Shown here: piece by piece, positions 1-64,000 of the stretch
Layout: each line of letters starts with the position of its first letter
Position numbering within the stretch: position 1 is the stretch's first letter
NCBI RefSeq assembly: GCF_018986915.1
Contig: NZ_CP076723.1
Span: forward strand, 2,575,501-2,639,500
From: Geomonas oryzisoli
GTDB taxonomy: Bacteria > Desulfobacterota > Desulfuromonadia > Geobacterales > Geobacteraceae
Direction: 5' to 3'
DNA: 64,000 nt
Made by a program: the position numbers and the translations under genes
Notes under the pieces: model-generated
Database searches by the model: none
Told to the model about the DNA's origin: nothing
Seen by the model: only the letters and a program-made list of their open reading frames with translations

Positions 1-103
1 CGAGGTAACGGGTCAGATCCCGGCTGTAGGCGGCCACCGTGTTGGCGGCGGCCCCCTTCTCGACCACCAGGTAATTCAGAAACAGGTCGAGGTAGCGGTC
101 CAC
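1..103 (-). CDS. xerD: Tyrosine recombinase XerD-like, N-terminal fragment
   Basis: Only the first ~34 codons are inside the window; the gene runs off the left edge. The reading frame opens with GTG at 103-101, overlapping the glnD stop as TAGTG, and reads VDRYLDLFLNYL followed by KGAAANTVAAYSRDL. This is the SAM-like N-terminal core-binding helix pattern of XerC/XerD chromosome-dimer recombinases (one or two helices, then N-T-x-x-A-Y-x-x-D-L). The catalytic Arg/His/Tyr residues lie outside the window, so XerD rather than XerC is inferred from similarity of the opening residues and is not certain. Translational coupling to glnD is suggested by the overlap. Confidence 0.6.
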   Translation of the reverse strand, partial: MDRYLDLFLNYLVVEKGAAANTVAAYSRDLTRYL

Positions 104-2787
104 TAGCCGTCCACTGCAGCGAGCAGTTCGGTGCGGATCTCCTCGAGCTTGGCAGGCTCGGAGATCTTCTGCCCGAAGATGTTCTTCACGTAGAACACGT
201 CGGCGACCTGGTCCACCTTGGTGGAGATCTTGGACACGCCGATGTAGAGCCCGAGCCTGGTGAGCGTGCTCGTGATTGAGTACAAAAGCCCCACCTTGTC
301 GTGGGCGTAGATGTCGATGACGGTGTAGTCGGAGGAGACCTCGTTGTCGATCTCCACCCGCGCCGGCACGGTCGGCTTCGCCTTCTCGGTGAGGATGCTG
401 GGACGGTTGCGCTTGGCCACCAGTTGCCCCACCCGGACCTTGCCTTCCAGCACCTGCCTCAGGTCGGTCTCAAAACGCTTCCAACGGCTTTCCTCGGTGA
501 TCACGAAGCCCTGGGGTGAGTTCACCTGCAGGATGTCCAGCACCTTCTCGTTGGTGTTGGTGTGGATCTGCGCGCCCAGGATGTTCATGCCGTTGGCCGC
601 CATCACACCGGTGATCATGGAGAACAGTCCCGGTATGTCATAGGTGCAGATGGTGCAATTGGTATAGCCCCGGTCCACTTCGTGGGACAACTGCAGCACC
701 AAAAGCTTCTTCGGCATCTCGAGCAGCGTGCGCACGTGCCCGGAGAGGACCTCCGGCGTATAGGAGAGCAGGTGTCTCGTGGTGAGGGCCTGCAACTCGT
801 CCTTGATGAGCTGCCCCGGGTAGTCGTCCACCAAGAGATCGAAGACGGTCCGCTTGACCCGGCGCACCCGGTCCCCGGACGCCTCCAGTTTGAAGTCGCC
901 GCGCTCCAGCACGGTGAAGGCTTTGTCGTAGAGCTCCTGGAGCAGGAGCGCCTTCCACTCGGTCCACACCTCCGGCCCCACCGCCTTGATGTCGGCGTAG
1001 GTTAGGAGATAGAGCATCTTCAGGTTCTCGCTCTTCTCCATCTGACGCGCGAACTGGATGATCATCCGCTCGTCGTGCAGGTCGCGGCGCTGTGCTATGT
1101 GGGCCAATAGCAGGTGCTGGCGCACCAGGAACTGCAGCCGTTCCGAATCTTCCTTGATGAGCCCCATGCGCCGGGCGATGGTCTTGGTCAGCTCGGCGCC
1201 CACCTCGGCGTGTCCGCCCCCTCCTCCCTTGCCGATATCGTGGAACAGGACGGCGAGGAGCAGCAGCCAGCGCTTGTCGATCTCCATGGCGAGCTGGGTC
1301 AGAAGCGGCAGGGTGTCCTTGTGCTCGCCGCGCCACAGCTTGGCGATCTCCTCGACCGCGAACAGGGTGTGGGTGTCGACCGTGTAGATGTGGTAGACGT
1401 CGTGCTGCACCTTGCAGTAGATGCGCTCGAACTCCGGGATGAAGCGGATCAGAAAGCCCAGGTGGTGCATCTGCTGCAGGGTGTCGTAGACCTTCTTCTC
1501 GGACTGCAGGATGTTGATGAAGGAGGCGTTGGCCTCCTTGGAGCGGCGGAACTTGTCGTTGACCAGGTCCAGGCTGTTGCGGATCAGGGTCTTGGTGCCC
1601 AGGGCGAGTGCCACCCCCTGCTTCTGGGCGTGCTCGAAGATCTTGATGAGCCGCACCGGATCCTTGGCGATCACGCTCTCGTCCGGGACCACCAGCTCAC
1701 CCTTCATGACGTAGAAACCGTCTCCCACCGGGCGGCGGGTGAAGTAGCCCAGGATCTTGCGGGTGGAGTCCTCGCGCTGGCTGCACTTGGTGATAAGGAG
1801 AGAACTGAAGTGCTCGACGCGGTTGGCGTGCAGGTAGAAGTCCTGCATGAACTGCTCGACGGCAAGGGTCTTCCCCTTGTCCTCGTAGCCGAAGAAGCGG
1901 GCGATGGAAGTCTGCGCCTCGAAGGTGAGCTGGTCGTTCTTCCTGCCGGCCAGATAGTGCAGCTCGTTGCGGATGCGCCAGAGATAGGAGAGCGAGCTGT
2001 AGTACATGCCGAGCTCCTCCTCGGAGAGGACCCCCTTCATGACCAGTTCGCGCGGCTCGTCCACCTTGTACTTGATCTTGGCGACCCACATCGCGGTGTG
2101 CAGGTCCCTCAGACACCCCTCACCTTCCTTGATGTTGGGTTCCAGGATATAGACGCTGGAGCCGTATTTCTCGCGCCGTTTCCTGAGTTCCTCGAGCTTT
2201 TCGTTGATGAAGGCATCGCTTCTCTTGGCGAGCACCTGGGTCACCATCACCTTCTTCAGCTCCCCGAAGAGGTGGTCGCTGCCGATGAGCAGGCGCGCGT
2301 CCAAAAGCGCCGTCTTGACGGTGATGTCGTTGGCCGCCATGTCAACGCAGTCGGCGATGGTGCGTACCGAATAGCCGACGTCCAGGCGCAGGTCCCACAG
2401 GAAATACAGAAGACGGTTTGCCGCCTCCTCCACCACCTTGGAGTCCTTGCCGCTGTACAGGAACAACAGGTCCAGGTCGGAATACGGGTTCAGTTCGCGC
2501 CGCCCGTAGCCGCCGACGGCGATCAGGGCGAGCTGGCCGCTCTTGTGCATCTGCAGGTCGTCCGAGAGCGCGGTGAAAAGCCTCGTCACCAGGGCGTCGG
2601 TCATGGCCGTGATGGACTGCACCACGGAGATGCCGTCCTCCCCTTCCCGGTGCGAACGCTTGGACTCCTCGCGGAAGTGCTCCAGGAATTCGCGCGCGGC
2701 GGCGAGGTAGGCGCCGCGCTTCTCCTCGAAGCTCTTGCCGTCCCCCTTCATCGCCTCGGAAAGGTATGCGTTTATGTTGAGGCGCAT
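103..2787 (-). CDS. glnD: [Protein-PII] uridylyltransferase / uridylyl-removing enzyme
   Basis: Bifunctional nitrogen sensor that adds UMP to PII proteins when nitrogen is limiting and removes it when glutamine is high. The product is ~894 aa, the normal family length. A nucleotidyltransferase domain shows GGYGRREL at residues ~92-99 followed by SDLDLL with the metal-binding aspartates. A central HD hydrolase domain contains the HDIGKG motif near residue 515, with a glycine-rich run after it. Two ACT glutamine-sensing domains follow, around 710-790 (starting TICTYDIPGLFS) and 820-890 (starting IDIYAHDKVGLLYS). The ATG at 2787 overlaps the upstream stop (TGATG); a GTG at 2790 is also possible. 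It appears co-transcribed with the upstream regulatory-domain gene and xerD. Confidence 0.96.
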   Translation of the reverse strand: MRLNINAYLSEAMKGDGKSFEEKRGAYLAAAREFLEHFREESKRSHREGEDGISVVQSITAMTDALVTRLFTALSDDLQMHKSGQLALIAVGGYGRRELNPYSDLDLLFLYSGKDSKVVEEAANRLLYFLWDLRLDVGYSVRTIADCVDMAANDITVKTALLDARLLIGSDHLFGELKKVMVTQVLAKRSDAFINEKLEELRKRREKYGSSVYILEPNIKEGEGCLRDLHTAMWVAKIKYKVDEPRELVMKGVLSEEELGMYYSSLSYLWRIRNELHYLAGRKNDQLTFEAQTSIARFFGYEDKGKTLAVEQFMQDFYLHANRVEHFSSLLITKCSQREDSTRKILGYFTRRPVGDGFYVMKGELVVPDESVIAKDPVRLIKIFEHAQKQGVALALGTKTLIRNSLDLVNDKFRRSKEANASFINILQSEKKVYDTLQQMHHLGFLIRFIPEFERIYCKVQHDVYHIYTVDTHTLFAVEEIAKLWRGEHKDTLPLLTQLAMEIDKRWLLLLAVLFHDIGKGGGGGHAEVGAELTKTIARRMGLIKEDSERLQFLVRQHLLLAHIAQRRDLHDERMIIQFARQMEKSENLKMLYLLTYADIKAVGPEVWTEWKALLLQELYDKAFTVLERGDFKLEASGDRVRRVKRTVFDLLVDDYPGQLIKDELQALTTRHLLSYTPEVLSGHVRTLLEMPKKLLVLQLSHEVDRGYTNCTICTYDIPGLFSMITGVMAANGMNILGAQIHTNTNEKVLDILQVNSPQGFVITEESRWKRFETDLRQVLEGKVRVGQLVAKRNRPSILTEKAKPTVPARVEIDNEVSSDYTVIDIYAHDKVGLLYSITSTLTRLGLYIGVSKISTKVDQVADVFYVKNIFGQKISEPAKLEEIRTELLAAVDG

Positions 2788-3002
2788 CACTCTTCCTTGG
2801 CGATACGCACTACCTGCAGGACGCCCGGGAAGGCCTTGATGTCGGCCTCGGGGAGGCTTTCGGTGTCGCCGATGACGCCGATGATGACCCGGTTTGCGCC
2901 GGTGGACTGGTGGATGTCGAAGCCACGCTCGATGAGGAACGACTTGATCTCTTCCTGGGCCTTTTCGTCGGCCGTCTTACGCATAACGATCAGCACCTGC
3001 AA
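2787..3002 (-). CDS. Stand-alone DAHP synthase ferredoxin-like regulatory domain
   Basis: A 71-residue protein that matches the N-terminal ferredoxin-like regulatory domain of Thermotoga-type DAHP synthases: it opens MQVLIVMRK, has GANRVIIGVIGD in the middle and ends GVLQVVRIAKEE. In the fused enzymes this domain mediates feedback inhibition by aromatic amino acids. Here there is no catalytic barrel; the gene stops at TGA overlapping the glnD start and lies 8 bp downstream of a chorismate mutase gene. I infer that it regulates an aromatic-pathway enzyme in trans, probably a DAHP synthase or the neighbouring mutase. A clear ribosome-binding site (AGGGAGG) precedes the ATG at 3002. Confidence 0.75.
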   Translation of the reverse strand: MQVLIVMRKTADEKAQEEIKSFLIERGFDIHQSTGANRVIIGVIGDTESLPEADIKAFPGVLQVVRIAKEE

Positions 3003-3010
3003 ACCTCCCT

Positions 3011-3286
3011 TTAGTGTTCGCCGCGGGTCATGATGCGCTCCAGGCGGCGCGATTCGTCGATCACCCTCTCGAAGAGACGCACGATGGCCTGGTCGTCCAG
3101 GGGGCCCTGGTTCTCCGACGTCATCCGGGCGAAGATCCGCTTCTCGCGGGCCGGGTCGTAGACCGGCAGGTCGAGCCCCTTCTTGATCTCCCCGATCTTC
3201 AGGGCAAGGGAGGCGCGCTCGTTGAAGATGCGCAGCAGTTCGCTGTCCAGCCGGTCGATCTCGTTCCTGATGTCGTCAATGCCCAT
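3011..3286 (-). CDS. Chorismate mutase, AroQ class, monofunctional
   Basis: Converts chorismate to prephenate at the branch to phenylalanine and tyrosine. The 91-residue all-helical protein has the AroQ pattern: IDDIRNEIDRLDSELLRIFNERASLA (helix 1 with the substrate-binding Arg), then KIGEIKKG, then VYDPAREKRIFARM, and a last helix containing IVRLFERVIDESRRLE. It lacks prephenate dehydratase or dehydrogenase parts, so it is a free mutase domain. It sits between nadB (10 bp away) and the DAHP-synthase regulatory-domain gene (8 bp away), which suggests joint control of aromatic synthesis. The ATG at 3286 gives the full helix 1. Confidence 0.9.
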   Translation of the reverse strand: MGIDDIRNEIDRLDSELLRIFNERASLALKIGEIKKGLDLPVYDPAREKRIFARMTSENQGPLDDQAIVRLFERVIDESRRLERIMTRGEH

Positions 3287-3296
3287 GGCGGCGTCC

Positions 3297-4895
3297 TCAG
3301 AATTTCTTCTTGATGTGGGTGTCGCGTTTCCAGTTCTGGTCGTCGACGCCCGGGTAATCGATGTTGTAGTTGAGCCCGCGCGATTCCTTGCGCATCTGCG
3401 CGCAGGCGACGATCAACTGGGCCACCGTGGCGATGTTCCTGAGCTCGATGAGGTCGGAGGTGACGATGAAGTTCCAGTAGTACTCCTCGATCTCGTCCTG
3501 GATCAGCTCGATGCGGCGCATGGCGCGCGCGAGACGCTTGTCGCTTCTCACGATGCCGACGTAGTTCCACATGAAGCGACGGATCTCGTCCCAGTTCTGG
3601 GACACCACCACCATCTCGTCGGAGTTGGTCGCGGTGCCGGCATCCCACTCGGGGATCACCGGGAACGAGAACTGCCCGTCTTTGAGGACCTGCACCGCAT
3701 GCTCGTAGGCGCGCCCGGCGTAGACCGCGGCCTCCAGCAGCGAGTTGCTGGCCAGACGGTTGCCGCCGTGCAGGCCGGTGAAGGCGACCTCGCCGATGGC
3801 GTAAAGGTGCTTGATGTCGGTCTCGGCGTTGAAGTCGACCTGGACCCCGCCGCACAGGTAGTGCGCGGCCGGCACCACCGGGAGCATCTCCTTGGTCATG
3901 TCGATGCCGTAGTCGAGACAGGTCTGGTAGATGTTGGGGAAACGGGAGGTGATGTACTCGGCGCCGCGGTGCCTGATGTCCAAAAAGACGCAGTCGTCGC
4001 CGTAGGTTTTCATCTCGTTGTCGATGGCGCGGGCCACGATGTCGCGCGGAGCCAGGTCCTTCAGGTGGTGATACTTCTCCATGAAGGCCGTGCCGTCGCG
4101 CCGCTTGAGAACGGCACCCTCGCCGCGCACCGCCTCGGAGATCAGGAAGGAACGTGCGTTTGGGTGGTACAGCGTGGTCGGATGGAACTGCATGAATTCC
4201 ATGTTGGCGATGGTCGCCCCGGCGCGGTAGGCCATGGCGACGCCGTCGCCGGTGGCGACGTCCGGGTTGCAGGTGTAGAGATACACCTTGCCGGCGCCGC
4301 CGGAGGCGAGGAGCGTGATGCGCGCGGCGAAGGTCTTCACCACGCCCGACTCGTTGTCGAGCACGTGGGCGCCGAGGCAGCGGTTGTGCTCCAGCTTCTG
4401 CTTCAACACCTTCGACTCGGTCACCAGGTCGATGGCGATGTGGTTCTCGTAGATGGTGATGTTCTCGTGTTTCTTCGCCGCCTCGACCAGGGCGCGCTCG
4501 ATCTCGCGGCCGGTGATGTCCTCGGCGTGCAGGATGCGCCGCGCGCTGTGCCCCCCCTCGCGGGTCAGGTCGTAGTCGTCACCGCTCTTGGTGAACTGCA
4601 CACCCCAGTCGATCAGGTTGCGGATCACCTTGGGGCCTTCCTCAACCACCATGCGCACCACGTCCTCGTGGCAGATACCGGCGCCGGCGACCAGGGTGTC
4701 CTGCACGTGCGCGTCGAAGGTGTCCTCTTCCGAGGAGACCGTCGCGATCCCCCCCTGCGCGTAGTTCGTGGCCGACTCCGAAATATCCTGCTTGGTGACC
4801 ACTGCGACCTTGCCGTGGGCCGCAGCCTGCAGCGCGAAGGAAAGCCCCGCGATACCGCTGCCGATCACCAGAAAATCAGTTTTCTCCTTCATCAA
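3297..4895 (-). CDS. nadB: L-aspartate oxidase
   Basis: FAD flavoprotein that oxidises L-aspartate to iminoaspartate, the first step of NAD biosynthesis; in anaerobes fumarate can accept the electrons. The 532-aa product begins with the FAD-binding Rossmann motif GSGIAGLSFALQAA (residues ~12-25), has the succinate-dehydrogenase/NadB signatures SGGAGKVYLYTCNPDVATGD and EFMQFHPT, and a C-terminal helical domain. NadB-typical HSARRILHAED and GAHYLCGG-like segments (here AAHYLCGGV) are present. It is the first gene of the minus-strand run toward glnD. No nadA or nadC is in view. Confidence 0.96.
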   Translation of the reverse strand: MMKEKTDFLVIGSGIAGLSFALQAAAHGKVAVVTKQDISESATNYAQGGIATVSSEEDTFDAHVQDTLVAGAGICHEDVVRMVVEEGPKVIRNLIDWGVQFTKSGDDYDLTREGGHSARRILHAEDITGREIERALVEAAKKHENITIYENHIAIDLVTESKVLKQKLEHNRCLGAHVLDNESGVVKTFAARITLLASGGAGKVYLYTCNPDVATGDGVAMAYRAGATIANMEFMQFHPTTLYHPNARSFLISEAVRGEGAVLKRRDGTAFMEKYHHLKDLAPRDIVARAIDNEMKTYGDDCVFLDIRHRGAEYITSRFPNIYQTCLDYGIDMTKEMLPVVPAAHYLCGGVQVDFNAETDIKHLYAIGEVAFTGLHGGNRLASNSLLEAAVYAGRAYEHAVQVLKDGQFSFPVIPEWDAGTATNSDEMVVVSQNWDEIRRFMWNYVGIVRSDKRLARAMRRIELIQDEIEEYYWNFIVTSDLIELRNIATVAQLIVACAQMRKESRGLNYNIDYPGVDDQNWKRDTHIKKKF

Positions 4896-5235
4896 ACTAC
4901 CCCCCGATAAGCTGGATTAGGCGTTTCTTGAGACCGAAAGTATGGACGAAGCCGTGCGGCAGGCGCGCGTACTTCAGGAAAGGCTTAGGGGGTCATGGCG
5001 GCAACGTTGGGCCTGTGCCCTCAAAGGAGATTTCTTGGCGTGCGTCGCGGATACCTTGCGTTCTTCGCGTAACCGGCTCGGGAAAACCCGCAAATTATTG
5101 ATCCCAGCGAGATTTTTGTCAAGACTTTTGACGGGTTAGAGCCCGCCAAGGTCACATTAGACCTTGAAATATCATGCTTATTGGTCTATATAATTCGAGG
5201 GCAAATTTTCTTTCCCATTAAAAAAAAGGAAGCTC
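4896..5235. other. Intergenic region between nadB and the lytic transglycosylase gene
   Basis: This 340-bp divergent spacer must hold the promoters of nadB (minus) and the transglycosylase (plus). The only site I can support is the plus promoter at 5164-5194. A 65-codon reading frame at 4942-5139 on the plus strand has no ribosome-binding site or recognisable content and is not called. Confidence 0.5.
5164..5194 (+). promoter_or_regulatory. Sigma-70-type promoter of the lytic transglycosylase gene
   Basis: TTGAAA at 5164-5169 is followed after 17 bp by TATATA (5187-5192), which overlaps a perfect TATAAT at 5189-5194 (19-bp spacing). The start codon is 42 bp further on, with AAGGAAGC just before it. 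Confidence 0.6.
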
Positions 5236-5850
5236 ATGCGCTTTTGGTCACACCGAGTTTATCTGGCAGCCATCCTGACAGTTGCCGCGGTGTCGTGGTG
5301 CCTCCCGGCACCGGCTCGCGCCGACATATATAAATACGAGGATCCCGACGGGACTGTTCACTTCACCGATGCTCCCACCGACAACCGTTTCAAGATCTTC
5401 ATGCGGGACATCAAGAAGGACAAGAGGCTGAGGACCGCCTTCAAACTTTCCGGCTATGCCCGCAACCCGGCCGAGTTCGAACCCATCATCAGTTCCTGTT
5501 CGCGCGAGTTCGGCGTCGACAGTTCCCTGGTGAAGGCGGTGATCCACGCCGAGAGCGGCTACAACCCCAGCGCGGTATCTCCCAAGGGAGCCCAGGGGTT
5601 GATGCAGCTCATGCCCAAGACCGCCCAGGGGCTCAAGGTGAACGATTCCTTCAACCCGTCGGACAACATCCGGGGCGGCGTGCGCTACCTGAGGTTCCTC
5701 CTCGATACGTTCAAGGGGAACGAATCCCTGGCGGTAGCCGCCTACAACTGCGGGCTCAACGCCGTCGCCAAGTACGGCGGCATCCCCCCCTACCCCGAAA
5801 CCCAGACCTACGTGTCTAAGGTACTCAGTTACCGGAACAGCTACAGATAG
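5236..5850 (+). CDS. Secreted lytic murein transglycosylase (SLT domain) with DUF4124 N-terminus
   Basis: Cleaves the glycan strands of peptidoglycan in the periplasm. A signal peptide (hydrophobic stretch from YLAAIL to about residue 29, ending APARA) is followed by a short DUF4124 module (DIYKYEDPDGTVHFTDAP). The SLT domain covers about residues 85-204: the catalytic glutamate is Glu106 in VIHAESGYN, followed by SPKGAQGLMQLMPKTA and AVAAYNCGLNAVAKYGG, the usual family 1 motifs. The ATG at 5236 has AAGGAAGC upstream. It lies 15 bp before pgsA and may be co-transcribed with it. Confidence 0.93.
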   Translation: MRFWSHRVYLAAILTVAAVSWCLPAPARADIYKYEDPDGTVHFTDAPTDNRFKIFMRDIKKDKRLRTAFKLSGYARNPAEFEPIISSCSREFGVDSSLVKAVIHAESGYNPSAVSPKGAQGLMQLMPKTAQGLKVNDSFNPSDNIRGGVRYLRFLLDTFKGNESLAVAAYNCGLNAVAKYGGIPPYPETQTYVSKVLSYRNSYR

Positions 5851-5865
5851 CATAAAAGGCCAAGC

Positions 5866-6456
5866 ATGCCCTCCACCCAAGCCCAGATCATGAATCTCCC
5901 GAACATCCTGACCATGCTGCGCATAGCGGCCATCCCGCTTTTGTGCGTCCTTTTGCTGTCGCCCGATCGCGAGCCCGGCTTCTGGGCCGCCGCCCTGTTT
6001 GCCGCCGCCTCGGTGACCGACTGGCTGGACGGGTACCTCGCCAGGAAGATGGGCATCGTCACCGTGTTCGGCAAGTTCCTGGACCCGATCGCCGACAAAC
6101 TGATCGTCATGGCCGCGCTGATCATGATCCTCCCCTTCGACCGGGTCCCGGCCTGGATGGTGCTGGTGATCCTCGGGCGCGAGATGATCATCACCGGTCT
6201 GCGCGGCATCGCCTCCACCGAAGGGATCGTCATCGCCGCCAGCAACCTGGGCAAGTTCAAGACCATCTTCCAGTTGGTCGCCATCATCGGGCTTTTGCTG
6301 CACTATGACTACCACTGGTTCTTCGGCATCGACCATCCGCTTCTGATAGTCAACATGCACAACGTCGGCATGTTCTATCTCTGGATCGCGACCGTCATAA
6401 CCATCTGGAGCGGCGTCGATTACCTGAACAAATTCGTGAGAGTGATAGCCAAATAA
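5866..6456 (+). CDS. pgsA: CDP-diacylglycerol--glycerol-3-phosphate 3-phosphatidyltransferase
   Basis: Integral membrane enzyme that makes phosphatidylglycerol phosphate from CDP-diacylglycerol and glycerol 3-phosphate. The CDP-alcohol phosphotransferase signature D-G-x2-A-R-x8-G-x3-D-x3-D is complete: DWLDGYLARKMG begins at residue 52 and GKFLDPIADK follows, giving Asp52, Asp55, Asp73 and Asp77. Several membrane helices surround it. The start at 5866 has AAAGG upstream; an internal ATG at 5890 (MNLPNILTMLR) corresponds to the usual family N-terminus and is a real alternative. Confidence 0.94.
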   Translation: MPSTQAQIMNLPNILTMLRIAAIPLLCVLLLSPDREPGFWAAALFAAASVTDWLDGYLARKMGIVTVFGKFLDPIADKLIVMAALIMILPFDRVPAWMVLVILGREMIITGLRGIASTEGIVIAASNLGKFKTIFQLVAIIGLLLHYDYHWFFGIDHPLLIVNMHNVGMFYLWIATVITIWSGVDYLNKFVRVIAK

Positions 6457-6466
6457 AAAATTCGTA

Positions 6467-6496
6467 TTGACACAGGCGCGGGAATCAGGTTATAAA
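6467..6496 (+). promoter_or_regulatory. Promoter of tRNA-Cys
   Basis: A consensus TTGACA at 6467-6472 and TATAAA at 6491-6496 are separated by 18 bp; the tRNA begins 20 bp further on. Confidence 0.75.
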
Positions 6497-6516
6497 CGGG
6501 CTCCTTCGATGCACAA

Positions 6517-6591
6517 GGCGGCATGGCCAAGTGGTAAGGCAAAGGACTGCAAATCCTTCATTCATCGGTTCAAATCCGATTGCCGCCTCCA
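6517..6591 (+). tRNA. tRNA-Cys (GCA)
   Basis: The acceptor stem GGCGGCA (6517-6523) pairs with TGCCGCC (6581-6587), followed by discriminator T and an encoded CCA (6589-6591). The anticodon arm GGACTGCAAATCC has anticodon GCA for cysteine. The T arm carries GGTTCAAATCC. The gene has its own promoter and a strong terminator directly behind it. Confidence 0.97.
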
Positions 6592-6596
6592 AATAG

Positions 6597-6633
6597 AAAA
6601 GGGCTTACAGTGACACACTGTAAGCCCTTTTTT
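6597..6633 (+). terminator. Rho-independent terminator after tRNA-Cys
   Basis: A 12-bp perfect stem (GGGCTTACAGTG at 6601-6612 with CACTGTAAGCCC at 6616-6627) closes a 3-nt loop and is followed by TTTTTT. AAAA before the stem makes it usable in both directions. Confidence 0.92.
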
Positions 6634-6695
6634 CATTCGACCTCTGCCGCTCTTGCGTCAACAATTCCTGCCTTCGACGGTTCCCTGCACCCCCT

Positions 6696-8954
6696 TCATC
6701 TTCTAAGCCTGAAAAACTCCCTTGAAAAGAGCCGTCGCCCCTGCCGCCCGACGAGGTCGGCATCGGCGATGGCAATAAGGTAGAGCGAGACCGTGGTCAA
6801 TACGCTGCTAAGCAATAGCGGCACGCTGTCCGGAGTGGTTTCGGCAGTACGGTCCATGATCTGGATAACAGGAATGGTCAGGCTGAGGGCGCCACAGGTG
6901 AAAAATAAGCAAAGAACGGTACCCTTCAGGATCTCGCGGTTGTAGAACTGCCCCAGCCCCGGGTATACAAGCGAGAGCAAGAGAGGTTTGTAGTTGCCTT
7001 TTCGCTCAGTGCGACAATTGGGGCAGCCGCCCGAATCGAGCGCAGTGTAGCAGGTGGCGCAGAGCTTGCTGTATCCGAGGCGGCCGCCGGGCAAACGCTG
7101 CTTGATGGCAGCGGCTACTTGCCCGACAACCGTGGCCTCATTGCTGTGCAACAGGAGTTCCTTTATGCCGGCACGCGGCTGGAGTGTCAGGAGGACACGG
7201 TGAGAATCAATCTTCACCATGCGGTTGAGTCTTGCCATCGGTGACTTCACCTGCCCCGCGTTGACGATGGAGATGTCGCCGTAGCCGAGTTGCCAATACC
7301 CCGCGGGACGAAGTGCAGCGAAATCAACAAGCAGGATGCGTTGGTCGGTGAGCAATAAAAGTGTGGGCTGGTTGAGGTAGAAGCTTCTACGCAAGCCGGT
7401 GCAGAGCATGACCCGTTCACCATTGACGAGTAACTGTGCCAGGTTAGGGGCAGCGGATCGAACCATCTTCAACACTAGCTCGCGCCGGGACGGATGCACC
7501 CTTCCGCTTTCGACAAGCAGGCGGATCATGGCAAGTGTCAAAAGGGTATTGAGCAGCATTACAGACAGCATCGCGATGCGATTATGCCCGAATCTCGGCA
7601 TACCGTAGAGCATGAGCAGCAACGACAGAACGAAAACTGCTGCGGCAAGGACAAGTTTGCGGCCGTCGGTGCCGGTAACCACCAGTGCATCCGCCGGCAC
7701 GACGATCCCGGCATCGACGGAGCGGATCCGCTTTTCCTCACGTCGGCGGGTCTGGTAGTAGAGGTAGAACGCTGGCAGGCAGCATACCAGGAGGGCCGTG
7801 AGCGCAAAGCTGGAGATGGCGGCATAGCGGTCTTCCAACCGACCGGTATCGCGGGCAAGATGCGAGATTGCGGTACTGAACGCGCCCTTGTACTGGAGGG
7901 TGGCAGCATCGAAGCGGTAGACCTCCCGGTGCCCCATGTCACTCACCAGTACGGTGGAACCGAAGGCCGCAACATCTCCCGCCTCCTCCAACGGGACCGG
8001 AAGCGGGAGTTTCCCCACAGCGCTGCCGTCTGCACCGTAAACCAACACCAATGCCTGGCGCAGATCGACTGTTTGCAGGAAAGCGTAGCGGTCATCCGCG
8101 CGGCACAGCAGGGTCGGAAACCGGTAGGCTCCTTCCGCCTTGGCGGTAGCAATGGTTTTCAGGAAGCGGCCATCACGGGCGAAGAGGTCGATTCGAAAAC
8201 AGTTGGTGTTAGCCACCACCAGGTTGCCGTCCCGGTCCAGGAGGATGGTATTGGGGAATTTGAACTGTCCCGGCTCCTTTCCTTCCTGTCCAAAGCTCCG
8301 CAGATAGCTGCCGTCGGTCCGAAACTGGTGGATCTTGTGGTTTGCTGAGTCGGTGACGAAAATATCACCTCCGTCCACCACGAATTTATAGGCGGCACGG
8401 AAACGGTTGCCGCCGTTGACCACCGTTTCCCATCTGTTGTTACGGAGCCGGCGGATGGCGTTGCCTGTATGATCGGCGAGCCAGAGTTCATTGCCTACGT
8501 AGCTCAGCTGGGTCGGAACCGCTCCAGGAGGAAGCGGCTGACGGCCTGTCTGCGCGCCGTTCCGATCAAACAGCAGCACCTCCTCCCCCCAAGTGACCGC
8601 CACACCCGTGTCAGATGTTGCGATGAAGTTAGGAAACGGAAGTTCCCGTATCTTCCCTTCAGCCCAAATGCGGACGCCCACAAACAACAGAACCAAAAGC
8701 ACGAAGAATAACAACAGCGCGCGAGCTCGTTGCCCCCCCTGTTTGACACTTTGATCTGTCAGCGCAGGTGCCGGCAGGACCGGGGCGGTTTCTGGAGCAA
8801 CCTGATCGATTCCCCGATCATGACAGACGGAGTGGAGGGGAAACATACTTTTACACCGGGGGCAAGATACCTGAACTGTCCCGGCGGGAATCTTCTCGTG
8901 GGGGATGGCACGGCTGTAGCCGCAAGAGGGGCAAGTAATTGTCAGTTCGCTCAC
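6696..8954 (-). CDS. Membrane protein: MJ0042-like zinc finger, NHL propeller, PH-like domain, C-terminal zinc ribbon
   Basis: I know no named function. From the GTG at 8954 (GGAG six bases upstream) the protein is 752 aa. Residues 4-35 form a finger with Cys8, Cys11, Cys31 and Cys34 (CPSC...CPRC). A transmembrane helix follows at ~79-97. Next comes a beta-propeller with NHL-like repeats, for example one containing KIHQFRTDGSYLRSFG and KFPNTILLDRDGNLVVANT. Further membrane helices, a PH-like segment (QPTLLLLTDQRILLVDFAAL), a second zinc ribbon (CATCYTALDSGGCPNC) and a TM2-like C-terminus (YPGLGQFYNREILKG) complete it. An ATG-initiated extension to 9083 exists but lacks family features. The divergent gene at 9505 shares the same N-terminal finger. 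Confidence 0.7.
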   Translation of the reverse strand: MSELTITCPSCGYSRAIPHEKIPAGTVQVSCPRCKSMFPLHSVCHDRGIDQVAPETAPVLPAPALTDQSVKQGGQRARALLLFFVLLVLLFVGVRIWAEGKIRELPFPNFIATSDTGVAVTWGEEVLLFDRNGAQTGRQPLPPGAVPTQLSYVGNELWLADHTGNAIRRLRNNRWETVVNGGNRFRAAYKFVVDGGDIFVTDSANHKIHQFRTDGSYLRSFGQEGKEPGQFKFPNTILLDRDGNLVVANTNCFRIDLFARDGRFLKTIATAKAEGAYRFPTLLCRADDRYAFLQTVDLRQALVLVYGADGSAVGKLPLPVPLEEAGDVAAFGSTVLVSDMGHREVYRFDAATLQYKGAFSTAISHLARDTGRLEDRYAAISSFALTALLVCCLPAFYLYYQTRRREEKRIRSVDAGIVVPADALVVTGTDGRKLVLAAAVFVLSLLLMLYGMPRFGHNRIAMLSVMLLNTLLTLAMIRLLVESGRVHPSRRELVLKMVRSAAPNLAQLLVNGERVMLCTGLRRSFYLNQPTLLLLTDQRILLVDFAALRPAGYWQLGYGDISIVNAGQVKSPMARLNRMVKIDSHRVLLTLQPRAGIKELLLHSNEATVVGQVAAAIKQRLPGGRLGYSKLCATCYTALDSGGCPNCRTERKGNYKPLLLSLVYPGLGQFYNREILKGTVLCLFFTCGALSLTIPVIQIMDRTAETTPDSVPLLLSSVLTTVSLYLIAIADADLVGRQGRRLFSREFFRLRR

Positions 8955-9504
8955 CGTGTTCTCCGGGAACTTCAGGTTGGATGGCTCTGCCGCCGTAGCA
9001 GCCAAAACTGCACTGGAATCGCAAAAAAGATGGTGAAATAAAAGGATACGACGCAGCCGCAAAACGTAGCGAGCCACTCTCACCTGCCCCCGGCGAGTGT
9101 CGGGAGCGCCGTCGTTTAATTTTTCAGTATAGAAACCTTGCGAAAGTTAGCTTAAGATTGGTTCACGTGCAAGAGTTTTATCATTATGAGACGTTAGCGC
9201 CTCAAGGAATTAGGGGGACTTATTTACGCTCCCACCAGATCCGGATTAGTAGTAATCTGCATACCAACCGTAATTCCCAGCCCCCCACATCCCCTCGCGC
9301 TTGGCCCATGCATTCTGACTTCTACATACAATTAGCTTGATACAAAGGACATCTTAATTTAAGCTGTCTCAGCTGTTTCTGCAGCACAGTCAGAACCAGG
9401 CGACGGACTGACAAGGAGAAGAAGACGAAGAAAGCAGAGATTACTTCTCCAAGTTCTGCGCTACGTCCCCGTTAACAGTAATCTTTGCCCCCTGGAGACA
9501 ACTG
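8955..9504. other. Divergent intergenic region between the two zinc-finger membrane protein genes
   Basis: About 550 bp, markedly more AT-rich than the flanking core genome. It must contain the promoters of both divergent genes. A short plus-strand frame at 9158-9340 has no supporting features. I see no convincing promoter hexamers or repeats; a GGAG seven bases before the ATG at 9505 is the only clear signal. Confidence 0.45.
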
Positions 9505-11925
9505 ATGTCTGAAAGTATCAAAATAACCTGTCCATCTTGCTCGTTCAGCCGCTTGGTACCTCTTGAAAAGGTGCCGCCAAGAGCGGTGACGGTCACGTGT
9601 CCCAAGTGCAATACCTCATTCCTCTTCGACGCCCACGTTGTGGCACCGCTTCCGCAGCTTGACGCCCAGGCAATAGGGGCACGACAACAATTGCCTGAAG
9701 TTGCCACGCCACCAGTCTCTAAGAAGCCCGTGATGCCTTCTCCACCTGCAAAAAGACGACTTGTTGATAACCCCTTTGCTCCCCAGGGTGTTCCTATTGC
9801 AACCGGTATTGCTCTCTATGCCATCGGAACTCCATGGTATATATGTGTCATCGTCCTGCTGATGGCACAGTACTGGTTCGGCCCAATCCTCATCTATTTC
9901 AAGAACCGAATGCCGACATCTTCGCCCTTGTCAGCCGTCCCATCCGAAAGCAATCTCCACGCAGAACTTCGCCTTTTCCTGAGCAAGACAAGACCTGTGC
10001 TGGAGGCTGCCGGCTTTGTATCCAAGGGTTGCTTTACCAACGCACCGGGTGCCGCTCCCATATCAGCCATCGTGGCGTTACTGCAGCATGAAGGTACTTC
10101 GGATGTTGCCCACCTGGTGGCAGTCGTAAAAGACGGCACGGTGGGTACAACAATAGGATTCTCCCGTCCACGTGACGACCGCAGTAAGATCAGGACATCG
10201 TGCACAAGCTTGCCATCTCCCTTTGCCCATAATCCACACGACAACGTTCTCAGGATCGCAGGAGAATTTGCCCTTGAGAGTCTTTGGCGCGTGCATCAGG
10301 CTCGTACTGCTGCCGATAGGACTGCCATCCGCGAGGAACCCATCCAGGATGGTTTGCAGTATCAGATGAATGAGGAACGACTGGGGGCGGCATTAAAGGT
10401 TGCTTCCGGACAGTGGCAACCCGCCAAAGAGCAAGGATTTATCCGTCCCACTTTGACAGGCTCCTATTCGATGTGTCTACGTATGCTGTTTCCGTGGAAA
10501 CAACTGAATCGGATGTCGGCAGAAAGAAAGGTGCGCCGTCTTTTGAGTGAGTTGGGTGAAGAACCGCTGCGCGAAATAAAAACGGCAGAAGCAACCATGG
10601 ATTCGACCGGCACCGAGCCGGATTTGGAACTTGAGAGCCTGGCCACCGAACTGCAGGTGATAAGTTCCGGGGAAAGTAAAACAGGATCCCTGGTGCCGCT
10701 CATCATCACGGTGATGTTCTTTTTCAGCGCCCAAATCGTTTCAACAACGTGGCAGGAGGTTCTTATCCTCGTAGGTGTCCTGTTCTTCCACGAACTGGGC
10801 CACATGGCGGCGATGAAGGTATTCAAGTACACCGACTTGAAGATGTTCTTCATCCCATTTTTCGGTGCTGCAGTTTCCGGCAAGAACAGCAATCCGACAG
10901 CGGTGAAAAGCTGCATCGTGTCGCTAATGGGGCCGCTTCCGGGAATATTTCTCAGCGTGGTGCTGTACATCCTGTTCTTTCTGACCAAAAACTACTACCT
11001 GTTCAAAACCGCACAGATAATGATGATGCTGAACGTCTTCAATCTGCTGCCGATCATGCCGTTGGACGGCGGCAGGTTTGTGGATGTGCTGTTCGTCAAT
11101 CGGAGATATTTCCGCTTTATCTTTGCCTTTCTGGGGGGAGCAGCATTTCTGATCCTGGCCAGATCGGCAGGTGACTTTGTGCTAGGTTTCTTTGGCGTAC
11201 TTACCATCTACGTCGCCCTGTGCAATTTGAAGCTCCACGGTATCTGCAGTGAGCTGAAAGCTGAGGGGCTAACGGCCGATTCGGTAGCGGAGCTGATAGG
11301 CAACCAGAATGCACTCAAACGGGTTGTCGATAAAATGAGGGTTCCCTTTCCGAAGCTTTTCAGTCCCAACATGAATTACAAGGGCATCTTTGACAAACTC
11401 ACAGTCGTTGTCGACACCTTGAAGTTCAGGTCCGCCAATTTTTTGCCAAAAACATTATTATTGGGCACCTATATTACCTGTATATTGGCGTCCGTCGCCG
11501 GATTGTTCATGTTCTTGGGACTGAATTACAAGGAATTGTCCCGGACCGTTGAGATCGATGGAAAGAAGTATACCTATGCGGAGCATCATGGCTTTGGGAA
11601 GAAGAGAAGCGAATGCCAGATCAACAGTCAACTCTACTATGATGGCAAGGGAACTGCCTACGCAGACGACGGTTCTGTGTCGGATATCTACTACTATAAA
11701 GACGGGTATCGGACTGGCGAGTGGCTCGCCCTTGAAAAGGCAGGCAATGTGGTAGAAAAGAGGAAATACGACCATGGAAGACTGGTAACGGTTGCCACTT
11801 TGGAAAACGGTGCGTGGAAAACAACGACGGCTGAAGACAGGCCAGTGCTAAAACGGTGGTCTGAGGAAATAGAGCGGATGTCTCAACCGTTTAAGTCAAA
11901 CCACGAACACTTCTATGGGAACTAG
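9505..11925 (+). CDS. Site-2-type (M50) membrane metalloprotease with N-terminal MJ0042-like zinc finger
   Basis: An 806-aa membrane protein. Residues 5-36 carry Cys9, Cys12, Cys32 and Cys35 (CPSC...CPKC), nearly the same finger as the divergent neighbour. A hydrophobic hairpin follows at ~95-135, then a soluble region. The M50 core has the metalloprotease motif HELGH at 429-433 and the third ligand motif MPLDGGRF with Asp521, each inside hydrophobic segments, as in intramembrane site-2 proteases. Another membrane helix lies at ~651-673. The C-terminal ~130 residues contain MORN/YwqK-like strands (YYDGKGTAYADDGSVSDIYY, then KDGYRTGEW). Substrate unknown; transmembrane signalling or envelope quality control is an inference from the M50 family. 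Confidence 0.8.
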   Translation: MSESIKITCPSCSFSRLVPLEKVPPRAVTVTCPKCNTSFLFDAHVVAPLPQLDAQAIGARQQLPEVATPPVSKKPVMPSPPAKRRLVDNPFAPQGVPIATGIALYAIGTPWYICVIVLLMAQYWFGPILIYFKNRMPTSSPLSAVPSESNLHAELRLFLSKTRPVLEAAGFVSKGCFTNAPGAAPISAIVALLQHEGTSDVAHLVAVVKDGTVGTTIGFSRPRDDRSKIRTSCTSLPSPFAHNPHDNVLRIAGEFALESLWRVHQARTAADRTAIREEPIQDGLQYQMNEERLGAALKVASGQWQPAKEQGFIRPTLTGSYSMCLRMLFPWKQLNRMSAERKVRRLLSELGEEPLREIKTAEATMDSTGTEPDLELESLATELQVISSGESKTGSLVPLIITVMFFFSAQIVSTTWQEVLILVGVLFFHELGHMAAMKVFKYTDLKMFFIPFFGAAVSGKNSNPTAVKSCIVSLMGPLPGIFLSVVLYILFFLTKNYYLFKTAQIMMMLNVFNLLPIMPLDGGRFVDVLFVNRRYFRFIFAFLGGAAFLILARSAGDFVLGFFGVLTIYVALCNLKLHGICSELKAEGLTADSVAELIGNQNALKRVVDKMRVPFPKLFSPNMNYKGIFDKLTVVVDTLKFRSANFLPKTLLLGTYITCILASVAGLFMFLGLNYKELSRTVEIDGKKYTYAEHHGFGKKRSECQINSQLYYDGKGTAYADDGSVSDIYYYKDGYRTGEWLALEKAGNVVEKRKYDHGRLVTVATLENGAWKTTTAEDRPVLKRWSEEIERMSQPFKSNHEHFYGN

Positions 11926-11974
11926 GGAGCAGGAAGAGCCACGAAATTAAGCACCATCCTTCTTTCCTTGACAC

Positions 11975-12141
11975 GGGGACGTAGGTAGCTAATGTAGCTT
12001 AGTGAGCACTGCGGAGGGGGCATAAGGTACATAAGCTGCCAGCGTCCCCTCCACCTCCTGAGCTAGGAAGATGAGAAGTTGTTGAGGATGTGGGTTGGTA
12101 ACTGAAGTTGGCACGGGGACCATGGGAGGCAAACGTCCCGT
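11975..12141. repeat. Two REP-like GGGGAC inverted-repeat units
   Basis: Unit 1 pairs GGGGACG (11975-11981) with CGTCCCC (12043-12049). Unit 2 pairs ACGGGGAC (12113-12120) with CGTCCCGT (12134-12141). Both follow similar TTGACACGGGGAC / TTGGCACGGGGAC contexts. Such units resemble REP elements mobilised by REP-associated transposases, but no such transposase is in the window, so the class is a guess. Confidence 0.35.
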
Positions 12142-12212
12142 TCTTCAAAAAACGTTGTGGTTAAAAGACAGCAGCACCGTTAATTTTTGTTTACATTAGA
12201 AAAATCTTGTGT

Positions 12213-12239
12213 TACACAAAAGCCTCCTTGGTTTGTGTA
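12213..12239. repeat. 8-bp inverted repeat TACACAAA / TTTGTGTA
   Basis: TACACAAA at 12213-12220 and TTTGTGTA at 12232-12239 are separated by 11 nt; the left arm also belongs to a short palindrome TTGTGT-T-ACACAA. It lies just before the hairpin at 12244. Function not apparent. Confidence 0.35.
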
Positions 12240-12243
12240 GTAG

Positions 12244-12276
12244 AAGCCCCCTATCGAAGTTCGGTAGGGGGCTTTA
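12244..12276. terminator. Hairpin terminator between convergent genes
   Basis: AAGCCCCCTA (from 12244) pairs with TAGGGGGCTT, and the loop CGAA/TTCG can extend the stem. A short T-rich tail (TTTACTTT) follows on the plus strand. It lies between the protease gene and the convergent 1012-aa gene. Confidence 0.65.
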
Positions 12277-12467
12277 CTTTCTGCCCCCCAATCTCCACGC
12301 AGAGAAACCAACTCCGCCAATCCCACAAAAACTGCTCAGCTTAAGTCGGATGAGGGCACGCACGCGCATTTAACCGACTCCGACAGCTCCGACTGCAGGG
12401 CATGCCCACGATGATTAACTCTGGCTGGTTGACTCGTGCTTCAGGGCAACGTCAGGGAAAATGAGGG

Positions 12468-15400
12468 TTACACATCAGAAACCGCGGCTCGTACGATGTC
12501 CCCCTCGACGATGATGCGGCTATCGTGACCCTTTAGGCACTGCGGTATTTTTACACTGGAAAGCCCTCTCTCGCGCACGGCCGCAATGAAGGCTGTTCTC
12601 GGTGCGGTGCCGCCATAGTCGACTTTCAGGACATGATGGATGAGGTCATCTAGCGTGGAAAGCCCGTGTGGGTTGTTCTTGGCAACAAAGACGTCTCTTT
12701 GCCTGCCAAGGGCGTGAAACTTGATACCGGCCCCCAGCAGGTCGTGCAGCAGCACCGGAGTCCAATGAAGGGGTGAAGGGAGTGCAGGCAACTCTGCGCC
12801 AATATCCCGGAAAAGCTCCGAGCACAAGCCATAGGGGTTGCCGAAGCGCCCCCTTTTTTCGAGGTGCCGCAGAGCTAGCTCTTCGATGGCCGCCTGTTGC
12901 TCTTCATTCCACTTCAAGCAGCTGCGCGCGATGAGCGCGTCCTTGCTGTGCCACAAAGCCCATGTCCTTCCCTTCAAAACTGCCAAAAGTCCGTTGCTCC
13001 CAAACCGCGCCAGTTCTTTGGTCCGGCATGGTTTCCCCTGTTCTTCGAGGTAATTCAGCAGCAGATTTCCTTGCGACCGAGGACGAGGCTGCGAGGGCCG
13101 GGATGCCGGTCGTGGCTGGCGCTTTGGGGCTGCGGACTGCGGCTGCGGCACCGGCTCCCACTCGATCCTCCCCGGGAAAAAATGGTCGATGAGACAAACG
13201 AGATGGCGCGGTTTCATTACTCCCATTGCTTCGCAGACTGCACGATTTCTTGCATATAGCCGCTGCTCCAGTGACCGTCCCCGCCGATGCAATTTCGGCA
13301 GCGAGTCGGCGATGGCATCCAACTTCTGGTAGAGCGCAGGGACGTTGCTTAGGTGCATTCGGAGGGCACCGACCCGTAGATGTTTCGGAATGTTCGACAG
13401 ATTATTGCTTAAGATTTGCTGGCCGGGTAGGCCCAGCTTTAAGACGGCGAAATCCCAAAGCTGTTCACGGGTTACGACGACGCGCTGGAAGAGGAATTGC
13501 TCCAGGACACTCAAGATCGATGGTCTCGGCCTGGGAGCGTCCTTCATCGAGACGAAAGGGTACTTCTCGAAGCTCAGGGTGTCACTGCCGACAATTCTCA
13601 TACAGGAATACAAGGCAAAGGGGGTGGGCACGCCCTTCGTCAGCAGCTGCGGCGCGTAATGTTCAAAGATCTTACCGCTCATGCAGAGGAAGGGGATTTC
13701 GTCGGAACAGAGTCTCTCGATGACATCACGCTGGATTTCATTGACCAGCTCATGGGGGATCTGAAGGAGATCCCTGTGTTTGAATATCCCACGCCCCCAA
13801 AGGACAGCCCCCGGCAGATGACTGAGCCAATAATAAACGAGTTGTGGGCTTGCCGGTTCGTCGGGAACCATCAGGCTCAGCCGCCGTTGTACCTTCTTGA
13901 AGTGAATGCCGGCGTCACCGGCGTCGTGCAGAATCTTGTCCAGGATTTCATTCTTCGATGGAACCCGTTCTTCCCGACGCCATTCCAGGTAGTTGTCAGC
14001 AACACTAAAGCCCAGGTCCGCCGACGAATCCGCCAGGAAGTGAAGCATGGCGGGGGTGAAACTCGATATTTTCTGTAGTTTCGGGCAGCGCTCCTCGCGG
14101 CAGGCAATCAGCAAAGCCTGCAGGGCTGCATCGGGTGGCAGCTTCCGCCCCTCCGCTGTTTCCGTAGCCCTGGAAAGGCCCCCAGCTCCGATCGCACAGT
14201 TTACGCAGCAAGATGTGGACAGGGCGACCCGGATGGGAGGGGACCACTCCACCCGATAACGCGGGGAAAACTCCATGACGGAGGCGAGTGCCTCATCAGC
14301 AGGGGGGCTGTTCCAGTCGTGCACCCGCTGCATGGCGAGCGCAAGGTCGTGGATGTAAGCAGCACCACCTCGACACTCCAGCAGACGGTCCAGCAAGTGC
14401 CAGAAGTAATTGAGATGTTGCAGCGTCGCCGGTTTCTTCAGCTTTGCCAGCAGCATACTCTCCATTTGTCGGACCCGTTCCCTGCTGACACCCAGCCCCT
14501 CCCCCACTTTTGTCAGTGTCCATTTGCAGCCGTCGAACAGTCTAAGACGCCCCAAAAGCACGCGCCGACAGCGCTCAATCTCCTTCGGGTCCTTTCCGAC
14601 GACGGCAAAGTGCAGGTAGCGGTCCAGCACATCCTGGAAGGCACCGTACGCCGTAGTCGGCAAGCCGGCATCGGCCGACTTCGCAATCCACTCAGCTCGC
14701 TCTCTCAGTTGCCATAGGTAGTTGATCGCGCGAAAGGCGGTTGGGCACAGCCCGAATTTTGCAAAGACTTTGCGTTCGGTGATCTTTGCGATGTCCCCCC
14801 AGGGAACGCCCTCCCCCCTGCCAGTAGGCTCATCGAGCAGATCCGGAAAGGGAAACTCCAGTACGACCAGCGGATCCAGCAAACCGGAAGGAAGGCCGGT
14901 ATACAGGGAACTGTCGGTTGCATTGCAGACAGACGTGACGGGCCAGGCGCCTCCCGGATACCCCAGGGCGCGAATCATGCTGGAAAGGGCCGAGTCGCTG
15001 AGACCTGCCTGGAGGAGATATCCGATGGAGCATGACAAAAGCAGGTACGAGGAGTCCTCCTGGAAGATGGCCACGGCACGAAGGCGCTCGACGTCGGCGC
15101 CAGAAAGGCACAACGAGCCAGGACCGGTCCAGGTAAAAGGAGCGTCCCGGTCCATTAGCTGGGTAAGTGGGCGGTGCAGAACGCTCCATGAGGCAGGGTC
15201 CGATGCCGGTTCTCCTGTGGACGTATCCGCAAACGGGGGTTCGCCAAGAGCCTCTGTGGGTGGGGCAGGCAGAGGCTTTTCAACCTCGACAGGAAGCAAT
15301 TCCGGGTGTATTTGCAGGATGCGTTCCTGCGCGGACATTATCTCCGATATCGTCTTTGAACCGCATCCCCGTAAGCGTCGAAGGTCCGTTCGCCCCAACG

Positions 15401-15506
15401 CCAAAACGTCCTGACATGACTCAACTTGTTCGCGCATCAGGACATTATGAGTTCGTGTCGAGAATTCATTGCGGAGGTGCTGTGGTATGGGGATGGGGGT
15501 GGTCAT
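12468..15506 (-). CDS. Large protein with alpha-CTD-like HhH and sigma-70 region-4-like HTH
   Basis: A 1012-aa protein I cannot name. Residues ~8-65 resemble the RNA polymerase alpha C-terminal domain: FSTRTHNVLMREQVESCQDV, then LALGRTDLRRLRGCGSKTI, the usual two-helix plus helix-hairpin-helix pattern that binds UP elements or activators. Around residues 320-360 a sigma-region-4-like helix-turn-helix reads WTLTKVGEGLGVSRERVRQM. The remainder (~360-1012) is soluble and mixed, with a possible winged-helix segment near 520-590 and a proline/arginine-rich linker near 790. No nuclease, helicase or polymerase motif is visible. It stands alone, divergent from a small FN3 protein, behind a promoter covered by a perfect palindrome. 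A transcription regulator of an accessory element is the most I would infer. Confidence 0.6.
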   Translation of the reverse strand: MTTPIPIPQHLRNEFSTRTHNVLMREQVESCQDVLALGRTDLRRLRGCGSKTISEIMSAQERILQIHPELLPVEVEKPLPAPPTEALGEPPFADTSTGEPASDPASWSVLHRPLTQLMDRDAPFTWTGPGSLCLSGADVERLRAVAIFQEDSSYLLLSCSIGYLLQAGLSDSALSSMIRALGYPGGAWPVTSVCNATDSSLYTGLPSGLLDPLVVLEFPFPDLLDEPTGRGEGVPWGDIAKITERKVFAKFGLCPTAFRAINYLWQLRERAEWIAKSADAGLPTTAYGAFQDVLDRYLHFAVVGKDPKEIERCRRVLLGRLRLFDGCKWTLTKVGEGLGVSRERVRQMESMLLAKLKKPATLQHLNYFWHLLDRLLECRGGAAYIHDLALAMQRVHDWNSPPADEALASVMEFSPRYRVEWSPPIRVALSTSCCVNCAIGAGGLSRATETAEGRKLPPDAALQALLIACREERCPKLQKISSFTPAMLHFLADSSADLGFSVADNYLEWRREERVPSKNEILDKILHDAGDAGIHFKKVQRRLSLMVPDEPASPQLVYYWLSHLPGAVLWGRGIFKHRDLLQIPHELVNEIQRDVIERLCSDEIPFLCMSGKIFEHYAPQLLTKGVPTPFALYSCMRIVGSDTLSFEKYPFVSMKDAPRPRPSILSVLEQFLFQRVVVTREQLWDFAVLKLGLPGQQILSNNLSNIPKHLRVGALRMHLSNVPALYQKLDAIADSLPKLHRRGRSLEQRLYARNRAVCEAMGVMKPRHLVCLIDHFFPGRIEWEPVPQPQSAAPKRQPRPASRPSQPRPRSQGNLLLNYLEEQGKPCRTKELARFGSNGLLAVLKGRTWALWHSKDALIARSCLKWNEEQQAAIEELALRHLEKRGRFGNPYGLCSELFRDIGAELPALPSPLHWTPVLLHDLLGAGIKFHALGRQRDVFVAKNNPHGLSTLDDLIHHVLKVDYGGTAPRTAFIAAVRERGLSSVKIPQCLKGHDSRIIVEGDIVRAAVSDV

Positions 15507-15542
15507 CGGTTACCGGTCCGTGGTGTCATAATGACGTGCGGT

Positions 15543-15573
15543 GTTATTATATTAGAAAAATATAATAACGCAA
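15543..15573 (-). promoter_or_regulatory. Promoter overlapped by a perfect 11-bp palindrome (candidate operator)
   Basis: GTTATTATATT (15543-15553) and AATATAATAAC (15559-15569) are perfect inverted repeats around AGAAA. On the minus strand the same bases form a -10 TATAAT (complement of 15546-15551) and a -35 TTGCGT (complement of 15568-15573) with 16-bp spacing, ~35 bp upstream of the 1012-aa gene. A dimeric repressor bound here would block RNA polymerase; the encoded HTH protein is a candidate for autoregulation. Confidence 0.55.
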
Positions 15574-15739
15574 CCTACGGAGTTGCTTTCAAGAACGGAT
15601 GAGGGCCGCTCAAGCCCTTTGCCGTCCACTGCTGCCGCCTATATTTCGAGAAAGTCATGCTTCCGTTATGCGTCTTGCAATGCGCCTTGCAACCGCTAAT
15701 GTATTGGAACAGTCCAATCTACCAAGAGAGGCCGACAAC

Positions 15740-16366
15740 ATGGGAAGAAAACGTAAAGGCGGGGAAAAGGACGAGGTAGTTATCCGTGCAAACGGCGAGC
15801 TCATCACCCTCTTGAGTAAGGATCCGTCCATCCTGGAAAAGATCTACACCCTGTTGCCCAACCTGGAGAAGATACAGGCAACCCATAATCGGCACCGCAG
15901 CATCTACCATGAGTTTTTGGATGGCGCCCGCGACAAGGAAGGGGAACTGGAGACGGCCCGTTATGAATCCATCTCCCAAATGAGGATGATCCGCGGCATA
16001 GCGAACCTTGTCGGCAAACATGACCCGACCATTCCAGAAAAGCTGGGCATGGCAGCAACGCCGTCGGCATCCAAACGCACGCCCTCGCCCCCAATAACAC
16101 CAATGAACTTGAAGGTGGTGTACCACAAGAACGAAGTTGTGGCGAGAGCAAGTGGCGTTAAAGGTGTAAAGAGCTACGAGATGTCTGTCTGCGAAAGCGA
16201 TCCGCTTGTCGAGAGCAACTGGAGGCACCTGACCACTTCGACCCATGCGAAAAGGATAGTGTTGAGCGGCCTGACGCCTGGAAAGATGTATTATTTCCGG
16301 ATCAGGGCACTCACTACACAGGGTGAAGGGCCTTGGTCGAACTTCGTCTGCATAATGGCCATATGA
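15740..16366 (+). CDS. Small protein with C-terminal fibronectin type III domain
   Basis: From the ATG at 15740 (AGAGAGG upstream) the product is 208 aa; the frame could start at 15599 but that extension looks non-coding. Residues 1-110 are basic and helical (MGRKRKGGEKDEVV... with LLPNLEKIQATHNRHRSIYH), without a signal peptide. A Pro-rich linker leads to an FN3 domain at ~125-208, with the typical LSGLTPGKMYYFRIRALTTQ G-strand region and a final GEGPWSNFVCIMAI. Such FN3 tails are frequent in this lineage. The function is unknown. It is divergent from the 1012-aa regulator-like gene. Confidence 0.6.
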   Translation: MGRKRKGGEKDEVVIRANGELITLLSKDPSILEKIYTLLPNLEKIQATHNRHRSIYHEFLDGARDKEGELETARYESISQMRMIRGIANLVGKHDPTIPEKLGMAATPSASKRTPSPPITPMNLKVVYHKNEVVARASGVKGVKSYEMSVCESDPLVESNWRHLTTSTHAKRIVLSGLTPGKMYYFRIRALTTQGEGPWSNFVCIMAI

Positions 16367-17221
16367 GATGGCTCATGGCTCGACGGCCACCATACCTGAT
16401 CAGTTTTGAATCCGGATATTGGTGGCCGCTTTTACCTGATTTTCCCCCATTCCTTCTTCTTAACACCAAGTTCTCTACCCTCCTCCATCGTAACCGTAGA
16501 GTTGTTCGAGACAAATACCTAGTTTGCGGATGCAACTGCACAGTTGCAGCAGACAACTATATACTTCGCAAAGGCAATTGCACGGTTGCAGACGGCAACT
16601 AGGCACTTCGCGGATGCAACTGCGTATTTGCAGAATACAAATATAGACTTCCCTGAGACGACTATGCACTTTATAGATGCAACTCGCTAACTGGTAGAAC
16701 AACCTATAGTTTGCAGATGGAACGGCCTAGTTGTTGCTGAAAAAGAGGTAGGCGAGTTTTCAAATGATGCGCGAGGTAAAGAGGATACGGCTGACTTGGC
16801 ATTATTGAGCTTTGCAACTTGGACACCGAATACAGGAGGAAGCTAACCGCGAAAGAGATGTACAAAGCCTGTGCCCTTCTGGGCCTGAAGGTACTTAATA
16901 CAAAAATAATGTATTACAATTTGCATTGTGTATACTTTTTTTCTGAATTTATTCCCTTACTTATAAGCGGCCACTCGGCTCTTCGCTGTTCCCTCAACCC
17001 CATTCCTAATTCTACCTAACCGTTTTCTCCTTCATTTCTTCACTCCACCCGCCGAAAGCAACTGCAACTCGGAGATGCGGACGCATAACTTCACGCGCTA
17101 TGCACTAACACAGGACGTCGGCTGTCTTTTACCTGCCGCCCCCTATCCGCAGTGGCGGCCTAGGTCACGATTCACGCGTCGCGGTGACGCCAAAACTAAA
17201 CCGGAAACAAGGAAGAAAGGT
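16367..17221. other. Long gene-poor stretch containing a 21-bp repeat array
   Basis: This 855-bp, AT-richer stretch lies between the small FN3 protein and the chemoreceptor. Its first half contains the degenerate 21-bp repeats. After the array, frames at 16692-16847 (ends ATWTPNTGGS) and 16819-17019 look weakly coding-like but lack ATG starts or ribosome-binding sites and may be decayed remnants. I see no clear promoter for the chemoreceptor. Confidence 0.45.
16503..16733. repeat. Degenerate tandem array of ~11 units of 21 bp
   Basis: Successive 21-bp units start at 16503, 16524, 16545, 16566, 16587, 16608, 16629, 16650, 16671 and 16692, with one more after a 2-bp shift. The approximate consensus is TTGCAGATGCAACTATGCACT; the best-conserved core is GCAACT/GCAATT. 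A weaker unit may precede at 16482. Because 21 is a multiple of three, each open frame encodes a 7-residue repeat, for example MQLHSCS-RQLYTSQ-RQLHGCR on the plus strand. None of these frames has translation signals. Confidence 0.7.
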
Positions 17222-19765
17222 ATGGAAACGATGAAACTGAAGGTAAAAGTAATGGTTGCTTTCATCGCCGCGGCGATACTCGGTGTTGCGGGTCCTCTCG
17301 TCGCGGTGCGAGGTTCCACGTCTGCCGCTTTGGGCGCCTGCGCTGTTGCGTTCACGCTTACCCTCGCCCTGGGCTGGTTCCTGGCGCGCGCAGTGGAAGC
17401 GGAACGGGCCCGACTCGTCGAGGACAAAACACGGACGGTCGAGACGCTGACCGGTGAGCTCGAAGGGGAGCGTGATCGGCTCCAAGAAACCAACAACCGC
17501 ACGGTCGAGGCGATGACGAGGGAATTCGAAGCGGAGCGCGACCGCCTGGTCGAGAAGAACGACTGGTTCCGGGCCATCATCGATGCGGTTCCCTTCCCGG
17601 TGCACGTCACCGACAACGACATGAACTGGACCTTCATGAACAAGCCGTTCGAGACACTCCTGGTGCGCGAGGGGCGCATCAAGGACCGCGATTCCGCAGT
17701 CGGACTTGCCTGCAGCAACGCGGCCGCCAATATCTGTAATAACGAGGGGTGCGGCATTAGGCAGCTTCATAAGGGGGTGAACGAGAGCTTCTTCACCTGG
17801 TGCGGTTCCGAATGCAAACAGGACACAGCGTTCCTGTTGAACAGCAAAGGGGAAAAGATCGGTTTCGTCGAAACCGTGACCGATCTCACGGCCATCATCC
17901 GAAACCGCGACTATACCCAGGCCGAGGTGGAGCGCATGGCGGGGAACCTGACCAGGCTCGCACTGGGGAACCTCGATCTCGACCTCGCGGTGGCGGAGGC
18001 GGACCAGCACACCGCGGTGGCCCGCGAAAACTTCCTCAAGATCAACGACAGCCTCGCCAAGGTGAAGGACGCCGTCGGTGCCATGATCGTAGACACCGAG
18101 ACGCTGGTCAACTCGGCACTTGCCGGCGACTTCCAGACCCGCTCGGACGCGTCCAGGCACCAGGGCGAGTTCCGCGCCATCGTGGACGGGGTGAATCGGA
18201 CCCTGGACGTGGTGGTGGAGAAGAACGATTGGTACGAGGCCATTATCGACGCGGTCCCCTTCCCGATCCACGTCACCGACAACGACATGAACTGGACCTT
18301 CCTCAACAAACCCTTCGAGACCCTGCTGGTCAAGGAAGGACGCATCAGGGACCGGCGCACCGCCCTGGGGCTTCCCTGCAGCAACGCGGCCGCCAACATC
18401 TGCAACACCGAGGGGTGCGGCATCAAGCAGCTGCACAGGGGCGTGCCCGAGAGCTACTTCGACTGGTGCGGCTCCGGGTGCAAGCAGGACACCTCGTATC
18501 TCCTGAACCGTAAGGGAGAGAAGATAGGCTACGTCGAGGTGGTCCAGGACCTGACGGCCATCATCAGGAACCGCGACTACACCAAGGCCGAGATCGAGCG
18601 CATGGCGGCCAACCTCCACCTCCTCTCGCAGGGGGACCTGGATCTCGACTTCGCCCTCGCACAGCCGGACCAGCATACCAAGGACGCCCACTCCGACTTC
18701 ACGCGCATCAACGACAGCCTGAAGAGCGTGAAGCTCGCCATGGATCGCGTCATCACCATCACCAAGGAGATCGCCGACGGCAACCTGAGCGTCGAGGTCA
18801 CCCCGCGCTCGGAGAAGGACGAACTGCTCAAGGATCTGGCGGCGATGGTGCAGAAGCTCTCGGACGTGGTACTCGACGTGAAGCAGGCGGCGGACAACGT
18901 AAGCCTTGGGAGCAAGGAACTCGCCGAGAACGCCGAGAACACCTCGCAGGGGGCTACCGAGCAGGCGGCCTCGGCGGAGCAGGCTTCCTGCTCCATGGAG
19001 GAGATGAGCGCCAACATCAGGCAGACGGCGGACAACGCGATCCAGACGGAGAAGATTGCGGTGAAGTCGGCGGCCGATGCACAGGAAGGGGGCAAGGCCG
19101 TCGCCGAGACGCTCGCCGCCATGAAGGAGATCGCAGGGAAGATCTCGATCGTTGAGGAGATCGCACGGCAGACCAACATGCTGGCGCTAAACGCGGCCAT
19201 CGAGGCGGCGCGTGCCGGGGAACACGGCAAGGGGTTCGCGGTGGTCGCGGCCGAGGTGCGAAAGCTTGCCGAGCGGAGCCAGAAGGCGGCGGGCGAGATC
19301 TCTACCCTCTCCACCTCCAGTGTCGAGATCGCGGAAAAGGCTGAGACTCTTCTGGGAGAGATCCTGCCCAACATCCAGAGAACCGCGGAACTGGTCCAGG
19401 AGATCAGCGCCGCGAGCAAGGAGCAGGACGGCGGCGCCCAGCAGATCAACCAGGCGATACAGGTGCTGGACCAGGTGATCCAGAAGAACGCGACGGTTGC
19501 CGAAGAGATGTCTTCGACCGCCGAAGAGCTCTCCTCGCAGGCCGCCCAGTTGCAGAGCACCGTCTCCTTCTTCCAGGTCAGGGACAACGAGGTACTTGCC
19601 GGCCGTGCCATGGAGGGAGCGAAGCGGCAAAGCGGCCGCAATGCAGCGGCGATGACCTATTCGGCACCGGCTACCAAGACTACGAACAGGGCGCGCACCA
19701 GGCAGGCCGCCAACGACAACGGAGTGGCGCTGGACCTCGACCATAACGACTTCGAACGCTTCTAG
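17222..19765 (+). CDS. Methyl-accepting chemotaxis protein with two Cys-rich PAS domains
   Basis: An 847-aa chemoreceptor. Two membrane helices (~8-27 and ~36-56) with almost no periplasmic loop are followed by a coiled coil and two PAS domains (~118-225 and ~340-445) that are near duplicates ([20 protein letters not shown] versus [20 protein letters not shown]). A HAMP-like segment ([20 protein letters not shown]) precedes the MCP signalling domain with the hairpin tip [20 protein letters not shown] and [19 protein letters not shown]. Sensing is therefore cytoplasmic. Each PAS has five cysteines with identical spacing (C-x7-C-x4-C-x16-C-x3-C), hinting at a metal or redox centre. The ATG at 17222 has AAGGA eight bases upstream; 17231 is an alternative. 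No CheR pentapeptide is seen at the C-terminus. Confidence 0.92.
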
Positions 19766-19780
19766 ACTGACCAACCCGAA

Positions 19781-19812
19781 GCAGCGCAGGCCGGTGATCC
19801 GACCTGCGCTGC
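19781..19812 (+). terminator. Hairpin terminator of the chemoreceptor gene
   Basis: GCAGCGCAGG (19781-19790) pairs with CCTGCGCTGC (19803-19812) and the loop CGG/CCG extends the stem. A T-rich stretch comes only ~12 bp later, so it may be a weak or processed terminator. Confidence 0.6.
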
Positions 19813-19836
19813 CGCATGAATATTTATTATTTTTAA

Positions 19837-19864
19837 TTGACACAAGCAAATCTTATTCTATACT
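19837..19864 (+). promoter_or_regulatory. Strong promoter of the DnaJ-like zinc mini-protein
   Basis: Consensus TTGACA at 19837-19842 and TATACT at 19859-19864 are 16 bp apart in an AT-rich context, ~55 bp upstream of the ATG at 19920. Confidence 0.75.
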
Positions 19865-19919
19865 GCACAACTCCTGCTCAACAAGACATCACGTGCCGCA
19901 GCACGAAAGGAGTTATGCG

Positions 19920-20150
19920 ATGGCAATCTGTAACGACTGCAGAGGTAAAAAGATGGTTACCTGTCCGGAGTGCGGCGGCACCGGCAACCGGTACTATGTC
20001 CCGGTGCTCGACATCTGGGAATCCGATTGCAGTGTCTGTTTCGGCAGCGGTACGATCAGTTGCCCGGCTTGCGAGATCAGCCCCCTCGGCAGCAGAATTC
20101 CAAGGCCCCCTGCAGCCTGGACTCCGCCCCCCGCCCCTCCCGGGCTGTAG
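19920..20150 (+). CDS. Mini-protein with DnaJ-type zinc finger (four CxxC motifs)
   Basis: A 76-aa protein starting MAICNDCRGKK, with AAAGGAG seven bases before the ATG. Four CxxC pairs (CNDC, CPECGGTG, CSVCFGSG, CPAC) reproduce the central cysteine-rich domain of DnaJ, which binds two zinc ions and unfolded protein. There is no J-domain or client-binding barrel; the C-terminus is Pro-rich. It has its own promoter and terminator, so it is a monocistronic gene. A role as a zinc-dependent chaperone or assembly factor is only a family inference. Confidence 0.75.
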   Translation: MAICNDCRGKKMVTCPECGGTGNRYYVPVLDIWESDCSVCFGSGTISCPACEISPLGSRIPRPPAAWTPPPAPPGL

Positions 20151-20171
20151 AGAGACCATCTTGAATAAACG

Positions 20172-20204
20172 CACAAAGGGCCGGCAATTTGCCGGCCCTT
20201 TGTG
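20172..20204. terminator. Bidirectional terminator between the zinc mini-protein and prsR
   Basis: A 16-bp perfect stem (CACAAAGGGCCGGCAA at 20172-20187 with TTGCCGGCCCTTTGTG at 20189-20204) lies between the convergent genes. The A/T-rich stem ends supply short U runs either way. Confidence 0.85.
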
Positions 20205-20225
20205 TTGGTGCTGTAGAGAACCCCT

Positions 20226-21599
20226 TTACTGGTGGATGGACAGCTTCTTCATCAGGTCGTACAGCGTGGGACGACTGACGCCCAATTCCTCCGCGGCTTT
20301 CAGTATGTTGCCGGACTGTCGATCGATCGCGGTCAGGATCATCTCCCGCTCCATCCGCTCGCGCGCTTCCCGCAGCGACAGGGTGTCGCCGACCGGAACC
20401 GCCATCGGCGGAGGCTCCACGTCGCAGCCAAGATCGAGCGGACCGATGCTGGAGCCGTCGCACATGATGACGGCCCTCTGGATGCGGTTGCGCAGCTCGC
20501 GCACGTTGCCGGGCCAATCGTGCCTTTTCAGGAAGGCGATGGCGGCGGGCGACAGCCGAACCTTCTTCTTGTTCTCCTTGCAGTAGAACTTCAGGAAGCT
20601 TTCCGCCAGCAGGAGCACGTCGTCGCCACGGTCCCGCAGAGGGGGAAGCTTGATGGTGACCACGCCGATCCGGTAGTAGAGGTCTTCGCGGAAGCGCCCC
20701 TCCTCTATCGCCTTCTGAATGTCGATGTTGGTGGCACAGGTGGTACGGGCATCGATGGGGATTTCCTCCCTGCCTCCGACCCGCTGGATGGTCCCTTCCT
20801 GCAAGAAGCGGAGCAGCTTCACCTGCAGGTTCACGGGGAGCTCGCCGATCTCGTCGAGAAAGAGGGTCCCCTTGTGGGCGTACTGAAGCTTGCCCCGCAC
20901 CGCGGTATGGGCTCCGGTAAACGCACCTTTTTCGTGTCCGAAAAGCTCGCTCTCCAGCAGATTCTCCGGGATGGCACCGCAGTTGATCGCCACCAGCGGC
21001 CCTTTGCGGCGCTGGCTTGCCTCGTGGATCGCGGCCGCCACCAGTTCCTTGCCGGTACCGCTCTCACCGACGATTAGGATGGGAGCATTCGAGGCGGCAA
21101 CCTTGCGGATTGTGGTGAACACCGCCTGCATCTCCGCACACTTGCCGATCATGCCCCATTGTTCTTCAGCTTCTCCATGCAAGGAGAGCGCGCTGTTTTG
21201 TTCCTCGATGTTGGCGATGTGAAAGGCGCGCCCGATCATGACCTTCAGTTCGGACAGGACCGGGGGCTTGGCGTAGAAGTCGAAAGCGCCCATGCGCATC
21301 GCTTTCAACGCATTTTCACGCTCGTTGTTGCCGGTCAGCATGATCACCTTGGTCACCGGGTCCAACCCCAGCATCTCGTCCAGGCAGCGGAACCCCTCTA
21401 CCGAACTGTCCGGGTACGGGGGAAGCCCCAGATCGAGCACCACCACCGCAGGACGCTCGCTCTTGAAAAGGGAGAGCGCCTCCCGGGCATCGGCCGCCAG
21501 GAGCACGTGGTATTCCTGGTTCAATCCCCATTTCAGCTGCTGCCTGATATCGTCATTGTCGTCGACAATCAAAAGCTTTCTCACCAACTCCTCCTTCAT
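20226..21599 (-). CDS. prsR: PEP-CTERM system sigma-54-dependent response regulator PrsR
   Basis: NtrC-type activator, 457 aa. The receiver domain has acidic residues in IVDDNDD and the phosphorylatable Asp56 in VVVLDLGLP, then KPPVL with the conserved Lys. The AAA+ domain shows Walker A GESGTGKE, the sigma-54 contact loop GAFTGA, and Walker [11 protein letters not shown] Fis-type HTH closes the protein ([19 protein letters not shown]). The receiver sequence around [23 protein letters not shown] is typical of the PrsR family linked to exosortase/PEP-CTERM loci. It overlaps prsK by 4 bp (ATGA), so kinase and regulator are coupled. Two near-consensus sigma-54 promoters before PEP-CTERM genes (61619, 63259) are likely targets. 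Confidence 0.93.
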
Positions 21600-23668
21600 G
21601 CTGCCTCGATGACGCCGCCGGCAGCATCCTCCTCGGCGACCGGGAGATGGACGGTGAACACGGTCCCCTCCCCTTCGACGCTGGAAACGTCGATCGTGCC
21701 GCCGTGAGCCGTCACGATCTGGCGCGACTGGTACAACCCGATGCCGAGACCGGTCCGCTTGGAACTGCGAAACGGCACGAACAGGTCATTCCTGATAAAG
21801 CGCGGCGACATGCCGCATCCCTGGTCGGTCACCTTCACGAACGGGGTGCCGTTGCAGCCGACTTCCACGGCGATGGGCGCCTCGGGGGGCGACGCCTCCA
21901 CCGCGTTCAGGAACAGGTTCAGCAAAACCTTCTGCAACTCCTCCCGGTCGCCCAATACGACCTGCTGGCTTCCCTGCACCGAGATCGTCCGCCCCTGCAT
22001 CATCCCGGCGCAACTCCTGGTGAGGGCCAAAAGATCCACGGGGCGCCTCTGCAACAGTTCGCTCTCGCCCAGGTTGCGCAGGCGACCGATCAGGTGATGC
22101 ATCTTCTTGGTGGTGTTGCCGAGACTGCCAAGCATGTCCCGCTGGAATTCCGGGTTGTCGATGTGTTCACGCGCGTTCTCCAGTACCAGCGAGATGGTCG
22201 CTGCCAGGTTTTTCAGGTCATGAACCACGAAGGTGGCCAGGCTCCCCACAGCCTCCATCGCCTTGGCCTGGGTGAGCTGCTCGGTGAGGCGCTGATGCTG
22301 CATGGCCACCGACACCTGGCGGGCGATCGTCTTCATCAGGTCGAAGTCTTCGTAGCGGTACTGCTCGTCGGGCACGACCTGGGCGCCGAGCACGATAAAA
22401 CCGGAAAGGATCTCCCCTTCGAACAGGGGCACCACGAACGAGATGCCGTAGCGCGCCAGGAAGTCCCACTCGCTCCGGGTGAGCTCACGGTTGGGGTCGC
22501 TACTGGAAAAGACCCACTGCCGCTCCCGCAGTGAAGTGAGGATCGGGTTGTCGTCGCTGATGGTCTCCCGAAGCGGTTCCAGTTCCAGCGTCGAGGCGAC
22601 GCAGTACCAGCCGCACCCTTGCTGGTGCTGGTACAGGGCGGCTCCCCGGACTCCGAAGATCTCGCAGTATGCCAGAAGCACCCTTTTGACCAGGTCATCT
22701 CCATCCTCGAAGGTGGACAGCCTCTCGGTCAGCCCCAACCACTGTGCCCGGTAGTCGTACTTGCTCTGGTAGAAGTGCTTGTGGAGCAGCACCTTCAGCT
22801 CACGCTTGGCGCGGTCCGAGAGGAGCAGCAGCAGCAACAGGATCCCGGCGATGAACCCCAGGGACAGGGTGAGCAGCCGCGGGAACAGCGGCCCGAAATA
22901 CTTCATTCCCTCCCCGAGCAGACCGAGCATGATCAGGTAGGCGGAGACGATCGCCATCACCACCGATTTCAGCACGACCGCCTGCGAGATCTTGACGCGC
23001 GCACTGCCGCGCCAGTGGGAACGGGTATAGAGCATCATCACCGAAGCGATCGTGAAAAGCAGGGACCGCAGCGGCGCAAGCTCCAGGTTGAGAGAGCGGT
23101 ACAGCAGGGCGTTGGAATAGTAGAAAGCGAGGACGGCCAGCATCGAGCCGAGCGCCACGATATCGAGCTTCACCCGCCACAGGGCCTCCGAGGAGGCATT
23201 CGCCAGGGTGGCCTCGAAGTTGATCAGGGCCACCACCAGCAGCACCAGGATGGCGACGTAGAAGTAATAGCCGACGTTGGCCAGGAACAGCACCGGCTCG
23301 GCGGGGAAATCAGGCGCGTAGTAGAAGGAACTCTCAGGCACGAACGCGGGGACCAGCACCAGCAGAAGACTCGCGCCGACCAGCACGCGGTTTTTCCACG
23401 AAAGCCCCCGCTCCGGGATCTCCCGGGCATAGGTGACGCTCAGCAGGAGCCAAAGAGACGGCAACAGCGCCTCGATGAAGAGGGCGCACCGTTTCCAGTC
23501 CGTTTCCGGCCACAAATCGTTCAGGGCGAAGAAGTCGAGCAGTTCCAGGACCGCTACGGCCAAAAAGGGAGCGGCTACATAGCTGAACGCTCCGCTTCGT
23601 CTCTCCAGCATCACGATGCGCAGCGCGGATACCAGCAGGAGCAAGACTGAAATCAGCATAAGCGCCAT
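21596..23668 (-). CDS. prsK: PEP-CTERM system membrane histidine kinase PrsK
   Basis: Sensor kinase partner of PrsR, 690 aa from the ATG at 23668 (AGAGG six bases upstream); a longer frame to 23788 is less likely. The first ~300 residues form about eight membrane helices starting ALMLISVLLLLVSAL. A GAF-type domain covers ~335-480. The kinase core has the His motif in FVVHDLKNLAATISLV, the N box NLFLNAVEASPP, G1 KVTDQGCGMS and G2 GLGIGLYQSRQI. The family responds to an unknown envelope signal tied to PEP-CTERM/exosortase function. It is the first gene of the prsK-prsR pair, divergent from the Crp-type gene. Confidence 0.93.
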   Translation of the reverse strand: MALMLISVLLLLVSALRIVMLERRSGAFSYVAAPFLAVAVLELLDFFALNDLWPETDWKRCALFIEALLPSLWLLLSVTYAREIPERGLSWKNRVLVGASLLLVLVPAFVPESSFYYAPDFPAEPVLFLANVGYYFYVAILVLLVVALINFEATLANASSEALWRVKLDIVALGSMLAVLAFYYSNALLYRSLNLELAPLRSLLFTIASVMMLYTRSHWRGSARVKISQAVVLKSVVMAIVSAYLIMLGLLGEGMKYFGPLFPRLLTLSLGFIAGILLLLLLLSDRAKRELKVLLHKHFYQSKYDYRAQWLGLTERLSTFEDGDDLVKRVLLAYCEIFGVRGAALYQHQQGCGWYCVASTLELEPLRETISDDNPILTSLRERQWVFSSSDPNRELTRSEWDFLARYGISFVVPLFEGEILSGFIVLGAQVVPDEQYRYEDFDLMKTIARQVSVAMQHQRLTEQLTQAKAMEAVGSLATFVVHDLKNLAATISLVLENAREHIDNPEFQRDMLGSLGNTTKKMHHLIGRLRNLGESELLQRRPVDLLALTRSCAGMMQGRTISVQGSQQVVLGDREELQKVLLNLFLNAVEASPPEAPIAVEVGCNGTPFVKVTDQGCGMSPRFIRNDLFVPFRSSKRTGLGIGLYQSRQIVTAHGGTIDVSSVEGEGTVFTVHLPVAEEDAAGGVIEAA

Positions 23669-23864
23669 CGTTACCTCTTGGGCAGAGCCAACAGCAGCAT
23701 CTAATTTCACCAGGCCCGAGATCTCGGTAGCCCTGCGAGGGATGAAGTCAAAGCCGGTGCCGATGCGTCTGGCACCAGGCAGTTGCAAACATTGTCAACC
23801 GCCGACAGCACAGGCACAAAAGACAGGCGAGTGACTGCTATACCTATACAGCCTAAGGCATAAA

Positions 23865-23894
23865 TTGACAAGTGCTAATTGTTTATGGTAAACA
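23865..23894 (+). promoter_or_regulatory. Promoter of the Crp/Fnr-type gene
   Basis: TTGACA at 23865-23870 and TAAACA at 23889-23894, 18 bp apart, ~40 bp before the start codon. Confidence 0.55.
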
Positions 23895-23934
23895 CTCGAA
23901 TGGCTGAGGTAAAATGAGAGCCGGAGGCACTCTG

Positions 23935-24663
23935 ATGACTGCTCCAATATCGCAAAGACATAGGCACGAATCGAATATCATCAGCAGCATTCCCTTCTTC
24001 TCATCCCTGACCCCTGACGAGGTCGATCAGGTTGAGAAACTGTTCAGGAAAAAGAACTACGAGAAGGAACAGATAGTCCTGTACGAGGAGGACACCTCCA
24101 GCTACATGTACCTGATCTACTCGGGTAAGGTCCGGGTCGTGAAGATGAACGACGAGGGGAAGGAGCAGATCATCACCATCCACAAGAAGAACGACTTCTT
24201 CGGGGAGATGTCGCTGCTGGACAACAAGACCTCCCCGGCCACCATCATAGCCCACGAGGATTCGGTGATCGGGCTCTTGCACAAGAGCGATTTCGAGCAG
24301 CACCTGATTCGCAACGAGGAGATCCGCAGAAAGATCATCGAGCTGCTGTGCAGCCGTCTGCGCGAATCATGGGAGATGATCAAGATCTTGAGCTTCAATG
24401 CCGAAAACGCACAGGACAGGGTGCTGTCGCTACTGGACCGGCTCGGGGAACTGTACGGGGTCCGCGACGACCGCGGCGTGATCATCGACGTGAAGATGAC
24501 CCACCAGCAGATGGCCAGCTACGCCTCGGTCACCCGCGAAACCATGAGCCGTGTGCTGCGCAGCCTCGAGAAGTCAGAGGTGATCAGCATCCTGGACAGC
24601 AAGGCGATCCTGCTCAACAAGAACTTCTTCGGTACACGCAGCAACAGCAGCAAAAGACATTAA
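23935..24663 (+). CDS. Crp/Fnr family transcription regulator
   Basis: A 242-aa regulator beginning at the ATG at 23935, which has GGAGG seven bases upstream (an earlier ATG at 23914 lacks one). Residues ~20-140 form the cyclic-nucleotide-binding beta-roll (PFFSSLTPDEVDQVEKLFRK, SSYMYLIYSGKVRVVKMNDE, DFFGEMSLLDNKTSPATI). A winged HTH follows with MTHQQMASYASVTRETMSRV. There is no N-terminal Cys cluster, so it is not an oxygen-sensing FNR; the effector cannot be read from sequence. Its position divergent from prsK suggests a link with exopolysaccharide control. Confidence 0.9.
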   Translation: MTAPISQRHRHESNIISSIPFFSSLTPDEVDQVEKLFRKKNYEKEQIVLYEEDTSSYMYLIYSGKVRVVKMNDEGKEQIITIHKKNDFFGEMSLLDNKTSPATIIAHEDSVIGLLHKSDFEQHLIRNEEIRRKIIELLCSRLRESWEMIKILSFNAENAQDRVLSLLDRLGELYGVRDDRGVIIDVKMTHQQMASYASVTRETMSRVLRSLEKSEVISILDSKAILLNKNFFGTRSNSSKRH

Positions 24664-24674
24664 AAACTGAAAGA

Positions 24675-24709
24675 CGTTCTACGTTCTACGTTCAACGTTC
24701 AACGTTTTC
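24675..24709. repeat. Tandem 7-bp repeats ACGTTCT/ACGTTCA
   Basis: Two ACGTTCT units are followed by two ACGTTCA units and ACGTTTT directly after the Crp-type gene. CTGAAA before and TTTCAG after the array are complementary, so it may form a hairpin with the repeats in the loop. Confidence 0.7.
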
Positions 24710-24807
24710 AGCCTCAATCGTCGACTCCGAGGTTTTCCAAGCCTTTCCTTCCCAGTGCGGCGGCAGCCGAGGCGCGGATTCGGTCGGAACCACACACACT
24801 CTTCCTG

Positions 24808-24865
24808 CCCCCCTGTTTCTTCCCCCCCTGCTTCTTCGTCCTGCTGTCCCCCTGCCTCTCCCCCC
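24808..24865 (-). other. Four-tract G-rich block on the minus strand
   Basis: C runs on the plus strand at 24808-24813, 24822-24828, 24848-24852 and 24860-24865 mean four runs of five or more G within 58 nt on the minus strand, just after the lipoprotein gene's stop. Each tract is flanked by CAGG/AAG-type spacers, suggesting an expanded repeat. It could fold as a G-quadruplex in the lipoprotein mRNA tail. Confidence 0.55.
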
Positions 24866-24873
24866 GCTCGATG

Positions 24874-25578
24874 TTACTGGATCTGGTTGCCGTTACCGTC
24901 ATACACCGCCGACACCGAGACGCCGAGGTCGCTCGCCTGCGTGCCCACGGGCAGGTTGGCAAAGCTTACGGTCATGATCTCACCGGTCGCTATGTTGCTG
25001 CTGGCAAGGATGAGACTGTTGCCCCCCGCGATGCTGGCAAGACCGCTGCCCGCATAAGGCCCCGAGGTGCTGACCGCCGACAGGGTGGCGCCGGCAGGCA
25101 TGGTCACCACGAAGTTCAGGCCGTAAGGGGCTGCAACCGGGAGCCCGGCCAACGTTACGGTGCCGACCGCAGCGCTGCCGCTCACGACGGTACTCATGGT
25201 GGCATAAACCGGGACCGTGACCGTGACAGCCGCGGATTGCCGCTCGTTGTTGGCGGCATCGTAGGCTTTGGCCGTCCAGTTGTAGGTTCCCCTGGCAAGA
25301 GTGGACGGATCCCAGGAGTAGGTATAGGGAGCTGTACTGTCACTCCCTTGCTTCACACCGTTTAAGTAGAAATCAACCCGCGCCACAGCTACGTCGTCGC
25401 TTGCATCCGCGGTGACAACGGTGACCCCGGTCACGGTCGAGCCGTTTGCCGGAGCGGAGAGGGCGACGGTGGGGGCGGTGCTGTCTCCATTTCCGGAGGA
25501 TGTCCCCCCTCCCCCGCCTCCGCACGCCGTGATCATAAGCATGACTACGCCCAGCAGCGATCTCTTCATAATCTCCAT
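24874..25578 (-). CDS. Lipoprotein with one Ig-like domain and a cohesin-like domain
   Basis: A 234-aa surface lipoprotein. MKRSLLGVVMLMITAC ends in a lipobox (ITAC), followed by a poly-Gly stretch. Residues ~34-125 form a bacterial Ig-like domain (APTVALSAPANGSTVTG, FYLNGVKQGSDSTAPYTYSW). The remaining ~110 residues resemble cohesin-type domains (NFVVTMPAGATLSAVSTSG, ATGEIMTVSFANLPVG). The next gene upstream (25645) ends in a dockerin-like module, so the two products may bind each other. The ATG at 25578 has AGGAGG upstream. Confidence 0.75.
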   Translation of the reverse strand: MEIMKRSLLGVVMLMITACGGGGGGTSSGNGDSTAPTVALSAPANGSTVTGVTVVTADASDDVAVARVDFYLNGVKQGSDSTAPYTYSWDPSTLARGTYNWTAKAYDAANNERQSAAVTVTVPVYATMSTVVSGSAAVGTVTLAGLPVAAPYGLNFVVTMPAGATLSAVSTSGPYAGSGLASIAGGNSLILASSNIATGEIMTVSFANLPVGTQASDLGVSVSAVYDGNGNQIQ

Positions 25579-25644
25579 TGCTCCTCCTTAAGTTCCTGAT
25601 CGAAGCGGTGGCCGCCTTGGAATCGGGAACTGCAGGTAGTCACC

Positions 25645-26796
25645 TCACAGCTTTCCCGTCAGCTTGGCAAGGATGACCACGACATCGCCGGTATCGACCT
25701 TGCCGTTGGGCTGTGACTGGCCGTTCAGATAGGGCGCCAGGTCCAGACGCAGAGTCTGCTCGATAGTGGGAGTGAGCTGGCCCGAGGCGATCTGCAGGGC
25801 GAGCTGCGCGTCTGCCAGCGTAAGCGGAGCGGGCCCCGAGGTTGAGGTTGAAGGAGTTGAGGTCGAGGGAGTTGAGCTCGAAGCGGTCTGGGTGGTGCCG
25901 TTATCTATGACGACGGTAGCCGAAGCGACGCCGCTGTTGCCGGCTGCATCATATGCCCGGGCGCTGATGAGGTGGCTGCCGTTGGCAAAGTTGGTGGTAT
26001 TCAGTATGTAACTAACCGGACTTTGGTTGCTGCTCAACAACACGGCACTGTCGATGGAAAGCTCGAGCTTGGCAACACCGACGTTGTCACTGGCGTTTGC
26101 CGATATGTTGATGGTCCCGGCTACCGTGGCATCGGCGGGAGGCACAGCCAGGGAAACTGTGGGCAAGATCACGTCCCCAGCCACGGAAACATTTACAGCT
26201 TTGGAGAGCGCCTCGTTTCCAGAGATGTCGACGGCTTTTGCCGCGATTGCGTAACTCCCGGCCGGCAGGGAGGCCGCATTCCAGATGTAGGTGTAGGGAG
26301 CGGCGGTCGCCTCGTAGACGGGAGAGCCGTTGACCAGGAACTGTACCTTGGCGATGCCGGCGTTGTCTGTTGCGGCGGCGCTGATGGCGACGGTTCCTCC
26401 CACCGTGGTGTTGTCGGTGGGCGAGGTCACGCTGACAACGGGCGGCAGTGTCTCGGGAACCTGCACAATATTGGAGTAGACGCTCTCCTGGCCGGTGGAG
26501 TCGTAAGCTGTCACGGCAAAGTAATAAGCATTGGCGGGGTCGAGACCAGTGATACTCGCCGTGGTGACGTTGCCGCCATCCACCGGGGCGCTTCCTTGGA
26601 CTGCCCCGGTCCCTTGGAACGGGAGGTTGGCACTGTTGGCCTGGTAGTAGATCCGGTAGCCGGCCAGGTCGGTGTCAGGGCTCGGGTCCCAAGCCAGTGT
26701 GACGCTGGTGGCAAGACAAGTGCCGGGGAAGGATAACAGCAGGAACAAAAACAGCGGTGCAACGGAGAACAACCCAGCTCTTCCGGATACTTCCAT
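25645..26796 (-). CDS. Secreted FN3 / Ig-repeat protein with C-terminal dockerin-like module
   Basis: 383 aa from the ATG at 26796 (GGGAG six bases upstream). A signal peptide (SVAPLFLFLLLSFPG) is followed by an FN3 domain with TLAWDPSPDTDLAGYRIYYQ, two Ig-like domains with DNAGIAKVQFLVNGSP-type strands, and a Ser/Thr linker. The tail has a first helix (LTLADAQLALQIASG) and a calcium-loop-like segment PNGKVDTGDVVVILAKLTG, the shape of a type I dockerin duplicate with one degenerate loop. The FN3 and Ig modules are paralogous to those encoded at 27118 and 31701. A GEMM riboswitch with a terminator lies in its leader. Confidence 0.8.
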   Translation of the reverse strand: MEVSGRAGLFSVAPLFLFLLLSFPGTCLATSVTLAWDPSPDTDLAGYRIYYQANSANLPFQGTGAVQGSAPVDGGNVTTASITGLDPANAYYFAVTAYDSTGQESVYSNIVQVPETLPPVVSVTSPTDNTTVGGTVAISAAATDNAGIAKVQFLVNGSPVYEATAAPYTYIWNAASLPAGSYAIAAKAVDISGNEALSKAVNVSVAGDVILPTVSLAVPPADATVAGTINISANASDNVGVAKLELSIDSAVLLSSNQSPVSYILNTTNFANGSHLISARAYDAAGNSGVASATVVIDNGTTQTASSSTPSTSTPSTSTSGPAPLTLADAQLALQIASGQLTPTIEQTLRLDLAPYLNGQSQPNGKVDTGDVVVILAKLTGKL

Positions 26797-26849
26797 CATT
26801 GGCTCCCAAGGATCGGCCTGTGCCCTGGGCGTTTTCTCGTGAAGGGGGA

Positions 26850-26904
26850 GAAAAAGAAAAGCCGGGACCGCAGCACCAGTACTTGGCATTTCGGCGACCC
26901 GGCT
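26850..26904 (-). terminator. Riboswitch-controlled intrinsic terminator (copy 1)
   Basis: On the minus strand AGCCGGG and CCG of the aptamer 3' side can pair with CGG and CCCGGCT further downstream, enclosing a CCA/TGG hairpin, and the helix is followed by TTTTCTTTTT. This pairing competes with the folded aptamer, so ligand binding should prevent termination (an ON switch). Confidence 0.75.
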
Positions 26905-26969
26905 GTCTCAGAGAGACCCTGTAGGCTTTCCGTCCCACCCTCGCGGATGGTTTAGTATTGTCGTGTACC
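26885..26969 (-). promoter_or_regulatory. GEMM-I (cyclic dinucleotide) riboswitch, A20 type, copy 1
   Basis: The minus strand has the GEMM-I core: AAACCATCC-GCGA-GGGTGGGACGGAAAG, then CCTACAGGG...GACAGCCGGGTCGCCGAAA. A short P1 (GGTA with TGCC) closes it. The base corresponding to Vc2 G20, three bases before AAACC, is A (complement of 26956). An A here is the hallmark of the Geobacter GEMM-Ib class that prefers 3',3'-cGAMP over c-di-GMP. It precedes the FN3/Ig/dockerin gene by ~90 nt. Ligand preference is inferred from this one base. Confidence 0.88.
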
Positions 26970-27013
26970 TGTAATCGTTTGGATGAGTGGGGGCGCCCCA
27001 CTATCGGGTGCGC

Positions 27014-27042
27014 ATAGTATTTGATTTATAAAAGAAAAGCAA
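27014..27042 (-). promoter_or_regulatory. Promoter upstream of riboswitch copy 1
   Basis: On the minus strand TTGCTT (27042-27037) and TACTAT (27019-27014) are 17 bp apart, giving a transcript that starts ~40 nt before the aptamer. Confidence 0.5.
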
Positions 27043-27063
27043 CTTATTTGTTCCAATAAACGA

Positions 27064-27088
27064 GGGCACGGATTACCCTCCCGTGCCC
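27064..27088 (-). terminator. Terminator after the FN3/Ig gene at 27118-28257
   Basis: GGGCACGG and CCGTGCCC form an 8-bp stem with a 9-nt loop, followed on the minus strand by TCGTTTATT. It separates this gene from the promoter of the next riboswitch-controlled gene. Confidence 0.6.
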
Positions 27089-27117
27089 TTATCCGCACCC
27101 GAGCCAACGCCCCAGAC

Positions 27118-28257
27118 CTACCTCGATACCGAGACCGCCTTGCTCCCCTTGTTGCCGGCCGCATCGTAGGCGCAGACGGTCACGGTGTGGGTGCCGGCAC
27201 CGACCTTTGCCGAAGCACTGATTGACCCGGAGTTGGTCCCCAATAGCAGCACTCCGTCGACGTAGGCCTCCATCCTGACTACGGCCACGTTGTCCTGGGC
27301 CGTAGCGGCGATCTTCAGGTTGGCGTTGTTGAGTATGGGGGACGTGGGGGAAACGATGTTGACACTCGGGGGGACAAGGTCGTTGGCTACGGTCACGGTG
27401 ACGCTGGCGGAGCCTGCGTTCCCGGCGGCATCGGAGGCTATGGCGACCAGGGTATGGGAACCGTTCCCGGCGTTGGCGGTGTTCCAGTTGTAGTTGAGCG
27501 TTCCCTGGTTGGCGGCGTAGATGAGAGAGGAGTTGTCGTACAGGGCGAAACCGGTGACTCCGACGTTGTCGGTTGCGCTGGCGGTGACGGCCACGGTGCC
27601 GCTGACCTGCTTGTTGTTCCCCGGCGCCATGATGGTGACGGTCGGAACGGCCGTATCGCCGGCAACGAAGACCACTTCCTCGGCGCTCCCCACGTTGCCG
27701 GCCGCGTCGTACGCCTTGGCGGTGAGGGTGTACTGGCCGGGGGCGAGCGAGGCGGTGGGCCAGTTGAAGGTGTAGGGGGCGGAGTTGCCGCTGGCCTGAA
27801 GGCTCCCGTTCACGTAGAGCTCCACGTTGCTCACCCCGACATTGTCGGCGGCGCTGACCTGGACCGCGACCGAGCCGTTGACGGTCGTACTGGCAGAGGG
27901 GGACGTGATTGCCACGACCGGGGGGACCATCTCCTTCACCTGTACGACATTGGAGTAGACGCTTTCCGCACCCTTGGTGTCGTAGGCGGTAACCGCGAAG
28001 TAGTAGGAGCTGCCGGGATCGAGGCCGCTTATGGAAGCGGTGGTGCTTGTGGAAACGTCGACCGGGGCCGCCCCCTCCGCCGCACCGGTGCCGGCAAACG
28101 GCAGGGTCGAGTTGTTGGCCTGATAATAGACCCGGTACCCGGCGAGAGCGGGATCGGTGGAAGGATCCCATTGAAGGTTTACGGTCGAGGGGAAAGCTGC
28201 GACAGGAACAAGAACAAAGGCGAGCAGGAACTGCAGAATACACTGAGCTTTCAACAC
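27118..28257 (-). CDS. Secreted FN3 / Ig-repeat protein
   Basis: 379 aa from GTG at 28257; TTG at 28254 is also possible because GGAGG is only three bases before the GTG. Earlier starts would lie inside the riboswitch. A signal peptide (CILQFLLAFVLVPVAAFPS) leads into an FN3 domain (NLQWDPSTDPALAGYRVYYQ) and three Ig-like domains, each with a DNVGVS/TxxxLYxNxSL strand and an AYDAAGNxG strand. It has no dockerin tail or membrane anchor, so it is probably released or held by other means. It is likely an adhesin or matrix component, and its expression is probably set by the cyclic-dinucleotide riboswitch. Confidence 0.78.
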   Translation of the reverse strand: MLKAQCILQFLLAFVLVPVAAFPSTVNLQWDPSTDPALAGYRVYYQANNSTLPFAGTGAAEGAAPVDVSTSTTASISGLDPGSSYYFAVTAYDTKGAESVYSNVVQVKEMVPPVVAITSPSASTTVNGSVAVQVSAADNVGVSNVELYVNGSLQASGNSAPYTFNWPTASLAPGQYTLTAKAYDAAGNVGSAEEVVFVAGDTAVPTVTIMAPGNNKQVSGTVAVTASATDNVGVTGFALYDNSSLIYAANQGTLNYNWNTANAGNGSHTLVAIASDAAGNAGSASVTVTVANDLVPPSVNIVSPTSPILNNANLKIAATAQDNVAVVRMEAYVDGVLLLGTNSGSISASAKVGAGTHTVTVCAYDAAGNKGSKAVSVSR

Positions 28258-28294
28258 TGACCTCCACGAGAGGCGGAGCCCGTGCGCAAGACGC

Positions 28295-28344
28295 AAAAAA
28301 ACCGGGTACCGACCTGTAGTGCAGGTATTTCGGCGACCCGGCTG
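28295..28344 (-). terminator. Riboswitch-controlled intrinsic terminator (copy 2)
   Basis: On the minus strand CCGGGT-CG-CCG of the aptamer can pair with CGG-T-ACCCGG, with an inner ACCTG/CAGGT hairpin, followed by seven T. It overlaps the aptamer 3' strand, as expected of a ligand-relieved terminator. Confidence 0.82.
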
Positions 28345-28409
28345 TCTCAGGGAGACCCTATAGGCTTTCCGTCCCACCCTCGCGGATGGTTTAGTATTAT
28401 CGTGTACCT
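28323..28409 (-). promoter_or_regulatory. GEMM-I (cyclic dinucleotide) riboswitch, A20 type, copy 2
   Basis: It is nearly identical to copy 1 over ~80 nt (only a few substitutions: ATAATAC, CTATAGGG, CTCCCTGAG). P1 is AGGTA with TACCT. The base matching Vc2 G20 is again A (complement of 28395). It lies ~65 nt upstream of the start codon of the FN3/Ig gene at 27118-28257. Confidence 0.9.
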
Positions 28410-28532
28410 CTAGATTTTGCTCCTTTTGTAGCTGAACAAACTCACGAGCGCTGTAATTCAAATCACATTAAACGAACACAAGACACGGATCCGATCTTTT
28501 TTCGGACGAATTTCGGGCCGCCTCACCACTCT

Positions 28533-29144
28533 TCACCACAACGCGTAATATACCGCGAGCTTCGCGTATTCGATCCAGAGGGGATAGTGCAGTTCCTGGC
28601 TGTTTTCTACGTCGGTGGCGGCGTAGGGGATGACGGCTACCTGAACGGGGAGAGCGCGTCGGAAGGCGAGGAGCGCCCGCCGCATGTGCGGTGCTGAGCT
28701 TACAATCACCAACCGGCGCACCCCGGCATCAAGATGAGAGGCAAGGTTCCGGGCCTCGGTGCGGGTGCCGAAGAATCCATCGGCGCTGGATATCACCCTG
28801 ATCCGCTGCGCCGGCACCCCACGCCAGACCAGGTAATCGACGTACCACCGCCCCCTGCTCCAGGACCGCCCTGCCCTCACGTTGTACTGATCACGGGCGG
28901 GATTATCCATCAAGTAGATGCACGGCACCCTCCCCAGGTGCACGAGGTCGGCGGCGGCGTTCAGGCGCTCCCAGATGGTCTCCCCGCCGGCCAGCACGTA
29001 ACATGCGTCGCCGCGCGCCCCGCTCTCGGTGACGAACAGGGGGGCGGCGAGGACGGCGCGTACCCGCGGGAAGGAAGGGATTACCACGAAGGCGACGAAA
29101 CCGCACAAAAGCGCGGCAGCGAGTCTGAGGCGCGCCGGCTTCAT
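28533..29144 (-). CDS. DUF218 / YdcF-SanA-like membrane-anchored protein
   Basis: 203 aa from the ATG at 29144, which overlaps the stop of the upstream glycosyltransferase as ATGA. One N-terminal membrane helix (LRLAAALLCGFVAFVVI) anchors an alpha/beta DUF218 domain with CYVLAGGETIWERLNAA, GVPAQRIRVISSADGFFGTR and VRRLVIVSSAPHMRRALLAF. DUF218 proteins such as SanA and ElyC act in envelope polysaccharide or peptidoglycan precursor metabolism; the reaction is not settled. Linkage to two glycosyltransferases supports an envelope polysaccharide role. Confidence 0.82.
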   Translation of the reverse strand: MKPARLRLAAALLCGFVAFVVIPSFPRVRAVLAAPLFVTESGARGDACYVLAGGETIWERLNAAADLVHLGRVPCIYLMDNPARDQYNVRAGRSWSRGRWYVDYLVWRGVPAQRIRVISSADGFFGTRTEARNLASHLDAGVRRLVIVSSAPHMRRALLAFRRALPVQVAVIPYAATDVENSQELHYPLWIEYAKLAVYYALW

Positions 29145-30271
29145 CGCTCGGAAGGGGTCCACATCACCAGGCGGTTACCGCGCAGGTAGCGCACCCAGGC
29201 GACGGCAATGGCGAGATTGACCGTGGCGAAATAAAGCGGAAGCTTCACCGCAAGGGTCCGGGTCAGAGAGGGGCTTTTCCAGCCGGCAAGGGCCAAAAGG
29301 TAGAAGACGGCTTGCAGCAGGAAGAGGGACAGGTACAAATAGCAACCGCCGGCCAGCACAGCATTGATGAGCAGGGCCGCGGCCAGGAAGAACGGCACCA
29401 GCCAGCGCAGCAGCTTGTGGCAGAAGAACTGGTAGGCGAAAAGACCGTAGCGAAAGGGGTTCAGGAACTCGAGGTTCTTGAAAAAGACCGTGAGCCCCCT
29501 GAGCACGGTCCTCACCTTGCGGTCGAACTCGCGGCTGCTGTCGGTGACGTCCTGGTACAGACCGATCACCTCCGGGTCCCCCACGCCGCGCAGGCCGAGT
29601 CGCATGCTGTTCAAGAGGGTCCTGAAATCGCTCTGCATCTCCGGCGAGAAGTCGCGGCAGACCTCCTTCCTGGCGGCGAAGAAAGAGCCGCTCAGGCCGA
29701 CCAGGGAGTTCACCCTCCCCTCCAGATCCCTGAGCCACATCTCGTAGCGGACGTAGGCCCCCTCCCCGCACGGCTTTCCGTCCCGTCCGACCACCCGGTC
29801 GACGCTGCTCACGCACCCGATGGAGGGGTCCGCGAAGTTGGCCATCATCCGGTGCAGGCTGGCCGGTTCGATCATGGTAGCGGCATCCGAAAAAACGAGA
29901 ATCTCTCCGCCGGCGATGGCGACCGCCTCCTTCTGGGCGTTTTCCTTACCGCCGCGGGTCTGCACCTCCAGGAGCTGCACGCCGCGGTCTGCATACCCGC
30001 GCACGATGTCGTTGGTGCCGTCGGTCGAGCCGTCCGAGGCCACCACGACCTGGAGCAGATCCGCGGGATACTGGAGCGCCACTGTATTCTCGAGCTTCTC
30101 TTTGATCCGCTTCTCCTCGTTGAATGCGGTGATTATGAAGGTGACGGCAGGGGTGACCGGTGCCTTCGCCACCTCGCGGCGGCGGAACAGCGAGAGCAGG
30201 CACAGCGAGAGCGGGTAGCCGAAGTAGGCGTAAAAGATCAGGAACAGAAAGAAAAACAGGAGAAACCCCAT
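29141..30271 (-). CDS. Membrane glycosyltransferase family 2
   Basis: 376 aa. An N-terminal hydrophobic segment is followed by a GT-A domain: VTFIITAFNEEKRIKEKLEN, VVASDGSTDGTNDIV, ILVFSDAATMIEP (the position of the metal-binding DxD-like motif), and YEMWLRDLEGRVNSLVGLSG. The C-terminal third holds about three membrane helices. It likely adds a sugar from a nucleotide donor on the cytoplasmic side during polysaccharide assembly; donor and acceptor are unknown. It forms a three-gene unit with the family 4 enzyme and the DUF218 gene. Confidence 0.88.
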   Translation of the reverse strand: MGFLLFFFLFLIFYAYFGYPLSLCLLSLFRRREVAKAPVTPAVTFIITAFNEEKRIKEKLENTVALQYPADLLQVVVASDGSTDGTNDIVRGYADRGVQLLEVQTRGGKENAQKEAVAIAGGEILVFSDAATMIEPASLHRMMANFADPSIGCVSSVDRVVGRDGKPCGEGAYVRYEMWLRDLEGRVNSLVGLSGSFFAARKEVCRDFSPEMQSDFRTLLNSMRLGLRGVGDPEVIGLYQDVTDSSREFDRKVRTVLRGLTVFFKNLEFLNPFRYGLFAYQFFCHKLLRWLVPFFLAAALLINAVLAGGCYLYLSLFLLQAVFYLLALAGWKSPSLTRTLAVKLPLYFATVNLAIAVAWVRYLRGNRLVMWTPSER

Positions 30272-30285
30272 AGTGCGCTCCGGTG

Positions 30286-31383
30286 TCAGTCAGCCAGGAG
30301 ATCCCGGTAGACCCGTTGGTAGTCCTGCGCCATCTTCGTCGCGGAAAATCTTGTGAAAGCCGCATGGTGGGCGGCCCTGGACATGGTCGAGCGGAGTTCG
30401 GCGTCGTCGATCAGTTCGATGCAACGCCGGGCGAAGGCGGCGGGATCGCGTCCGCCGATGAGGTATCCGTCCACGCCGTCGGTAACTATCTCACCGATCC
30501 CCCCCACGGCGGGGGCGACAACCGGTACACCGCATGCCATGGCCTCCAGGATCGTCATCGGGAGACCCTCGTGCAGCGAGGTGTTGAGGTAGAGATCGAG
30601 CCCCCGGTAGAAAGGCTCCATCTGATCGAGATGTCCCGTCAGCGTGAACCGCTTCTGCAGCCCATGCCGCTGGACGGCCTCGACTATGGCGCCGCGGCAA
30701 GGCCCCTCCCCCGCCAGCTGAAAGCAGGCGTCGCGCTCCTGGCAGACCAGATGCGCCACCTCAACCATGAAGGGGTAGTCCTTGACCTGGAACAGTCTGC
30801 CGGAGGAGCCGATGCTGAAGGATGGGGAAGATTTGCATCGGGCCGCGCCACCTGCAGGAGAAACCGGTATGCCGTTGTGCACGACGGCCACCCGATCGGA
30901 GGGGAAGCCGAGCGAGCCGACCAGGCGTCCCCGGATGTCGTCCGAGACGGCGACGGTCCTGCCGAAGAAGTGGCGCAGGATGAAGAAGTTCATGCGCACC
31001 TTGAGGGAGCGCCGCACGGCTCCCCTTCCCGCGGGCTCCGGGAGTCCGTGCTGGGTGGCCACCAGGCGCGCACCGCTGCCGGCACTAGCGAGGAGCGCGA
31101 GGAGGTTCTCCTTGTAGCGGTGCGAGTGCACCACGTCGGGACGAAATTTCTCAAGATGGCCGCGCACCAGCCCGAGAAGGGGCACGACGGAGTGCCGGCA
31201 CTCGTCGAGAACCGTGACGGCGAGGTTCGCCTCCCTCAGTTCCGTGGCGAGCCGCCCCTCGTTGAGCACCACAACGGAGAGTACGAGATCCGTATCCTTG
31301 GCTAGCTCCCTGAGCAGGTGGCAGGCCATGACCTCGGCACCGGCCCAGAGGTCTCCGGAGATGATGTGGCATACTTTAATCAT
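30286..31383 (-). CDS. Glycosyltransferase family 4
   Basis: 365-aa GT-B enzyme. The N-terminal domain begins IKVCHIISGDLWAGAEVMA, with DVVHSHRYKENLLA further in. The C-terminal donor-binding domain has SSGRLFQVKDYPFMVEVAHL and the family E-x7-E motif in TSLHEGLPMTILEAMACGVP. It transfers a sugar from an activated donor, target unknown. No ribosome-binding site precedes the ATG and the promoter lies immediately upstream, so its mRNA may be leaderless. First gene of the unit with the family 2 enzyme and DUF218 gene. Confidence 0.9.
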   Translation of the reverse strand: MIKVCHIISGDLWAGAEVMACHLLRELAKDTDLVLSVVVLNEGRLATELREANLAVTVLDECRHSVVPLLGLVRGHLEKFRPDVVHSHRYKENLLALLASAGSGARLVATQHGLPEPAGRGAVRRSLKVRMNFFILRHFFGRTVAVSDDIRGRLVGSLGFPSDRVAVVHNGIPVSPAGGAARCKSSPSFSIGSSGRLFQVKDYPFMVEVAHLVCQERDACFQLAGEGPCRGAIVEAVQRHGLQKRFTLTGHLDQMEPFYRGLDLYLNTSLHEGLPMTILEAMACGVPVVAPAVGGIGEIVTDGVDGYLIGGRDPAAFARRCIELIDDAELRSTMSRAAHHAAFTRFSATKMAQDYQRVYRDLLAD

Positions 31384-31389
31384 TGCGGG

Positions 31390-31418
31390 AATATAAAATG
31401 ATCATAATAATTATGCAA
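31390..31418 (-). promoter_or_regulatory. Promoter of the glycosyltransferase unit, placed for a leaderless mRNA
   Basis: On the minus strand TTGCAT (31418-31413) and TATATT (31395-31390) are exactly 17 bp apart. Transcription would start at about the A of the ATG at 31383. Confidence 0.5.
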
Positions 31419-31557
31419 TCCGAATCGGGTCACGACGCCTGGCGCGGCTCACACGGCGCGGGAGGCGCCGGCCGTACAGACATCAGCTAATCATTTGACA
31501 AATCGAAAGAAAATATGAATCATATTGACATTGCCATACCGGCAAGTTGCATTTAGA

Positions 31558-31633
31558 CTAAGAGTATCCCCCGGCCATTGCAGCCAATAGCCGCTGTCCC
31601 TACCACCTGAAATCGGCGATCTAGCACTCTTAG
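31558..31633 (+). promoter_or_regulatory. Structured leader element upstream of the MshEN-Ig gene
   Basis: CTAAGAGT (31558-31565) and ACTCTTAG (31626-31633) form a perfect 8-bp closing stem around ~60 nt. Inside is a hairpin GGCcATTG-CAGC-CAATaGCC. Upstream are two TTGACA hexamers (31495-31500 and 31525-31530) that could drive it. A second hairpin (CTGCAG arms) lies just before the ribosome-binding site at 31688. It matches no riboswitch class that I recognise. Confidence 0.4.
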
Positions 31634-31700
31634 GGCGTAAATGTCAGACATACGCCACTGCAGAGAGACGGCTCCCCTCTCCTGCAGAAAGGAGCTGATC

Positions 31701-33773
31701 ATGCAGAGCCCAAACCTATTCCAACGCATCTCCAGACGCGCGCTCGGCCAAATACTGCTCGACGGTAAATTCGTGTCGAAGCGGGCCCTCAATCAAGCCA
31801 TCAGGGAACAAAAGACCACCCACGAACTCTTGGGAGGCGCCCTGGTCAGGATGGGGGTACTCAAGCCTGAGGACCTCGCCGCCCCGCTGCTGATTCAGCA
31901 GCACTTAAGCCACATCGAAGACGCCGTCAAGCTGGCTGCCGGCGACCGGCAGCTTCTGGGCGCCCTGCTGGTGCAGTCCGGGAAGATCACGATGCAGCAG
32001 CTCGACGAGGCGATCGCCGAGCAGAAGCGAACCGGGGAGCGCCTGGGCGAGGTATTCACGCGCCTCGGCATGCTGAGCGAACAGCAGCTGAAGGGGCTCC
32101 TTGACTGGCAGCAGAACCAGGGTAGCCCCACCAGCACGCCCCTCAGACTGGGCGAATTGCTCATCGCCACCGGGCACATCACCCGCAGCCAGTTGGAACG
32201 GGCACTCGCCAGGCAGAGCCAGACCGGCAAGAAGCTCGGTGATGTCCTGGTCGCCGAGGGGTATCTGCGCAGGAGCGAGGTCAACCGTGCGGTACGCCTG
32301 CAGAAGATGTGCGTCAACGCCGTCGTCGCCGCCATTATGGCCATGGGGATGAGCAGCGCGGCCTCCGCAGCCTCCGTCTCCCTGCAGTGGGACCCCTCCA
32401 CGGACGCCACCGTCGTCGGTTACAAGGTATATTACGAGACCGACTCCACGGCGGTACCGTTTCAGGGTGCGATACCGGTGGACGTCCAGAACATCACCTC
32501 CGCCACCATCGCCAATCTCGACCCGTCCCATTCCTACAGCTTCGCCATCACCGCTTATAATGCCGCAGGGGAAGAGAGTTCTTACTCGAACGTGCTGACC
32601 GTAGCCGAGATGCAGGCGCCTACCACCGCCATTACCTATCCGTCCAACTCGTCGACCGTAGCGGGGACAGTATCGGTCACGGCCGATGCCACTGACAACG
32701 TAGGGGTGACCAAGGTGGAGTTTTACGTGAACGGGGCGCTCGCCGCGACGGTCCCCACCTCGCCGTACGTCTATTCATGGAACACGGGCGCCCTTGCTCC
32801 CGGCAGTTACACCCTGACGACCAAGGCGTACGACGCAGCAGGAAACATCGGCCAGTCCCAGGGAGTAACAGTCAACGTTGCCAACGATCTGAGTGCCCCA
32901 TCGGTATCCCTCACATCTCCTGCAAACAACATGACGGTGAGCGGGTCGGTGAGCATCGCCGCCAACGCCACCGATAACGTCGGAGTGAGCAGAGTCGAGT
33001 TCTATCTGAACAACTCCCTCCTGACAGCCACCAACATGGCGCCCTACACCTACGCCTGGGACAGCAGGACCGTCCCCAACGGGGTCTATACGGTAACGGC
33101 AAAGGCGTACGACGCGGCCGGCAACCTCGGCCAGTCCCAAGTCCTGACCATCAACGTATCAAACGACCTCATCGCCCCAAGCGTCAGCCTGACCTCTCCG
33201 CTTTCCGGAGCCACGCTGACCGGCACCGTCACAGTCTCTGCCAGTGCAAGCGACAACGTGGGCGTGAGCAAGGTCGAGTTCTATCGGAACAACGTACTGC
33301 AGGCGACAGTCGCCACGGCACCCTACAGCTACAGCTGGACAACCACGAGCGTCGCCAACGGCAGCTACACGTTGACGGCCAAGGCCTACGATGCCGCAGG
33401 AAACGTGGCACAATCTCAAAACTCTACCGTCACGGTTTCCAATGACACTACCGCACCGACCGTCGCCATAACCTCACCGGCAACAGGAGCCGTGGTCAGT
33501 GGCACGATCAACGTAACCGTTAACGCAACGGACAATGTCGGCGTAAGCAAAGTGGAGTATTACCTGAGCGGCAAACTTATCGCGACCTCGTCGGTCGCCC
33601 CCTTCAGCAGCAGCTGGAACACGACGACGGTCACCGATGGAGGCTATACGCTTACAGCCAAGGCCTATGACGCGGCCGGCAACGTCGCTCAATCAAGCAA
33701 CACATCCGTTACCGTCAGCAACGGAACTACAGCGACGACTGCCGGCAAATCAGGGACCGTGAAGAAAAAGTGA
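31701..33773 (+). CDS. MshEN-repeat protein fused to FN3 and four Ig-like domains
   Basis: 690 aa from the ATG at 31701 (AAAGGAG six bases upstream). Residues 14-201 hold six 24-residue units of the MshEN type, such as RLGELLIATGHITRSQLERA at 149 and LLGALLVQSGKITMQQLDEA at 85; paired units in MshE bind c-di-GMP. A hydrophobic segment at ~204-219 ends in an AxA-like site (ASAAS), i.e. an internal signal peptide or membrane anchor. An FN3 domain (SLQWDPSTDATVVGYKVYYE) and four Ig-like domains follow, paralogous to those at 25645 and 27118. A cytoplasmic nucleotide sensor joined to an exported adhesin-like array is unusual; the fusion is in one uninterrupted frame. Confidence 0.8.
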   Translation: MQSPNLFQRISRRALGQILLDGKFVSKRALNQAIREQKTTHELLGGALVRMGVLKPEDLAAPLLIQQHLSHIEDAVKLAAGDRQLLGALLVQSGKITMQQLDEAIAEQKRTGERLGEVFTRLGMLSEQQLKGLLDWQQNQGSPTSTPLRLGELLIATGHITRSQLERALARQSQTGKKLGDVLVAEGYLRRSEVNRAVRLQKMCVNAVVAAIMAMGMSSAASAASVSLQWDPSTDATVVGYKVYYETDSTAVPFQGAIPVDVQNITSATIANLDPSHSYSFAITAYNAAGEESSYSNVLTVAEMQAPTTAITYPSNSSTVAGTVSVTADATDNVGVTKVEFYVNGALAATVPTSPYVYSWNTGALAPGSYTLTTKAYDAAGNIGQSQGVTVNVANDLSAPSVSLTSPANNMTVSGSVSIAANATDNVGVSRVEFYLNNSLLTATNMAPYTYAWDSRTVPNGVYTVTAKAYDAAGNLGQSQVLTINVSNDLIAPSVSLTSPLSGATLTGTVTVSASASDNVGVSKVEFYRNNVLQATVATAPYSYSWTTTSVANGSYTLTAKAYDAAGNVAQSQNSTVTVSNDTTAPTVAITSPATGAVVSGTINVTVNATDNVGVSKVEYYLSGKLIATSSVAPFSSSWNTTTVTDGGYTLTAKAYDAAGNVAQSSNTSVTVSNGTTATTAGKSGTVKKK

Positions 33774-33888
33774 ATTCGCGTCGGCGCTTCTCATGCCCAC
33801 CGATCCGGGAGATGCACTACACGCCTCACATCGTGGTATCAGGGCATCCAGGCAGACAGGCGAGCTACCCGACACAAGGAGGAAGCCA

Positions 33889-34749
33889 ATGAAAAACGTT
33901 ATTTTTTCTTTTGTGCTGTGTTTGATGGCGCAACTTATATTTCTAAGCAGCACCTCACATGCGGGCGTATTTTTCAAAGATGGGTTTGAATCCGGTGATA
34001 AAGCTCATACCGAGAATGGGGCGAAGTGGCTCTCATCGAGTTCAACCGTCACCATTTCAAGCGACATCGCACGGACAGGAAACAAGTCCATGAAGTTCCA
34101 TTTCGCCGGTGTACCTCTGGGGCAGGATGACGATGCCGAGCAGCGATTCTCACTAGGGAGCGCCAGACCGGATGTGTACATCCAGTACTATGTTTTCTTC
34201 CCCTTAAATTACGTCCACAGAAACGATTCCCCTACCAACAATAAAGCGATCATGCTATGGGACGAGGAGGCCAACTACACGTGGGCACGCGCCAAAATGG
34301 GAGCCCATCTCTGGTACAACTCCGCAGGCGACGCTTTGTCCCCATTCACCGGTCTGGACTTCAATTACTCTCCTCCGCAACTGACGTGCAAGACGGGGAG
34401 CGGTTCCAACACCTCCATTGACAGCATAAGCCTGGCAATATCCAATTTCGGCAAATGGACACTGGACAAGACATTCCTGGGAAGATGGCTCTGCTTCGAG
34501 TGGCACTTCAAACTGGATTCCGGAGCCGGCGACGGTGCTCTGGAGTTTTGGGTAGACGGCGTGAAGCAGTTCGGCCAGACCAACATGAAATGGAATGGCG
34601 CCCCCTGCTCTCCCGGCTATTTCAAGACGGGATACCTTTTCGGGTGGGCCAATTCCGGCTTTGACGTAGATACTGACATCTATGTCGATGACGTGACGTT
34701 CTCCGACATGTACATTCCCGTCGCCCCCAGAAACGTAATCAGACAATAA
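33889..34749 (+). CDS. Secreted concanavalin-like jelly-roll protein, possible polysaccharide lyase
   Basis: 286 aa with AAGGAGG before the ATG at 33889. A signal peptide (FSFVLCLMAQLIFLSSTSHA) is followed by a single beta-rich domain beginning GVFFKDGFESGD. Segments such as DVYIQYYVFFPLNYVH, WLCFEWHFKLDSGAGDGALE, FWVDGVKQFG and DTDIYVDDVTFSDMYI are typical of the LamG/polysaccharide-lyase jelly roll. I cannot pick out catalytic residues, so it may be a carbohydrate-binding protein rather than an enzyme. It sits between the MshEN-Ig gene and the end of the exopolysaccharide operon. Confidence 0.65.
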   Translation: MKNVIFSFVLCLMAQLIFLSSTSHAGVFFKDGFESGDKAHTENGAKWLSSSSTVTISSDIARTGNKSMKFHFAGVPLGQDDDAEQRFSLGSARPDVYIQYYVFFPLNYVHRNDSPTNNKAIMLWDEEANYTWARAKMGAHLWYNSAGDALSPFTGLDFNYSPPQLTCKTGSGSNTSIDSISLAISNFGKWTLDKTFLGRWLCFEWHFKLDSGAGDGALEFWVDGVKQFGQTNMKWNGAPCSPGYFKTGYLFGWANSGFDVDTDIYVDDVTFSDMYIPVAPRNVIRQ

Positions 34750-34756
34750 ACGAAAG

Positions 34757-34793
34757 CCGCTTCAAGGCCCGCTGCGGTAGGGCCTTGAAGCGG
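34757..34793. terminator. Strong hairpin between convergent transcription units
   Basis: A 14-bp perfect stem (CCGCTTCAAGGCCC with GGGCCTTGAAGCGG) around a 9-nt loop lies between the plus-strand secreted protein gene and the 3' end of the long minus-strand operon. No U run follows, so it may act as a bidirectional or Rho-assisted end. Confidence 0.6.
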
Positions 34794-34845
34794 TGCCCCG
34801 CCGTATGCCCCCGCCCTTGCCCCTGTCAGGCAGCTGATCTACCCG

Positions 34846-36264
34846 CTAGTCCTGCGGTTTCGACTGATCCAAGGTCATGCCGCTGCCACGGTAACATTTG
34901 ACCCACTTGAACTTTCCGCTGGGCTCTCGCTCGATGTCCTCGACGAATTCGACCCGAATCGTCATCTCGCCCCCCAGGCGCTCATCGAGGCCGCTGAGAA
35001 GCTGCCGAGTGTCACCATCCTCGTACTTGCCGCCTTTCACTATCTTCACCAGGAGCTCGCTGCTGCTTTGCTGTACCAGTTGGGACATCAGCACGTTTTT
35101 CAGCGGCTTGAACGGGTGGGTCAGCACGGATGCCGAGACGTAGCGCCCGGAGGGAGTGATGATGATGTCCTCCTGCTTGGTCTGAATCTCTCCCAATAAC
35201 GGCATCGCTGAGCCGCAGGCACACTGCGACTCGTTGAGACTGGAGATGTCTCCTACCTGGTACCGCAGAAACGGCATTCCCATATTAACCAGGCTCGTGC
35301 CGATAAGCCGGCCGGTAGTGCCGGCCGGGACCGGAACGCCTGCCGCGTCGACCACCTCGGTTATGCCGTAATCCGGGTTGGCATGTTTGCCGTTGTGCTC
35401 ACCGCACTCCGTCCCCCAGATGACCCTCTCCGCCTGTCCATAGTAATCGAACACCTCGCAGGAGAAGACCCTCTCCAAAAGAGCACGTTGCGCCGCGAGC
35501 AACGGCTCTGAGGAAGTGAAGACCGCCCTTACCTTCAGCGTAAGGCCCGCCTCGTCCAACAATTTGGCAAGGACGAAGAGCGTGGAGGGATACCCTTCCA
35601 GAAACGCAGGCCTGAACGCGGCCAACTTTTCGGAAATCGCCGGCAGGAACCGGCGACTGAGATGGAACGAAGACACCCACAGCTGATTCTCATGTTTGTT
35701 GAACTGCCAGAAGGGGGGCGTCTGCCTGCGGGGGGAGACGATGGTCCTGCCCAGCAACAAGGCGTACGGCTCGCCCTGCCGCATCCCCCCCCATCTCTTC
35801 TGGCGCCAGTCAAAGACGTTGTTCAGAAACCACGCATCGCGGTCCCAGAAGAAGTCGAGAGGAGTCCCCGTGGTCCCACTGGTGTGCCCGTGCACCAGAT
35901 CCTTTTCAGTGAAAGCGGAAGAGATCATCTCATTGCCGAACTTGCGCACGTCGGCCTTGGTGAGTATCGGGAGTTTGACGAGATCGGCCATGCTCCTGAA
36001 ATCGGCGGGAACCAGTTTCATCTGCTCCATGATGCGCCGGTAGTAGGGAACCGTCTGGTAGCAGTGCCGGACCAGTTCGCGCAGCTTTTCCTCCTGGTAC
36101 CCGACCATGTCGGCGCGCGGCAGCCTTTCAAAGGCTTCCAGGGCGCGGGAAGCCTCCTCGAATCGATCGCCGTACCTCTTCGAGTAGAGGCGCCTGCAGT
36201 ACGCGTCGAAAGCGACGCTCTGCAGGGGGTACGGCAACTTGTCGTACAGGCGCGCAAAGGACAT
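34846..36264 (-). CDS. PaaK/CapK-like AMP-forming adenylating enzyme
   Basis: 472 aa, resembling phenylacetate-CoA ligase and coenzyme F390 synthetase. The P-loop TSGTTGTPLDFF is present (residues ~125-136), with FDYYGQAERVIWGTECGEH as the adenine-binding region and a C-terminal swinging domain ending GKFKWVKCY. Such CapK-like enzymes are common in polysaccharide clusters, but their acyl substrate and role there are unknown. It is the last gene of the long operon, 4 bp after a glycosyltransferase gene. Confidence 0.85.
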   Translation of the reverse strand: MSFARLYDKLPYPLQSVAFDAYCRRLYSKRYGDRFEEASRALEAFERLPRADMVGYQEEKLRELVRHCYQTVPYYRRIMEQMKLVPADFRSMADLVKLPILTKADVRKFGNEMISSAFTEKDLVHGHTSGTTGTPLDFFWDRDAWFLNNVFDWRQKRWGGMRQGEPYALLLGRTIVSPRRQTPPFWQFNKHENQLWVSSFHLSRRFLPAISEKLAAFRPAFLEGYPSTLFVLAKLLDEAGLTLKVRAVFTSSEPLLAAQRALLERVFSCEVFDYYGQAERVIWGTECGEHNGKHANPDYGITEVVDAAGVPVPAGTTGRLIGTSLVNMGMPFLRYQVGDISSLNESQCACGSAMPLLGEIQTKQEDIIITPSGRYVSASVLTHPFKPLKNVLMSQLVQQSSSELLVKIVKGGKYEDGDTRQLLSGLDERLGGEMTIRVEFVEDIEREPSGKFKWVKCYRGSGMTLDQSKPQD

Positions 36265-36268
36265 ATCG

Positions 36269-37201
36269 TTATCCCCACGTTCTCTTCGACTTCAGCATGA
36301 CCAGGTCCCAGACCGAAAGAAAGCGCCCGAGCATGTAGCACGCCGAAATCGGCAGGAACTGAAACAGTTTGACCAAGTTGAACGATTGCGCCGTCCTGCA
36401 AAAGCCAAGCGAAACAACGACCAGCAGCGCAAAAAGCAGGGCCAGGAGGACCGCCAGGTATTCCCGGGCAAATAACAGCGACAGCGCTGTCCCGGCGCAA
36501 AGCAGGACAAAGGCGAATGAACTGATGAGCGGCTTCGAGGTGAAGACGTTGCCCGCAAACATGCCCAGGCCGTACCACCGCTCCTTTCGGACGATGTCCC
36601 TGAGCATCTTCACGTTGCCAAGGTGCTTGACGGCAACGGACGGCGCGCTGAACACCAGCTTGTCACAGCTACGGACACGCCGACAGAATTCGTAATCCTC
36701 GCCGGTCACGAGGGTGGTGGAAAAGCCGCCCAACGCGTCGAACAGGTCCTTGCGGACGAACATGTTGCCGGCGGGCAGAAACGCGACACCCCCCTCGATG
36801 CCCCCCTTCCTGTCGCACCACAGCTCCTCTACCCAGGTCGGATCGTCCCCTACCCCGTAGAAGCTCCCGACCACGCCGATCCGGTCGTCGCTTGCCATGA
36901 CCTCCAGGGCTTTGACGAGCCAGTCCCGCCGCACCAGACAGTCGCTGTCGACAAAGCCTACGAAGGGGCCCACGGCGTAGCCGGCGCCGATGTTGCGCAA
37001 CTGTGAAACGGTCACGCCGCGATGCACGGTACAGAAGACACCGAGCTCCTTGAGCAGCTCCACGGTCCCGTCGCTGGAACCGTTGTCGACCACGATGATA
37101 TCGACCACATGGCCGCAGGTATCCATCTGCCGCAAGCTTACGACACATTGGCCGATGTACTTGATGCCGTTCAAAACCGGTATGACGATGGTGATCTTCA
37201 T
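36269..37201 (-). CDS. Glycosyltransferase family 2 with C-terminal membrane segment
   Basis: 310 aa. The GT-A domain shows TIVIPVLNGIKYIGQCVVSL, IIVVDNGSSDGTVELLKEL and FVGFVDSDCLVRRDWL (the DxD-type motif). ETGEDYEF-like TLVTGEDYEFCRRV gives the likely catalytic acid region. Two to three membrane helices close the protein. It lies inside the exopolysaccharide operon, between a deacetylase gene and the CapK-like gene. Confidence 0.88.
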   Translation of the reverse strand: MKITIVIPVLNGIKYIGQCVVSLRQMDTCGHVVDIIVVDNGSSDGTVELLKELGVFCTVHRGVTVSQLRNIGAGYAVGPFVGFVDSDCLVRRDWLVKALEVMASDDRIGVVGSFYGVGDDPTWVEELWCDRKGGIEGGVAFLPAGNMFVRKDLFDALGGFSTTLVTGEDYEFCRRVRSCDKLVFSAPSVAVKHLGNVKMLRDIVRKERWYGLGMFAGNVFTSKPLISSFAFVLLCAGTALSLLFAREYLAVLLALLFALLVVVSLGFCRTAQSFNLVKLFQFLPISACYMLGRFLSVWDLVMLKSKRTWG

Positions 37202-37217
37202 GTCCCTTGCCCCGCGG

Positions 37218-38249
37218 TCAACGCCGCATAATCAACGGGTACAGCAACCGGTAGACCAAAAGCCCGTCGGAGCGCGCCACGTCCTGGTGCAGCCCGACCC
37301 GGTTCAGCCGGTACCGGTCCGCTGTCACCGGATTCCACCCGTACCTGGTGGTGAAAGCACAGGCGTAGCCTTCCTCGCTCAGCAAGGCAACGCCTGTATC
37401 GTCATAGTTGCCGTTTGGGAAACAAAAAGCGACTTCGTCTCCCACCACCCCGTGTGCCCTCAGCTGGTCCCTCGAGTCGGACAGCTCGCTCCGCACCTCT
37501 CCGGCGCCAAGTGAGGTGAGCATCCGGTGCGAGCAGGAATGCGAGCCGAAGGAAACCAGGCCGGAAGCCCGCATCTCGTGGACCTGCTCCCAGGTGAGGA
37601 AGTCCGGCGGCGGGGTGGCCGGCACCGCGACCCCCTCCAGCGAGCGCAGCAGCGAAGCGGTTTCTTCTGCACTGCAACTCTTGAGATGTACCGTCAAGGC
37701 TTCCAGCACGGCCGCAACGTCCTCTCCCAGCGGCAGTCCCGGGAACCGCCGCTTGACCATAGCGACCAGTTCCGCCTGTCTCCCCGCGGTGACGGCCCCC
37801 TCGAAGAGACGCCTGAGGGACTCGCTCCAAAAACGTCGTCCGGTGCCGATGTAGTCGGTCGGCAGGAAGACAAGCGCAGGCACCTCGTGCCTTTGCAGCA
37901 GCGGATAGGCATAGTCGTAAAAATCGGACCAGCCGTCATCAAAGGTCAGGATGCACAGAGGCCTTTGGCGCTCCGGGGCCGGATTCTCCACACCGACGAG
38001 GTCCTGCACGCTCCCCAGCCGGAAGTGGCGTTTCAGGAACTCAAGATGCCTTTCGAAGGTATCCGTCGTGACGTACATCCCTTCCTGGTGCAGCCGGCCT
38101 TGCTCCGAGGCAGGGAGGATGCGGTGGTACATGAGCACCAGGTATCGGGTGCTCCCGATACGCTTCAGGACCAGGTCGAAGAAACGGGCATGGTAGAGAA
38201 GCGACCCGGCCAGGGATTTTATCCCCGCTTTGAGGCTGCCGGTTTTCAT
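37218..38249 (-). CDS. Polysaccharide deacetylase family protein (NodB-like)
   Basis: 343 aa. The NodB domain has YLVLMYHRI, the metal-binding LTFDDGWSDFYDYA, and GSHSCSHRMLTSL with the two histidines, so it probably removes N- or O-acetyl groups from the exopolysaccharide. A long insertion (~135-210) separates the conserved motifs. It overlaps the upstream glycosyltransferase gene by 4 bp. It differs from the XrtA-type deacetylase at 50635. Confidence 0.88.
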   Translation of the reverse strand: MKTGSLKAGIKSLAGSLLYHARFFDLVLKRIGSTRYLVLMYHRILPASEQGRLHQEGMYVTTDTFERHLEFLKRHFRLGSVQDLVGVENPAPERQRPLCILTFDDGWSDFYDYAYPLLQRHEVPALVFLPTDYIGTGRRFWSESLRRLFEGAVTAGRQAELVAMVKRRFPGLPLGEDVAAVLEALTVHLKSCSAEETASLLRSLEGVAVPATPPPDFLTWEQVHEMRASGLVSFGSHSCSHRMLTSLGAGEVRSELSDSRDQLRAHGVVGDEVAFCFPNGNYDDTGVALLSEEGYACAFTTRYGWNPVTADRYRLNRVGLHQDVARSDGLLVYRLLYPLIMRR

Positions 38250-39364
38250 GCCGCCCCCAGGATGCTGTCATAGAGTTCCTGGTAGGAATGAATCATCCCC
38301 TGCAGCGTGAAGCGCTCACCCGCGTCACGCTGCGCGGCGGCGGCAACGCGGCGCCCATGGGCCGGGTCGTTGCGGTAGGAGAGGATTGCGCCAGCCATCT
38401 GCGCCGGTTCGGCGACGTCAACGAGCAGGCCGGTCGTGCCGTCTACCACGATCTCTTCGGGCCCGCCGCTGCGGGTGGCGACGACGGGTACGCCGGCCGC
38501 CATGGCCTCCACCACCGTGAGCGAAAAGCCTTCGCTTAGAGAGCATGAGAGATAGACATCCGAAGCGGCAAAGAGGTCTGCAACGTCGTCCCGGTAACCG
38601 AGGAACCTTACGCACTCCCGGATTTTCAGTTCGTCACAAAGAGCAAGCAGCTCCGGGTAAAGCTCCGTTTTCGTACCGGCTATCACCAAAAGCGCCTCGG
38701 GAACCGTCGCCCGTATGACAGCGGTCGCCTCCAGGGCGTCACGGTAACCTTTGGCTGGCCTCAGGTCACCGACACACAAGATGACGTAGGCTCCATCCCC
38801 GATCCCGAGACGACCTCTGGCCTCACCCTTTGGCGGCAGGGTCTGGAACCTGGAAAAGTCGACGCCGTTGTAAATCACCACCGACTTTCGTGAAGACGCG
38901 AGACCGGCTCGGACGAATTCCCGCTGCAATCCTTCCGAGACGAAGACCACACTGGAGGAAAACCCGTTGATCACCAGCCACTTCAGCCTGCTGCAACGGT
39001 CATCCGGGCTGACGTCGACGACCCCGTGGAACGTGGAGATCACCGGGACTCCGGTCAGGGAACGGAGCGCGCTGGCGTACACGTTGGTCGTGAACAGGTG
39101 CGAATGCACCAGCTGGATGTCAAGCCTGCGCACCAGCCTGAATATCCCCAGCAACAACCGGCAGTCGAGGGCGCCGGGGCGGGTGTCGACAAGCACCGGG
39201 CTCCACCCGTCGGCGACGAGCCGGTCGTACAACGGGCCGGGATACAAGAGCGCCACGTGGGGGGTATACCTGCGCCTGTCGACGCCGTTCACCAACTGGG
39301 CGAAGATGTTTTCCGCGCCTCCTGTTTCAGACGACTCTATGAGATAAAGGATGTTTCGTTTCAT
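38246..39364 (-). CDS. Glycosyltransferase family 4
   Basis: 372-aa GT-B enzyme: NILYLIESSETGGAENIFAQ at the N-terminus, IQLVHSHLFTTNVYASAL, VGDLRPAKGYRDALEATAVI, and the E-x7-E motif in SLSEGFSLTVVEAMAAGVP. It adds a sugar to the growing repeat unit on the lipid carrier; donor unknown. Overlaps with both neighbours (ATGA type) indicate translational coupling. Confidence 0.9.
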   Translation of the reverse strand: MKRNILYLIESSETGGAENIFAQLVNGVDRRRYTPHVALLYPGPLYDRLVADGWSPVLVDTRPGALDCRLLLGIFRLVRRLDIQLVHSHLFTTNVYASALRSLTGVPVISTFHGVVDVSPDDRCSRLKWLVINGFSSSVVFVSEGLQREFVRAGLASSRKSVVIYNGVDFSRFQTLPPKGEARGRLGIGDGAYVILCVGDLRPAKGYRDALEATAVIRATVPEALLVIAGTKTELYPELLALCDELKIRECVRFLGYRDDVADLFAASDVYLSCSLSEGFSLTVVEAMAAGVPVVATRSGGPEEIVVDGTTGLLVDVAEPAQMAGAILSYRNDPAHGRRVAAAAQRDAGERFTLQGMIHSYQELYDSILGAA

Positions 39365-40641
39365 GCCTTGATTTTTTTTCGCGCCGCGCTGTTGAGCGCA
39401 ACGGTCATACCCAGGTTCACCCAGAAGTACGGGTAGTACATGACGGTGACGAAAAAGCCGGTCACCAGGTAGCCGACCAGGGCGCAGTCCAGGCCGTGAG
39501 CCATACCGGTGATGAAAGCGGAATCTTCCGTGCCTTTCACCATCTTCCTGGTGTCATGGTTGTTCTTGAAGGTGATGAATACCAGGGAGAGAAAGGCGGC
39601 CAGACCCAGGTAGCCGAGCTCGGAGGCACACTCGATGAAGATGTTGTGGCAGAGGTCGCCGTTGCCTCCGAAAAAGCGCATGTCGGCCGCAGCCCAGTTG
39701 GCATACCCCACCCCCAGGAACGGGTACATCTTTACCATCTCCAGCCCCTTGTCCCAGCGGGCCATGCGGTTGATGGAGGTGGCGTCGGTGCCGACCGCGG
39801 AAAACCTGCCGAGCTGCTCGGCAGGTACCACGGAGTAGGCGACAACCACCAACAGGGCCACCAGGAAAAGCGCGCGCCATTTGCGGCTGCTCTGGAAGAG
39901 CATCAAGCAGACCACGGACAGCGCGCCCAAAACGGCGCCCCTTGAAGAGCTCGAGATGATCCCGGCGAGTGCGGCTGCCGGGAACAGCCCGAAGAACCAC
40001 TGCTTCCATCTCGGCCACCCCTTTCTGAGGGAGAGGAAGAAGTAGGCCGACAGCGAAAAAAAGATGCACATCTCTATGCCGAACTCGCCTGAATTGGCAA
40101 ACCAGCCGGGCCCGCCGCCGGTGCCGTCCTTGCCGAAGCCAAACCCTATGCTCGCCCAGCCTCTGAAGGCGAACTGCGCCATCTTGAAGTTGTAGACGAG
40201 GAACACCAGCATCATGAGGAGAAAACTGTCTTCGGTATCGAAGGCGTTGGCAATCAGCAGGTAGACCAGGAACCAGGATATGACGATGTATATCTTCGAC
40301 AGCGAGGTCTCGGTGGAGAGCCCCATGATGCTGGATGAGAAGATCACCACCAGCAGCAGGAAAAAAAGCTTCCCCGCCGGGTTCCTCACGAAGTTCTTCT
40401 TGGTAAGCACCAGCAGCAGCATCGAGACGACGATGGCCACCGCGGCGTACGGCATCACGTCCAGCACCGGGTACAGAGTCTGGGGACGGATGTACTCGAA
40501 GAACAGGTACAGGTTGACCGCCCAGAACAGCAGGTCCTGCCGCCTGACGAAGGCAAGGAGAGAACGAAGCTCAAGGTTCTTGAGATCGCCCCCCGCATCC
40601 GGAAAATCCACCGTTGTTGCAGCGCTTTTGACCGCTTCCAT
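39361..40641 (-). CDS. O-antigen ligase / Wzy-type polymerase family, exosortase-associated
   Basis: 426 aa with about ten to eleven membrane helices and a large periplasmic loop. The Wzy_C-like core contains ISSSSRGAVLGALSVVCLML and HNIFIECASELGYLG, with NRMARWDKGLEMVKMYPFLG in the loop. Enzymes of this family polymerise or transfer undecaprenyl-linked glycans; in XrtA loci a similar protein is annotated as an O-glycosylation ligase. Whether it polymerises the exopolysaccharide or glycosylates PEP-CTERM proteins cannot be told from sequence. Confidence 0.85.
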   Translation of the reverse strand: MEAVKSAATTVDFPDAGGDLKNLELRSLLAFVRRQDLLFWAVNLYLFFEYIRPQTLYPVLDVMPYAAVAIVVSMLLLVLTKKNFVRNPAGKLFFLLLVVIFSSSIMGLSTETSLSKIYIVISWFLVYLLIANAFDTEDSFLLMMLVFLVYNFKMAQFAFRGWASIGFGFGKDGTGGGPGWFANSGEFGIEMCIFFSLSAYFFLSLRKGWPRWKQWFFGLFPAAALAGIISSSSRGAVLGALSVVCLMLFQSSRKWRALFLVALLVVVAYSVVPAEQLGRFSAVGTDATSINRMARWDKGLEMVKMYPFLGVGYANWAAADMRFFGGNGDLCHNIFIECASELGYLGLAAFLSLVFITFKNNHDTRKMVKGTEDSAFITGMAHGLDCALVGYLVTGFFVTVMYYPYFWVNLGMTVALNSAARKKIKA

Positions 40642-40648
40642 GGTGCAC

Positions 40649-41860
40649 CTACCTCATCTGTTTGGCATAAACATCTTGCATCTTGTCGGCGTACATCCTG
40701 CTGTCGAAGTGCTCCCGCACCCTGGCCAGTCCGCGCCCGCCCATTTCCCTCGCCAGCCCCGGTTCCTGCAGCAACCGCACGATGGCAGCCGCGAGATCAT
40801 CCGGATCCCCGGGCTGAACCAGGGTCCCGGTTTCCCCGTCGACCACTATGTCGAGCGGCCCGCCTCCCCTGGTGGCGACCACCGGCTTGCCCATCGCCAT
40901 CCCCTCGATGACGACCATGCCGAAGGGCTCGGCCCTGGTCGAGGCGTGCACGACGACGTCCATGAAGTTCATCAGGGGGGGCACCTGGTCGCGGTAGCCA
41001 AGAAAGACGACCTTCCCCGTCAGCCCCAGGTCGGCCACCAGTTTTTTCATCTCGACCTCGTAGCTCTCGTCGCCGTCGGAGGCCCCCCCGACGATAAAGC
41101 CGATCGCCCCCGGCACCTGCCTGGCGACCTGTTGCGAGGCGAGAATGAATTCCCTGACACCCTTCCACTGGATGATCCTGCCGAACAGCCCGTAGCGGCG
41201 CGATTCCCTGGGGACGTTCAGCTCCGCGTAGAGATGGTCGCACGCATCGGCGGTTGCGAAGTTCTCGAGATCGAGTGCGTCATGGACCAGCGTGATCTTT
41301 TCCTCCGGCACTCCGAGGTCGCGCAGGTTGTCGGCTATCGCCCCGGAGATGGCGATATGGTGGTCGATCCACCGCGCGTACAGCCTGGTGGCGAAGCTCA
41401 CCTCCTCGAAATCCCTCAGGTGAGCCACGCACGGAACCCCGAGGAGCTTTGCCGCCATTATCCCGGGCAACTGGCTTCCCAGGATGTTATTGAGGTGGAC
41501 CAGGTCGATCTTGTGTCTGCGCCCTATGTTATAGTACCTGATTGCCTCGGGCAGATACACATAACAGATCCAGAACAGTGATCTCAGAACGGTTAACAGC
41601 CTGGCAAAGGCCTTCAGCTTGAACAAGGGAAACGGCGCGATGCGCCTGTAGATCCTGTTGTCGATCCAGGGAAGCTTCGGGATGTAGTGATAAACAACCT
41701 GCCCCTCGAAGGCCCGGCGCAGGTACTCTATCGGCTGCCCGCTGACCACGACGCATTGGAAGCGCTCATCGAGGGCCCGGACCAGGTAGCCCAAGCTGAT
41801 GATGGCGCCGCCGAAGGTGAAGGTGTTGTCCAGATACAGCACGCGGATCGGTGATTTCAT
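40649..41860 (-). CDS. Glycosyltransferase family 4
   Basis: 403 aa from the ATG at 41860, which overlaps the upstream stop (ATGA); longer frames are not needed. N-terminal IRVLYLDNTFTFGGAIISLG, IDLVHLNNILGSQLPGIMA, then RIIQWKGVREFILASQQVAR and ASTRAEPFGMVVIEGMAMG with the E-x7-E motif. Sugar donor unknown. It belongs to the block of operon-embedded family 4 enzymes that probably build the repeat unit. Confidence 0.9.
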   Translation of the reverse strand: MKSPIRVLYLDNTFTFGGAIISLGYLVRALDERFQCVVVSGQPIEYLRRAFEGQVVYHYIPKLPWIDNRIYRRIAPFPLFKLKAFARLLTVLRSLFWICYVYLPEAIRYYNIGRRHKIDLVHLNNILGSQLPGIMAAKLLGVPCVAHLRDFEEVSFATRLYARWIDHHIAISGAIADNLRDLGVPEEKITLVHDALDLENFATADACDHLYAELNVPRESRRYGLFGRIIQWKGVREFILASQQVARQVPGAIGFIVGGASDGDESYEVEMKKLVADLGLTGKVVFLGYRDQVPPLMNFMDVVVHASTRAEPFGMVVIEGMAMGKPVVATRGGGPLDIVVDGETGTLVQPGDPDDLAAAIVRLLQEPGLAREMGGRGLARVREHFDSRMYADKMQDVYAKQMR

Positions 41861-43407
41861 AGCGGTTCCCTCGCGAGCAACATCTGGTGCGCGGCCACGT
41901 ACTCGCCGCAGTGCGCCTGAAACAACTTGTGATACCGGGCTGAGCGCGCCAGGTACCGCAAAAAGGTCACGTAGTGCAGCAGCGCCCCCTGGCCGCAGCC
42001 CAGGTAAAACGCCGCCAGGGGAAGACCGGCGAGGGGTAATGCCAGCACCGCTTCGAAGGCAGCAAAGAAGTTGCACCCGCGCCGGATACGCTCCTTCTGG
42101 ATGTAGTGGTTGACCAGGTCCACCGCCGGGAACTCGCTTTTCCTCCCGGTATCCCAGTCGATGACACCACGGACGGTACCGGTCACCGGATGGACCAGCA
42201 CGTTGCCGTACCCGAAGTCACCATGAGAGGAGACAAGCTCCAAAGAGCGGCCCAAAAGCGCCTTCTTGATACCGGATACGGTGGTGCACAACGAGTCGAA
42301 GAAGGATTGGTCGATCGCCGGGCAGGCCCGGATCACCTCCATGTCCTCCCGGAACAGCGCGTCCAGGGTCGCCTGGTCCAAAAGCACGCGGTGCCCGCTG
42401 GCTTCTGCCAGCCGCGTCAAGAAGAGCTCCATGTCCCGGTCGGTGCGGCGCCGGATCCAGGGGGTCAGCCTTTTCCAGGCCAGCTCGCCGGGGAGCTTCG
42501 TTTCCAGGTAGACGGTGACACCGGGCCTCGTGCGCCGTCCCAAAGGGGTCGGGATCAGGCGCTGCAAAGCGGCGTCGCCAAGGCTGCGCAGATACCCGAG
42601 GTACTGCGCGTTCCTGGCGATTATGGCGTCGGAAGCCGCATCGAAAACCAGGCGTGCGACGAAGCGCCGCCCCGTCCCCTGCTCCGCGAGGAACAACACC
42701 ACGGCACCCCGCGAACGGACGTCCACGCGCTCCACGAAACATGCGGAGCTCCCGCCGACATGGGCGGAGACCATATCGACCACGTCCCCGATGAGCATGC
42801 GCCCCCAGGAAGCCGAAGGGAGGACGACCACGACAGCACGCCTGGCAAGAAACCGGGCAAGCACCCCCTTTCTCGTCAGAGAAGCCGCCGGGAAAGCGTC
42901 ATACCGCGTTGGGCGACCGGAAAAGTCAGCCGCAACGAGTTCCTGCAAACCTTCCCCCCCTGCAGCCGCAAGGAACCGCCGGGAGAGCGGGACGGCTTCA
43001 GGGCAGAGCCTTTCCAGGCGCCCCCGGAAAAGCTGCCACCGTTCGGCGAAGGTCAGCGGGCACGGGTCTTCCCCTCTTCCCCGCGACAACAGGGGGTTTT
43101 CCGCGACAATGACCACCACGCGATTCGCCGCTCCCCCGGCGCGCCCCTCAAGCAGAGCCGGTAATTCCCGCGACGAGCGCAACGCGGAAGAGTGCAAAAG
43201 GATCGTGGAGAACGGCTCCAGTTCGGATGGGTCGGACGGCAGCGAGTCGGCCGGCACGGCGCCGGCGTGTAATTCGCGCAGATGGCCAAGCCGCTCCCCG
43301 ATGACGAGGACCCCTCCGGCCGCCCCTTCCGTATCGCGGCGGGTTTCGGACGCCGCCGCGGCTTCCGGCGTCGCCCCCCCACGAACTGTGGCCTCTGCGC
43401 ACGACAT
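41857..43407 (-). CDS. Aminoglycoside-phosphotransferase/choline-kinase-like protein with extra N-terminal region
   Basis: 516 aa. The C-terminal half has the APH signature HGDFGYGNVLVHPVTG (catalytic Asp and Asn) and GVIDWDTGRKSEFPAVDLVN (metal-binding Asp), so it is a candidate small-molecule or sugar kinase. The N-terminal ~330 residues contain a methyltransferase-like or unknown region with RAVVVVLPSASWGRMLIGD and no clear motif. In an exopolysaccharide operon the substrate might be a sugar or lipid-linked glycan. Stop and start are coupled to both neighbours. Confidence 0.7.
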   Translation of the reverse strand: MSCAEATVRGGATPEAAAASETRRDTEGAAGGVLVIGERLGHLRELHAGAVPADSLPSDPSELEPFSTILLHSSALRSSRELPALLEGRAGGAANRVVVIVAENPLLSRGRGEDPCPLTFAERWQLFRGRLERLCPEAVPLSRRFLAAAGGEGLQELVAADFSGRPTRYDAFPAASLTRKGVLARFLARRAVVVVLPSASWGRMLIGDVVDMVSAHVGGSSACFVERVDVRSRGAVVLFLAEQGTGRRFVARLVFDAASDAIIARNAQYLGYLRSLGDAALQRLIPTPLGRRTRPGVTVYLETKLPGELAWKRLTPWIRRRTDRDMELFLTRLAEASGHRVLLDQATLDALFREDMEVIRACPAIDQSFFDSLCTTVSGIKKALLGRSLELVSSHGDFGYGNVLVHPVTGTVRGVIDWDTGRKSEFPAVDLVNHYIQKERIRRGCNFFAAFEAVLALPLAGLPLAAFYLGCGQGALLHYVTFLRYLARSARYHKLFQAHCGEYVAAHQMLLAREPL

Positions 43408-43409
43408 TG

Positions 43410-44174
43410 CTAACGTTTCACCCCTATGGTCATGAAGCTTTCCGCGAATGATTCAAACGGGCCGCCGATCCTTTTCCTGTACAGATTTCTCTGCAACAGG
43501 TCGCACACCTTGATGCCGAGGTGCGTCGACCAGGGAAAGTAGTAGGAGCCCAGACAGACGGGGAAGGTCTCGACCCGGTCCAGGCCGCTGTCCCGGTAGA
43601 GCCCCTCCAGGTCGGCCCAGTCGATCCAGCCCGACTGGATGACGTCCCCCGCCGATTCCTCCTTTTTCTTGTCCATCCAGCGCGGGCTCTTGGTGATGAT
43701 GATGAGGTGCCCCCCCGGGGCCAGGAGCCGGGCGCACTTGCCGATGACGGCGGCCTTGCTGTCCATGTACTCGAGGGCGCGCACGGAAAAGATCACGTCG
43801 AAGCTACGCTCGAACGCAACGTCGTCGCTGCCGAAATCACCGCACCGGGCCTCGATGCCCGCCGCGGGAAAGCGTTCGGCGAGGACCTTCAGCATTTCCG
43901 TCGAGATGTCGACGACGGTCAACTGCCGGGCCCTTTTCAGGCAGAGGTCCGTCCACGTGCCCGGACCGCACCCGATCTCGAGCATGCGCTCCACGGTGCC
44001 GGCAAGCCTGCCGAGGGCGAAGTCGACGGAGGCCTTGGTCTGGCGGTAGTGACTGCGGCTGATGGGGTTATTGTTCCAGCGGTAATCGAGGTAGCCGACG
44101 CCGAGCTCCCCTACCAGGCTCTCGTAATGGCTTTTGGTGGCGACGGACAGCGTCTTATCGATGGTTTCGGACAT
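43410..44174 (-). CDS. Class I SAM-dependent methyltransferase
   Basis: 254 aa. Motif I MLEIGCGPGTWTDLCLK, motif II LTVVDISTEMLKVL, then FDVIFSVRALEYMDSKAAVI and LLAPGGHLIIITKSPRW mark a Rossmann methyltransferase. It probably methylates a sugar of the exopolysaccharide; the acceptor is unknown. It lies 2 bp upstream of the kinase-like gene and downstream of the flippase gene. Confidence 0.9.
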   Translation of the reverse strand: MSETIDKTLSVATKSHYESLVGELGVGYLDYRWNNNPISRSHYRQTKASVDFALGRLAGTVERMLEIGCGPGTWTDLCLKRARQLTVVDISTEMLKVLAERFPAAGIEARCGDFGSDDVAFERSFDVIFSVRALEYMDSKAAVIGKCARLLAPGGHLIIITKSPRWMDKKKEESAGDVIQSGWIDWADLEGLYRDSGLDRVETFPVCLGSYYFPWSTHLGIKVCDLLQRNLYRKRIGGPFESFAESFMTIGVKR

Positions 44175-44197
44175 GTATCTCTCCCTGTGGCCCGGTT

Positions 44198-45670
44198 TCA
44201 GGGCCGCTCCGGCTGCAAGAATTTCAAGGTGTTGCGGACATAGTGCACGGCCTGCTCCCTTTCATGAAGGGTGAGGGCCACGCGGCATGCGGCAAGCACG
44301 AAGACGGTGAAGAGCGCTCCTCCGCCAACCAGGCCGGTGAGCAGCGAGTAAGAATCGAAGGCGGTTTTCGCGACATAGGTCCCGACAGCCAGAACCGATA
44401 CCAGGGCAACGGGGAGCCAGTCATAGGCAAGCGGCAGCACCCGTTGCGACGCATAGTAGACCCAGAAGAACCTGGCCGCGTAAACGACCACGGTCGCCCA
44501 GGCCGCGCCGTAGGCCTGCCATTTCGGGATGAGCAGGAAGTTGACGACCAGGACCAACACGCTGCTAAACACCGCGCACACCGCGTAACTGCGGGTCTGA
44601 TTCTGTACCAGCAGGCCGAAGTTGCAGAACGCGGTCCAGGCCTGCAACACGGCTGAGACCAGGAGAAGCGGCACCAGGGCATAAGCCGGATGGAACGACT
44701 TTTCCGCCATGATCTCGACGGTCTCCCTGGCGAAGATGGCCACGAAAAGAGCCGACGCGATGACGAACAGACTGAAGTAACGGAACACCTGGAGAAAGAC
44801 GGCCTGGCCGTCGGGCTTCTTGTAGATTTCGAAACGCTGCGGCTCCCAGATCTGCTGGAAGGGGACCACGGCGAAGCAGGTGAGTATGAAGCCGAACTTG
44901 TACGCGAGCGAATAGATCCCCACGGTGGTCAGGTCTGCATAGGAGCGCAGGAAGAACCGGTCGGAAAAGGTGAGCAGGAAGCTCCCCAGGGACCAGAAGA
45001 TGATGGGGAACCCGTAGCGCACCATCTCCCGTGCCTTGACGCCGCAGAACCTGAGCCCGGTCTCGCGTATCGTGTAGATCGACAACAGCACCGAGAGCGC
45101 CAGGTTGACGATCAGGGTGCTCTTCAGTATCCCGAGCGGCCCCGCCTTGAGGAGCACGACGAAGGAGATGTTCAGGGAAAGCTGGAGCACCAGTTTCAAC
45201 AGGCTGAAGCCGACGAACAGCGCGGATTTCTGCCGGACCTTGAGAAAGATGCTCGGCAGCTCGATGCCGACGCTGAAGAACAGCGAAAAAAAGGCCACGA
45301 CGAAAAAGGGCGTGTGGGCACTATCGGAAAAGACCAGCTCCGAGAAGCTGCCGGCAAAGCACAGGCACAGCAGCGCGGTGACTGCAAAGATCGCACTCAT
45401 CAGGATGAATGCGGTGCTGATGACGGCGTTCTTGTCGCTTTCGTCGTCATATTTCGCATAGAACCGGTACACGGTGGCCGCTATCCCGAGACCTGCGACC
45501 ATGGAAATGACGTCGGTAGTGAGCCCCACCAGTTCGAGTATCCCGTAGTCACGTGGGGACAGGTAACGGGTGTACACCGGCAGCAGCAGGAAGCTCGCCG
45601 CGCGCTGTGCGAAGGTTCCCACCGTGTAGGTGAGGGTATGTCTGCTGAGGCCTTTGAGAATGTCGCTCAT
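44198..45670 (-). CDS. Wzx-type polysaccharide flippase
   Basis: 490 aa from the ATG at 45670 (a GTG at 45694 would add eight residues). Twelve or more membrane helices, beginning LKGLSRHTLTYTVGTFAQRA and LLPVYTRYLSPRDYGILEL, the family N-terminus of MOP-superfamily flippases. It moves undecaprenyl-diphosphate-linked repeat units across the inner membrane for periplasmic polymerisation. Its presence points to a Wzx/Wzy route. Confidence 0.93.
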   Translation of the reverse strand: MSDILKGLSRHTLTYTVGTFAQRAASFLLLPVYTRYLSPRDYGILELVGLTTDVISMVAGLGIAATVYRFYAKYDDESDKNAVISTAFILMSAIFAVTALLCLCFAGSFSELVFSDSAHTPFFVVAFFSLFFSVGIELPSIFLKVRQKSALFVGFSLLKLVLQLSLNISFVVLLKAGPLGILKSTLIVNLALSVLLSIYTIRETGLRFCGVKAREMVRYGFPIIFWSLGSFLLTFSDRFFLRSYADLTTVGIYSLAYKFGFILTCFAVVPFQQIWEPQRFEIYKKPDGQAVFLQVFRYFSLFVIASALFVAIFARETVEIMAEKSFHPAYALVPLLLVSAVLQAWTAFCNFGLLVQNQTRSYAVCAVFSSVLVLVVNFLLIPKWQAYGAAWATVVVYAARFFWVYYASQRVLPLAYDWLPVALVSVLAVGTYVAKTAFDSYSLLTGLVGGGALFTVFVLAACRVALTLHEREQAVHYVRNTLKFLQPERP

Positions 45671-45709
45671 AATGCACCGGATGAAAAACGGCACGTGCCT
45701 GAAAAGGCA

Positions 45710-46888
45710 CTAGCCGGCCAGGATATCTTCTATTACAGCTCCGACGGAGGCGACGTAGCGGTCGAGGGAGAACCGCGACAGGACGATCTGCCGTCCGGCC
45801 GCCCCCATCCTCTCCCGGAGCGAGCGATCGGCAGCCAGGGTGAGCATGGCCTGCGCAAGAGCGGCCGCGTCACCCGGCGGCACCAGGATTCCGGAACTGT
45901 TGTCGTCAATGATCTCGGGTATGCCGTCCACACGGCTCCCGATAGCGGGTAACCCGCAGGAAGCGCCCTCGATGAGCGAGACGCCGAAGGCCTCCCTGCG
46001 CGAGGCAAGGAGGTTGATATCGAATACCTGCTGGTAAAGCGCCAGTGGTTCGGCCACCTCTCCCAAAAATGTCACCGCCCGCTGCACCCCCATGGTCTCG
46101 GCGGCACGCCTGAAGGCGGGTTCGTCCGCGCCGCTTCCCGCGAGCACGAGGTGCAGGGCGGCGTTACTCTCGCGTGCCAGCGCGAGCGCCTCCAGCACGA
46201 CGTCGATCCCCTTGCGGTAAATCAGCGACCCCACCTGCCCCAGGACGATCCGGTCGGCGGGTATGCCCAGTTCCGCCCTCTCCCCCCCGTCCCGCTGCCG
46301 TGCGGGTGTGAAGCGCTCCGTATCGACGCTGTTGTAAATGACGGTCGAGAGCCCCTTCGGCCTGACCTTGCCGCAGAACTCGTCCCTTATGGCCCGGCTT
46401 ACGAACACGCGCGCGGTGACCCTGTTCATCCGGTACAGCAGGATGTACCTGAGGTTGTACGGCGACCTGACGTGGGATACGATGGGCACCCCGGCCAGCT
46501 TGGCCGCGTAGTAGCCGGCCTGGGAGGGAAGGCCGTTGTTGCAGTAGACCAGCCGGATGTCGTTCCGTTTTATGTAGCGGGCAAGGGAAAAGACGGTCCG
46601 GAAGAACGAGGCCACCTGCAGGCGGAGGTAGCGGCCGTCGACCATGACCTCGGGGATCTCGGCGCAGCGGGCGGTCACGCCCGCGGCCTCCAGGGCCTGC
46701 CGGTACCGTTCCCGGTTGCAGATGGCGAAGAGCCCGAACCTTTCCCTGTCCAGTCCGTACATGATCTTCAGGAGCGAGATCTCGCTCCCCCTCATGGCGT
46801 CGTCGCCGTAATGCAGAAACAGCAGGTTGCAGCGGCCGTTCCGCCCTCCCTTGCTCGCTACTGCCGGCAGCGAGTCCACGGCGGCCAC
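45710..46888 (-). CDS. Glycosyltransferase family 4
   Basis: 392 aa starting at GTG 46888, with GGAG six bases upstream inside the end of epsI. Motifs: LLFLHYGDDAMRGSEISLL, RLVYCNNGLPSQAGYYAAKL, LGQVGSLIYRKGIDVVLEAL and ASRREAFGVSLIEGASCGLP (E-x7-E). A GT-B transferase for the repeat unit; donor unknown. Confidence 0.9.
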   Translation of the reverse strand: MAAVDSLPAVASKGGRNGRCNLLFLHYGDDAMRGSEISLLKIMYGLDRERFGLFAICNRERYRQALEAAGVTARCAEIPEVMVDGRYLRLQVASFFRTVFSLARYIKRNDIRLVYCNNGLPSQAGYYAAKLAGVPIVSHVRSPYNLRYILLYRMNRVTARVFVSRAIRDEFCGKVRPKGLSTVIYNSVDTERFTPARQRDGGERAELGIPADRIVLGQVGSLIYRKGIDVVLEALALARESNAALHLVLAGSGADEPAFRRAAETMGVQRAVTFLGEVAEPLALYQQVFDINLLASRREAFGVSLIEGASCGLPAIGSRVDGIPEIIDDNSSGILVPPGDAAALAQAMLTLAADRSLRERMGAAGRQIVLSRFSLDRYVASVGAVIEDILAG

Positions 46889-47542
46889 CTAGCGCTCCAC
46901 CGGCCAGTAGCCGGGGAGCAGGTTCATCACCTTTTCGGCGAATGCGCCGGTCGTCTTCTTGGCCGAAGGCACCATCGCATCGGGAGCCGCCATGTACACC
47001 TCGACGAACGCGCCGTCGTTGCGGTTTCGCAGCACGCGCCCCTTGAAGCGTTCCAGATTCTGCCGCCAACCGGTGGCGACCACCTTGGTTCCGGCGGTCT
47101 GGTACCAGTGCAGCATGACGGTGCTCGCCCCGTCTTTCCTTGCGAGGACGTAGTTCACCGGGACGGGCTCCGGCCTTCCCTGCTGTTTCAGGGTCACGGT
47201 CCCGGTGTCCACGATGGCAGCACCTGCGCCGGGAAGGCAGGCGTATGGGTTGTGCCCGGTGCGCCCCCCTTTGGCCGTGCCGTAGTAGCCAATATAGAGA
47301 GTGACGACCTGCCCGTCGGCGTTGCGGTAGTGGCGATAGACATGCTGGTCCGCGTTCAGCTCCCGGTACACCAGCTCCGGGAAGACATCGTCAATGCCCC
47401 GGTAATCGCCGATGGTCATGGGCAATTTCTCCAGGTTGGTCCGCACCACGACGACCCGGGGACGGGCCGCGATGAACCCGGCGGCGGTCCCGGCGCAAAC
47501 CAGCAGCACGAGTGCGAACAGGAAGACCTTAGTTCCGATCAT
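46889..47542 (-). CDS. epsI: Exosortase-associated protein EpsI
   Basis: 217 aa. One N-terminal membrane helix (KVFLFALVLLVCAGTAAGFI) and a periplasmic DUF3485 domain with YRGIDDVFPELVYRELNADQ, TLYIGYYGTAKGGRTGHNPY, ACLPGAGAAI and MLHWYQTAGTKVVA. EpsI is required with the exosortase for exopolysaccharide or PEP-CTERM function in XrtA-type systems; its exact biochemical role is unknown. It overlaps the exosortase gene by 14 bp. Confidence 0.92.
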   Translation of the reverse strand: MIGTKVFLFALVLLVCAGTAAGFIAARPRVVVVRTNLEKLPMTIGDYRGIDDVFPELVYRELNADQHVYRHYRNADGQVVTLYIGYYGTAKGGRTGHNPYACLPGAGAAIVDTGTVTLKQQGRPEPVPVNYVLARKDGASTVMLHWYQTAGTKVVATGWRQNLERFKGRVLRNRNDGAFVEVYMAAPDAMVPSAKKTTGAFAEKVMNLLPGYWPVER

Positions 47543-48368
47543 GGGACACCTTCCTGGTAAGCAGCAGGTGGATCATCCAGAGCATGAGCAACCCGAATGC
47601 GAAAACCGCCAGACCGGAGAAATCGTGCAGGAAGCCGCGGGCGACCCTGTCGCCGAAATAGTTGGCCAGTATGCCGGTCCCGCTGATCCGGATGATGTTG
47701 GCAGTCATGGCGATGGGGACCGCCGCGACCACGATGAGCGCCCGCCGTTGCCAGCCGACCGGGGCCAGGTAGGCGAATATCGAACCCAGCATGGTGAGCG
47801 ACATGATCGACCTGATGCCGCTGCATGCCTCCGCGACCTCGAGCTGCGTCCCCACGAAGTAAAGCATGTTCCCCTCGCGGTACACCGGGATGGCGCACAT
47901 CTGGATGATCCAGGCGGAGAGCCGTGTGGCGATCAGCTGCAGCGGCATCGAGACGAGACTCATCACCGAGTAGGGAACCGGGACCATGAAGAGCAGGAAC
48001 AGGACCGGGAAGGCCATGACCCGGATCCACGCGTTGCCCAGACAGAACCAAAGGAGGCCGAAGAGGGACGCCACCATGGCTATGCGCGCCGGGAAAGCGG
48101 CCCCGCCCGCGAAGCTCACGAGGTAGATCGCCAGGCTCGCTGCGAGGATAACGCCTCCCCACTTGGCACAGTCGATCTCCCCCGCGCTAAGTTCGCCCTT
48201 TTGGTGCCACAGGAAGTAGAGCGTCACCAACGGGACCAGGAAGCCATGGTTGTTGTCGGAATGGCTACCCCACTCCCCCACCATCTCCGGCACGATGGGT
48301 GAGAAGACCGCTAACCAGAGGGCGACCAGCAACGAGAGCTTTATCTTGTCGTTTCGCGATAAAGGCAT
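47529..48368 (-). CDS. xrtA: Exosortase (XrtA-type)
   Basis: 279 aa from the ATG at 48368 (GGAGAG seven bases upstream); an ATG at 48383 would add five residues. About eight membrane helices carry the transpeptidase triad: Cys182 in VAEACSGIRS, Arg227 in TANIIRISG and His248 in RGFLHDFSG. The enzyme recognises the PEP motif and C-terminal helix of PEP-CTERM proteins, cleaves them and probably passes them to an acceptor. Candidate substrates are at 61688 and 63342. Confidence 0.94.
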   Translation of the reverse strand: MPLSRNDKIKLSLLVALWLAVFSPIVPEMVGEWGSHSDNNHGFLVPLVTLYFLWHQKGELSAGEIDCAKWGGVILAASLAIYLVSFAGGAAFPARIAMVASLFGLLWFCLGNAWIRVMAFPVLFLLFMVPVPYSVMSLVSMPLQLIATRLSAWIIQMCAIPVYREGNMLYFVGTQLEVAEACSGIRSIMSLTMLGSIFAYLAPVGWQRRALIVVAAVPIAMTANIIRISGTGILANYFGDRVARGFLHDFSGLAVFAFGLLMLWMIHLLLTRKVSHDRN

Positions 48369-48394
48369 GCAGATTCTCTCCATGAACCCTCAGT

Positions 48395-49591
48395 TCAACG
48401 GGCCCGGTACGACTCCCGCACCAGCCCCAGCAGATCCTCGAGGTCGCGCATCCTTACGTACGGGTGCAAAGGTATCGTCACCAACCGGTGCGCCACCTGT
48501 TCGGCGCAGGGAGCGGCGCAGGCCGCCATGCCCCGCAGTTGCGGGATGTTCGGGACGGCGTCCGGGTAGGCCGTTGCCGCCCCCAGCCCGGCCGCTTCGC
48601 TTTTTTCGATCAACCACCGCCTCTGCTCCCCATCCTCGAGCAGAACGGGAAACCTGATCAGGTTGGCGAGCGCCCCCCCGAGAGGGGCCGGCACCTCGAG
48701 CCCCGCCCGCTCCAGGACGGCCGCACGCTCAAGACGCGCCGCGCGCATCCGGGCCAGTTTGTCCTGCCACCCAAGCGTCAGCCCCGCCTGAAACGCGCCC
48801 AGCCGTTTGATCCCGAAACCGGGTTCGAAGGTGGTGTCCCCTATCCCGAGGAACGGCAGGGCCTTGGGAAGCCAGAACAGGCCGGGGCGGACCAGGACAC
48901 AGAGCACGAGCGCGTAGCAAAGGGCCGTCACACCATCGATCCACCCTTCACGCGGCAGCGCCCCGGTGATCCGCCCTATGGCAGCGCCCAGTCGCGCGTC
49001 CCCCGTCAGGATGATGCCGCCGGAAACGGTGGAGAGGGCCTTGCCGCGCCCCAGGCTGAAGAGCGCGACGTCCCCGAGGGTGCCGAGCTTTCTTCCCCCG
49101 GCCTCTCCCCCCATGGCCTGGGCCGCATCCTCGACCACCGCGACCCCGTACCGGGAAGCGGCCCGCCTGAGCCGCTCCACGTCGGCGGGAAGGCCGAAGA
49201 GGTGGGTGGAAACCGCGCACAGGACACGCCCCCCGGCCAGGGCCTCTTCGAGCTTCGCCCAGTCGAAATCGAGCGTGCGGGGATCGATATCGCAGGGGCG
49301 CACCTTGAGCCCGGCCCTCACCACCGCCGCGGGGACCGAGTAGCAGGTGTAGGCGGGGATGAGGACCTCGTCCCGGCCCGCGCCGGTTTCCTTAAGGGCG
49401 GACAGGATCACGGCGAGGGCCGCCTTCCCGGAACTGAGCAGGAAGACGTGGGGCATGTCGTAGTACCGCTTCAGCTCCTCCTCGAACCTTTCGAGGGCCT
49501 TGTCGCCCGAGAAAAAGGCCCGGACGCCGCAGAGGATTTCCCTCAAGGATAACGGTGTGGCTGCCGGGGGAAGAGTTCTGCCGATGCGCAT
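48395..49591 (-). CDS. DegT/DnrJ/EryC1/StrS-type PLP aminotransferase
   Basis: 398 aa. Motifs of the family: VFLLSSGKAALAVILSALKE, VLIPAYTCYSVPAAVVRAGL, VVEDAAQAMGGEAGGRKLGT, and FSLGRGKALSTVSGGIILTG, where the Lys is the likely PLP-binding residue. It probably makes an amino sugar for the exopolysaccharide. A membrane-like stretch (ALCYALVLCVLVRPGLFWL) in the small domain is unusual for the family but also seen in exosortase-linked members. It lies 26 bp upstream of the exosortase start. Confidence 0.85.
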   Translation of the reverse strand: MRIGRTLPPAATPLSLREILCGVRAFFSGDKALERFEEELKRYYDMPHVFLLSSGKAALAVILSALKETGAGRDEVLIPAYTCYSVPAAVVRAGLKVRPCDIDPRTLDFDWAKLEEALAGGRVLCAVSTHLFGLPADVERLRRAASRYGVAVVEDAAQAMGGEAGGRKLGTLGDVALFSLGRGKALSTVSGGIILTGDARLGAAIGRITGALPREGWIDGVTALCYALVLCVLVRPGLFWLPKALPFLGIGDTTFEPGFGIKRLGAFQAGLTLGWQDKLARMRAARLERAAVLERAGLEVPAPLGGALANLIRFPVLLEDGEQRRWLIEKSEAAGLGAATAYPDAVPNIPQLRGMAACAAPCAEQVAHRLVTIPLHPYVRMRDLEDLLGLVRESYRAR

Positions 49592-49603
49592 GGGACCGCT
49601 CCT

Positions 49604-50638
49604 CTAAGGTATGTTCCTCACGATGGGGGGACCCAGGATTCTGGTGAGCGCGACCGGCAGCCTCTGCCACCCCTTCACCGCGAGACGGAACTTCGGGTTG
49701 GCGGGGTTGAGCTCCGGAGGCCTCACGCCGTCTGCCAGGAGGTACTGCCAGTAAAGGGGGACCGGCTCAGCGCCCCACTGCCTCTTGAAGTGGTAGGTCC
49801 CCTCCCCCGGGGTCGAGCGCCCGAAGTCGAACTGTCGCGCCCCCGCACCGATGGCGAGCCTGATGGCCTCCCAGTAGAGCATGTTGTTGGGGCAGCAGTC
49901 CCGGAAGTCACGGTTGGAGGAGGCCCAGGGTACCTCGACCGTGTCCCGGAAACGGGTCATGATGCCGGAGGCGATGGTCTCGCCGTCCGCAAGCACCGAG
50001 ATGACCCGTGCCTGGGCGTCCCGGGCCTCCAGCACGTTCTCGAAAAACGCCCGGCCGTACACCGGTGTCCCAAGGTCGCGCATGTTGCGGCAGAACACCC
50101 GGTAGAACCCGTCCAGCAGCTCCCGCCCCCCCGTGGCGACCTGCAGCCCGCTTTTTTGCGCCTTGCGCACCTGGTTGCGCAGCTTGGGGCCGAAGCTCCC
50201 CCACTGGCCGTCCGGGTCGGCGGCGAGGTCCAGGATCATGGTGACCTTGTGACTGCGGGTAGCCAGCCCGGGGAGGGGCTCCCCCAGGTGACGAAGCTCG
50301 AGGTAGGACGCGCCGCGTTCGGCCATGAGCCGCTCCCCCTCCGCCAGGAGCGCGTCCCGCGCGGCGGGGTCGCTGCAGAGCACCCCGCCGTAGTTGAAGA
50401 AGGGGACCGAAACCAGGAAGCTGCCAAAGAGCATGCTTTTCATATGGACGACCGGGAGCACCCCCACGGTCGTGCCGCCGGAATGGGCCAAGAGGTAATG
50501 CCCCGGGTGCCCGAAACTCTCCTCCAGCACCCGCCTCCAGAAGTAGCGGTGGTAGCTGGTCGCGGCCGGGTGGGAGCAGACGAAGCGGTCCCACTCCTGT
50601 CCGTCCCCACGGTAGCGCTCGACCGAGACCACGTTCAT
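49604..50638 (-). CDS. FemAB-related protein, exosortase/PEP-CTERM-associated
   Basis: 344 aa from the ATG at 50638 (ATGA overlap with the deacetylase stop). A GNAT-fold FemAB domain: SYHRYFWRRVLEESFGHPG, FNYGGVLCSD, FGPKLRNQVRKAQKSGLQ and DFGRSTPGEGTYHFKRQWG. FemAB-like enzymes add amino acids to cell-wall or glycan acceptors; in XrtA clusters the acceptor is unknown. Conserved order with the deacetylase and aminotransferase supports the assignment. Confidence 0.88.
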   Translation of the reverse strand: MNVVSVERYRGDGQEWDRFVCSHPAATSYHRYFWRRVLEESFGHPGHYLLAHSGGTTVGVLPVVHMKSMLFGSFLVSVPFFNYGGVLCSDPAARDALLAEGERLMAERGASYLELRHLGEPLPGLATRSHKVTMILDLAADPDGQWGSFGPKLRNQVRKAQKSGLQVATGGRELLDGFYRVFCRNMRDLGTPVYGRAFFENVLEARDAQARVISVLADGETIASGIMTRFRDTVEVPWASSNRDFRDCCPNNMLYWEAIRLAIGAGARQFDFGRSTPGEGTYHFKRQWGAEPVPLYWQYLLADGVRPPELNPANPKFRLAVKGWQRLPVALTRILGPPIVRNIP

Positions 50639-51525
50639 GAGTACACCCCGGTGATCTCGGCGAGGGGCTTTTCCCCTCCTGCCCCCGACAGCGCCTCGCT
50701 CATGGTGCCGAAGCGGATCCCCGACAGCAGTTGCCGCAGCTTCCCCTCCGTCTTGGCAAGGTTCAGATAGTGCCGGAACCGGGACTTCATTCCCGCGCGG
50801 ATGCGCGGCTGGTCCGGGTCCATCTCCCAGGGGTGGAAGTAGAGCACCGCGGGCTCCCCTTCCCTGGCGTTGATCGCGTCTATGCAGCGGCCGAGCAGGG
50901 AGGCCGGGAAGAGCCTCAGGTACCCTCCCCCCGCCACCGGCAGCAGGAACTCCCGCCCCGCCAACCGGAGGGGGTAGGTGCTGAGGGGAAACTCCCGGAT
51001 CACCCCCGAGGGGCGGCGTATGAGATGCGGAAAACGCGGCGCACCCGGCAGACCGTAGATGTCGTGGTAGACCGGGAAGATGCTCGAGTCGAAGCGGAAC
51101 CCCTCCTCGATCAGGATGTCCAGCGCCCAGAGCGACCGCCTCGTTATCGAGTAGCTGGGCGCGCGGTAGCCGACCACCTGGTCGCCGGTGATGTCCTCCA
51201 ACAGCGCCTTGGCGCAGCGCACGTCCTCGCGGAACCTCTGCGGCCCGATGCGGTAGACGAGTTCGTGGCCGAAACCGTGGCAGGCGATCTCGTGCCCCCG
51301 GTCCCGCACCTCCCGCACCAGGTGCGGGCAGCGCCTGGCCACCCAGCCGAGGATGAAGAAGGTCCCCCTGACGCCGAATGAATCGAACAGGTCCAGCACC
51401 CGCGCCGTGTTCCCCTCCACCCTGAGCGGGTACTGGTCCCACCTGTCCCGTTCCACGTACGGATCGAAGGCGGAAACCTGGAAGTAGTCTTCCACATCGA
51501 CGGTGAGGGCGTTCACGACGTTCAT
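50635..51525 (-). CDS. XrtA-system polysaccharide deacetylase
   Basis: 296 aa. The NodB-like domain has ALTVDVEDYFQVSAFDPYVE (catalytic and metal-binding Asp residues), HEIACHGFGHELVYRIGP with the metal-binding His pair, VVGYRAPSYSITRRSLWAL and FHPWEMDPDQPRI. The VDVEDYFQ start is characteristic of the exosortase-associated subfamily (DUF3473 C-terminus). It overlaps the upstream barrel gene and downstream FemAB gene. Confidence 0.92.
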   Translation of the reverse strand: MNVVNALTVDVEDYFQVSAFDPYVERDRWDQYPLRVEGNTARVLDLFDSFGVRGTFFILGWVARRCPHLVREVRDRGHEIACHGFGHELVYRIGPQRFREDVRCAKALLEDITGDQVVGYRAPSYSITRRSLWALDILIEEGFRFDSSIFPVYHDIYGLPGAPRFPHLIRRPSGVIREFPLSTYPLRLAGREFLLPVAGGGYLRLFPASLLGRCIDAINAREGEPAVLYFHPWEMDPDQPRIRAGMKSRFRHYLNLAKTEGKLRQLLSGIRFGTMSEALSGAGGEKPLAEITGVYS

Positions 51526-52763
51526 CTGGTCAGCCTCATCTCCACGATCACGCGGTTTGCCTCGACTCCCCCCAGTGTGCTCCCAAAGCTGTTGCGATAG
51601 GTGATGTAGGTGTAGTTGGTGCCAAGCACCACGTGATCGCCGAGGGAATAGTCCAGACCGACCCCACCGGTCATGTGGTAGGGGTACTCCGAGCCTCTGT
51701 GTCCCTGCAGACGGTCCCCGGAAAGGTTCATAGTCATGGCAAGAACCGGGAGCAGCTCGTAGCGGCCGTTCAGGCCGAGATAGATCTTTTTCTGCACCTC
51801 CCCCGCGGCCCGCTGCTGCTTGTCGAACTTGGAGTAGGAGGCGTTGAAGCCCGCCGACCCGCGCGAGAAGCTGCGGTTCAGGGAGGCGTAATGGGTGACG
51901 GTCCTCGTGATGATGGTCTGCGGGTCCTCGGCGTACTGCACCTTGGTTCCGGCAGCCGCGTTCACCACTCCGAAGTCATGCCCGGCACCTACGTCCCAGA
52001 AAGGGTTGTTCATGCTGGCGCCGTTGTCGAAGCGCTGCCAGTCGTAGCCCAGGTTACCGTAGATAAAGGTACCGGGGCGGTAGTCATAGCGCAGCCCGGC
52101 ATATACCTGGTGCAGATCGAGGTTGTTCATGCTGGTAGTGACGCGGGCGTAGCTGTAATAGGTGCTGAAGACAAGCCCTTCCTTCACCTCTTTGCTCCAG
52201 GTGGCGAAACCGTCATGCTCTTGTTTGTCGATCCCCAGTCCGCTCCAGTAGCGGGTGTCGCGGTAGCGGTAGCCGGTCTTCAACGAGGAGTCGCCGGGAA
52301 GGCGCCACGTCACGTAGGGGGATATCAGCGCGTTGTTCTGCAGGGTCTGATTCACCACCAGGCTCTCGGTGACCACATCGCGCACCACGTCGGTCGACAC
52401 ACGGCTGTAGCTGTCCGAGAGGTCCAGGTGGAGGAAGTCATCCAGGAACTTGAAGGCTCCCGTCATGGAGGCGCGGTGATCGAATTCGTCGCTTCGGCTT
52501 CCCTTGGCGAAGTAGCGGTAATCGATGCCGTAGGAAAGAGCCGCGGCGAACCCGCCCCCGTCGGCCTTCAGGGCGAGGTTGGGCTGGACCCGGGTCACGT
52601 AATCGGTGACCGGACTGCGTGCGTTCTGGAACAGGTTGTCGTTGTACTCCTGACCGACGACGAGCGACGGGGTGAACCGGTAATCGGCGGCCAGCGCCGG
52701 GGCCCCGGTGGAGAGCGCCGCCACAGAGGCCAGGCAGGTGATGCCTAAGAGAGCGTTTCTCAT
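51522..52763 (-). CDS. Outer-membrane beta-barrel protein, PEP-CTERM system-associated
   Basis: 413 aa. A signal peptide ending APALA is followed by ~390 residues of alternating strands (DYRFTPSLVVGQEYNDNLF, SLKTGYRYRDTRYW, FIYGNLGYDWQRFDNG, ending NRVIVEMRLTR). The content fits the outer-membrane protein always found next to the XrtA ATPase and deacetylase, probably part of the secretion pore or a polysaccharide-anchoring barrel. Overlaps the ATPase stop by 4 bp. Confidence 0.88.
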   Translation of the reverse strand: MRNALLGITCLASVAALSTGAPALAADYRFTPSLVVGQEYNDNLFQNARSPVTDYVTRVQPNLALKADGGGFAAALSYGIDYRYFAKGSRSDEFDHRASMTGAFKFLDDFLHLDLSDSYSRVSTDVVRDVVTESLVVNQTLQNNALISPYVTWRLPGDSSLKTGYRYRDTRYWSGLGIDKQEHDGFATWSKEVKEGLVFSTYYSYARVTTSMNNLDLHQVYAGLRYDYRPGTFIYGNLGYDWQRFDNGASMNNPFWDVGAGHDFGVVNAAAGTKVQYAEDPQTIITRTVTHYASLNRSFSRGSAGFNASYSKFDKQQRAAGEVQKKIYLGLNGRYELLPVLAMTMNLSGDRLQGHRGSEYPYHMTGGVGLDYSLGDHVVLGTNYTYITYRNSFGSTLGGVEANRVIVEMRLTR

Positions 52764-53914
52764 TTCTTGCCTCCCATGCCTACCCCGTCCATGAGACGCC
52801 GCGCAAACCCCGCGGCGGGACGGTCCGGCGCAGAAAGAGCCAGCCCCTGCACGGCGCTGGAGACCGTGGCGAGCCTCTCACCCAATTCGGCGACCCGCCG
52901 GTCCTGCTCCGCGGCCCGGTGGGAGAAGTCGGCCTGCATCTTGTGCATGGTCTCCGCGACGCTCTTCAGGGCCTGGGGAAGCCTCGCGGAGAGCTCGTCC
53001 TCCATGGCCTCCAGACGCCGCTCGATGCGCCCCAGGAGCTCCTCCCCCGCTTTACCGCCGGGAAGGGCGCCCTCGGGAGGGAGGTCGGGACCTCCCCCCC
53101 AGTAGGTCCTCTCGAAGTCGAGGTCGGCCCCCACCTCCTCGGTCATCTGCGCGGTGACGGTGCGGACCTCGTCCGCGAAGGCGGCCAGCATGAGAAAATC
53201 GCAGATGATGTTCACTAGGCGCGGGATGCCGCGGCTGAAGCGGTAGATGAGCTCCACGGCCTCCTCGGTGAAGTGGACCGCCTCGGGGTTGCCGGCGACC
53301 TTCATGCGGTGCAGGATATAGGCCCGGGTCTCCTCCAGGGACAGGGCGTGCAGGTGGCAGCTCACGCTGATGCGCTGGCGCAGTTGCATGAGCCCTGGGC
53401 TCGCCATGGTGTCGCGCAGCTCGGGCTGCCCCACCAGGATGATCTGCAAAAGCTTGTTGTGCGAGCTCTCCAGGTTGGAGAGCAGGCGCACCTCCTCGAG
53501 CAGGCCGGCCTCCAGGTTCTGTGCCTCGTCGATGATCAGGATCGGGTGGTTGCCGGCGGCGTACTGATCGAGCAGGAAGTCGTTCAGGTCCCTGAGCAGG
53601 GAGACCTTGTCCTTGCCCGCCGCGTCCATGCCGAATTCCTCGTTGATCATGGCCAAAAGCTGCTCGATGCTGACCCGGGTGTTGAACACCTTGGCGAGCA
53701 CCACGCGCTCGTACTTCTTGCCGATCAGGTCGCGGATCAGCGTGGTCTTGCCGCTCCCCACGTCGCCGGTCAGAAGGAGAAAGCCCGCCCGCTCCCTGAT
53801 GCCGTAGTCGAGGTAGGTGACCGCCTTGCGGTGCGACCGGGAGAGATAGATGAAATCGGGGTCGGGCACCAGTTCAAATGGTTTCTTTGCAAAGCCGAAA
53901 AATTCCAAGTACAT
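52760..53914 (-). CDS. XrtA/PEP-CTERM system AAA ATPase (ExeA-like)
   Basis: 384 aa. It begins MYLEFFGFAKKPFELVPDP, typical of ExeA/GspA-like ATPases. Walker A LLTGDVGSGKTTLIRDL and Walker B HPILIIDEAQNLEAG lie in the first 150 residues. The C-terminal part has a coiled-coil stretch (ELSARLPQALKSVAETMHKM). It likely energises assembly of the envelope export machinery together with the barrel encoded next. Confidence 0.92.
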   Translation of the reverse strand: MYLEFFGFAKKPFELVPDPDFIYLSRSHRKAVTYLDYGIRERAGFLLLTGDVGSGKTTLIRDLIGKKYERVVLAKVFNTRVSIEQLLAMINEEFGMDAAGKDKVSLLRDLNDFLLDQYAAGNHPILIIDEAQNLEAGLLEEVRLLSNLESSHNKLLQIILVGQPELRDTMASPGLMQLRQRISVSCHLHALSLEETRAYILHRMKVAGNPEAVHFTEEAVELIYRFSRGIPRLVNIICDFLMLAAFADEVRTVTAQMTEEVGADLDFERTYWGGGPDLPPEGALPGGKAGEELLGRIERRLEAMEDELSARLPQALKSVAETMHKMQADFSHRAAEQDRRVAELGERLATVSSAVQGLALSAPDRPAAGFARRLMDGVGMGGKK

Positions 53915-53932
53915 GATCTGTCGCCTCGCTGG

Positions 53933-54784
53933 TTACGGCGCCCCCTGGTAATGCTTGTAGTAGGAGTAGCGCTCCCCATGCCCAACGTCGTCGGCGCCGT
54001 TGTACACCACCCCCAGGAGCCCGGGTCCCTTCACCGCCTCGTACGCCTCCAGGAGCTCGTCCTGGGAAGGAAGCCGCTCCCTCACCACCAGGAGCACCCC
54101 GTCGACGATGTTGGCCAAGACCCGGCTCTCCGCGAAGGGGAGCAGCGGGGGCGTATCGAAGATCAGGTAGCGGTCCGGGTAGCGGTGTTTCAACTCGTCC
54201 ACAAGGACACGCATCTTCTGCGAGGTGAAGAGCTCCACGGGGTTTTCCACCCGGCTCCCGGAGCGGATCAGGGAGAGCTTGCCCAGGCCGGTCTGCACGA
54301 TGGCCTGCGGGATCTCCGCCGTCCCCTTCAGGATGTCGGCAAGCCCCACCCCCTGCTCGATCTCGAGGTAGTGGTGCAGCGAGGGGCGGCGCAGGTCGGC
54401 GTCGACCAACAGCACGGTGTGGTCCAGCCCCTGGGCCAGGCTCACCGCAAGGTTCAGGGCGGTCAGGCTCTTCCCCTCGCCGGGAACGGAGCTCGTCACC
54501 ATGATCGCGTTTTTGAAGGGCTCCCCGTCGGTCAGCTTGACCAACACCGACTTCAACTTGCGGTACTCCTCGGCCGCCGGGCTGTGGGGATCGAGGAGGT
54601 TCACCAGGAAGGGATGCTTGGGCGCCAGCACCCGCTCGGGGGGGACCGTCGGCGGCACGCCGGCCGGGGCCTGCGTGTGAACTGAACGGTCGACCTCGGC
54701 CGCGCTCCCATCGCCCGGTTGCTGCGGGATCCCTTCCTTTCTCAGCTGGGCGGCTTTTTCCATCGCCATTTCTATTCTGCTCAT
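53933..54784 (-). CDS. CpsD/CapB-family tyrosine autokinase
   Basis: 283 aa. The BY-kinase core has Walker A TSSVPGEGKSLTALNLAVSL, Walker A' LLVDADLRRPSLHHYLEIEQ and Walker B RYLIFDTPPLLPFAESRVLA. The C-terminus contains a short tyrosine cluster (GERYSYYKHY) that could be the autophosphorylation site. With the chain-length protein at 54837 it controls polymer length and export in Wzx/Wzy systems. Confidence 0.92.
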   Translation of the reverse strand: MSRIEMAMEKAAQLRKEGIPQQPGDGSAAEVDRSVHTQAPAGVPPTVPPERVLAPKHPFLVNLLDPHSPAAEEYRKLKSVLVKLTDGEPFKNAIMVTSSVPGEGKSLTALNLAVSLAQGLDHTVLLVDADLRRPSLHHYLEIEQGVGLADILKGTAEIPQAIVQTGLGKLSLIRSGSRVENPVELFTSQKMRVLVDELKHRYPDRYLIFDTPPLLPFAESRVLANIVDGVLLVVRERLPSQDELLEAYEAVKGPGLLGVVYNGADDVGHGERYSYYKHYQGAP

Positions 54785-54836
54785 AGATAACCTCTCTGCC
54801 GCCGCTCCCCCCTCGCGCGGGGTGGGCGGGGCGTCG

Positions 54837-56324
54837 CTAGTGCATCATCCCCTTGATCCCCTGGCTGACCGGCGCCAGGTGGTCCAAAAGCCTGTCCATG
54901 TAGGGCAGATCGAGAAGTTCCATGGCCGGGAACACCAGCAGGAGCAGGAAGTACAGGGCCGCCCCGGCGAAGATGCGCAGCGATCTCCTGCGCAGCTTCA
55001 GCGCCTGCGGCAGGTCCAGCATGCGCGGCACCACGGCCAGCACCGGCACCCCCAGCCCCTTCACCATGGAGACCTCCTTCACCGACCCGTCCAACTGGTC
55101 GCGCAGCGCCAGGAAGCCGAGCCCCCCCGCCACTCCGGCGAGTATGCCCGCGAGCATGATGATGAGCCGGTTGGGACTCGACGGCTTCACCGGGAGTACG
55201 GCCGGATCGACGATGCGGAAGGTGGTGGACTTGTCCTGCACCTCCATCTGCTTGGAGACCTCGGACTGGCCGTGCCTGGAATAGAGCTGGTCGTAGATCT
55301 TCTTCTGGTTCTCGCGCTCCACTTCGAGCTTCGCGAGTCCCGCCTTGGCGGTCGGGATGCTCTGCAGGGTCTGCTTGCTCTGGGATATGTAGCGCCTAAG
55401 CCCCGCCTCCGCGTTCTTCAAGGCGGTGACCTCGGACTCGATCTTGGCCAGCTCCTGCGGGTCCAGGGGCTGCGGTTCCGCCCCCTTTCTCGCCTTGAGC
55501 TGCTCCTTGACCGTCTCGATGTCGCTCTTCACGGTGAGGACCTCGGGGTAGCTGTCGGTGTACTGCACCCTCAGGTCGTCCAGCCTTTTTTGCAGCGCGA
55601 GCAGCTTGGACTGCAGGGGGTCGTTGGCCTTGCGGGTCGCCTGGCGCATCCCCTCCAGCTGCCTGCGCCTGAGCTCCAGGTCGTAGAGCTTTTGCTGGGC
55701 CAGGTTGATCTCCTCGAAGAGTTTCCCCTCGTCGATGGAGATGATCCCCCCCTTCTCGCGCTTGTAGGCGTTCAGGTCGTTCTCGGCTTTCTGCAGCTTC
55801 ACGTTGAAGGCGGAGATCTGCTCGGAGAGGAACTTGGTGGCGTCGTAGGACTCGCCCCTCTTGGAGGAGGTGTTCTGCTCGATGTACAGCCGCACCAGGG
55901 TGTTCACGAAATCGCGCGAAATCCTCGGGTCGGAGTGCACGAAGGAGATGATGAAGAGGTTGTTCTTCTCCTTCACCTTCACCGTGATGTTCTTTTGCAG
56001 CTCCTTGATGAGCTCCTCGTTGTTCGCCTCCTTGCCGAGGTTCATGTCCAGGCTCTCCATGGTCTTGGTGAGCAGGGCGCGGCTGGTGATGGCATAGGTG
56101 AGGACGTTGATGGTGTCTTCCATGGAGGGGGTCACGGTGATCCCCTTGACCAGCTCGCTGATCACGTTTTTCTCGATGAAGACCGTGCTCGACGACTCGT
56201 ACTTGCGGGGCAGGAGGTAACTCACCGCGAAGACGACGGTCATGATGACGAGGGCGCAAAGGACGTAGAGCTCCTTGTGCCGGGCCACGAGCTGCATGTA
56301 TTTCCTGTATTCGGATTCCTGCAC
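54837..56324 (-). CDS. XrtA-system polysaccharide chain-length determinant (Wzz family)
   Basis: 495 aa. Two membrane helices (near residues 17-38 and near ~400-420) flank a long periplasmic coiled-coil region (VKLQKAENDLNAYKREKGG through LEVERENQKKIYDQLYSRHG). The proline-rich second helix motif VLPVKPSSPNRLIIMLAGIL is typical of Wzz/PCP proteins. An extra C-terminal membrane hairpin (ALYFLLLLVFPAMELLDLPY) fits the PEP-CTERM subfamily. It lies 52 bp upstream of the tyrosine kinase gene. Confidence 0.92.
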   Translation of the reverse strand: MQESEYRKYMQLVARHKELYVLCALVIMTVVFAVSYLLPRKYESSSTVFIEKNVISELVKGITVTPSMEDTINVLTYAITSRALLTKTMESLDMNLGKEANNEELIKELQKNITVKVKEKNNLFIISFVHSDPRISRDFVNTLVRLYIEQNTSSKRGESYDATKFLSEQISAFNVKLQKAENDLNAYKREKGGIISIDEGKLFEEINLAQQKLYDLELRRRQLEGMRQATRKANDPLQSKLLALQKRLDDLRVQYTDSYPEVLTVKSDIETVKEQLKARKGAEPQPLDPQELAKIESEVTALKNAEAGLRRYISQSKQTLQSIPTAKAGLAKLEVERENQKKIYDQLYSRHGQSEVSKQMEVQDKSTTFRIVDPAVLPVKPSSPNRLIIMLAGILAGVAGGLGFLALRDQLDGSVKEVSMVKGLGVPVLAVVPRMLDLPQALKLRRRSLRIFAGAALYFLLLLVFPAMELLDLPYMDRLLDHLAPVSQGIKGMMH

Positions 56325-56340
56325 GGCTACCCCCTTGAGC

Positions 56341-57147
56341 TTAGAAAAAGGCTTCCTTCACCAGGACGTAATCCCCGGCCTTCAGGTCGATGTTCTGGGA
56401 GAGATCCCCCTCCTTGAAAAGCTTCTTGGCCTTGACCTCCAGGGAGCGGGACTGCTCCCCCTCCTTCCTCCTGACCACCACGTCGTTCTGGTCGGCGAAC
56501 TTCGTGAAGCCCCCCGCCTCCAGGATGGCCTCCATCACCTTCATCCCCTCGCGGTACTCGATGGACTTGGGCATGTTGACCGCCCCGAGGACGTAGACGC
56601 TGCGGTCGGTCAGAAGCGGCACGAACAGCGAGTCGTTGGTCTCGATCACCAGGTCCTGGGTGGTGTCCCCCTGGATGAAGAGGCGGTGCAGGTCGACCTT
56701 CAGCTTCTTGCCGTCGCGCAGCAGGTACGCGTTTCTCAGGTCGGCCGTCTTCACCTCCGGGAGCATGCACAAAAGCTGCAGCAGCGTGGTGCGCCGGGAC
56801 AGGTCATAGACGTTGGCCTTGACGCCGGAGCCGAAGATGTAGACCTTGGAGTTGGTGATCTCGCGCACCGTGACGGTCACGATGGGATTTTTCACCAGTT
56901 CCTTGAGGCGCCCGGCCAGGTGGGTCTGCAGCTGGCTCGGCGTGCTGCCGCTGGCGACCACCTCGCCCAGGCCGGGGACGGTGATCTTGCCGTCGGGGCG
57001 CACCCGCACCGGGAAGTTCAGTTCCTTCACGCCCCAAACGGCGATGTCGAGGGCGTCCCCCTCGCCGATGACGTAGTCCCCCCCAAAAACCGACAACGGG
57101 AAGCTGCAAAGGACCAACAGCAACAACAGCCAGTACCTCATCCTCAT
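56341..57147 (-). CDS. Polysaccharide export protein (Wza-like), XrtA-associated
   Basis: 268 aa. A signal peptide (YWLLLLLVLCSFPLSVFGG) precedes the Poly_export domain (DYVIGEGDALDIAVWGVKEL, VRVRPDGKITVPGLGEVV) and two SLBB-like domains (NSKVYIFGSGVKANVYDLSR and DRSVYVLGAVNMPKSIEYRE). It forms the outer-membrane/periplasmic channel for the exopolysaccharide. No clear lipobox. 17 bp after the sugar transferase gene. Confidence 0.92.
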   Translation of the reverse strand: MRMRYWLLLLLVLCSFPLSVFGGDYVIGEGDALDIAVWGVKELNFPVRVRPDGKITVPGLGEVVASGSTPSQLQTHLAGRLKELVKNPIVTVTVREITNSKVYIFGSGVKANVYDLSRRTTLLQLLCMLPEVKTADLRNAYLLRDGKKLKVDLHRLFIQGDTTQDLVIETNDSLFVPLLTDRSVYVLGAVNMPKSIEYREGMKVMEAILEAGGFTKFADQNDVVVRRKEGEQSRSLEVKAKKLFKEGDLSQNIDLKAGDYVLVKEAFF

Positions 57148-57164
57148 GACATCCTCCTTTCACC

Positions 57165-58547
57165 TCATCTTCCCCGCCCGAACAGGACCACCTTCACCGT
57201 TTCCATGAGGATCTGGGTGTCCAGAAAGACGGATAGGTTCTTGATGTAGTACAGGTCGTAACGGAGTTTCTCGATGGCGTCCTGCACCGTCGAGCCGTAG
57301 GGGTAGCGCACCTGGGCCCAGCCGGTCAGCCCGGGCTTGATGGTGTGGCGCTTGGAATAGTAGTAGATCTCCCGCTTCAGTCGTTCCACGAACTCCGGCC
57401 GCTCCGGCCGTGGGCCTATGAAGCTCATCTCGCCGCGCAGCACGTTGAACAGCTGCGGGATCTCGTCGATGCGCGAGTTCCTCAAAAAGGCGCCGACCCG
57501 GGTGATGCGGGCGTCGTTCTTCGCGGCCCAGACCGCGCCGTCGCGCTCCGCGTCCTGGCACATGGAGCGGAACTTGTACAGGGTGAAGCTCCTCTCCCCG
57601 AGCCCCACCCGCTCCTGGGCGAAAAAGAGCGGGCCGGGGGAATCCAGCTTGATGGCCAGGGCGATCAGGGGGAAGGCAGGCGCGGCAAGCAACAGCCCTG
57701 TCAGGGAGAGCATGATGTCGACGCAGCGCTTGTACACGTTGACGAGGGCGGTGTGGTGAAAGCCGCTGGAGAAGATGATCCAGCTCGGGGTCATCTCCTC
57801 CAGGAGAAGCTTTCCCTGCACCGTCTCGTAGAAGGTCGGCGCGTCCAGGACCTCGATGCCGTTTAGCTTGCAGCGCATCATCTCCTGCAAGGGGAGCACC
57901 CCCCTCCTTTCGGTCAGTGCCACCACGATGGTCGAAACCTTCAGGTCCCGCGCGGTCTGGAGCAGATCGTCGCTTTCGGGGATGATCTGGGAGCTGAACA
58001 GCTCAGGCTGGTGCACGGTCTGCTCCGGGCGGTGCCGCTCGTCGCACTCCAGAAAGCCGGCCAGGGTGAAGGAGCCGCTTTGCGAGCTCAAAAGCCCCCC
58101 CAGCTGGCAGGCCAGGTCGCCGGTGCCCAGGATCAGCACCCGGTGCGCGAAGGGGACCCTGCGGGCACCGATGCCGGAGATCGCGTACCAGGTGAACTGC
58201 AGGATGATGAAGAAGCCCAGGGCGAAGAAGAGCACGCCGCGCCCCAACATCAGTTCAGGCGAGAGGTAGTAGACCACGGAAAGGAAGAAGAACGCGGCGC
58301 ACCCCGCCTGCACGCAGGTGGCCAGTATGTCCCGCTTGCGGCTCTCCTTGGGAAGGACATACACCTCCATGAGGTAGGAGGAGAACAGGACCACGACCAC
58401 GAACAGGGCCGCCGCCATCATGGCCTGGTCGGGCTGCCATTCCGCTTTCAGGATCAGTCCGCCGAACCTGGCCCACGCCGCGAGGAGCAGGGCCGCGAGG
58501 GCGAGGACGGCATCAACCAAGATGTATAAGGTAACCCGAAGATCCAT
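57165..58547 (-). CDS. Undecaprenyl-phosphate sugar phosphotransferase (EpsB-like, XrtA-associated)
   Basis: 460 aa. Four N-terminal membrane helices and a CoA-binding-like domain are followed by the catalytic bacterial sugar transferase domain: KRCVDIMLSLTGLLLAAPAF, DSPGPLFFAQERVGLGERSF, LYKFRSMCQDAERDGAVWAA and SFIGPRPERPEFVERLKREI. It starts the repeat unit by putting a sugar phosphate on undecaprenyl phosphate. Second gene of the long operon, 52 bp after the TPR gene. Confidence 0.93.
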   Translation of the reverse strand: MDLRVTLYILVDAVLALAALLLAAWARFGGLILKAEWQPDQAMMAAALFVVVVLFSSYLMEVYVLPKESRKRDILATCVQAGCAAFFFLSVVYYLSPELMLGRGVLFFALGFFIILQFTWYAISGIGARRVPFAHRVLILGTGDLACQLGGLLSSQSGSFTLAGFLECDERHRPEQTVHQPELFSSQIIPESDDLLQTARDLKVSTIVVALTERRGVLPLQEMMRCKLNGIEVLDAPTFYETVQGKLLLEEMTPSWIIFSSGFHHTALVNVYKRCVDIMLSLTGLLLAAPAFPLIALAIKLDSPGPLFFAQERVGLGERSFTLYKFRSMCQDAERDGAVWAAKNDARITRVGAFLRNSRIDEIPQLFNVLRGEMSFIGPRPERPEFVERLKREIYYYSKRHTIKPGLTGWAQVRYPYGSTVQDAIEKLRYDLYYIKNLSVFLDTQILMETVKVVLFGRGR

Positions 58548-58598
58548 AAGATGCCGTACCGTTTCTCCCCATGCCAGCGCCCGTCGGCGGGAGCGCTG

Positions 58599-61244
58599 CT
58601 ACTTCGTCAACTGTGCCAGCAGCGTCTGGGCCGCCTTCCGGTCGGGATGATCCCCCATGGCCAGGGATTCCTGGAGCGCCTTCCGTGCTTTGCCGCGGTC
58701 CCCCACCAGCTGATACGCCAGCCCGAGATGGTAGCGCACCGTCGGGTCGCCCGGCAGCATGTTCGCCGCCCGTTCCAGCGCCTTCACGGCATCGGCGCCG
58801 CGGCCGTTCCGGCACAGGGCGTAGCCGACCGTGTCCAGGATGCCCGGGTTGCCGGGTTCCTGGAAAAGTGCGGCAACGGCAAGTTTCAGGGCGTCCTCCT
58901 TGCTCCCGTAGCCGTCCGCGCTCAGGTAGGCCAGGTTGTTCAGGGCAGGCACGAAGCGCGGATTTCTGTTCAGCATCGCCCGGTAACGGTCAGCGGCCTC
59001 GCGCTGCTGCCCCGTCCTCTGCAGAAGGTTCGCCACGGCAAGCTGCGCGGGGAGCGACTCGGGCTGCACCTTGAGCGCCTCCTGATAGCTTTTCATGGCG
59101 GAGGCTGTGTCGTTTTTGGCGCGGAAGAGATCGCCGAGGAGCAGGCGCGGTTCCGCGCTACCCGGCGCTATCCTGGCCGCCTTGTTGGCCTCTGCAAAGG
59201 CGGCGGCGGTGTCTCCGCTTCCCTGGTGGACCCGGGCGAGGACGAGATGCCCCTGGGGCGAGCCGGGATGGCGCGCGATCAGTTTCTCGGCCTGCTCTAT
59301 CCCCTTCCCCTTCTCCTTCATGGCCAGGTAGGCTCCCACTTTCAGCAGGGTGCCCTGGTCCGGCTCGAGCGCCTCCACCTCGTCATAGACCTTGAGCGCC
59401 TTTTTGTATTCCTTTTGCGCCAAAAGGATCCGCGCCTTCGCCTCCAAAGGCGCGAGCGCGCGGGGGTCGAGCTTGGCGGCCTCGTCGAGCACGCCGAGCG
59501 CCTTGTCGGGGGCGTTCTTCTTCTGGTAATAGGCCGCGAGCACGAGGTACGCCTCGAGGCTCCTGGTCTGTTGCGCTTTTTTGTAGTAGCCGAGGGCATC
59601 GGCGTCTTTGCCGACCAGCTCGCTCAGGGAGGCAAGCCCCAGCAAGGCCCGCAGGTTGCCGGGGACCCTGGTCTGCAACTCGGAGAGTTCGGCCATCGCC
59701 TTCGGGTAATCACCAGTGGCGGCGTAAAAGCCGGCCAGGTTGTGGTAGCTCGCCGGGAACAGGGGGTCGGAGCGTTTGGCCTGCGCGAGGCTCTTCAGGG
59801 CGCCGGCCTTGTCGGCTGCGGCGAACTGCAACCCGGCCAGCGCGTTGTACAGCGGGGCGTCCCCCTTGCCCCCGGTCATGCCGGAACGGACCAGGGCGAG
59901 CGCCTTGTCACGCTTGCCCTGCTGTTGATAGTAGGAGGCGAGCAGCAGCCTGCTGTTCAGGGCGTCCGGGGCACCCTTCACCGCGAGGGCCAGTTCGCTC
60001 TCTCCCTCGGCGCCCTTTCCTTTGCTGAAGTAGAAGGCGCCCTTCTTGATGTGGGCCTGGACCAGTTTCGGGTCCAGGCGCGTGGCGACGTCCAGCTCCC
60101 GCATCCCTTCTTCGTAGAACCCCTGCTGCAGGTAAGCGCTCCCCAAGAGGCTGTGGGCCACGGCATCGGAGTCGTCCTGGGCCAGGATCTTCTTCACCTC
60201 GGCAATGCCGTCGTCCACCCGCTTCTGCGCCAAAAGGGTCTGGGCGATCATGAGCCGGGCCTGGCGCGAGGTGGGGACCCGGTCCACGATCACGCGGAAC
60301 TGGCTGAGCGCGCTTTCCAGTTCTCCCTTGTTGTAATAGCTAAGCCCCAGGAACTGGTAACCGTCCGAGGAGGGTGCGAGCTTCACCGCCTGCATGAGGA
60401 AGGTGATGGCGTCGTCGTACTTCTTCCTGTAGAAGCTGACCACCCCCTTCAGCTGGTACCCCTCACCCTTTTTCGGGTACTGCTTCATCATCTGGTCGGC
60501 AGACGCCTCGGCGGCCTCCAGCTCACCCTTCTCCACCCGGATGAGGCCCAGCTTGTAGGCGGCATCGGTTCGCCCCGGGTCCAGCTGCACGATCTTTTGG
60601 TACCACCCCGCGGCACGGTCGGCGCTGCCGGCTCTAAGCTCCAGGGAACCGAGCATCGAGAGGGCCTGGAAATTCTTCTGGTCCCCCTGCACGACTTCGC
60701 CAAGCAGCGTCCTTGCCTTGTCCACCCGCCCCAGCGCGAGATCGACGGAAGCAAGCTGCAGCTTGGTGGCGGGACGCTTCGGGTCCGCAGCGAGAGAGCG
60801 CTCCAGAAGCCCCAGCGCTTCCTGGTATCTGCCGCGCACGGCATAGGCACTCCCCAGCGCCTCGAGCCCCTGGGCGTCGTCCCGGTGCACGGCCAGGTAC
60901 CTTTCGGCCATCTTGCCCCCCTGCTCCCCTTTGTGCATGGCGTTGTAAAGCCGTGCCAGCTCGAGCAGCACGTCGTCGCGGGAAGGGTTCAGGGTGAGGA
61001 CCTTGGTGTACTCCTTTTCCGCCTGCTCGTTTTTGCCGAGAGCGGCATAGGCCTTGGCGAGCTGCAGGCGGGCATCGTAGAAGTTGGCGTCTTTTTCGAG
61101 GGCGTTTTTGAAATAGACCACTGCACCGGCAGGATTACCACCGCTGAGCTGCTTCACCCCCTCCTCATAAAGGGTTTCCTTTGTCTTGCTGCCACAACCG
61201 GAAAGGCTAAGCAGCACCAGCAATAGCATTAAGCCCAGTTTCAT
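58599..61244 (-). CDS. prsT: PEP-CTERM system TPR-repeat lipoprotein PrsT-like
   Basis: 881 aa from the ATG at 61244, with GGAGG six bases upstream. MKLGLMLLLVLLSLSGCG gives a lipobox ending LSGC. The rest is ~20 tetratricopeptide repeats (e.g. AVVYFKNALEKDANFYDARL, GKNEQAEKEYTKVLTLNPSR, ELARLYNAMHKGEQG). This is the long TPR lipoprotein that heads XrtA loci; it is likely an assembly scaffold for the export machinery. First gene of the 22-gene unit. Confidence 0.92.
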   Translation of the reverse strand: MKLGLMLLLVLLSLSGCGSKTKETLYEEGVKQLSGGNPAGAVVYFKNALEKDANFYDARLQLAKAYAALGKNEQAEKEYTKVLTLNPSRDDVLLELARLYNAMHKGEQGGKMAERYLAVHRDDAQGLEALGSAYAVRGRYQEALGLLERSLAADPKRPATKLQLASVDLALGRVDKARTLLGEVVQGDQKNFQALSMLGSLELRAGSADRAAGWYQKIVQLDPGRTDAAYKLGLIRVEKGELEAAEASADQMMKQYPKKGEGYQLKGVVSFYRKKYDDAITFLMQAVKLAPSSDGYQFLGLSYYNKGELESALSQFRVIVDRVPTSRQARLMIAQTLLAQKRVDDGIAEVKKILAQDDSDAVAHSLLGSAYLQQGFYEEGMRELDVATRLDPKLVQAHIKKGAFYFSKGKGAEGESELALAVKGAPDALNSRLLLASYYQQQGKRDKALALVRSGMTGGKGDAPLYNALAGLQFAAADKAGALKSLAQAKRSDPLFPASYHNLAGFYAATGDYPKAMAELSELQTRVPGNLRALLGLASLSELVGKDADALGYYKKAQQTRSLEAYLVLAAYYQKKNAPDKALGVLDEAAKLDPRALAPLEAKARILLAQKEYKKALKVYDEVEALEPDQGTLLKVGAYLAMKEKGKGIEQAEKLIARHPGSPQGHLVLARVHQGSGDTAAAFAEANKAARIAPGSAEPRLLLGDLFRAKNDTASAMKSYQEALKVQPESLPAQLAVANLLQRTGQQREAADRYRAMLNRNPRFVPALNNLAYLSADGYGSKEDALKLAVAALFQEPGNPGILDTVGYALCRNGRGADAVKALERAANMLPGDPTVRYHLGLAYQLVGDRGKARKALQESLAMGDHPDRKAAQTLLAQLTK

Positions 61245-61381
61245 TGCCAACCTCCAGACAGCTCTGACGGCGTCCACAGTAAATTAGATACAATTAAAAC
61301 TTTCTAACACACTCTTAGCAGAATGGCTTTCACTTTTCAAGCTAATTCTCAGGCCACTGCGGCTTGGGCTGTGAGTAAAAA

Positions 61382-61506
61382 CCGCCATCAGAGCCTGAAA
61401 CAGGCAGGTCCTGCACTTCGCCTGCACGTCGTTTACCGCCATGCCGGGAGGGTTCGGTCCCGGCAGCAGGCCCGCCTCCCCAGCCGGGTTTGCCAGACAG
61501 TGGCGG
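61382..61506 (-). promoter_or_regulatory. Structured leader of the exopolysaccharide operon, possible riboswitch
   Basis: On the minus strand CCGCCA (61506-61501) can pair with TGGCGG at 61387-61382, which is followed by TTTTT, giving a terminator-like helix; it can also pair with an ATGGCGG at 61442-61436. Between them are GCCGGGA/TCCCGGC and GCCTG-TTT-CAGGC hairpins and a GTGCAGGACCTGC segment. The 3' end lies ~140 nt before the prsT start. A promoter-like TTGCAG ... TAAAAAT pair lies upstream. I do not recognise the class; partial likeness to the cobalamin-riboswitch GCCACTGT segment is noted but incomplete. Confidence 0.45.
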
Positions 61507-61618
61507 CAGCAGCGGCACGATTCGGAAGTTGTCTCCCTGTCGAATATTTTTACACATGGCGGCGACGCTGCAAGCTTGAACGGCGTTTCAGAAGCCTATG
61601 TTAGCGATTTTTAACATA

Positions 61619-61634
61619 AGGCACGCCTCTTGCT
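61619..61634 (+). promoter_or_regulatory. Sigma-54 promoter of the PEP-CTERM gene at 61688
   Basis: AGGCACG-CCTC-TTGCT matches the -24/-12 consensus TGGCACG-N4-TTGCW at every defined position but the first. It lies ~54 bp upstream of the ATG. PrsR, a sigma-54 activator, is the obvious candidate regulator. Confidence 0.75.
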
Positions 61635-61687
61635 CTAGCCGCTGTCACATTTGAATTTGTTAACTAAACCAACAAAAGGAGACAAAA

Positions 61688-62329
61688 ATGAAGGGTTTTG
61701 CGGCATTAGTGGCTGGTGCTTTGCTTTTCATGGCGACGGGCGCAGCCCAGGGGAGTTACATCACCCTGAGCAATTCGGAACTGCTGACGGCTACTGTGAT
61801 CGGCTCCAACAACCAGGAGGAGTATGGCGGCTGGTTCAAGGCGCTTGACTACACCCCGACGGGAACCTTGTTCATCCAGAACATGTCCAGGCCGATGGCC
61901 CCCGGCGCCCTCCCCTATTACGTGTACAGCTACGTCGGTGTCGACGCCGCCCGCGCCGGCAAGAGCGACCTCACCGGAGTCGACAGCTTCGAGCTGAGAC
62001 TGGCCAACGTCAACAACAGCCCCTGGGAGCTGGCCCTTTTCGTCCAGGCCGATGGCGCCACCTACCTCAGCGACTACCAGGTGGTTCCAAACCAGAAAAA
62101 CCCGGTCGACATGAAGAACTTCAGCTTCGACCTCTCACTGCTGGGGCCGGACCGCACCGACGTGGAGTACCTTGGGTTCGCGGTAAGAAGCATGCTGGAC
62201 TACGACCCGAGCAACCCCGACGCGTACCATGTCTTGGCCGCTCCTGTCCCGGAACCGGGCACCGTGCTGCTGTTGGGTACCGGCATCTTCGGTCTCGCCA
62301 TCTACGGCAAACGCCGCAAGAGGGCTTAG
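61688..62329 (+). CDS. PEP-CTERM sorting-domain protein
   Basis: 213 aa with AAAAGGAG before the ATG at 61688. A signal peptide (FAALVAGALLFMATGAAQGS) is followed by a ~165-residue beta-rich secreted domain of unknown function (ITLSNSELLTATVIGSNNQE, SFELRLANVNNSPWELALFV). The C-terminus has the tripartite sorting signal: VPEPGT, hydrophobic helix VLLLGTGIFGLAIY, and basic tail GKRRKRA. It is a predicted substrate of the exosortase at 47529. It probably ends as a matrix or surface protein. Confidence 0.93.
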   Translation: MKGFAALVAGALLFMATGAAQGSYITLSNSELLTATVIGSNNQEEYGGWFKALDYTPTGTLFIQNMSRPMAPGALPYYVYSYVGVDAARAGKSDLTGVDSFELRLANVNNSPWELALFVQADGATYLSDYQVVPNQKNPVDMKNFSFDLSLLGPDRTDVEYLGFAVRSMLDYDPSNPDAYHVLAAPVPEPGTVLLLGTGIFGLAIYGKRRKRA

Positions 62330-62428
62330 CTGCATCGACAATCAGCGCCTCTTGGCGCGTTTGAAAGGATATTCTGGGGAAAGTGATGCCGACTTTCCAG
62401 ATAGCCAGGTGGACAGGCGGGTACCTAT

Positions 62429-63163
62429 ATGGTAGACACCTTCCTCATGAGAGTTACTTCGGCTCCCCAATACAGGTTGCGCAGCGTCATGCTGCCACGT
62501 GTCCTCCCCTTCGCCGTTTTTATGGGGTTCATCGCCCTTGAAGAAGGGTTACGCACTGACGTCGTGAAACCATGGCTGTCACTGCCGGACACGGCCCTGA
62601 ACACGCTGTACCCGCTCAAGGCCGGCGCAACCGCGCTGCTGCTCCTTTTTTTCTGGAACAGATACCGGGAACTGCGCCTGCGGGATCTCAATGACCTCAA
62701 GGCCACCACGCTTTCCCTTTGCGTCGGAGCGGCAACCTTCTTGCTCTGGATCAAACTCCCGGTGACCTTGCCGATGGTGGGCGCCCCGGCCGGGTTCGAC
62801 CCGGCCCTGTTCTCCGAGGGCGGACCGCGCCTGCTGATGACGGCGGCCAGGGTCGCGGGCGCGGTATTGGTGGTCCCGGTCATGGAGGAGTTGTTCTGGC
62901 GCTCGTTCCTGCTGCGCTACCTGATCCAGGCGGATTTCGAGTCGGTCCCCATCGGCCGTTTCAACTGGGGAGCCTTCACCGCGACCACTGTTTTGTTTGC
63001 CCTTGAACATCACTTTTTCCTGGCAGGCCTGGCAGCCGGGGCGGCCTACAACATCCTCCTGTACCGGACCCGCAGCATCGCCCACTGCGTGCTTGCCCAT
63101 GCCGTCACCAACATGGCCCTCGCCTGCTACGTCCTTGGCACCGGCAGGTGGTATTTCTGGTAG
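62429..63163 (+). CDS. CPBP-family (CAAX/Abi) membrane protease, exosortase-associated type
   Basis: 244 aa, ATG at 62429. About six to seven membrane helices. The CPBP motifs are MEELFWRSFLLRYL (E-E-x3-R), FALEHHFFLAGLAAG (motif 2 His) and SIAHCVLAHAVTN (motif 3 His/Asn). Members of this family occur in PEP-CTERM/exosortase loci and are thought to be intramembrane proteases. It lies 99 bp after a PEP-CTERM gene, in the same direction, and may share its sigma-54 promoter. No strong ribosome-binding site precedes the ATG; ATG 62447 is possible. Confidence 0.87.
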   Translation: MVDTFLMRVTSAPQYRLRSVMLPRVLPFAVFMGFIALEEGLRTDVVKPWLSLPDTALNTLYPLKAGATALLLLFFWNRYRELRLRDLNDLKATTLSLCVGAATFLLWIKLPVTLPMVGAPAGFDPALFSEGGPRLLMTAARVAGAVLVVPVMEELFWRSFLLRYLIQADFESVPIGRFNWGAFTATTVLFALEHHFFLAGLAAGAAYNILLYRTRSIAHCVLAHAVTNMALACYVLGTGRWYFW

Positions 63164-63258
63164 AGCTTGATGGGCGGTTTGTCGAAGAACTTTACACCCT
63201 TGCCACCTCCCCTGGCGGTTGAGGAGCAAACGCATGTCATCCTGAGAAGTTGCAGAAC

Positions 63259-63274
63259 TGGCCCGGCCTTTGCT
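63259..63274 (+). promoter_or_regulatory. Sigma-54 promoter of the PEP-CTERM gene at 63342
   Basis: TGGCCCG-GCCT-TTGCT fits the consensus TGGCACG-N4-TTGCW with one change (A to C in the -24 element), 68 bp upstream of the ATG. Confidence 0.75.
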
Positions 63275-63341
63275 AGATGATTACCGCAGCTGGCGTTATG
63301 TATGTCAACCAATCAGGTTACGGGAGCAAAAGGAGGAAGCC

Positions 63342-64000
63342 ATGAGAACGATCAGGCAGGTAACGACGGTTATTGCGGCATTGGGATTGTTCATAGGTGC
63401 TGCGGTAGCAAACGCCTCAGTTGTTGATCTGACCACTTCCCCGTCCAGCGGTAGCATAGGGGTCGTGAACTTCTCAACCAACGATCAACATCCGACAGGC
63501 ACCGGATACATCAACCCATTTCTGAGAATCCAGAAGGAAGGTACGGAAAGCGGCTACAACACCGACGCGCAAAAACCGCCACTCGATGACAAAGCAAGCA
63601 TTTACACCCACTCCCTGCTGCTGTCGAACTTGGTCGCCACCGATGGCTACTACAAGTTTCTTTTGGACATCAACCAGACCGACCACAACCCGTTGCTCGA
63701 TCTGACCGATGTGAAACTGTTTGTGGGCGGTACCGGGGATTCCAGCAAGCCGAACTTCACCGACCTCGGCGAGCAGATATGGGGCTTCTCCAGCGGCGAT
63801 GTTGTCCACATGAACTATGACTTGAATCCTGGCAGCGGATGGGGTGACATCTACATGTATGTCCCCACCAGCCTCTTCACCGGCAAGAGCGGGTATTTCA
63901 CCCTTTACTCCGAGTTCGAGGGCGCTAACGACGGTTTCGAAGAGTGGGCTGCCATGACCAGTAACCCTCCGCCGGTACCCGAACCCGGCACCTTCCTGCT
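63342..64000 (+). CDS. PEP-CTERM sorting-domain protein, truncated by the window end
   Basis: The frame is open from ATG 63342 (AGGAGG upstream) to the last base, 219 codons. A signal peptide (VTTVIAALGLFIGAAVANA) precedes a beta-rich domain (NPFLRIQKEGTESGYNTDAQ, YYKFLLDINQTDHNPLLDLT, DIYMYVPTSLFTGKSGYFTL). The visible end is VPEPGTFLL, the start of the PEP-CTERM signal; the helix and basic tail should lie just outside. It has its own sigma-54 promoter. Substrate of the exosortase by inference. Confidence 0.88.
   Translation, partial: MRTIRQVTTVIAALGLFIGAAVANASVVDLTTSPSSGSIGVVNFSTNDQHPTGTGYINPFLRIQKEGTESGYNTDAQKPPLDDKASIYTHSLLLSNLVATDGYYKFLLDINQTDHNPLLDLTDVKLFVGGTGDSSKPNFTDLGEQIWGFSSGDVVHMNYDLNPGSGWGDIYMYVPTSLFTGKSGYFTLYSEFEGANDGFEEWAAMTSNPPPVPEPGTFL

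Follow-up and report, generated by a model that had tools for sequence, protein, structure and literature searches.

The gene analysed here encodes a protein of 690 residues and occupies positions 31701..33773 of the forward strand in a 64,000-nucleotide stretch of the Geomonas oryzisoli genome, referred to below as the window. Its ATG at 31701 is supported by a ribosome binding site, AAAGGAG (31688..31694, +), which ends six bases 5' of the start and recurs in the same or very similar form in relatives. The anatomy of the protein is near certain. Three MshEN modules come first (residues 14-66, 85-137 and 149-201; 31740..31898, 31953..32111 and 32145..32303, all +), followed by a predicted signal peptide (residues 202-223, cut after A223; 32304..32369, +), and then by the payload. 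The latter consists of an FN3 domain (32373..32600, +; Pfam PF00041, E=3.7e-11, with FN3 matches also in Foldseek) and four Big_7 Ig-like domains with approximate limits (32613..33719, +; Pfam PF17957, E=2.2e-83, four stretches). FN3/Ig repeats of this kind are found in bacterial adhesins, but the C-terminus of the fusion contains no outer-membrane anchor or sorting signal, and the protein is not classed as an adhesin. An FN3/Ig surface or matrix protein would fit the locus.

The locus is an XrtA/PEP-CTERM exopolysaccharide cluster (window 46889-62329), with exosortase, EpsI, chain-length determinant, tyrosine kinase, export protein, PrsT and one PEP-CTERM protein (61688-62329). Just 3' of the fusion lies a gene for a polysaccharide-lyase-like exported protein (33793-34749, +). 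In several other Geomonas, the gene next after the fusion is preceded by a GEMM-I riboswitch, unlike 33793-34749, for which none was found in the window; none was found for the fusion gene itself either. GEMM-I aptamers (RF01051) are present upstream of two FN3/Big_7 paralogues that lack the MshEN leader. One, at 28329..28405 (-), precedes the paralogue at 27118..28254 (-, estimated TTG start at 28254), and the other, at 26890..26966 (-), precedes the paralogue at 25645..26889 (-, longest open reading frame, with a true start probably further in). Behind each aptamer comes a hairpin with a T run that resembles a terminator, in front of the gene. A scan for sigma-54-like motifs gave no more matches than expected by chance.

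The preliminary description had recognized six 24-residue repeats of the c-di-GMP-binding type at residues 14-201. The motifs (residues 14-37, 43-66, 85-108, 114-137, 149-172 and 178-201) are genuine, as the NCBIfam model NF053729 ('cyclic di-GMP-binding domain-containing protein, MshE-related') matches the fusion three times (E=2.1e-46, 155.5 bits against a cut-off of 38), which rules out repeats by chance. However, they do not make six binding units. They are paired with a spacer of exactly five residues, so that there are three 53-residue MshEN_N modules, all supported by NF053729 and the motif alignment, the second also by a phmmer search against the PDB, and the third also by a structure model. 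The phmmer search with the fusion found PilF (1.9e-17) and MshE (5HTL, 2.6e-7). The NCBIfam models for NfrB and EpsG gave sub-threshold cross-hits in the fusion; the EpsG, NfrB and PilB models share the MshEN module. Pfam did not report MshEN for the leader, and returned only DUF4388 and FumaraseC_C cross-hits below the cut-off, which may explain why the leader is easily overlooked.

Conservation within the motifs suggests that the leader modules are likely to bind c-di-GMP. In MshE, the third-position glycine is essential, and the leucine positions matter (Wang et al., PMC5013675). All six motifs of the fusion retain this glycine and the glutamine at position 24, and have leucine, or isoleucine or valine instead, at positions 17 and 21. 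The motif Gly, Leu and Gln residues are near-invariant in the 65 full-length leaders described below. Motif 1 keeps the Gly and Leu positions least well, whereas module 3 is the nearest to consensus. Position 1, where both motifs of the domain characteristically have arginine, is occupied by Ala/Leu in module 1, Leu/Arg in module 2 and Arg/Lys in module 3; motifs 1-3 thus lack arginine there, and module 1 has neither Arg nor Lys at either motif start. The GSPII-B domain of PilF has Lys and Leu at position 1, yet it binds c-di-GMP 83-fold tighter than MshE, while serine at this position abolished binding in a GSPII-A construct. Modules 3 and 2 are the likely binding sites, and it is doubtful that module 1 is a c-di-GMP binder.

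A model of residues 140-224, comprising module 3 and the signal (mean pLDDT 78.6), has the four-helix MshEN_N fold. Module 3 superimposes on the crystal structures of c-di-GMP-bound MshE (5HTL) and PilF-GSPIIB (8PFA) with 0.5-0.9 Å over 53-55 residues at 36-48% identity, although the Foldseek E-values of these matches are only 4e-3 and above. A single uninterrupted helix, the last in the model, connects module 3 with the signal and spans residues 52-84 of the modelled piece (about residues 191-223 in the full protein), with confidence dropping across the signal (pLDDT about 82, 71 and 51 over the last three blocks). A larger model (residues 1-300) was too weak, and Foldseek recovered FN3 but not the MshEN fold from it. 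Fumarase C ranked next behind MshE and PilF among the fold matches of the smaller model, with an rmsd of about 2 Å. Together with the Pfam cross-hit, this match hints that the MshEN_N and FumaraseC_C domains may share a fold.

Within the genus, which was assigned as Geomonas through named loci, the same in-frame fusion is kept at full length in 11 of 19 genomes, at 69-85% identity. An artefactual fusion is ruled out by its recurrence in 11 species, and the earlier claim of a real in-frame fusion is confirmed by this search of relatives. The absence of the fusion from the other 8 of the 19 genomes counts against the explanation that we favor below. FN3/Big_7 proteins that have an ordinary signal but no leader occur in other Geomonas, and in the present genome a signal follows the modules in only one of 16 MshEN open reading frames examined, namely the fusion. 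One Geomonas genome contains two loci (L038 and L039, 1500-3491, +) that are identical copies and are located after a NusG/RfaH-like gene. Their MshEN array is truncated, and close to where its reading frame stops, an exported beta-helix protein begins in a different frame. They were considered as evidence for two separate genes, and rejected as a broken or rearranged relative.

Beyond the genus, we searched 277 genomes from the class and 395 from the phylum with a profile that covered the leader and its signal, and aligned the matching open reading frames. In this sample, limited in depth to Desulfobacterota and to the best few candidates per genome, there are 65 full-length leaders in 49 genomes and nine families, with three or four copies in some genomes. 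Four further proteins, one of which is truncated at a contig end, have only one module each, which brings the total to 69. The design is not unique to the fusion gene; according to these alignments it is a widespread leader module in front of several kinds of payload. Five payload classes occur with the full-length leaders: FN3/Big_7 proteins (31), doubled-CxxCH cytochromes (9), CAP domain proteins (6), lipoproteins of unknown family with a lipobox cysteine at +22 (3), and a beta protein of about 130 residues in chaperone-usher loci (16 proteins, of which one is truncated at a contig end). The 77 neighbors of the last class include 26 SCPU proteins, 8 ushers and 7 PapD-type chaperones. No plasmid-borne relatives were found. 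In a separate record (L139:2-976, +) that starts inside a gene, one MshEN module is followed by a lipobox and by a domain that, by eye, resembles a LapG-type (transglutaminase-like) cysteine peptidase.

The signal of the fusion begins at residue 202 rather than at the protein N-terminus, and is therefore called internal. It has a basic n-region (R199/K202), a hydrophobic core (203-217) and an A-x-A motif (A221-x-A223), and this predicted signal peptide, KMCVNAVVAAIMAMGMSSAASA, abuts the last motif glutamine (residue 201) without any spacer. The same holds for all 65 full-length leaders, in which a hydrophobic signal directly follows the motif-6 glutamine. In the leader family proteins, the strongest hydrophobic stretch starts 1-6 residues past the end of the array, which is a motif glutamine, except for a histidine in one protein. 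An alanine is present at +22 in 51 of the 69 proteins, every time with a small residue at -3, and the three lipoprotein relatives have their lipobox cysteine there. The fixed distance and the interchangeable sites for signal peptidases I and II argue for cleavage, and the payload should then be cut from the leader. The segment thus looks like a cleavable signal peptide and not an anchor. Of the 'signal/anchor' segment in the preliminary description, only the signal is retained, and the lasting covalent join between sensor and adhesin that it proposed does not agree with these sites. We regard it as very unlikely that an uncleaved type II signal anchor makes the fusion an inner-membrane protein that reports c-di-GMP across the membrane via the FN3/Ig rod. 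A cytoplasmic N-terminal domain ahead of a hydrophobic segment is normal type II topology, but the segment is short, its c-region is signal-like, and the anchor would leave the A-x-A and lipobox conservation unaccounted for.

Judging from their distribution, leaders and payloads were most likely reshuffled by recombination or exchange. The payload label requires six or seven changes on the leader tree, and a tree with the FN3 leaders constrained to one clade was rejected (p-AU 0.015, an indicative value, as the grouping was picked after the first tree had been seen). The cytochrome and CAP payload families are also found without the leader. A leaderless homologous cytochrome is encoded in a 233-aa open reading frame (genome G000), and the CAP protein of one genus occurs in a 434-aa open reading frame with leader in one genome (G191) versus a 232-aa open reading frame in another (G190).

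Leaderless payload homologues could also mean that the leader has no regulatory role, and is either a tolerated N-terminal extension or mostly bypassed by an internal start near the signal. A methionine at +2 in 45 of the 69 leader proteins makes an internal start conceivable in some members. As the true start it is unlikely, since the methionine is not conserved and the window has no ribosome binding site at usable spacing before it. The leader is under purifying selection much like the FN3 domain (dN/dS about 0.12, the median of pairs with finite dS, versus 0.11), and it has been retained over nine families while the payloads were swapped. Both observations speak against a leader without a regulatory role, which we consider highly improbable.

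There is, in our estimate, an even chance that residues 1-223 serve as a c-di-GMP-sensing export leader, i.e. a cytoplasmic pro-region that tunes export and is removed by signal peptidase. The three MshEN_N modules would adopt their fold in the cytoplasm, with the hydrophobic core of a cleavable Sec signal peptide prolonging the final helix of module 3. As the last predicted c-di-GMP-contacting residue, the glutamine, immediately precedes the signal, the ligand could hold or release it. Binding of c-di-GMP at module 3 would then alter the presentation of the signal to SecA or the translocon, and set the amount of payload that is exported. Signal peptidase I (or II in the lipoprotein relatives) would free the payload, and the leader would stay in the cytoplasm, or attached to the inner membrane through what is left of the signal. 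We infer that the leader gates export, and lean towards binding promoting it. Among the options named in the preliminary description (export, cleavage or anchoring), export is the one that fits best. The mechanism assumes that Sec tolerates the folded cytoplasmic extension of 200 residues. Such an extension ahead of a signal is unusual, which counts against the export leader.

The modules and the cleavage site would also suit a gene with two products, in which cleavage is routine and export of the payload unregulated. The leader would then act as a membrane-tethered c-di-GMP receptor for another target, e.g. exopolysaccharide or pilus machinery, and the fusion would fix the ratio of the two. 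The position of the gene in an exopolysaccharide locus and the module shared by the EpsG, NfrB and PilB models agree with this alternative. It appears unlikely, however, since one leader type precedes unrelated payloads that suggest no obvious common target, and since the missing spacer to the signal is left unexplained. Alternatively, the MshEN modules with c-di-GMP might steer the preprotein to a particular export site or machine (the pole, the exopolysaccharide complex or a chaperone-usher locus product), instead of setting its amount. The chaperone-usher and exopolysaccharide neighborhoods are compatible with such targeting, but no common partner was found among the neighbors of FN3-class leader genes outside Geomonas, and we consider this reading distinctly unlikely.

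If the export-leader reading applies, the leader could be a portable unit set before different exported proteins. In its broader form, as a ligand-gated signal peptide that would make Sec export of any cargo c-di-GMP-dependent, and a protein counterpart of the riboswitch that is stacked in some genes on a cGAMP-type GEMM-I, the proposal is, in our view, slightly less probable than not. A GEMM-I aptamer lies directly upstream of four leader genes on the same strand (L092:4823-4897, -; L097:2697-2772, -; L101:4874-4949, -; L099:3838-3914, +), and control of each of these genes by two messengers is possible. In the loci L143-L145 and L111, two aptamers lie 3' of the leader gene, before the next genes on that strand. 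At least one GEMM-I was present in 11 of 55 other loci scanned. An adenine at position 20 makes GEMM-I riboswitches prefer cGAMP, and the A20G exchange switches one of them to c-di-GMP (PMC6456294). Both window aptamers have A20 and are by this signature of the cGAMP type (GEMM-Ib). MshE binds c-di-GMP with a KD of 5e-7 M, but cGAMP only weakly, with 3.3e-4 M (PMC5013675), so that leader and riboswitch probably read different messengers.

Parts of the proposed design have precedents. In NfrB and EpsG of exopolysaccharide systems, MshEN modules are tied to polysaccharide synthesis. These proteins are enzymes with cytoplasmic output, and to our knowledge no cleavable export signal follows their MshEN modules. 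In Bradyrhizobium FbcH, as predicted for the fusion, an internal signal is cleaved behind an N-terminal part, but FbcH has no ligand-binding leader. The ways of c-di-GMP control of surface proteins that we are aware of act through transcription, riboswitches, secretion ATPases or proteolysis. MshE (5HTL) and the GSPII domains of Thermus PilF have the same two 24-residue motifs, 5-residue spacer and fold (PMC5013675, PMC11731258, PMC12002112), and PilF, like the leader, has three such domains in succession. Receptors of this type act on a cytoplasmic ATPase, glycosyltransferase or signaling domain, whereas in the fusion a Sec signal peptide and an exported payload follow; the leader also lacks the MshEN_C subdomain between modules. 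The GEMM-I riboswitches of Geobacter, which are present on the window paralogues, place single cytochrome, pilus or surface genes under control of a cyclic dinucleotide (PMC6456294). They act on RNA before translation and here probably read cGAMP, whereas the leader is a protein and a predicted reader of c-di-GMP. In the control of large adhesins by LapD/LapG (PMC3032553), what becomes of an exported surface protein depends on the c-di-GMP state of the cytoplasm, as proposed for the leader. However, the receptor LapD is a transmembrane protein in its own right and acts by controlling proteolysis, whereas the leader would place the receptor within the precursor. A literature search, with most subscription journals outside its reach, found no published description of MshEN modules with signal peptides or of such fusions.

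The same modules and signal in front of unrelated exported proteins suggest that these bacteria may use c-di-GMP to control protein export itself. If this is true, a receptor in the pro-region would provide direct control of export, one protein at a time, and could be moved to other cargo. Where the leader is stacked on GEMM-I, two different cyclic dinucleotides would be required, one for expression and one for export. Exported proteins of metal-reducing bacteria that are otherwise unrelated, namely cytochromes, CAP proteins and chaperone-usher components, would then also be candidates for a role in regulation. Finally, the leader loci make a division of labor between c-di-GMP and cGAMP in surface attachment testable.
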